This document shows, one piece after another, positions 1 through 24,542 of a stretch of DNA of 24,542 nt. The notes below the pieces were generated by a model. It made no database searches. It was given only the letters and a program-made list of their open reading frames with translations, and was not told the DNA's origin. Source of the DNA: a virus. Position 1 is the first letter of the stretch; each line of letters opens with the position of its first letter. Made by a program: the position numbers and the translations under genes. The stretch covers positions 1 to 24,542 of the IMG/VR virus record IMGVR_UViG_3300024255_002023, one strand, 5' to 3'.

Positions 1-289
1 TGTGAAAACTTTCATAGTGTGCAAATATAACATCTGCGCTGCTATTCAGTATTGCATCCCATGCAGGATTATTACATGTTATCATGGCATGCACATCTAT
101 GTGTTCTGCAAAATGTTTTCTAGCTTCATCTATAGCTTCAGGATGACATCCTAATCTAGGAACAAAACTGCCATCCATAAAGTCCATGTGTAATCCTACT
201 GATCCTTTTGCAAAACTTCTAGACAGATCGTTATGGGTGTTTCTAATATTAATCCAGCTATCACATATATAACTTAAACTTAATTGCAT
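1..289 (-). CDS. rpe: Ribulose-phosphate 3-epimerase, N-terminal part (runs off left edge)
   Basis: The visible 96 residues begin at an ATG at 289 and continue past base 1 without a stop. They match the first third of ribulose-5-phosphate 3-epimerase, a TIM-barrel enzyme that interconverts ribulose 5-phosphate and xylulose 5-phosphate. The sequence LHMDFMDGSFVPRLG (residues 33-47) fits the family signature, although the usual Asn after FVP is Arg. His34 and Asp36, with His67 in IDVHAMI, fall where the family's metal ligands lie, and Asp39 where a catalytic Asp is expected. The segment ADVIFAHYES (85-94) fits the following barrel strand. The start is 7 bp past the stop of the methyltransferase, so the two are probably one operon. 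A related epimerase acting on another ketose phosphate cannot be excluded, because the second catalytic Asp lies outside the window. Confidence 0.85.
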   Translation of the reverse strand, partial: MQLSLSYICDSWINIRNTHNDLSRSFAKGSVGLHMDFMDGSFVPRLGCHPEAIDEARKHFAEHIDVHAMITCNNPAWDAILNSSADVIFAHYESFH

Positions 290-296
290 ATTTTGC

Positions 297-950
297 CTAC
301 ACTTTCTTTTTTCCTATTAACATATAACGATCATACTTTAATGTGGGCAATGTTTTACACAAATAAGTATTAATATTACTTATGTGCATAAATTCCTTTA
401 AATCTGTACAGCATCTAATATGCTCATCCAAGTCAATATAATTATTACTTTGCAATACAATAGTAGCATGATCTGGTTGATTACTTAACCATTGATCGTA
501 TTGTTCTTGTGTAATATGTTCGCAGCTAGTATTTACAACAACATCAGCAGTCTTATCTACAAATGTTGTCATATCTGCGGTTATTGCACTAAATTTTCCT
601 TGATCCAAATAAAGTGTATTTACTGTGTTTGCAATTTCTTCACACACAGGATCTATATCTACACTTTTAATTGTGTTTATATTAATATTAGAGTTAAATA
701 ATATACTTGCAAGTACTCCATTCCACCCACCGTATATAACAATATCTAACGGTCTGACAGGCACAAACCCTACTAGGTTCTCAGCTAACCATATTTTACT
801 ATTAACTTGGCCCTTCCAAAAACTTTCAAGTGTGCGATATCGGTCATCACTATCGCGAATCGCATCCATCCAAAATAATACATCTTGTATGTTAATTTTC
901 ATTGGCATTCCGTATAGCTCAATAGGAAGTAACGGTGATTTGGAATTCAT
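297..950 (-). CDS. Class I SAM-dependent methyltransferase-like protein
   Basis: This 217-residue protein looks like a Rossmann-fold methyltransferase. Visible elements are a glycine-rich motif I (LDIVIYGGWNG, residues 68-78), an acidic motif II at the end of strand 2 (VDIDP, 97-101), an AD pair at 125-126, and a strand-4 motif DVVVNTSCEHI (136-146). The frame is open up to a Met at 1019, but that start would sit inside the divergent dehydrogenase gene and upstream of the promoter region. The Met at 950 is preceded by AAGAGAG as a ribosome binding site and is chosen. The gene is followed after 7 bp by the epimerase. Neither substrate nor acceptor atom can be read from the sequence. A sugar or small-molecule acceptor is plausible from the neighbours, but this is inference. 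Confidence 0.65.
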   Translation of the reverse strand: MNSKSPLLPIELYGMPMKINIQDVLFWMDAIRDSDDRYRTLESFWKGQVNSKIWLAENLVGFVPVRPLDIVIYGGWNGVLASILFNSNININTIKSVDIDPVCEEIANTVNTLYLDQGKFSAITADMTTFVDKTADVVVNTSCEHITQEQYDQWLSNQPDHATIVLQSNNYIDLDEHIRCCTDLKEFMHISNINTYLCKTLPTLKYDRYMLIGKKKV

Positions 951-1012
951 TATTGCTCTCTTAAGGTTACATAAATACTTATGTACGTATATAATAAAGG
1001 ATTTTTTACAAA
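951..1012. promoter_or_regulatory. Divergent promoter region with T4-late-like CATAAATA box
   Basis: This 62 bp gap separates two diverging operons. Bases 968-985 form a near-palindrome, TACATAAATACTTATGTA. On the plus strand it contains CATAAATA (970-977), one base from the T4 late promoter box TATAAATA. On the minus strand the same element reads CATAAGTA, two bases away. Downstream spacing suits both genes: AAAGGA (996-1001) lies 11 bases before the dehydrogenase ATG at 1013, and AAGAGAG lies before the methyltransferase ATG at 950. A sigma70-like TATAAT just downstream (990-995) is an alternative plus-strand -10 element. Confidence 0.5.
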
Positions 1013-2248
1013 ATGTCAAATGTTGGGTTTATAGGGGTTGGTAAACTAGGTATGCCTTGTGCAGAAGCAATAGCTAAAAAAGGTCACAATGTGGTTGGTT
1101 ACGATATATCATCTAGACATAGTGATATTATTAAAACTGTAGAAACTATTAAAGAAGTTACACAAGGTAAAGATATTGTATTTGTTGCTGTTCCAACACC
1201 ACATGATCCTAAGTATGATGGAGATGCACCTACTGCACACTTGGATCCAAAAGATTTTAGTTACGATATTGTTAAACAGTGTTTAGCAGAAGCTAACAAA
1301 TACATGAACAAAGATCAATTATTAATCCTAATTAGTACAGTATTGCCTGGAACAACAAGAAGAGAATTTATCGATCTCGTTCCAAATACAAGATTTATAT
1401 ACAATCCATATTTAATTGCAATGGGCAGTGTAGCATGGGATATGGTAAATCCCGAAATGGTTATGATTGGCACAGAAGACGGAAGTGAAACAGGCGATGC
1501 AAAAAAATTAGTAGACTTCTACAAGACTATAATGGAAAACAATCCACGCTACGTAATAGGTACATGGGACGAGTGTGAATGTATCAAAGTATTTTATAAC
1601 ACATTTATTAGTGCTAAGTTAGGGCTAGTTAATATGATACAAGATGTTGCAGAAAAGCAAGGAAATATTAATGTAGACGTTGTCACAAAAGCACTTGCTG
1701 AAAGTGATATGAGAATTATGGGTAAACAATTTATGACAGCAGGAATGGGCGACGGTGGTGCATGTCATCCAAGAGATAATATCGCACTACGTTATATGGC
1801 AGAAAAATTAGATTTAGGTTACGACTTATTTGATAGCATTATGAATGCTAGAGAAATTCAAGCACAAAATATGGCTAAATCTGTTGCACATCTAGCAAAA
1901 TTGCATCGCATGCCAGTGGTTATACACGGAAAAGCATACAAACCAAATGTACCATATCAAGAAGGCAGCTATAGCAAACTAGTAGGACATTATGTAGCAC
2001 AAGCAGGTATCAGTGATATAAATTATGTTGATCCGCAAACAGGCGACTATTATAAACCCACTGGTCCTTGCGTGTTTTTGCTTGCACATAGTGCTAGTAT
2101 CACATACGAATATACTGGTAAATTACAAGAAGATAAATTATATTGTGATATTCCAGACGGTAGTATTGTAGTTGACCCATGGCGTAAGTTCCAAAGCGAT
2201 ACTTGTACAGTTATACATTATGGAAATTCCAGGGAAATAAATAACTAG
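1013..2248 (+). CDS. ugd: UDP-glucose 6-dehydrogenase / GDP-mannose dehydrogenase family protein
   Basis: At 411 residues this has the usual length of nucleotide-sugar dehydrogenases, which oxidise a sugar C6 alcohol to a uronic acid in two NAD-dependent steps. The N-terminal Rossmann motif is GVGKLG (8-13). FVAVPTP (57-63), ISTVLPGTT (107-115) and YNPYLIAMGSV (130-140) follow as in the family. The central helix carries Lys192 and Asn197 in ECIKVFYNTFISAK. The catalytic cysteine is Cys251 in GGACHPRD, where most members have GGxCxPKD. The C-terminal nucleotide-sugar domain is marked by GKAYKPNVPYQEGS. The start has AAAGGA 11 bases upstream, and the next gene starts 1 bp after the stop. The sugar nucleotide (UDP-Glc, GDP-Man or an amino sugar) cannot be fixed. 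The likely role is to feed a uronic acid into the glycan chemistry suggested by the region. Confidence 0.88.
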   Translation: MSNVGFIGVGKLGMPCAEAIAKKGHNVVGYDISSRHSDIIKTVETIKEVTQGKDIVFVAVPTPHDPKYDGDAPTAHLDPKDFSYDIVKQCLAEANKYMNKDQLLILISTVLPGTTRREFIDLVPNTRFIYNPYLIAMGSVAWDMVNPEMVMIGTEDGSETGDAKKLVDFYKTIMENNPRYVIGTWDECECIKVFYNTFISAKLGLVNMIQDVAEKQGNINVDVVTKALAESDMRIMGKQFMTAGMGDGGACHPRDNIALRYMAEKLDLGYDLFDSIMNAREIQAQNMAKSVAHLAKLHRMPVVIHGKAYKPNVPYQEGSYSKLVGHYVAQAGISDINYVDPQTGDYYKPTGPCVFLLAHSASITYEYTGKLQEDKLYCDIPDGSIVVDPWRKFQSDTCTVIHYGNSREINN

Positions 2249-2249
2249 T

Positions 2250-4127
2250 ATGAAAAACGTTTATCTCAGTCAGATGAGTTTAGAACTACCTGGTTCTAAA
2301 TATTATTACTTTCCCTACAGTGTTGGTGTAGTATGGTGTTACGCATCAAATGATCCAGTAGTTAAAGAAAATTATCAATTGAAAGAACTTTATTTTTTAA
2401 AAGATGATCTTGATACTATAGTCAATAATATGGAAGATCCTGCTGTTCTAGGACTTAGTAGTTATATATGGAATACTAATTATAATGAAGAGTTTGCTAA
2501 GAAAGTTAAAGCACGTTGGCCAGAATGTAAGATTATTGTCGGTGGCGCAAATGCACCGGACAGTGATATAGAATATTTTAAAAACAAACCATATATTGAT
2601 TATCTTATACACCAAGAGGGAGAAATTAGTTTTCTCGGGCTTCTTAAAAGTTTTATAGGCGAACAAGATGAAGAGAAAGTACCTGGTATTAGTATTAACC
2701 GCAATGGTGAAAGAATTACAACAGGTAAAAGTGTCAGAGTCAATGACTTAACTAATGTACCCAGTCCATACTTAACTGGATTATTCGATGACATTATAGC
2801 CAAGTACAGCAATCGTGATGATATGATATTGAACGGTATTATTGAAACTAACAGAGGGTGTCCATTCATGTGTACGTTCTGTGATTGGGGAGGTACTACA
2901 TTTAGTAAAGTTAAGAAGTTCGATATAACAAGAATTGAAGCAGAAGTTAAATGGTTTGCTGAAAACAAAATTGAATACATCAACAACACTGATGCTAACT
3001 TTGGCATATTTAAAGAACGTGATATGGCTATTACTGATATGCTTATTGCTACAAAAGAAAAATATGGTTTCCCAGAAATATTTGATACAAACTGGAATAA
3101 AAATAACAATCAGGCAACAGTAGAGATGGCAAGCAAATTGTTAAATGCTGGTATGATGCGTAGATTTACTGCTAGCTTACAAAGTATGAACCCTGATGTA
3201 CTTAAAGCTATTAAACGCACAAACCTAAATGGTGAGCAACTGGATAATATTGTAGATGATGCACGTAAGATTGGTATTAGTGTTAGTACTGAGATGATTG
3301 TTGGATTGCCGGAAGAAACATACGAAAGTTGGAAGGAAGGTATTTGCCAACTACTAAAAGATGATTTCATTGTGGAAAGTTATCCACTTGCATTGTTGCA
3401 AAATAGTGAAATGAATGATCCTGTATATAAAGAGAAATATGGAATTATCACAAAGAAAGTAAAAAGTTATTTTAGTAACTATGTAGACGAATGGCAAGAT
3501 ATGGTTGTAGGCACACGTACTATGCCAGAAAACATGATGAGTCGTGTGTGGTTGTGGACCTGGTTAACAAACAAACTCGAAGCAAACGGATTTACGCATC
3601 TTCTTAGTCGTTACTTAGAAAAGTATCATAACATTGAACAAAAAGATTTCTATGAGGCTTTACTAGAAACATTCTTGAATAACGAAGACAGTGTCTATTA
3701 CCCGCACCTACAAAAATGGGGGAAACATGCTGCAGATTTACAATTCCAATACTTTATAGCAGGATTTATATACGGAGAAGTATTAGTAGATATTGGACAA
3801 TACCGTAGAGCAAAATTCTTTAAAGAAGTTTATGAAGTTGCAAATAGCTTGTTGGATAAATTTGACCCTATGCTAAGTCAAGTTATCGATCTTCAGGAAA
3901 AAATTCAGAGACAAAAAGGCGAACACAAACATGTAATCAGATGTGATGCTAACCTATATGAGTATATTGTAGAAAATAAAAAATTAGAATTAGAAGAAAC
4001 GAACTACGTGATTACAAATAAAAATATACAAGAGCGATTCGAAGGCGACTGGATAGCTTTTCTGAACTTTGCTCGCAAAAATAAGGGATGGACCAATGAG
4101 TTGGAAACAGCCCAAATGTCAGTATAG
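2250..4127 (+). CDS. Cobalamin-binding-domain radical SAM protein (class B type)
   Basis: This 625-residue protein has the layout of B12-dependent radical SAM enzymes. Residues 1 to about 150 resemble the Rossmann-like B12-binding domain (VLGLSSYIW around 66-74, CKIIVGGANAP 93-103, YIDYLIHQEGEISF 115-128), without a DxHxxG motif, as is common in this class. The radical SAM core follows, with the cluster motif C204-x3-C208-x2-C211 in RGCPFMCTFCDWGG, then TDANFGIF and VGLPEETYESW further along the barrel. Residues from about 400 to 625 form a long, probably helical C-terminal extension without a recognised domain. Known relatives methylate unreactive carbons or phosphorus, or rearrange rings. 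The substrate here is unknown. The 1 bp spacing to the dehydrogenase suggests a shared transcript. It ends 11 bp from a convergent gene. Confidence 0.85.
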   Translation: MKNVYLSQMSLELPGSKYYYFPYSVGVVWCYASNDPVVKENYQLKELYFLKDDLDTIVNNMEDPAVLGLSSYIWNTNYNEEFAKKVKARWPECKIIVGGANAPDSDIEYFKNKPYIDYLIHQEGEISFLGLLKSFIGEQDEEKVPGISINRNGERITTGKSVRVNDLTNVPSPYLTGLFDDIIAKYSNRDDMILNGIIETNRGCPFMCTFCDWGGTTFSKVKKFDITRIEAEVKWFAENKIEYINNTDANFGIFKERDMAITDMLIATKEKYGFPEIFDTNWNKNNNQATVEMASKLLNAGMMRRFTASLQSMNPDVLKAIKRTNLNGEQLDNIVDDARKIGISVSTEMIVGLPEETYESWKEGICQLLKDDFIVESYPLALLQNSEMNDPVYKEKYGIITKKVKSYFSNYVDEWQDMVVGTRTMPENMMSRVWLWTWLTNKLEANGFTHLLSRYLEKYHNIEQKDFYEALLETFLNNEDSVYYPHLQKWGKHAADLQFQYFIAGFIYGEVLVDIGQYRRAKFFKEVYEVANSLLDKFDPMLSQVIDLQEKIQRQKGEHKHVIRCDANLYEYIVENKKLELEETNYVITNKNIQERFEGDWIAFLNFARKNKGWTNELETAQMSV

Positions 4128-4138
4128 AGAGTATATTA

Positions 4139-5101
4139 TTATTTGAAAGAATAAGTATTATTTGATAATGTAACTGATGTTTTAACAATATCAGTGTCAA
4201 AAATTATTTTGTCAAGTGTACACTGTTGTCCATACTTCAAAAACCATTGCCTGTCCTTCTGAGATCCATTATGATTTATTCCCATAATATGACGTCCAGG
4301 ACGGTGTATCCAATGATTAACGTCTACACCGTATTGTGCAATGTTATGCTCTTTTGCAAGTTTATTCATCCATTCAATTCTTTCTTTATCTGTTTGTTCT
4401 GTATTAGTGATAATATTATCAGATTGTGGTACACAGATAGCAAACCACGGGCTTACAGTTTCCTTAGGAACCATTTCCTGTCTTTCAAGTAAATGAAAAT
4501 GTTTATCATTTAATATCATTTCTAAATCTTTACCCAGACTGGCATAACTTAAAAATAAACAATGTTTTTTTGTAAAGTCAGTATTTTTTGATTTTTGATC
4601 ATCTTGTGTTAGGTATTTTAAATCTTGCGGATCATCCGCTGCATGCCATTGTTTTAATACACTTCTTAAATAACTTTGTAGTCCATTACCAGAAGACATT
4701 GCAGCTTCTAGTGTGTGTATCTGATGATTTAATTCAATTAAGATCTTTTTAAATTCAGGGTCATCATTACTATTAACAATATTTACATTTTCAGCAAAAT
4801 CGTCGTGAATCACATTTAGCATTTCCTGAGTATACGGCGGCTTGTCCCATCCTTCTACAATATCGACACCGTACTGATTGACTAAACTTTGACATCTAAC
4901 AAAAACTTCATTATGGTAGTAGTCGAGAGAATTAATAGTTGTTGGTGACTCACTATTCATTTCAAAATCTACATGGCCCGTATCTCTATAAAATTTCCAA
5001 AGTTTTAACCATTTTTCTACTACAGTGTGATCTGTTTGTAAAGTATAGTCTAGCGAAATACTTTCATCACCACAAGAATATATTAGTGTTACCATATTCA
5101 T
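4139..5101 (-). CDS. Protein of unknown function, paralog of the gene at 6746-7726
   Basis: I do not recognise a family for this 320-residue protein. It has no signal peptide, membrane segment or obvious catalytic motif. It shares a scattered but ordered set of motifs with the 6746-7726 product: LNVIHDDF (95-102) against LNALHEYF; LNHQIHTLE (124-132) against INYLVHKME; LSYASLGKDL (184-193) against IDYATVGKDF; and a VPKETVSP-type segment about 20 residues later. The two are therefore old paralogs. This copy has a longer, polar C-terminus with GVDVNHWIHRPGRH. The start at 5101 has AGAGGA upstream, and an exact TATAAATA box (5134-5141, minus strand) sits at a distance fitting a short leader. It is transcribed alone, away from its paralog. 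Confidence 0.7.
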   Translation of the reverse strand: MNMVTLIYSCGDESISLDYTLQTDHTVVEKWLKLWKFYRDTGHVDFEMNSESPTTINSLDYYHNEVFVRCQSLVNQYGVDIVEGWDKPPYTQEMLNVIHDDFAENVNIVNSNDDPEFKKILIELNHQIHTLEAAMSSGNGLQSYLRSVLKQWHAADDPQDLKYLTQDDQKSKNTDFTKKHCLFLSYASLGKDLEMILNDKHFHLLERQEMVPKETVSPWFAICVPQSDNIITNTEQTDKERIEWMNKLAKEHNIAQYGVDVNHWIHRPGRHIMGINHNGSQKDRQWFLKYGQQCTLDKIIFDTDIVKTSVTLSNNTYSFK

Positions 5102-5133
5102 AATTATAAAGATCCTCTATATATGTTAAATAC

Positions 5134-5147
5134 TATTTATATAAATA
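5134..5147. promoter_or_regulatory. Palindromic bidirectional T4-type late promoter
   Basis: TATTTATATAAATA is a perfect 14 bp palindrome holding two overlapping exact copies of the T4 late box TATAAATA: 5140-5147 on the plus strand and 5134-5141 on the minus strand. The minus-strand box continues as TATAAATAGTATT, very close to the extended T4 late consensus. It lies between diverging genes, with start codons at 5101 (minus) and 5171 (plus), leaving room for leaders of roughly 15 to 25 bases. The palindrome is read directly; promoter activity is inferred from the T4 precedent. Confidence 0.75.
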
Positions 5148-5170
5148 AGTATGTAGTTAATGGATACCCA

Positions 5171-5686
5171 ATGAAAGCACTGATAATTATTGATATGTGG
5201 GATAGATATCATCCTGGGCATACAAGATTTCAAAACATACTAGAACAAACTGTTAATAGATTAAGTAATGTAATAAAAAGATGGCAAGGGCCTGTTGTAC
5301 TAGCTTGCTATAATACACACAAAGATCCGGTTACAAATCAATGGCAGACTACTAATTTGCCGTGGACTAGTCCTAACTTGTTGCTTGAAATAACAACAAA
5401 TGATCATTCCAACAGTATTATTGATTGGGATAAGGATAGTGTGTTTGAATTTTTAGTAAAACACAACACAACAGAACTTGTGTATGCAGGTGCTAGTTTG
5501 CCTGGATGTATATTAGATAGACCGCTTGGAATAAAATCAATGCAACAACATTTTAATTGTAGTGTACTAATAGATTGTGCTATAAACTTAACTAGTACAG
5601 GTTATAATGAACAAGAAATAATCCATGACGCTTATAGATTTGCCCTCAATAACAACTACAATTTGTACACGAGTAATAACATATGA
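5171..5686 (+). CDS. Isochorismatase-like cysteine hydrolase
   Basis: This 171-residue protein resembles the isochorismatase/nicotinamidase-like cysteine hydrolases. It has the N-terminal strand with catalytic Asp (ALIIIDMWDRYH, Asp8 from this start) and the nucleophile region YAGASLPGCILDRPLGI (Cys113), which matches the family's GxxTxxCVxxTA segment. The usual lysine could be the one in CYNTHKDP, but its position is not certain. The frame is open to a Met at 5123, but that codon lies upstream of the TATAAATA box at 5140-5147. The ATG at 5171 leads straight into the first strand and is preferred. The stop overlaps the next ATG as ATGA. Family members hydrolyse vinyl ethers, amides or ureido groups; the substrate here is unknown. 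Confidence 0.72.
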   Translation: MKALIIIDMWDRYHPGHTRFQNILEQTVNRLSNVIKRWQGPVVLACYNTHKDPVTNQWQTTNLPWTSPNLLLEITTNDHSNSIIDWDKDSVFEFLVKHNTTELVYAGASLPGCILDRPLGIKSMQQHFNCSVLIDCAINLTSTGYNEQEIIHDAYRFALNNNYNLYTSNNI

Positions 5687-6771
5687 TACCAGCTGAATTT
5701 TATAAAACAAAATTAGACGCTTATAGTCAAAGATATCTATATCGTCAGTATGTACGTCAACGCACAGCCCAAGATGAAAAATTTGTATTTTTTATTGCTA
5801 CCACTGATCGGGATGCTCCACCAGGTAGATACGTAAATTCTAATAAAGGATTATTTAATTGGTTAGATGATATTATATTGCCCTTGGAAATAATACAAAG
5901 TGTACATAATAAAAAGTGTAGTATAATAATAGATGATTCTATAGAAGGTTTTGAAACAGAATGGGTACATCCTGGTATTTGTAATTTTTTAAATAGAAAC
6001 CAAATATCCGGAGAACAAGTTTATTATGTTACAGGTAATACAGGATTTAATTCAGTTACTGAATACAATGTAATAAAAGATCATTTTGTAGTTGAAGTCG
6101 CGAATCAATATTGGGATAAAATGCACACAGATACTGTGAGTCAGATATCACAGCAACGAGCATCACAGGATTGGCTTTTTGAATTTATCTGTTTACAACA
6201 ACGTCCTCGTGATTTTAGAGTAACACTTAGAAACAAACTAAGAAATTTGTATACAACACAAACAAGTGTTTGTACTATGAAAACAGGAACCCCTGGCGAA
6301 TACATATACGATAGCGATTGGATAGAAAGTAATCCGCTGGATTCAAAGTTACAAAGTGTTTATGAATGGTGGGAAATAGAACCTAATAACTTTGCACGTA
6401 GTAAGGTTGCAGTGGTAAGCGAGTGCAGTTATCAAGGATTAGATAAGAAGTTTGTTACTGAAAAAACTTTAAAAAATTTGCTATTCCCTCAACCTTTTGT
6501 ACTATGCGGGCATCAGCATCAGATTCAGGAACTTCGTAATATTGGATTTAATTTCTACGATAATATCGTAGATCACAGTTATGACGCACAAGATGATACC
6601 ACACGTATGGATTCAATGATAAAAGAATTAGATAGGTTAATTAACAAACAAGTATTGTTAGATGAATGTCTTGAAGTGGTTAATCATAACAAACAAGTTG
6701 CAAATTTATATAAGCCTTACAAAACAGCATTAGAAAGGATATACTATGACACAGATAACCTTAGCATTTAG
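5683..6771 (+). CDS. Putative glycosyltransferase-like protein, paralog of 7723-9039
   Basis: This 362-residue protein shares an ordered set of motifs with the larger 7723-9039 product: IIIDDSIEGF (81-90) against VYIDHSIEGW; a strand and turn ending in a YYVTGN/WITS segment; LQQRPRDFR (171-179) against a similar Arg-rich segment; TEKTLKNLLFPQPFVL (259-274) against SEKIYKPFAAGQMFLV; and VDHSYD (296-301) followed by a helix with MIKELDRL. The [ST]EKxxK block before a hydrophobic strand resembles the nucleotide-sugar region of GT-B fucosyltransferase-like (GT10) enzymes, and similar proteins occur in marine phages. The glycosyltransferase call is an inference from that motif only. The gene is coupled to the hydrolase by ATGA and overlaps the next gene by 26 bp. 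Confidence 0.5.
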   Translation: MIPAEFYKTKLDAYSQRYLYRQYVRQRTAQDEKFVFFIATTDRDAPPGRYVNSNKGLFNWLDDIILPLEIIQSVHNKKCSIIIDDSIEGFETEWVHPGICNFLNRNQISGEQVYYVTGNTGFNSVTEYNVIKDHFVVEVANQYWDKMHTDTVSQISQQRASQDWLFEFICLQQRPRDFRVTLRNKLRNLYTTQTSVCTMKTGTPGEYIYDSDWIESNPLDSKLQSVYEWWEIEPNNFARSKVAVVSECSYQGLDKKFVTEKTLKNLLFPQPFVLCGHQHQIQELRNIGFNFYDNIVDHSYDAQDDTTRMDSMIKELDRLINKQVLLDECLEVVNHNKQVANLYKPYKTALERIYYDTDNLSI

Positions 6772-7726
6772 TGAATTGCCAAGACCAGAGTTTGATAATA
6801 CTGATCCCAATGGCTCTAGCCAACTTACGACCAGTGCTGACGAAATACTCGATAATCAATTACATTCTCTAAAAACTATTAAATTCAATGTAGTAGATAC
6901 TGAATATTCACGTATATTTTTAGACCAATGGGAACGTACAAAAACCGTTGACAATACAAGATCAATTATATACAATGTATATGAGGAAATCAGTAAAGAA
7001 CAATTAGTTGTTAACCAAAAAGAAATGTTGGCAACAATTGAAACTATCACAAAAAACTGGCCTGAATATCCAATTTCAGATGATATTGTAATTGTTATTA
7101 ACGAAGATGACCAACAATTGGCCAAATTAAATGCATTGCATGAATATTTTGAAGACACAAGTCATGCTAACAATAGCAGTGAAAAAAATATCGAACTTTA
7201 TAATCTATTAGAAAGAATAAATTACCTAGTTCATAAAATGGAAAGTGGCGCTAGTACGTCACCGTTACGACACACAGTTATTAGAGCAGATAGTAGAATT
7301 CAGGAACATTATCGTTTAACGACAGAAGACTATGCAAATTTTGAAGCTATTCAAAGTGGAATACTATACATTGACTATGCTACTGTAGGGAAAGATTTTC
7401 ATACATGTCATGTCACCAATGACATTGAATTAGTTAAATTAAAAAAAGTAAGTCCACAAGAGTTTATTTTACCTAGTATGATTTTTACAGTAGAACATCG
7501 GGGCCGACAAAATGAAAAATTCTACAAAGCTCGTAGTAGAGCAATGAAAAGGCATGCAGAGTACTGGGTCAACAAAAATAATTTGTCTGAATATATTGAT
7601 GTTAATGATCCCAAGCATACGTACGGTCGTATACGATTGGGAGAACCTGTTAATGAAATAACTATAGATCAATTAACAGATATAAATTCTACCCATCCGT
7701 ATTTGTATGGGGCATATATCGAATGA
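6746..7726 (+). CDS. Protein of unknown function, paralog of 4139-5101
   Basis: This 326-residue protein is the second member of the unrecognised family described at 4139-5101. Matching motifs are LNALHEYFED (128-137), INYLVHKME (158-166), IDYATVGKDF (209-218) and KKVSPQEF (233-240). It is predicted soluble, acidic in its first half, with probable helices around the LHxxF and VHKME segments. The start at 6746 lies inside the preceding gene and is supported by GAAAGGA (6733-6739) seven bases upstream. The stop overlaps the next start as ATGA. Being sandwiched between two glycosyltransferase-like paralogs suggests joint action, but no function can be assigned. Confidence 0.7.
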   Translation: MTQITLAFSELPRPEFDNTDPNGSSQLTTSADEILDNQLHSLKTIKFNVVDTEYSRIFLDQWERTKTVDNTRSIIYNVYEEISKEQLVVNQKEMLATIETITKNWPEYPISDDIVIVINEDDQQLAKLNALHEYFEDTSHANNSSEKNIELYNLLERINYLVHKMESGASTSPLRHTVIRADSRIQEHYRLTTEDYANFEAIQSGILYIDYATVGKDFHTCHVTNDIELVKLKKVSPQEFILPSMIFTVEHRGRQNEKFYKARSRAMKRHAEYWVNKNNLSEYIDVNDPKHTYGRIRLGEPVNEITIDQLTDINSTHPYLYGAYIE

Positions 7727-9039
7727 ATAATATGCTATGGGGTCCATTTACTGCAAATGGTCACGATTTAAATTCTAGTCGAATAGTATTGTTTCAAGAA
7801 TATCAAAAGAATGTATTTGAAGCAATTCATACGTATAAAGAGCATTCTCATACTCATTCTCATACTAAAATAGTACCTAATAGAATCATATATTTTGAGT
7901 CTGCAAAAAGGCTTTTTGATTTCTTAAAGGATGAACAATTCTTAGGAGATCCAAAAACTCTTACATCTAGTATACCAAAAAATCATGAAGAACTAAGAAC
8001 ACAACGAATAGAAAAAGATAAGCGTACTTTTAATTCTCTACCGATAGAAGTCAGAGAAGCAATTAAAGACGATAATACGTTAGTGTACATTGATCATTCA
8101 ATTGAAGGTTGGGATAATATACTATTTGATCGGGTGTGTGAAATTTTTGATATACCAAAAGAAAGACTTGTTTGGATTACATCTATATATAGACTCCGTA
8201 ACAAGCCTCCATTCACTGAAGTGAAATCTTTATACTATAATTTTTGGGAACACAATTTACACACTCACATAGCCCGTGATAAAAATAATGAGCGTATGTT
8301 TGAACAGCAAATACAACACTCATTGGATTTAAAACCAAGACAGAAGTTATGTACTTCGTATATGCGTAGACGTAGACATGCCCGTATGACTATGGCTATG
8401 TTATTAAAAGAGAACGATTTATTGAAAGATATATATTGGTCACTCGGAACTCTGGTAGATGGTAACAGAGAGTTAAAAAGTGTATTAAGGCAATTAGATT
8501 ATATAGTTAGTATTGTAGAAAAATCACATCCAGGACTATTGAACAAAGATACAATAGATTGGGCTTATTCGATTGATAAAAATATAACATGTGATGACAA
8601 TACATTAGATACTAATTTAGCACTTGGGTTTTTAACATGGGAGCATATATTTGATACTAAATTTATGCTTGTCAATGAAACTATACCGGGAAATCTAGTA
8701 CATAATACTTCTACGCTTAGGCCATTCTTATCTGAAAAAATTTATAAACCGTTTGCCGCAGGTCAAATGTTTTTAGTACACGGTTGTGCAGGAACAGTTG
8801 CAGCGATCAAAGAAAAGGGATATAAAACATTTGATGGATTTATAAATCATAGTTATGATAATGAATTATGTCCAACCACTAGAGCAAACATGATAGCTAA
8901 GGAAATGAAAAGATTATCACAAATACCAGAAGATGTTTGGTTAAAGCATCTACGTGATATTGTACCTCAGTTAAGATACAACTATGATCATTTTATTAAT
9001 TGCAATCCTATAGTAACTACTAGTAATAATGGATGGTAA
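7723..9039 (+). CDS. Putative glycosyltransferase-like protein with His-rich tract
   Basis: This 438-residue protein is a diverged, longer paralog of the 5683-6771 product. Shared blocks are VYIDHSIEGW (121-130), a segment starting LKPRQKLCTSYMRRRRHAR (203-221) in place of LQQRPRDFR, SEKIYKPFAAGQMFLVHG (337-354), and INHSYD (374-379) followed by a helix ending EMKRL. The SEKIYKPFAAGQ block resembles the donor-binding C-terminal half of GT10-like enzymes, so a glycosyl transfer role is plausible but unproven. An extra N-terminal region contains HSHTHSHT (41-48), encoded by a tandem 12 bp repeat. The start codon overlaps the previous stop as ATGA. The gene ends 20 bp before the convergent radical SAM operon, with no clear terminator hairpin between them. 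Confidence 0.55.
   Translation: MNNMLWGPFTANGHDLNSSRIVLFQEYQKNVFEAIHTYKEHSHTHSHTKIVPNRIIYFESAKRLFDFLKDEQFLGDPKTLTSSIPKNHEELRTQRIEKDKRTFNSLPIEVREAIKDDNTLVYIDHSIEGWDNILFDRVCEIFDIPKERLVWITSIYRLRNKPPFTEVKSLYYNFWEHNLHTHIARDKNNERMFEQQIQHSLDLKPRQKLCTSYMRRRRHARMTMAMLLKENDLLKDIYWSLGTLVDGNRELKSVLRQLDYIVSIVEKSHPGLLNKDTIDWAYSIDKNITCDDNTLDTNLALGFLTWEHIFDTKFMLVNETIPGNLVHNTSTLRPFLSEKIYKPFAAGQMFLVHGCAGTVAAIKEKGYKTFDGFINHSYDNELCPTTRANMIAKEMKRLSQIPEDVWLKHLRDIVPQLRYNYDHFINCNPIVTTSNNGW
7843..7866 (+). repeat. Tandem 12 bp repeat encoding HSHT twice
   Basis: Two perfect adjacent copies of CATTCTCATACT (7843-7854 and 7855-7866) lie in frame in the glycosyltransferase-like gene and encode His-Ser-His-Thr twice. 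This is a likely slippage-prone site, since a change in copy number keeps the reading frame. Confidence 0.85.
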
Positions 9040-9059
9040 GTAGTTAACAAAAGTAAACT

Positions 9060-10211
9060 CTATTTATTTTTAACACTTTCGCTGACTTTTTTCCATGTTT
9101 GATTTGTTTCAGTACCACAAAACATACTACATACTCTCAATCTTTTGTTTGTGATGTCATTATCTCGCCAATTGTCTGGCCAATCAGTTTGGAATATTTT
9201 ACTATTAACAATAGACTCTAATGTGTTGTTATTCAAACTAATCTTATCACGGCCTCCACTGTTTACAAATTCTCTAAGTTGTACAGCTTCTGGCGTACCA
9301 GGTGCATATAATTTTCCTGCTGTCATACAGCAAGGAAATACCAAGCCTTCTGATGTTATAAAAATACTTCGCTTATTAAGTACTTGGCAATCAATACAAG
9401 TATTACCCAACTTAACTTCCCACTCATTCAATGGAGTTGATGCATTGTATTTAAATTTAACATGTTTGTTTTTTGTATCTGGATTTTGATTACCGTCAAC
9501 AATATCTTGAATTATTTCTGTATTATTAGACTTTCCATCAGGTGCATGAATACTATATAGGAAATTGTTTTGTTCATTGTATACACCAAAACTAGACTTT
9601 TTATTATTGTTAATCATTGTATCTTCGAATCCAAATGCTTCCTTTGCATAAAATTTAGTGATTCCTATCTTCTCTGCTAGTTGTCTAGCTTCTTCAACTT
9701 GATGTTGGTTGTGTTTAAAAACTAAAAACTCCCATTTGCTATGACCCGGACCGCTAGCATAGCTTTCCATTGCTGTAATAATTTTATCCCATTTGGTGCC
9801 TCTTCTGTAGATCCAGTTTGTATTTTCTAAACCGTCGACACTAAATGTTAGATGTCCATTGGTATTAATTATCTCACTTAGCTCAGCCCAAAACTCAGGA
9901 GTTCTTCCGCTGGCGTTAGTATTCATAGTAATTTCTATTTTTGGATTAATGTCCTTTGTGTACCTTAGTATATCCAACAACTCAGGATTTGTCATTGGAT
10001 CACCATAGTTTCCACACAAACTAATACCTCTAAGATTTTTTAGAAAGTCTAGGTTAAACCAATCTTTGAACTGATTAAATGTAATGTATGTTTCTACCAT
10101 ATTTTCAACTTTTTGTCCGCCAGAATATCTTCTGTTGCATATAGCACATAAAGCATTACACAAGCTGCTCGCTTCTAAATCTAAATATTGGAGTTCATTG
10201 AATGTGTACAT
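9060..10211 (-). CDS. Radical SAM protein with C-terminal SPASM domain
   Basis: This 383-residue protein has the standard order of SPASM enzymes. The radical SAM cluster motif is near the N-terminus (C18-x3-C22-x2-C25 in SSLCNALCAICNRR). A GNYGDP block (67-72) replaces GGEP. MNTNASGR (96-103) and FSVDGL (123-128) mark later barrel strands. The C-terminal cysteine-rich domain has C272, C275, C294, C295, C361 and C365 (GNTCIDC, FPCCM, VCSMFC), enough for at least one auxiliary Fe-S cluster. SPASM enzymes mostly modify peptides or sugars by radical chemistry; the substrate is unknown. It is the last gene of the long minus-strand run and overlaps the SGNH hydrolase gene by 17 bp. Its architecture differs from the eight upstream radical SAM genes, whose cysteine-rich domain is N-terminal. 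Confidence 0.88.
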   Translation of the reverse strand: MYTFNELQYLDLEASSLCNALCAICNRRYSGGQKVENMVETYITFNQFKDWFNLDFLKNLRGISLCGNYGDPMTNPELLDILRYTKDINPKIEITMNTNASGRTPEFWAELSEIINTNGHLTFSVDGLENTNWIYRRGTKWDKIITAMESYASGPGHSKWEFLVFKHNQHQVEEARQLAEKIGITKFYAKEAFGFEDTMINNNKKSSFGVYNEQNNFLYSIHAPDGKSNNTEIIQDIVDGNQNPDTKNKHVKFKYNASTPLNEWEVKLGNTCIDCQVLNKRSIFITSEGLVFPCCMTAGKLYAPGTPEAVQLREFVNSGGRDKISLNNNTLESIVNSKIFQTDWPDNWRDNDITNKRLRVCSMFCGTETNQTWKKVSESVKNK

Positions 10212-11076
10212 TTATTTTTTTCCAAATATTATCACTAGCAATTGAAGTACCTTCAGTGTTCCAATGTGCATCAGTATCTGAAAGCCAATAGTTTCTAACA
10301 TTGGGTAAAATGTATTTTATTTTTCTTAGGTTGCTAGATTGTTCTAATTTACTAAGTTGCTCACGAAATATGGTTTTATCTTGGTTATTAAGCCAGTGTA
10401 AACATCTATCAGGTAACCAATAATAGATAGGTATATTTGTCGCACGTGATATCCAGTATAATCTTTTAACGGATAATTGTAAATTTATTAAATTTGTTAC
10501 TGGTGTCACTTGGTATTGATAATAATGTTCCCATTGTTGTTTCGCATACTCAAACACTTCTGGAACGCTGGAAGCCCGAATACGTTCTTTAGAAATATGA
10601 TGATTAGGTACTAATTTTTCAACCCATTGATTGTTATTATCAAATATACTACTATCTGGCTTATCACCAATCTGTGTATACTCGGTATTATAATATATGG
10701 TATCTCTTAATCCATCAGTTAGTCCAACAAAAATCACAGGACTATCTTGATGTGTGTTTATCCATTGTTCTAATCTCATTAAAATATCGACATTACTAGA
10801 TCCAGGATTAGCAAGATTAAGATAACAGTTCTTAGGGTCTAATTTAGATAAATTAGCGTCGATAGTTTCATTATGAGGCAAGCCTTGTCCAAATATAAAG
10901 CTATCTCCAAATAAAGGAATAACCAATCCTTCATTATTCACATATTTTGTTATGTCAGACCTAGTAGGTATATCATATTGCCAATTCTCTTCTGGGGAGT
11001 GAGGACCGATTGGTAATCCCTTCGCTTGCCCGTGCCATTTAATATCTGAAAATATAGATAGCTTATTACTTTTCAT
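10195..11076 (-). CDS. SGNH-hydrolase-like protein (possible O-acyl esterase or acetyltransferase)
   Basis: From the chosen start this is 293 residues. Block I is IPLFGDSFIFGQG (53-65) with nucleophile Ser59. ANPGSSNVD (89-97) fits block II. The catalytic Asp/His pair is near the C-terminus in DAHWNTEG (Asp269, His271), a DxHW form like that of the alginate O-acetylation proteins AlgX/AlgJ. Such proteins add or remove acyl groups on polysaccharides. There is no signal peptide, so it would act in the cytoplasm. The frame extends to a Met at 11124 deep in the upstream gene, but the ATG at 11076 has TTGGAAG at good spacing and gives an 11 bp overlap like the other junctions here. It lies between two radical SAM genes with both ends overlapped. 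Confidence 0.75.
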   Translation of the reverse strand: MKSNKLSIFSDIKWHGQAKGLPIGPHSPEENWQYDIPTRSDITKYVNNEGLVIPLFGDSFIFGQGLPHNETIDANLSKLDPKNCYLNLANPGSSNVDILMRLEQWINTHQDSPVIFVGLTDGLRDTIYYNTEYTQIGDKPDSSIFDNNNQWVEKLVPNHHISKERIRASSVPEVFEYAKQQWEHYYQYQVTPVTNLINLQLSVKRLYWISRATNIPIYYWLPDRCLHWLNNQDKTIFREQLSKLEQSSNLRKIKYILPNVRNYWLSDTDAHWNTEGTSIASDNIWKKINVHIQ

Positions 11077-12250
11077 TGAATTCTTCCAAAAAATCTTGTA
11101 TGTTGTGTCCACGAATTTTATCAAGCCGCAGTGTATATTCTAACGCATGTTTCCATTTTTCTGGTCTGTCTGGACCGCCAAACATATTTGTTAACTCATT
11201 TACTTTGTACTCTGGAAAAGAGTTATGTAATTTTGTATGTACAAGATCTCGCATTTCCTTGGGAAGTACTGCTGGACTTAGAATAGCTGGATCGTATACA
11301 TAGTTATGGTGTACCCATACTCCATGTTCTCTATGAAAGAAGTCATAAAAGTCGCCTAAAGTACTATAGTTCATAAAGCTCACGGTTTGTGTTACGTCTA
11401 GTTCAAAATCCTCTTGTTTAAGACGCAGGAAATTTTTCATTACATCGTCCCATTTGGTAGGATATCTAATATATTCATTTCTCTTACCCAAGTCATCTAT
11501 ACTACAACTAACCTTTACATGATCAAATTTTCTCCATAACTCAATAACTTTCTCATTCATTAATGTCATGTTAATATTGTACCATAGCTTAATATCAGTT
11601 TTGCCTAATTCAACAAGTCGTTCTAAGAACTTAAAGTGCTGTTTGATTAACATAGGCTCACCACCATTAATATAAAACGTTTTTACATTATCACAATGTT
11701 TGAGTAAATCTTCCCAAAACTCTTCACGTTCCGGCCAACGAAAGCCTTGCATTGTATTATAATCAGTTAGTTTGAATGATAAACTATTTTGTAATTTGTC
11801 ATAATCATTACGCCACTTACTACTACTTGCCGGATTGCATGTTCTACAAGCAACATTACAAGTATTACCCAGACGTAGCTCTACAAATTCTAGTTGTACA
11901 TCTTGTATGTAGCCTTGCGCATCAGTTGCTAATTGAGCTACATCTTGTGTATATTCGGGATAATTTTTTATTTCCTCTAGACGTTTACTAGTCATACCTT
12001 TTGCTTCTTCGCTAAAACAACGCATACATGCTTTAGGCTTTTTACCTTCCAATACCTGCAATCTTGCTTGTTTAAATGTATCACTATTCATAGTATCATG
12101 TACAGTATCAACATTTAGATTAAAATACTTGTTGTCTGTTCTACTACTGCTGAGTGCCTGTCTGTGATCAGCAATACAACAATGAGTAACACCACCGTGC
12201 GGGTGTGTTGCTAAGTGTTGAAATAACAGGGGGCAAAATGTATTACTCAT
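11066..12250 (-). CDS. Radical SAM protein with N-terminal twitch domain (small subfamily, copy 5)
   Basis: This 394-residue protein has a cysteine-rich N-terminal twitch module (C6, C24-C25, C75-x2-C78) followed by the radical SAM core: C131-x3-C135-x2-C138 in NTCNVACRTC, an SSSKW signature just after it, NGGEP (195-199), a SIDD strand and a NEYIRYP segment. The twitch cysteines probably bind an auxiliary Fe-S cluster. The C-terminus (LDKIRGHNIQDFLEEFNEK) is a reduced form of the tail shared by this set. Its twitch lacks the PW of CxxPWxH, having CPLLFQH. The frame is open to a Met at 12280, but the ATG at 12250 has GAGGA six bases upstream, overlaps the previous stop by 8 bp and matches where the paralogs begin. 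The substrate is unknown. Confidence 0.88.
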   Translation of the reverse strand: MSNTFCPLLFQHLATHPHGGVTHCCIADHRQALSSSRTDNKYFNLNVDTVHDTMNSDTFKQARLQVLEGKKPKACMRCFSEEAKGMTSKRLEEIKNYPEYTQDVAQLATDAQGYIQDVQLEFVELRLGNTCNVACRTCNPASSSKWRNDYDKLQNSLSFKLTDYNTMQGFRWPEREEFWEDLLKHCDNVKTFYINGGEPMLIKQHFKFLERLVELGKTDIKLWYNINMTLMNEKVIELWRKFDHVKVSCSIDDLGKRNEYIRYPTKWDDVMKNFLRLKQEDFELDVTQTVSFMNYSTLGDFYDFFHREHGVWVHHNYVYDPAILSPAVLPKEMRDLVHTKLHNSFPEYKVNELTNMFGGPDRPEKWKHALEYTLRLDKIRGHNIQDFLEEFNEK

Positions 12251-13427
12251 AAAATTCCTCAAGCTCTGGCAAAATATCATTTAACGATTCAGATCGTATT
12301 TCATCCAGTTTTCGAGACCAACTTACAAAGTAATTAAACTTATCTACTTTTTTATCTAGCAAAAATTTCTTGTATGCTTCTAACTGGATAAAATGAGTGT
12401 CTGTAATATTATAATCTCGTATATACTTATCTACCTTTTGTAGTGCTATTTGTAATACAGAATCAGGCAATACTTGTGCCCTTAGATGTTCAGGAAATTG
12501 TACAATGTTAATAAAAAAATCATTTTTTGTTACCCATTTTTTATCAATACAATACTGAAAAAAATCAATGCAGTGTAATGCATTATAAGCACTAACAGTA
12601 CAGTTTATTTTAAAATCAACTTCTGGACTAGTTGCTCTTAGATGCTCTATGTTATTCTCAATATCTTTCCACACTGTGCCACGACGAATATATTCAGCAT
12701 GCTTTCCGTAACCATCTAAACTTGCTTCTACTCTAACACTTTTAAAATGCTTCCATAGATCAATCACATTATGTTGTTTATATACGAGCTTGCTCAAATT
12801 ACTGTTATAACTTAGTTCAATATCTGTTTTGTTATTTTCAATAAGATATTCTAAGATTCTATAGTGCTCATCCATTATTAATGGCTCACCACCTGCAAAG
12901 TAAATTTTTTCAACAGTATCAATCCAAGTTTCAATATCATCCCAAATTTCTTCAATCGTATTTTTTACTCTCGTAATACGTGGCCAAGAGCCTTCGTTCA
13001 TTTGTTCCCATTCGTCCTTCCACATACTACTAAAGTCTGGTCCACAGCTTCTACACTTAAAATTGCATATGTTACTAAATCTTATATCCATATACGACAT
13101 ATCCACTTGTTCAACGGTGCCATCAGGCAATGTTGAATCGATATTTAAAAATTTATGGCTAAATGATTTGTTCATGTGTTGGCGCATACTAGTGCTACCA
13201 AAACGTTCTGTTTCAAAACATTTATTACATGCAGAATGTTTTTTATTTGCCAACATTGTTAAACGTAATTCTTTCATACGCTCACTGTTCCAAATTTCTG
13301 TAAAGCTAGACTCACGTGAATTACCAACACTATAATCATACGATGCTAAACAACAGGGATAAACTTTGCCATTAGCAAAAGCATGTAAGTGAATCCATGG
13401 GAGTATACACATGTTATCTTTCATCAT
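12243..13427 (-). CDS. Radical SAM protein with N-terminal twitch domain (small subfamily, copy 4)
   Basis: This 394-residue member has the clearest twitch module: C7 in MCILPWIH, then G20 and C25-C26 in GKVYPCC, the helix FTEIWNSERMKELR (42-55), and C67-x2-C70. The radical SAM core has C121-x3-C125-x2-C128 in NICNFKCRSCGP, SSMW, AGGEPL (178-183), SLDG and AEYIRRG. The C-terminus LPELEEFYE matches the shared tail. The start overlaps the upstream stop by 14 bp; ATG ATG at 13427/13424 leaves a one-codon uncertainty, with AGAGAG upstream. The N-terminal module closely resembles the C-terminal SPASM motif of the 9060-10211 protein (GLVFPCCM), as if the same domain had been moved to the other end of the core. 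Confidence 0.9.
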   Translation of the reverse strand: MMKDNMCILPWIHLHAFANGKVYPCCLASYDYSVGNSRESSFTEIWNSERMKELRLTMLANKKHSACNKCFETERFGSTSMRQHMNKSFSHKFLNIDSTLPDGTVEQVDMSYMDIRFSNICNFKCRSCGPDFSSMWKDEWEQMNEGSWPRITRVKNTIEEIWDDIETWIDTVEKIYFAGGEPLIMDEHYRILEYLIENNKTDIELSYNSNLSKLVYKQHNVIDLWKHFKSVRVEASLDGYGKHAEYIRRGTVWKDIENNIEHLRATSPEVDFKINCTVSAYNALHCIDFFQYCIDKKWVTKNDFFINIVQFPEHLRAQVLPDSVLQIALQKVDKYIRDYNITDTHFIQLEAYKKFLLDKKVDKFNYFVSWSRKLDEIRSESLNDILPELEEFYE

Positions 13428-14586
13428 AACTCTCTTTTATAATGCTATAAAGCTCTGGAAATGTTTGTATGAAAGATTCTTTACGGTATTGATCTGCTCC
13501 TCTGGTTTCTTGTACAAAGTTAGTAAATTGTTGATGGTCACCTGGTTGTTGTAAATGATTAACAATAGGTACAAGTGACTCGTCTGTTAATTCATTTGAA
13601 ATTTTTGATTTATACTCTTGTGGTATGTGCCTAATATCGTAGTGTTGTGGATAATAAACTATGTTATTAAAGATATATGTGTCAGGGAATTGGTTTAAGT
13701 ATTTGTGAATCCTGGGCAGATAGTATATGTTTAGTGTACTAATAGTCACAGTAAAACTAATACCTAGTCGTACTCCCTGACTTTGTTGAAGTTCACTAAA
13801 CTTTCTAATATTATCGTCTGCTAGATTCCAACTTTTTCCATGGCGTATATAATTAAAATGATCTCCTATACCGTCTATACTAATGTTAAGTCCAACTGTC
13901 TCAAAATTATCCAGCATTTTGTTTACAAAATCTTCATCAAACACTGTAGCGTTTGAACTAAAATTAAGACTAATGTGTTTACTATTTCCATTATCAATTA
14001 GCATGTTTACGAGTTTTCTAAAGTCTTTACTGTACAACGGCTCACCGCCCATTATTTCTAATCTTTGTACTGTTTTACTCCAGTCATCCAACTCAGTCCA
14101 CATCTTACTTGTAATTTTATTGTTAAAGTCTACAGACATCTCTCGATGATCAAATTTGTGAACACGATCATTCCACTCAGTATTCCATTTGGTACTGTGT
14201 GTCGGGCCACAAGTTCTACACTTTAGATTACAAACATTACCAATGTTTATTTGTAGGTCTTTGGGTATAACTTGTAAATTATTATAATCTACATTTATAT
14301 TAAACGTCTTAAAGATATCATTGTATATTAAACGCTTACTTTGTTTACCATTACGTTCATCATTCCAACAAGTATTACAGTTACTAGGATATTTTTCCTC
14401 TAACATATCTTTTCTAAGTTGAATCATGAACTCTGAATTTATAATGTCGTGTATGCTATCATCAGCAACATTCATTTTACGTTGGTCTTGTACAATAAGA
14501 TCTTTAGCAATACAACAACTTCTAACAAACCCACTAGGCTCACTACTAGTATGCCCCCATGCTAAAGCACATAGATTCTTATTCAT
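13414..14586 (-). CDS. Radical SAM protein with N-terminal twitch domain (small subfamily, copy 3)
   Basis: From the ATG at 14586 this is 390 residues. Its twitch cysteines are C6 (LCALAWGH), C24-C25 (RSCC) and C70-x2-C73 (CNTCWNDE). The core has C119-x3-C123-x2-C126 (NVCNLKCRTCGP), STKW, MGGEPL (179-184), NFSSNAT, SIDG and FNYIRHG. The C-terminal tail is FIQTFPELYSIIKESYDER. The frame is open to a Met at 14622 inside the upstream gene. The ATG at 14586 aligns with the paralogs, overlaps the previous stop by 8 bp (ATGAATAA) and has GGTGG upstream, so it is preferred. As with its neighbours, catalysis is expected to be reductive SAM cleavage with an extra cluster of unknown role. Confidence 0.88.
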   Translation of the reverse strand: MNKNLCALAWGHTSSEPSGFVRSCCIAKDLIVQDQRKMNVADDSIHDIINSEFMIQLRKDMLEEKYPSNCNTCWNDERNGKQSKRLIYNDIFKTFNINVDYNNLQVIPKDLQINIGNVCNLKCRTCGPTHSTKWNTEWNDRVHKFDHREMSVDFNNKITSKMWTELDDWSKTVQRLEIMGGEPLYSKDFRKLVNMLIDNGNSKHISLNFSSNATVFDEDFVNKMLDNFETVGLNISIDGIGDHFNYIRHGKSWNLADDNIRKFSELQQSQGVRLGISFTVTISTLNIYYLPRIHKYLNQFPDTYIFNNIVYYPQHYDIRHIPQEYKSKISNELTDESLVPIVNHLQQPGDHQQFTNFVQETRGADQYRKESFIQTFPELYSIIKESYDER

Positions 14587-15973
14587 ATCTACACCACCAG
14601 TCATACAACTCAGGGTCAGCACGATAAATGTCTTTTAATCTAAACTGTTCTTGTCTAATTTGATCTAACCTATCTTGATAACCTTTACCGTTCTTAAATT
14701 TTTGCTCATGTGTGTCTGGAAATTGTTCAGCAAATGTCGGACGATTTTTCATTTCACTAAGTGTATTTACAAGAGTCATTTGTCGATGTGTAGCACGTGG
14801 TTCCATATACGCAAGTAATTGATCAATTTTACGATCTAATATATGCCTTGGCCATGCAAACGGACTCATTACAATGTCAGGATGAAATGCAAACATAATT
14901 TTAGTTTCCATACTTACATCTAATTCTAAACTTAAATCAAATAAGTCACGTAAACTAAACATACCTGGACCAGTAATAGTTAAATCAAAACGCATTTTTT
15001 CTTTGCCGCCAGGTAGTGCTAATCCTTGCTTAAAGTTATCAAGCCATTCTTCCCATACAATGCCTTTGCGAATAAACTCTACAATATCTCCTGTACCATC
15101 AATGCTTGCACACATTAGCCAATCTTTAAACTGTGGTAAGTAATCATACAAGTTTTTTCCCTTGAAGTCAATCCTTGATAAATTACTATTATAACGCAAG
15201 TAACAATTTTTCGCACTGCCGTTAAGGGTCATTTCTTCTAGTGCCCACCAATGCATATCATACATTAGTGGCTCGCCGCCTACCCAATATATTTCTTCTA
15301 CAATACCATCACTGATAGCTTGTTTAAATTCAGGCTCAGCTACATGCTTTTGGAAGTTATTCATTTTCTTTTTAACTTCAGGAATCATAAATGGTTGGTG
15401 TTCAGGGCTCCACAAATCATGTTTCTTTTTTTCAGCTTCCCATGCACTGCTCAATTGCTCGCCGCACATTCGACATTTAAAGTTACACAAATTACTATAA
15501 CGATAGTCAAATGATATAGTAGGCATAGTTGTATAGCCATCATCATCTGTATTATCAAATGCTTCTTGTATTTTGTCTTTGAATAAGACACCAGTAAACC
15601 ATTTACGATATGAACTTAACGACAATGTATCATCATTGCATACATCACATTGACTAATACGCTCTCCTGCCATTAGTTTTTTTCGTATGTCACGCATGTA
15701 TTCACTGTTCCAATGTTCTTCTAGTGTAAGTGGATTAAACTTATCAGCGTCTGTCTCACTTTCACGTATTTTCCCATACTTTTCGTCATTGGTTGCATCT
15801 ATATATTGTTTTTGAAAGGTGTGTTCTTCTCTACTGGCACAACATAATCTGCGCTCTCCTTGTGGACTAATATAGGTGTGTGTCCACGGTGCCATACAAA
15901 AAGTCTTGTTTTCACTATCCTCAGCACAGCTTCCATCGTTATTCCATTTTGGTTTAATTTTTGTCAATATCAT
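14579..15973 (-). CDS. Radical SAM protein with N-terminal twitch domain (small subfamily, copy 2)
   Basis: At 464 residues this is the largest of the downstream five. It has an N-terminal extension of about 20 residues with one extra Cys (C16), and a longer linker inside the twitch module: C26 in FCMAPWTH, C44-C45 in RRLCC, then C109-x2-C112. The core has C163-x3-C167-x2-C170 (NLCNFKCRMC), SSAW, VGGEPL (231-236), RYNSNL, SIDG and VEFIRKG. The C-terminal tail ends DPELYDWWCRYE. The start at 15973 overlaps the upstream gene by 20 bp and has only a weak TGGA-type ribosome site, so its translation may depend on coupling. Confidence 0.9.
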   Translation of the reverse strand: MILTKIKPKWNNDGSCAEDSENKTFCMAPWTHTYISPQGERRLCCASREEHTFQKQYIDATNDEKYGKIRESETDADKFNPLTLEEHWNSEYMRDIRKKLMAGERISQCDVCNDDTLSLSSYRKWFTGVLFKDKIQEAFDNTDDDGYTTMPTISFDYRYSNLCNFKCRMCGEQLSSAWEAEKKKHDLWSPEHQPFMIPEVKKKMNNFQKHVAEPEFKQAISDGIVEEIYWVGGEPLMYDMHWWALEEMTLNGSAKNCYLRYNSNLSRIDFKGKNLYDYLPQFKDWLMCASIDGTGDIVEFIRKGIVWEEWLDNFKQGLALPGGKEKMRFDLTITGPGMFSLRDLFDLSLELDVSMETKIMFAFHPDIVMSPFAWPRHILDRKIDQLLAYMEPRATHRQMTLVNTLSEMKNRPTFAEQFPDTHEQKFKNGKGYQDRLDQIRQEQFRLKDIYRADPELYDWWCRYE

Positions 15974-17171
15974 ATTCCATAAACTCAGGCCATAGTTTTT
16001 TCCAACTGTTATTTCTTCTTATATCTAATTTAGATAGAAATTTTAACCCGTTTCTAAAATGCCATAACTCTGGCTCTGCACTATTCATATGTTCTAAGCA
16101 AGCATCTACTACTTTTCTTCTTTCATCAGCTATATCTAAATTATCTCTGTACTCTGAAAGTTCTGTAGTATACATATCTTTGATAGGTTTGGGTAAATTA
16201 ACAGATGAAAATCGTTTAGGCTCTACTGCCATATTATATGTAAACTGCTGACTTCCCTTAGGCGCACGCCAATGAAATGGGTCCACATGCATCTGATCAA
16301 CAAGATAATCTAAGAATTTTGGTATATTCCTTATGCTTAAATTTGTTATTGTAATTTGTGGAAGTACATGTACTTCTGGCATTTCGTTTTTTATTGTGTG
16401 CCAGTTTTTTACAATCTTCTCCCAATTACTTCCGTAGCGTTGATACTCACCAATGTCGTCGACTGCATCGATACTTGCTCTTATACTAACCCATTTAAAT
16501 TGTTTCCATAAGTCTAGTATATCTATTTTTTTGTATTTTAGTGTTGACAAGTTAGTGTTATACTCAAGTTTTATATTAGACGCCAATCCTCGGCGCACTA
16601 CTTCATTTAATAATGTGTAATGATATGGTGTCATCAAAGGCTCACCGCCTGCAAAGTAAATTACTTCTAGTTTGTTATCAACAATTGTTAAAATGTCTTG
16701 CTCTGTATTATTGGATAGTGTAATAAACTTACTGGCACCCTCTTTTACTTGATATTTTAGTGCAGATCCGTCTTCATACCAACTACTACTAAGAGCATGC
16801 CCACACATTACACAAGCCATATTACACATATTACTACTTCGAATATCTAAATATCTTAATGCAAAGTCAGGTGTTGTATTTTCGGTTATTAACTCGCCGT
16901 AATCATTATTCAACCGTGTTCTTAGACTGTTCCCATTTCCAAATTTTTCTTGATTATAACAAAACTTACAAGCATCTTGTAATTTACCATCGAGAAGATC
17001 TTGTCTAAAATTACTCGCAGTATCACTTCGCCAAGCATCTTGTACAGACATTTCATTTGTATTTCCGTAGTTAATACTTTGTGCAGTACAACAAGGATTT
17101 ACTTGTCCGTCAGGGTGTATGTATAAGTGTACCCAAGGCGCAGCGCAAATTACTCCATTATCTTCTTTCAA
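15954..17171 (-). CDS. Radical SAM protein with N-terminal twitch domain (small subfamily, copy 1), TTG start
   Basis: This 405-residue protein has the twitch set C9 (ICAAPWVH), C27-C28 (NPCC) and C68-x2-C71. The radical SAM core has C116-x3-C120-x2-C123 (NMCNMACVMC), SSSW, AGGEPL (174-179), EYNTNL, SIDA and GEYQRYG, where the usual EYIR is changed to EYQR. The C-terminal tail is LDIRRNNSWKKLWPEF. The first codon is TTG at 17171, overlapping the previous TGA as TTGA. The strong ribosome site AGGTGGAG seven bases upstream supports it, and no in-frame ATG lies before the first cysteine. The gene follows directly on the acidic-tailed paralog. Confidence 0.88.
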   Translation of the reverse strand: MKEDNGVICAAPWVHLYIHPDGQVNPCCTAQSINYGNTNEMSVQDAWRSDTASNFRQDLLDGKLQDACKFCYNQEKFGNGNSLRTRLNNDYGELITENTTPDFALRYLDIRSSNMCNMACVMCGHALSSSWYEDGSALKYQVKEGASKFITLSNNTEQDILTIVDNKLEVIYFAGGEPLMTPYHYTLLNEVVRRGLASNIKLEYNTNLSTLKYKKIDILDLWKQFKWVSIRASIDAVDDIGEYQRYGSNWEKIVKNWHTIKNEMPEVHVLPQITITNLSIRNIPKFLDYLVDQMHVDPFHWRAPKGSQQFTYNMAVEPKRFSSVNLPKPIKDMYTTELSEYRDNLDIADERRKVVDACLEHMNSAEPELWHFRNGLKFLSKLDIRRNNSWKKLWPEFMEYDIDKN

Positions 17172-18700
17172 ACTTCAACTCCACCTAACGCATCCGTTTT
17201 TGTATCCCATCCGCCTATTGCTTCGTGTTCGTCATCACCACCTGTATATTCTTCAGTAGTGGCTGGATCACCAGCTCTATCATTTACAAAGATAGTTTCT
17301 TTATTTTCGATTTGTTTACGAGTTGGCACAATTGCATCAATACTTTCAAACCATTCAGCAAATGGACCTGGAAAAGTTTCTACAAAGTTTTTATTTCTAC
17401 GCACATCATATTGGGCAAAGAATGCTTTAAAATCGTTGTATAGTTTAGGCATATCTGCTGTGTTTTTGTGAGGAGTTTTTACAATGTCCAAATAGTCTAT
17501 AAGTCGCTGTACACTAGCACGTTCTCCATCATTTAACATTTGTTGAGGGCGTTCACTGTTAAACCATAACTGTAGCTTATCTTTATAGTGACGCTTAATT
17601 TCTACTGGAATAATTGCACAACTTTGAAAACTAGGAAAACGTAAAATGTTTAATGTCATAGTAGGCGCACGACGACCATAAGTTTCACGCAAGTCTAACA
17701 TTTCGTCCATAAACTCTGTAATAGTAGTTAAGCACAATGAATTGATTGTCATCATCATATGTAATTTAGATACATTTGATTCTTTAAGAACACGATGAAT
17801 ACTACTCATCCATAAATCATAATCTAGTCCATCACGTATATATTCTGCCTGTGGCTTTGTCGCTTCCATAGATGTGTAGATTTCAAAGTTAGGAACATGC
17901 CAAGACTTTTCAATTAACTTGTCTAATACCTTGGGTGTTTGTGGCGATAAGTTACTATTAATGGCAAACCTCATTTGTCTACCTCTGTCAGGATTTTGCT
18001 CGAACCAATCAAATAATTTCCATGTACCCGTATGCATAATAGGTTCACCGCCTGTAATACGAATCTCTTCTAAGTTATCAGCAAGTCCTTCTTCCCACCA
18101 TTTATGAAATGCCTGAATATAAGGATTGTCTTCTTGTTTCTTTGTTGCTGGTTCTGCCCAAGGAGCAGTATCTGAGAAATGTCCACGGCCGTCACTTTGA
18201 ATATTTTGATAAGCACCGTAGTCGTTGATGTCTTTAACCCAGGCTGTACTAAACGCTGGATTGCAGTATGAACATTTTAAGTTACACGCACGATCAAAAG
18301 AAATTTCAAGTGTACGCAACATAACATTATCGTCCCATGGCATCTCTGTACTCTTGGCTATATCTTTGTCTTTAAAGATTTCAGTTTTAAACACACGGTC
18401 ACTGATATGATCCTTTCCCATATCTTCAACTTTCCAACAGTATTCACACTCAGCAGGACGTTCGCCTTTGAGCATCATTTTTCTCATTTTTTTCTTATGA
18501 GATGTATTATGAATAGCAGTGTGATCTTTTTCAAGTTCATCCAATGGGATCCAATGTCCTGGTGGGTGATGGCAACTAGTAGTTTGTCCATGACCTAACC
18601 ATATAGTAGCATTATACCACTTAGCCGCACAATAACTAGTACTAATACTATCAATCATACGTTCTTTATATGCCTGTAATGATTCGCTGTGTTTACGCAT
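17168..18700 (-). CDS. Radical SAM protein with N-terminal twitch domain (large subfamily) and acidic C-terminal tail
   Basis: This 510-residue protein belongs to the second subfamily, in which the CC pair of the twitch is replaced by C-H-H-P-P: C24 (YCAAKW), C43 (SCHHPPGHW), and C85-x2-C88 (CEYCWKVED). The core has C139-x3-C143-x2-C146 (RACNLKCSYCNP), STAW, ITGGEP (215-220), AINSNLSP, then SMEA where the others have SIDG or SFDS, and AEYIRDG. The common tail YDVRRNKNFVETFPG is followed by about 54 further residues (457-510) rich in Asp, Glu, Gly and Thr, which look disordered and are absent from the paralogs. A 42 bp gap lies upstream. It is intermediate between the small subfamily and the 18743/20292 pair. 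Confidence 0.9.
   Translation of the reverse strand: MRKHSESLQAYKERMIDSISTSYCAAKWYNATIWLGHGQTTSCHHPPGHWIPLDELEKDHTAIHNTSHKKKMRKMMLKGERPAECEYCWKVEDMGKDHISDRVFKTEIFKDKDIAKSTEMPWDDNVMLRTLEISFDRACNLKCSYCNPAFSTAWVKDINDYGAYQNIQSDGRGHFSDTAPWAEPATKKQEDNPYIQAFHKWWEEGLADNLEEIRITGGEPIMHTGTWKLFDWFEQNPDRGRQMRFAINSNLSPQTPKVLDKLIEKSWHVPNFEIYTSMEATKPQAEYIRDGLDYDLWMSSIHRVLKESNVSKLHMMMTINSLCLTTITEFMDEMLDLRETYGRRAPTMTLNILRFPSFQSCAIIPVEIKRHYKDKLQLWFNSERPQQMLNDGERASVQRLIDYLDIVKTPHKNTADMPKLYNDFKAFFAQYDVRRNKNFVETFPGPFAEWFESIDAIVPTRKQIENKETIFVNDRAGDPATTEEYTGGDDEHEAIGGWDTKTDALGGVEV
17179..17186 (-). promoter_or_regulatory. Strong ribosome binding site that fixes a TTG start
   Basis: AGGTGGAG on the minus strand lies seven bases before the TTG at 17171, within the last codons of the upstream gene. 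It is among the best Shine-Dalgarno matches in this run and supports the unusual start codon of the 405-residue radical SAM gene. Confidence 0.75.
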
Positions 18701-18742
18701 ATGTTTACTTGTCCTTCATTCTATAATACTTCTATTTAATTT
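18701..18742 (-). promoter_or_regulatory. Possible internal late promoter in the radical SAM operon
   Basis: This 42 bp gap is the only sizeable space in the minus-strand run. On the minus strand it reads ATTAAATA (18733-18740), six of eight matches to TATAAATA, then a stretch containing AAGGAC about 11 bases before the ATG at 18700. A weak internal late promoter could give extra expression of the downstream genes. The match is imperfect and such strings are frequent in AT-rich DNA. Confidence 0.25.
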
Positions 18743-20281
18743 CTAAGATGATGTATAACAATCATTCCACCAACCACTAAGCTCTGGAAATACTTCAATA
18801 AAGTTTGTATTTCTTCTATGATCAATTTGATTAAAATATTCCCAAAACTGTTTCTGCCGAAGTTGCAATTCATCTTCACTGATCGATTCTGCTCCCGACT
18901 TAATCCATGCAATGTCCCTTTTAACTTTTTCAATTTCATGATCTAAAAATCCATGAAAAGTTGTATCATAATCTTCTTTGGCTCGGTTACTTTCCATAAA
19001 TTCTACAGCATCTTCCATATACTTCATTACCTCAGGTATATAATGTATGTTCTGTGCAGACATCCATGTAGGCTGCCTAAGATAAGGTATATCAAAATAT
19101 ATACGTTGTCTCTGATATCTCACAAATGGACCTCGGTGTTTTCCTGTTTCATCAATAGGAGAATCATTTACAATATTTTGATTATCAAATCCAAACTCTA
19201 CTCGAAGATCTAATATCATTTGTAAGTATTGTTGTATTCTCGGAATACTTAGTAAGTTAAATGTGTTAATAAAAGTGACGCTGGTTCCTGTAGTCTCAGA
19301 TAATATGCGCTTTGTATTCTTTAACACAACATCATAATCCATACCAGTACGAATGTATTCAGCCTGTTCTCCTACACTATCAAAACTAACAAACAAATTA
19401 AAATGTTTGATAGCAGGTGCAACAAAAAAGTTATTATCAGTATAAGGATTAATTTTGTTTTTATCTTCCCAGATCCTTGTTGTTTCTATCTCTTGAAGAT
19501 GTTCAACAAATTTATCAAAAAGTTTAGGTTGAGGAGGACACATATTACTAGTAATACTAATTTCAATATCTTGATTAGGATTGTCGTTTACATATTTTAA
19601 TACTTTGAATGTATTTTTATCCATGAGAGGTTCGCCACCTGTCATACGAAATATCTTCAAATCTTTGTATAGGTCAGGCCACCACTTCCAAAATGCTTCC
19701 ACATATGGGTTTTCTTTTGCAGCGCCTTTAATCGGCATCAGTCCTATTTTGTCTAAATGTTCTTTATCATTATGCACAAAGTCTGTTAAGTGGAATGCTC
19801 CATGATCGTCAATCTCTTTTTCCCATTCAGTACTCAAATGCGGACTACAATATGTACACTTGAAATTACATGCTTGATTAAAATTTACCTCTACGTAACG
19901 TGGATTAATGTTTTCATCCCAACTGCCTTCCAATACCTCATTCCAGCCGTCAGTTCCTACCCATTCTTCCCCACTTCGATAATGTCTATCACTCAGATCC
20001 CCTTGATCTTCTAATTTCCAACAGTAACTACATCCTGCTGGCCTTTTACCTTCAAGCATTTCTTTACGCTGTAATGCTTTTTCTTGAGTATTGTGTAATG
20101 CCTTAGGATTATTTTTTAACTCACTAAGCGGTATTTTATGCGTAGGTGGATGATAACAGCTCTGAGTCAGTCCTTGCGGTAAGTGCAGACTAACTTGTAG
20201 CCACTTAGCCATACACATGCTAGGACTAATATCATTTAGCTTTTCTTTAGTACGTTGTGCATTAGAAAGATAATCTTTCAT
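18743..20281 (-). CDS. Radical SAM protein with N-terminal twitch domain (large subfamily, duplicate B)
   Basis: This 512-residue protein is a close paralog of the 20292-22034 product. Twitch cysteines are C23 (MCMAKW), C42 (SCYHPPTH) and C84-x2-C87 (GCSYCWKLEDQG). The core has C138-x3-C142-x2-C145 (QACNFKCTYCSP), STEW, MTGGEP (213-218), ITSNMCPPQPKLFDKF, SFDS and AEYIRTG. The common tail is IDHRRNTNFIEVFPEL followed by SGWW. Relative to its partner it lacks an insertion before the SFDS strand, but it has its own short insertion later (PIDETGKHRGP). The start has AAAGGA about seven bases upstream and lies 10 bp after the partner's stop. DNA identity with the partner is high over the core. Confidence 0.92.
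   Translation of the reverse strand: MKDYLSNAQRTKEKLNDISPSMCMAKWLQVSLHLPQGLTQSCYHPPTHKIPLSELKNNPKALHNTQEKALQRKEMLEGKRPAGCSYCWKLEDQGDLSDRHYRSGEEWVGTDGWNEVLEGSWDENINPRYVEVNFNQACNFKCTYCSPHLSTEWEKEIDDHGAFHLTDFVHNDKEHLDKIGLMPIKGAAKENPYVEAFWKWWPDLYKDLKIFRMTGGEPLMDKNTFKVLKYVNDNPNQDIEISITSNMCPPQPKLFDKFVEHLQEIETTRIWEDKNKINPYTDNNFFVAPAIKHFNLFVSFDSVGEQAEYIRTGMDYDVVLKNTKRILSETTGTSVTFINTFNLLSIPRIQQYLQMILDLRVEFGFDNQNIVNDSPIDETGKHRGPFVRYQRQRIYFDIPYLRQPTWMSAQNIHYIPEVMKYMEDAVEFMESNRAKEDYDTTFHGFLDHEIEKVKRDIAWIKSGAESISEDELQLRQKQFWEYFNQIDHRRNTNFIEVFPELSGWWNDCYTSS
19668..19722 (-). repeat. 55 bp exact repeat, copy in duplicate B
   Basis: These 55 bases are identical to 21409-21463. Both copies encode the same part of the radical SAM core, from the NPYVEAFWKWWPDLY segment just before MTGGEP. 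The stretch is flanked by further, slightly diverged identity, which marks a recent duplication or gene conversion between the two neighbouring paralogs. Confidence 0.88.
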
Positions 20282-20291
20282 TTAATGTCCT

Positions 20292-22034
20292 TTAATATTT
20301 TATTTTTTCGCAGTCTTTCCATACTGCACTTAGTTCAGGGAAAGTTTTAACAAAACTTGTGTTACGTCTGGAATCTAGTTGTTTAAAGTAATTGTAAAAT
20401 TGAAACTTTCTATTTTTTACATCGTCTAATTTAATCTTAGAATTTTTAATAATTGAAATGTTTCTTTTTACTTTAGCTATTTCAAACTGTGTAAACCCTA
20501 ATCCTTGCTCCGTCTCTCGGTTTTGCTCCATAAACTTAACACAATCGTCTAGAATATCTAGCATATCTGGATAAAATACAGCAAAGTCTGCATTCATCCA
20601 AATTGGGTCGCTGAGTAGTGGAATATCAAACCAAATTCGACATAGGTCTTTACTTTCACTAAATTTCATTTTAAGTTCTAGTATATACTCTAAAAAATGT
20701 TTGAATCCAGTGATACTTAAAAAATTGAAAGTGTTAATAAAAGTTATCTCACTGTTTTTTGTATTACGTAAAAACTTATGTACGTTATCTTGAAACACTT
20801 GCCAATCTAATCCATTACGTATATATTCCGCTTGTTTTCCCACACTATCTATACTTGCAAAAAGCATAAAGTTTTTGATTCTGGGAACGTTTAACATGAC
20901 TCCCTGATTGCCTTCTTCATCGCTTGGTGGTGCACCCAAGCACTTCCATTCTAGATTTTCATTTGGTTTAAACCAAATAAGTGTATACAAAAAATCTCCA
21001 TGTTCGGTTCTGTTTCTACTGTCAAATTCTAATCCAATATCTTCTAGTGTTAAACGCTGTTTTTTTGGATCAATAGTAGGATCGTCTACAGTAGAGTCAT
21101 CTAATACAATAGCCCTTTGCCAATTCTGCCAATTAATAGCTGGATCAGATTCAGCAAAATAAGTAACTTCTTTTAAAATTCCACGATCAATCCAGTCATT
21201 ATAAACTTCTTGTGTAATATCATTTTCGATATTTTTAATATTAGTTATAAACTGATCAAAAAGTTTAGGTTGAGGAGGACACATGTTACTAGTAATACTA
21301 AGCTCAAGTAATTGATTAGGATTCTTGTTTACATAATCTAATACTTTGAATGTATTTTTGTCCATAAGGGGCTCACCGCCCGTCATGCGAAATACTTTAA
21401 GCTCACTATATAGGTCAGGCCACCACTTCCAAAATGCTTCCACATATGGGTTTTCTTTTGCAGTGCTTTTAATGGGCATTAGTCCTTTATCAACAAGTGC
21501 ATCAATATCATTATGTTTATTATAGCCTATATTAATTGGGCCGAATTTGTCAATCTCTTTTTCCCATTCAGTACTCAAATGCGGACTACAGTAGGTACAT
21601 TTAAAATTGCAACTTTGGTTAAAGTTTACTTCCACATAATGAGGATTAATGTTTTCATCCCAACTGCCTTCTAAAACTTTATCAAATCCAGATTGCGCCC
21701 AGCCTTCTCCACTTCGATAATGCCTATCACTCAGATGTCCTCGATCTTCAATCTTCCAGCAATAACTGCATCCTGCGGGTCGTTTTCCCTCCCACATTTT
21801 TTTTCTTTCAAGAACTTTATGTACAGTATTGTGAAGTGCTCGTGGATTATTTTCAAGCTCAGATAATGGTATATTGTGTACAGGAGGATGATAACAACTT
21901 TGTGTAAGCCCAGCAGGTAAATGTATACTAACTTGTAGCCACTTAGCCAAACAAAAACTAGTACTAACAGAGGACAACTGTTGTTTAATTTCATCTTCGC
22001 CATCAAGATTACGTGAAATTGAAAATTTAACCAT
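20292..22034 (-). CDS. Radical SAM protein with N-terminal twitch domain (large subfamily, duplicate A) with ~90-residue insertion
   Basis: At 580 residues this is the largest of the eight and the first transcribed. Twitch cysteines are C28 (FCLAKW), C47 (SCYHPPVH) and C89-x2-C92 (GCSYCWKIEDRG). The core has C142-x3-C146-x2-C149 (QSCNFKCTYCSP), STEW, MTGGEP (217-222), ITSNMCPPQPKLFDQF, SIDS and AEYIRNG. The common tail is LDSRRNTSFVKTFPEL. Compared with duplicate B, about 90 extra residues (roughly 274-380) sit between MCPPQPKLFD and the SIDS strand; they include several Trp and Asp residues and match no domain I know. It starts 5 bp after the glycosyltransferase-like gene, with only a weak ribosome site. 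Confidence 0.92.
   Translation of the reverse strand: MVKFSISRNLDGEDEIKQQLSSVSTSFCLAKWLQVSIHLPAGLTQSCYHPPVHNIPLSELENNPRALHNTVHKVLERKKMWEGKRPAGCSYCWKIEDRGHLSDRHYRSGEGWAQSGFDKVLEGSWDENINPHYVEVNFNQSCNFKCTYCSPHLSTEWEKEIDKFGPINIGYNKHNDIDALVDKGLMPIKSTAKENPYVEAFWKWWPDLYSELKVFRMTGGEPLMDKNTFKVLDYVNKNPNQLLELSITSNMCPPQPKLFDQFITNIKNIENDITQEVYNDWIDRGILKEVTYFAESDPAINWQNWQRAIVLDDSTVDDPTIDPKKQRLTLEDIGLEFDSRNRTEHGDFLYTLIWFKPNENLEWKCLGAPPSDEEGNQGVMLNVPRIKNFMLFASIDSVGKQAEYIRNGLDWQVFQDNVHKFLRNTKNSEITFINTFNFLSITGFKHFLEYILELKMKFSESKDLCRIWFDIPLLSDPIWMNADFAVFYPDMLDILDDCVKFMEQNRETEQGLGFTQFEIAKVKRNISIIKNSKIKLDDVKNRKFQFYNYFKQLDSRRNTSFVKTFPELSAVWKDCEKIKY
21409..21463 (-). repeat. 55 bp exact repeat, copy in duplicate A
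   Basis: This is the partner of 19668-19722; see that entry. A second shared stretch of about 40 bases near 21552-21590 (against 19809-19849) covers the STEWEKEID segment just after the cluster motif. Confidence 0.88.
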
Positions 22035-22039
22035 AATGT

Positions 22040-23020
22040 CTATTCAATACTGTCATTGACTTGTTCTTCACGTACCATTGCGCCCAATCTATGTGGATTC
22101 TTGTATACGGTTTTAAAGAATCTACTGCCAACCCTTCCCATATCTGCAATTTCTAAGTCTAATACTGAACGAAGGTTTTCGCCTATCTCTATAGTTTTTG
22201 CTGTTACCTTGTCAATATCCCATGATACACCAGTGTTTACACACAATTCATTTCCGCCCTCAAACTCTGGGAATAACTCAGTTGTAAAGTAATTACTAAG
22301 CCAATCAAAGTCTCTGACATTTTTCCAATCCCATGCATTACGTTGTATATTAGTCATTTGGCATCCAAGTCGTGCACCATACATTGCCCAAATTCCATTA
22401 GTAACGTCTTCGCCAACACTCATCCATACCATCAGTCTCTTATAATTTTCACGATATATGTGTTTAAGTTTTGCAGGATCAACTACATTGCCATCTTCTA
22501 GTCCCATCTTAACACCTTCACGAAACCCTGCACGCCAAGCCTGTAGTGGGCTACCATTGTTCATTACATCACAGTAAATATTATTCATTTGTACATAGTT
22601 AATATTCCAACAAAAGTCAACCTGTGCTCTTTTATCACTTGCAGGGGCGGCTTCATGTGTACGCATACGGTTAACAACATCAACGGGCCAACATTTAATA
22701 CCGCCGTTACCATATACCAAACCATTTACTGTATTTTTACCTGCCCAACTAATGACGTCATTGCTTTTGATTCGGTCCATATCAACTTCTACATTGAAAA
22801 AATCTTCTCTTACTACATTATCAGCATCAATAGTAATAAATCGTTCAGTGTCACTCATAGCAGCGGCGGCTTTATGTGCGGCGTCACTTCCCCATACACC
22901 ATGACTTCGTTTAGCCCAAGGCGCCTTTTCAAGTAAGTCTGAATAATTTTTATCAGCATTAGGCTCGTCATAGCTAATAAAAATTATATCAAATTCAGTA
23001 ATTGGTACTAAATTTGTCAT
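22040..23020 (-). CDS. GT-A glycosyltransferase-like protein
   Basis: This 326-residue protein looks like a nucleotide-sugar-dependent GT-A fold enzyme. An N-terminal strand FDIIFISYDEPNADKN (10-25) is followed by GVWGSDAAHKAAAAM (41-55) and a strand ending in the metal-binding type motif FITIDADNVV (61-70, Asp65-x-Asp67). GNGGIKCWP follows, where acceptor-side residues are usual. There is no membrane segment. The start overlaps the previous stop as ATGA, and GAGGAG eight bases upstream is a near-ideal ribosome site. It directly precedes the eight radical SAM genes in the same transcript, which suggests glycosyl transfer is part of the same process. The sugar donor and acceptor are unknown. 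Confidence 0.62.
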   Translation of the reverse strand: MTNLVPITEFDIIFISYDEPNADKNYSDLLEKAPWAKRSHGVWGSDAAHKAAAAMSDTERFITIDADNVVREDFFNVEVDMDRIKSNDVISWAGKNTVNGLVYGNGGIKCWPVDVVNRMRTHEAAPASDKRAQVDFCWNINYVQMNNIYCDVMNNGSPLQAWRAGFREGVKMGLEDGNVVDPAKLKHIYRENYKRLMVWMSVGEDVTNGIWAMYGARLGCQMTNIQRNAWDWKNVRDFDWLSNYFTTELFPEFEGGNELCVNTGVSWDIDKVTAKTIEIGENLRSVLDLEIADMGRVGSRFFKTVYKNPHRLGAMVREEQVNDSIE

Positions 23021-24003
23021 ATTGTAATCTCCTCTTGTGCAAACGTAATATTGCGTATATTGTCTGATACTAATATTTTACATTGGTCTACATTATCAGT
23101 CAAGTTTAAATTTATTTCTTGTTTCCAACCTATTTTTTCAAATGGTATTTTTATTGTTGATAATAAGCTATTTGGATCTTTTTTAGTAATATAAAAAGTC
23201 AAGTCTCCAAAAATTTTATGTTCCTGTGGATCACTAAAATTACTACGCATAACCCATCCATTAGTTGTATTACTTATTACAAATGTCGGTACTTGAATTT
23301 GTCCAGGTTCATAAATTTTAGCATGATATCGTTTATGACTTTTATTACTTGTATACTCAGCACCAACAAAATATTCCTTAGTTCTAATAGAATAACTTTT
23401 AAAAATTCTTCTTGTTAAAATTTGTATATCATCTAAACTACATATCGTTCTCAGATGACTCATATCAAAAATACGAAATCCATCATTCATAAGATCAATA
23501 GGATCAATTTCATATGTAGACATCAGATAGCTTGGGTTCTTTTTACTAATCAGATAAAATTTAATTTTACTATACTGACTTTGCGAACTTTGTTTTTTAA
23601 CGTGTCGAGCACCAGTCATTCTATATACTGTGTCTTGATTAAAATTTACTTCCATTTTCCAATCATTTGTATACAAGATAATGTTAACGTCACAATTTTT
23701 GTTATGATACTCAGGTATCATACTAAGTTGGTCTTCTTCCTTTTTAATGGTAAGTTTTTTACTTTTCGCCATCAAGACGAATCCATCTTTACTCTCAGAC
23801 ACAACAAAACGGCGTGGGTCTAATTCCCCAAGCATTATTTTTCTAGCATTGTCGTCATTAGTCTTAAGATAAGAATGCTTGCTAGGTTTTGGTTTATTTG
23901 AAATTTCAACAACCTGACCATCCCATTCTTCATAGTATACAAAGTAATCAGCTGGAGGTTTATCCACTATAAATTCACTTAGTGACAGAAAGTTTGAGGT
24001 CAT
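23017..24003 (-). CDS. Protein of unknown function with an internal repeat
   Basis: This 328-residue protein has no recognised domain. It contains a partial internal duplication. FVVSESKDGFVLMAK (66-80) and KIKFYLISKKNPSYLMST (146-163) correspond to FVISNTTNGWVMRSN (241-255) and DLTFYITKKDPNSLLST (267-283). The repeats are rich in beta-strand-forming residues, suggesting two similar beta domains. The N-terminal segment YFVYYEEWDGQVVEISN resembles short beta modules seen in phage structural or baseplate-associated proteins, but this is only an impression. GAAAG lies upstream of the start at 24003, which is inside the previous gene (29 bp overlap). Its stop overlaps the glycosyltransferase-like gene by 4 bp. 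Confidence 0.6.
   Translation of the reverse strand: MTSNFLSLSEFIVDKPPADYFVYYEEWDGQVVEISNKPKPSKHSYLKTNDDNARKIMLGELDPRRFVVSESKDGFVLMAKSKKLTIKKEEDQLSMIPEYHNKNCDVNIILYTNDWKMEVNFNQDTVYRMTGARHVKKQSSQSQYSKIKFYLISKKNPSYLMSTYEIDPIDLMNDGFRIFDMSHLRTICSLDDIQILTRRIFKSYSIRTKEYFVGAEYTSNKSHKRYHAKIYEPGQIQVPTFVISNTTNGWVMRSNFSDPQEHKIFGDLTFYITKKDPNSLLSTIKIPFEKIGWKQEINLNLTDNVDQCKILVSDNIRNITFAQEEITI
23029..23034 (-). promoter_or_regulatory. Ribosome binding site for the GT-A gene
   Basis: GAGGAG on the minus strand lies eight bases before the ATG at 23020, within the last codons of the upstream gene. It supports that start and translational coupling through the ATGA overlap. Confidence 0.7.
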
Positions 24004-24541
24004 CTATTATTTCTTTCGTTATAAATTGCTCGTCACCGTAATGAATAATTCCAGAAGACAATTTATGATTTTCTATAATTATATCACCATCATCAGTGTA
24101 CCAACTGTTAAGCATTTCTGTCCAGTTTTTTGGAATATCAGAGTGCCATAATCCTTGACTACGATTATCAAGATCATAAAAATCATCCATCCAAATACCA
24201 ATGTTATCTTCTTGGTTTAGTAAGTATGTTACGATATTTGTTAAAACATTCTTATTAAAAGTTTCTGGTCTTTTCTCATTGAATATTTTTGCATACATAT
24301 CTCGCCAGTTTTGAAAAACTGGATCTGCCATTTTAAACCATTCAATAGCCTCATCAGTTGATTTATCAAAGTATATCAAATGACTATAATGTTGTGATAG
24401 TTTGTAATGACTTTCAAATTCAAATTTACTGGTTTTCTGTGCAATTCCATTTCTAAAATTTCTAGCAACAATAGGCATAGCTATACTTTTGTTTTTAAAT
24501 TGTTGCCAAAAAAGGTCTATATCAACATTTAAAAATAACAT
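23975..24541 (-). CDS. Protein of unknown function, possibly incomplete at the right edge
   Basis: The visible 188 residues end at a stop at 23975. The ATG at 24541 is one base from the window edge, so it may be the true start or an internal Met of a longer protein. I see no known motif. The sequence is polar, rich in Trp, Asp and Asn (IEWFKMADPVFQNWRDMY, WHSDIPKNW), with no signal peptide or membrane segment. It is the most upstream visible gene of the minus-strand run, and its end overlaps the next gene by 29 bp. The promoter of the run therefore probably lies outside the window. Confidence 0.55.
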   Translation of the reverse strand: MLFLNVDIDLFWQQFKNKSIAMPIVARNFRNGIAQKTSKFEFESHYKLSQHYSHLIYFDKSTDEAIEWFKMADPVFQNWRDMYAKIFNEKRPETFNKNVLTNIVTYLLNQEDNIGIWMDDFYDLDNRSQGLWHSDIPKNWTEMLNSWYTDDGDIIIENHKLSSGIIHYGDEQFITKEIIDDLKLSVTK

Positions 24542-24542
24542 A

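Follow-up and report, generated by a model that had tools for sequence, protein, structure and literature searches.

Most pathways that rely on radical SAM enzymes use one of them or a few, and a virus that carries nine of their genes side by side raises the question of what such a set could be making. Nine intact radical SAM open reading frames (ORFs), here termed A to I, lie on the minus strand at positions 9060-22034 of the window, as the whole 24,542-nucleotide stretch of viral DNA analysed is called (IMG/VR record IMGVR_UViG_3300024255_002023). A separately deposited viral record of 198 kb, G001, served as its closest point of comparison. The features of the window are as follows.

1013..2248, plus strand: UDP-glucose/GDP-mannose dehydrogenase-type enzyme, 411 aa (PF00984 59.4 bits; phrog_9148 317.8 bits)
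2250..4127, plus strand: radical SAM protein, putatively of B12-binding type, 625 aa (PF04055 63.8 bits), in the same island on the opposite strand
9060..10211, minus strand: gene A, radical SAM whose additional, SPASM-like Cys set is C-terminal, 383 aa (PF04055 32.2 bits, above cut-off)
10195..11124, minus strand: provisionally an SGNH-hydrolase-like protein, 309 aa (named after GDS and DxHW motifs spotted by visual inspection)
11066..12280, minus strand: gene B, N-terminal twitch radical SAM, 404 aa (NF033640 358.3 bits)
12243..13427, minus strand: gene C, N-terminal twitch radical SAM, 394 aa (NF033640 414.5 bits; AlphaFold model)
13414..14622, minus strand: gene D, N-terminal twitch radical SAM, 402 aa (NF033640 314.7 bits; longest-ORF start GTG, the true start likely being an ATG further downstream)
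14579..15973, minus strand: gene E, N-terminal twitch radical SAM, 464 aa (NF033640 327.6 bits)
15954..17171, minus strand: gene F, N-terminal twitch radical SAM, 405 aa (NF033640 343.9 bits; longest-ORF start TTG)
17168..18700, minus strand: gene G, N-terminal twitch radical SAM, 510 aa (NF033640 312.4 bits)
18743..20281, minus strand: gene H, N-terminal twitch radical SAM, 512 aa (NF033640 308.6 bits)
20292..22034, minus strand: gene I, N-terminal twitch radical SAM whose core carries an insertion, 580 aa (CNFKCTYC at 142; NF033640 301.9 bits in two stretches)
22040..23020, minus strand: predicted GT-A-fold protein (DxD; structural match)
23017..24003, minus strand: conserved protein upstream of the GT-A gene, in the same position in several related loci (no family match in family-library scans)
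23975..24541, minus strand: conserved upstream gene, a fragment at the contig end, full-length in G001

The tandem array of nine radical SAM genes described in the first-pass annotation, eight of them with a single architecture, is borne out by the ORFs, their motifs and the NF033640 scores. Each of genes B to I combines a Cys module at its N-terminus with CxxxCxxC, GGEP and a motif of EYIR type; the last, reported for most of them, reads EYIR in B, C, G, H and I, EFIR in E, EYQR in F and NYIR in D. Co-translation of the array as one unit had been read from its overlaps, and this holds in part: there is one same-strand run with overlaps of 4-59 nt (computed from longest-ORF starts, and possibly inflated), but gaps of 42 nt separate H from G and 10 nt I from H. 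A terminator scan yielded four sites against 5.3 expected by chance, and a promoter scan yielded no more than chance level. Fusion of G and H into one 1037-aa frame was considered and dropped, as the TAG of H and an in-frame TGA interrupt the frame. The tenth radical SAM gene placed at 2250 is supported by its PF04055 score, but its B12-binding domain (PF02310) reaches 25.7 bits, below the cut-off of 32.1. Similarly, the SGNH and SPASM genes reported next to the array are present, but the former lies between B and A and the family calls are sub-threshold or absent. The extra Cys set of gene A is C-terminal and scores 20.6 on SPASM against a cut-off of 21.5, and the SGNH-like protein has no match in Pfam, NCBIfam or PHROGs. 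Because no family library used recognises this protein, its name rests on reading the GDS and DxHW motifs, which we take to be of SGNH-hydrolase type; a PDB search gave a weak match (9otv, E 0.1), and dN/dS of the gene against G001 is 0.93.

All eight of B to I exceed the curated cut-off (170 bits) of the NCBIfam model NF033640 (N_Twi_rSAM), with scores ranging from 301.9 to 414.5 bits, and their architecture is therefore one that already has a name; gene A, at 61.1 bits, is not a member. The architecture had been presented as something new, and this did not hold up, given a curated NCBI subfamily, NF033640-type proteins in bacteria too (among the matches listed) and T4-like phages with many radical SAM genes in print. 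No function, substrate or reaction was found for any member of the family in its database record or the literature searched. In an alignment of 157 rows, picked by profile score and including the window's eight paralogs, the radical SAM CxxxCxxC was present in every row (8/8 from the window), and the invariant positions comprise the three core Cys, the N-terminal CxxC, N210, S236 and the Arg of EYIR. The N-terminal residues C7, C26, C67 and C70 (gene C numbering) were conserved in 153, 154, 157 and 157 of the 157 rows, respectively. This module scores above the SPASM (PF13186) cut-off in C, D, E and F and at 21.4 against 21.5 in B; G, H and I give no match to it at E 0.001. For the Radical_SAM core, Pfam scores G and H below cut-off and gives no match for I. 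Within gene C, the SPASM-type match covers residues 7-70 and the core residues 116-266 (Pfam).

The window itself carries no capsid gene. The capsid protein Gp23 of G001 is 71.3% identical to that of phage PA5oct, its nearest match, so that G001, judged by sequence, is a T4-superfamily phage and the phage-like character first ascribed to this DNA is supported. A Gp23-type major capsid protein was found in 13 of 17 large relatives, G001 included, among records that may be fragments (the large-record searches covered 17 chosen contigs, or 18 with the window's own record for GT8). In G001, 21 ORFs with a radical SAM motif take up 27 kb of a 47-kb island that comes after baseplate wedge and giant virion genes, a large investment for a phage. 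Relatives of gene H were confirmed in 563 viral stretches, 80 of which were retained for further work; a contig scan with gene C alone confirmed nothing, and one with the family alignment as query gave confirmed matches. Gene E is the best conserved paralog (61-91% identity in other phages), while best G-type matches in other phages were 44-87% identical, with a few weaker ones at 27-29%.

Neighbouring genes provide a partly glycan-type context. In 16 of 31 viral representatives the gene immediately ahead of H is a relative of the GT-A-fold gene, whose DxD is invariant; the protein model (pLDDT 89.4) matches B4GALNT1 over residues 4-153 (Z 10.4), and a PDB sequence search gave no match. No Pfam glycosyltransferase family matched in the window's proteins or in 28 scanned proteins of the G001 island, chosen from 43 profile-negative ORFs at 95-152 kb (one of them cut), which included one carbamoyltransferase, one SIS and one ribulose-phosphate 3-epimerase match. 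PDB sequence searches with two G001 upstream genes, one of them truncated, gave one chance-level match and none, respectively. Near other phage arrays, NeuB, epimerase, carbamoyltransferase and FkbM domains were each found in 1 of 40 cluster representatives, drawn from 103 proteins at 23 chosen loci. Bacterial neighbourhoods were mixed and included housekeeping genes; GT1, GT2 and GT9 (1/41 each) and carbamoyltransferase (2/41) occurred around the clusters, in scans of 95 of the 121 listed proteins plus 41 chosen. Rejected as general partners were GT8, above cut-off in 0 of 18 records (the window's and 17 relatives), and Fe-S supply, with an A-type carrier in 1 of 17 relatives. A PNP_UDP_1 nucleosidase was detected in 2 of those 17.

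The reading we lean towards, at slightly less than an even chance, is that the array is a multi-enzyme radical SAM pathway tailoring a surface glycan, situated in a host-interaction island of a large T4-superfamily phage. The core of each of B to I is predicted to generate a 5'-deoxyadenosyl radical, with the four-Cys twitch module at the N-terminus predicted to hold one auxiliary [4Fe-4S] cluster. The enzymes would work in sequence, with a surface glycan (LPS or O-chain type) or its nucleotide-sugar precursors as substrate, and carry out C-H chemistry such as oxidation, epimerisation or deoxygenation, with the GT-A-fold protein, the sugar-nucleotide dehydrogenase and perhaps an esterase as partners. 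The product would either change the surface of the infected cell, which could for instance keep competing phages out, or serve as decoration of the virion. Modification of peptides or proteins, for example a ribosomal peptide or the giant tail proteins of the phage itself, each enzyme being responsible for one site or bond, is unlikely but has several observations in its favour. The island comes after genes for the baseplate and giant virion proteins, NCBIfam gives weak matches to maturases of sactipeptides and other peptides, and the structural matches include the peptide/protein enzymes anSME, SkfB, SuiB, EpeE and ChlB. However, array gaps of at most 42 nt leave no space there for a separate precursor gene, and the recognised neighbours are often of sugar type.

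In order to compare gene order, 84 loci, all chosen via gene H, were clustered at 90% H identity into 32 representatives, 31 or 28 of them with sufficient flank, and identity thresholds of our own choice were applied (G 44%, E 55%, B 36%). A G-type gene lies downstream of H in 18/18 representatives with G (n=28, more than 8 kb of flank, one being G001), and H, G and E are in the same order in all 15 viral representatives with all three; the first count took G only downstream of H, which built in H before G, and a recount dropped that filter. E precedes B in 10 of 11 representatives and follows it in one. The set is not universal, since G, E and B are absent within about 10 kb from 10, 13 and 16 of the 28, respectively. 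The divergent phage L058 has the order H-G-E-C-F-D-B-A plus a weak SGNH-like match, with C, F, D and E arranged differently from the window. Furthermore, a Bacteriovoracaceae contig carries eight copies beside obgE and ribosomal L21 (bacterial copies were counted in 13 genomes chosen from 79 loci, the matches listed being part only), and phage L071 shares five collinear reciprocal best hits with it: G, E, B, C and a fifth gene assigned as D-like from the tree alone. Relative to this contig, L071 has one additional gene between E and B.

A search for the same ordered cluster elsewhere thus finds the paralogs recurring in order in phages and one bacterium, as expected of serial enzymes; with the partly glycan-type context, this goes some way towards the serial action proposed earlier, the complex and the single glycan or peptide substrate of that proposal being hypothetical. 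A stronger version of the glycan pathway, which we regard as doubtful, is a viral radical 'assembly line' in which eight or more twitch enzymes would each contribute one C-H step to a surface glycan, encoded by an ordered cassette common to large T4-superfamily phages and Bdellovibrionota. It appears improbable that the paralogs are instead interchangeable enzymes of a hypervariable island, each for a different host glycan and none a pathway step. Sets do vary between phages, with E and B often missing as counted above, and the island is similar to the hypervariable host recognition cluster that the accessible part of PMC7029224 describes for pelagimyophages, but G precedes E in 15/15, five genes are collinear with a bacterium and L058 retains a near-complete set.

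Structural comparison of gene C (AlphaFold model, mean pLDDT 95.5) returned viperin structures first in Foldseek (E 3.1e-6), over the core only and with a query TM of about 0.38, and viperin was also first in a PDB profile search (E 6.6e-7). The island of G001 also contains a nucleosidase. These results would fit a set of enzymes whose product is a small soluble compound (a viperin-like nucleotide analogue or a cofactor, for instance) directed against competing phages or host polymerases. That reading is nevertheless decidedly improbable, as window proteins score at most 44 bits on the viperin NCBIfam model NF038283 against a cut-off of 180, and the structural match is confined to the core. 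The radical SAM enzymes that match C best in structure act on many different substrates, and peptide and protein maturases (anSME, SkfB, the sactipeptide enzyme 5wgg) are among them. No BtrN structure was among the best 50 rows for gene C (VIA-align), and positions 9-80 of the C-family profile align with the C-terminal part of BtrN (4m7t, 183-257 of 270, E 9e-5), an enzyme whose substrate is an aminocyclitol. BtrN, SPASM and twitch enzymes have the same two building blocks as B to I; in the BtrN type the twitch is C-terminal to the core, whereas in gene C the Cys module comes first, reversing the order.

Local identity between B to I is 19-32% for most pairs, with G/I 40% and H/I 72.5% identical, both over about 262 N-terminal residues. 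In a tree of the 157 rows, the window's eight paralogs are scattered (8 label changes), and H and I alone share a small clade (5 rows, support 92). Recent tandem amplification is therefore rejected, except perhaps for H/I. B to I represent eight separate, old enzyme lineages, of which H and I are closest to each other, and eight adjacent genes of one subfamily are not a product of chance. For all nine radical SAM genes dN/dS between the window and G001 is 0-0.20 (0.20 for gene I, 0.035 for gene G), which indicates purifying selection. With their motifs intact, they are not pseudogenes, and decay or loss of the cluster in relatives is not seen either: the cluster Cys are almost invariant there, and one above-cut-off relative, in G003, has an internal stop among the matches listed. 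Tandem paralogs can in principle arise by misassembly of a single repeated gene or as a decaying duplicated array, but nothing was found for this and its chance is negligible, because G001 reproduces the array with 99.1% identity across the whole window, genes C and H match a 34.6-kb record at 100%, the paralogs are clearly distinct at low identity and dN/dS is so low.

Search output for NF033640 names no array, order or function, and the window differs from that family in general in having eight old lineages side by side in a phage. The T4-like environmental viral genome TARA_ERS488813_N000010 contains 12 radical SAM genes (PMC5332604), and is likened to the present case, by description only, as T4-like with many such genes. 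The accessible part of that paper stresses Fe-S assembly genes, whereas the window's relatives mostly lack an A-type carrier, and leaves ordered paralogs unmentioned. The pelagimyophage host recognition cluster, an island by tail genes between VrlC and the neck gene gp14, holds glycosyltransferases and radical SAM gene cassettes, according to the accessible text (PMC7029224); G001 differs in its 21 radical SAM-motif ORFs in 47 kb and a capsid nearest PA5oct-type phages. The T4-related group II Campylobacter phages carry six and five radical SAM genes (PMC3322345, PMC12398825, as far as their available text goes), which in IBB_35 are described as widely distributed in the genome, unlike the array of the window. 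From these partly accessible sources, the family architecture and phages with many radical SAM genes are already known, and no description of radical SAM genes of the N-terminal twitch type arranged in an ordered array was found in the literature searched, with limited coverage of subscription journals.

If the recurring H-G-E-B(-C-D) represents one pathway, an unknown natural product or glycan would be carried by many environmental phages. The array is also an entry point to a large enzyme family whose members had no assigned function in the searches made. At E 1e-5, searches of named phages found nothing for gene H or the GT-A protein and, for C and E, only Vibrio phages K566 and K567; a DNA search with positions 9000-24542 matched none. 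Vibrio phage K566 encodes four relatives (two above cut-off) beside two GT8 genes and a GT4-like gene below cut-off, with an annotated PagP about 2 kb further on, making it a named phage with related genes in which function could be tested.

Nine radical SAM genes lie in a row in the window, which comprises an entire 24,542-base virus record from IMG/VR. The row and the neighboring gene upstream of it are as follows.

22040-23020: predicted GT-A-fold upstream partner, assigned from an invariant DxD and a GT-A-type N-terminal half
22034 down to 9060, minus strand: a run of nine radical SAM genes, interrupted between the last two (B and A) by a single SGNH-like gene (a provisional name)

The eight paralogs are transcribed in the order I, H, G, F, E, D, C, B, and in these eight of the nine array genes an N-terminal Cys module precedes the radical SAM core, while gene A carries an extra Cys set at its C-terminus instead. 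The first-pass annotation had correctly reported nine such genes in a row, eight with an N-terminal Cys module. The architecture it considered unusual is that of an already named subfamily, NF033640 (twitch domain-containing radical SAM protein), for which all eight of B-I scored over the curated cut-off (302-414 bits vs 170). Beyond the array, two pairs of unannotated proteins, each pair alike by eye, had no match in Pfam or PHROG (5683-6771 with 7723-9039, and 4139-5101 with 6746-7726).

The array is real and maintained. Local identities among the paralogs were 19-32% for most pairs, with 40% for G/I and 72.5% for H/I, the last two each over approximately 262 residues. A separate T4-superfamily phage record of 198 kb (G001) aligned with the entire window at 99.1%, and a 34.6-kb record matched C and H at 100%. 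When the window was compared with G001, 109 synonymous and 32 nonsynonymous changes were counted over all nine radical SAM genes together (dN/dS 0 to 0.20), against 3.5 synonymous and 13.5 nonsynonymous changes in the SGNH-like gene (10195-11124; dN/dS 0.93). Fisher's test on this contrast, with the SGNH-like counts rounded to 4 and 13, yielded p values of 1.9e-5 and, without gene G, 4.8e-4, both of which are rough since changes within one phage pair are linked. Gene G (17168-18700) held 48 of the 109 synonymous changes, which may reflect a recombined stretch.

The AlphaFold prediction for the gene C protein (mean pLDDT 95.5) has a core resembling diverse radical SAM enzymes, including viperin, anSME, BlsE, SkfB, MoaA, and DesII. 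The C-terminal part of BtrN aligned with family-profile positions 9-80, ahead of the core (E 9e-5), and domain order is therefore swapped relative to BtrN. No variation was seen across 157 aligned rows at the core Cys, at the N-terminal-module CxxC, or at N210, S236, and R248, the last being the EYIR Arg. A 157-row tree, constructed by a quick method and with 55 of its 154 inner branches open, scattered the eight paralogs of the window with bacterial rows interspersed.

Relatives of gene H were encoded by 563 viral stretches, 80 of which were kept. NF033640 members over the cut-off were present in 17/17 large records examined, which is not a frequency because the records were chosen through H. 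Gene order was counted across 32 representatives at 90% H identity, one of them G001 itself. Among the 31 with upstream room, a relative of the GT-A-fold gene was directly upstream of H in 16, and a G-type gene followed H within 100 nt in 16/31. In the 28 representatives with more than 8 kb downstream of H, G was found in 18, E in 15, and B in 12, with G after H in 18/18, G before E in 15/15, and E before B in 10/11. Furthermore, one phage locus (L058) encoded relatives of H, G, E, C, F, D, B, and A at 55, 83, 91, 65, 50, 41, 78, and 61% identity, respectively, as well as an SGNH-like gene (26%).

The Gp23 capsid proteins of G001 and Pseudomonas phage PA5oct (287-kb genome) share 71.3% identity, and Gp23 was detected in 13 of 17 large relatives, records that may be fragments. 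The G001 array starts approximately 7 kb after the gene for a 3,745-aa virion protein, itself located after a baseplate wedge gene. CxxxCxxC occurred in 21 of 49 ORFs at 102-149 kb of G001 (27.4 kb of 47.2 kb) compared with 3 of 161 elsewhere. Of these 21 island ORFs, 18 matched our own family profile at E 0.001, one was recognized via a window copy matching PF04055, and two by motif alone; among the matches listed, 13 G001 ORFs were over the NF033640 cut-off.

Bacterial relatives were found in Bdellovibrionota, Bacteroidota, Elusimicrobiota, Alphaproteobacteria, and others, including one Synechococcus, and were single copy in 67 of 79 loci. A contig of a metagenome-derived Bacteriovoracaceae genome (L117) has eight copies adjoining obgE and ribosomal L21, and shares five collinear reciprocal best hits with a phage locus (L071). 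Four of these correspond to G, E, B, and C, while the remaining one has B as its best match in the window but falls within the wider D clade in the tree; relative to L117, the phage has one extra gene between E and B. At least 14 copies over the NF033640 cut-off lie inside 33 kb of one Bdellovibrionia genome. Among the matches listed, members over the cut-off occurred in 31/57 genomes of the taxonomic order of L117 vs 0/14 controls. In a contig binned as Rhodobacteraceae, a GT-A gene relative (6314-7255) lies just ahead of four twitch radical SAM genes and the contig may therefore represent phage DNA that was binned with a bacterium.

Published work includes a 2017 report of 12 radical SAM genes in the genome of a T4-like environmental virus (PMC5332604), pelagimyophages with radical SAM cassettes within the host recognition cluster and GT8 as the commonest glycosyltransferase family (PMC7029224), and two group II Campylobacter phages in which six and five such genes, respectively, are described (PMC3322345, PMC12398825). 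Papers on Tasman Sea phages (PMC7150976), Baikal viruses (PMC7678222), alphaproteobacterial phages (PMC10783043), and Baltic viruses (PMC9301287) also note such genes. Full-text literature searches recovered no description of an ordered set of old paralogs or of collinearity with a bacterial array. The array is real and conserved, its enzymes belong to a known family, and the phage island around it is of a known type; its ordered-paralog organization was, as far as found in these searches, nowhere described.

A glycan-tailoring pathway is favored for the array, each supporting line being indirect, based upon the GT-A-type partner, the phage and bacterial neighbor families, and the context in Vibrio phage K566; the main rival is modification of a peptide or protein. 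The N-terminal half of the GT-A partner aligned with B4GALNT1 (Z 10.4, 2.9 Å over 138 residues) and the partner with nucleotidyltransferases (Z up to 9.4); the matches obtained by Foldseek itself were weak (TM approximately 0.3). Neighbors of arrays in other phages included epimerase, GDP-mannose dehydratase-type, NeuB, carbamoyltransferase, and FkbM domains (each in one representative of 40), and 41 proteins chosen from around bacterial clusters included ten additional radical SAM proteins as well as GT1, GT2, GT9, and carbamoyltransferase. The clearest case of glycan-type context is K566, in which four relatives (202, 193, 154, and 142 bits, two over the cut-off) adjoin two GT8 genes whose matches exceed the cut-off and a GT4-like gene whose match falls short of it, with PagP annotated approximately 2 kb further along. 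GT8 over cut-off was detected in 0/18 of the window's record and its relatives.

Among 28 other proteins scanned in the G001 island, single matches were obtained to each of the carbamoyltransferase, SIS, ribulose-phosphate 3-epimerase, UDP-sugar dehydrogenase, APS kinase, TauD, Asp/Arg hydroxylase, nitroreductase, and nucleosidase families. A PNP_UDP_1 nucleosidase lies inside the radical SAM island at G001 144467-145018 (4467-5018 of the extracted stretch L103) and is present in just 2/17 relatives; nucleosidases of this type can remove 5'-deoxyadenosine.
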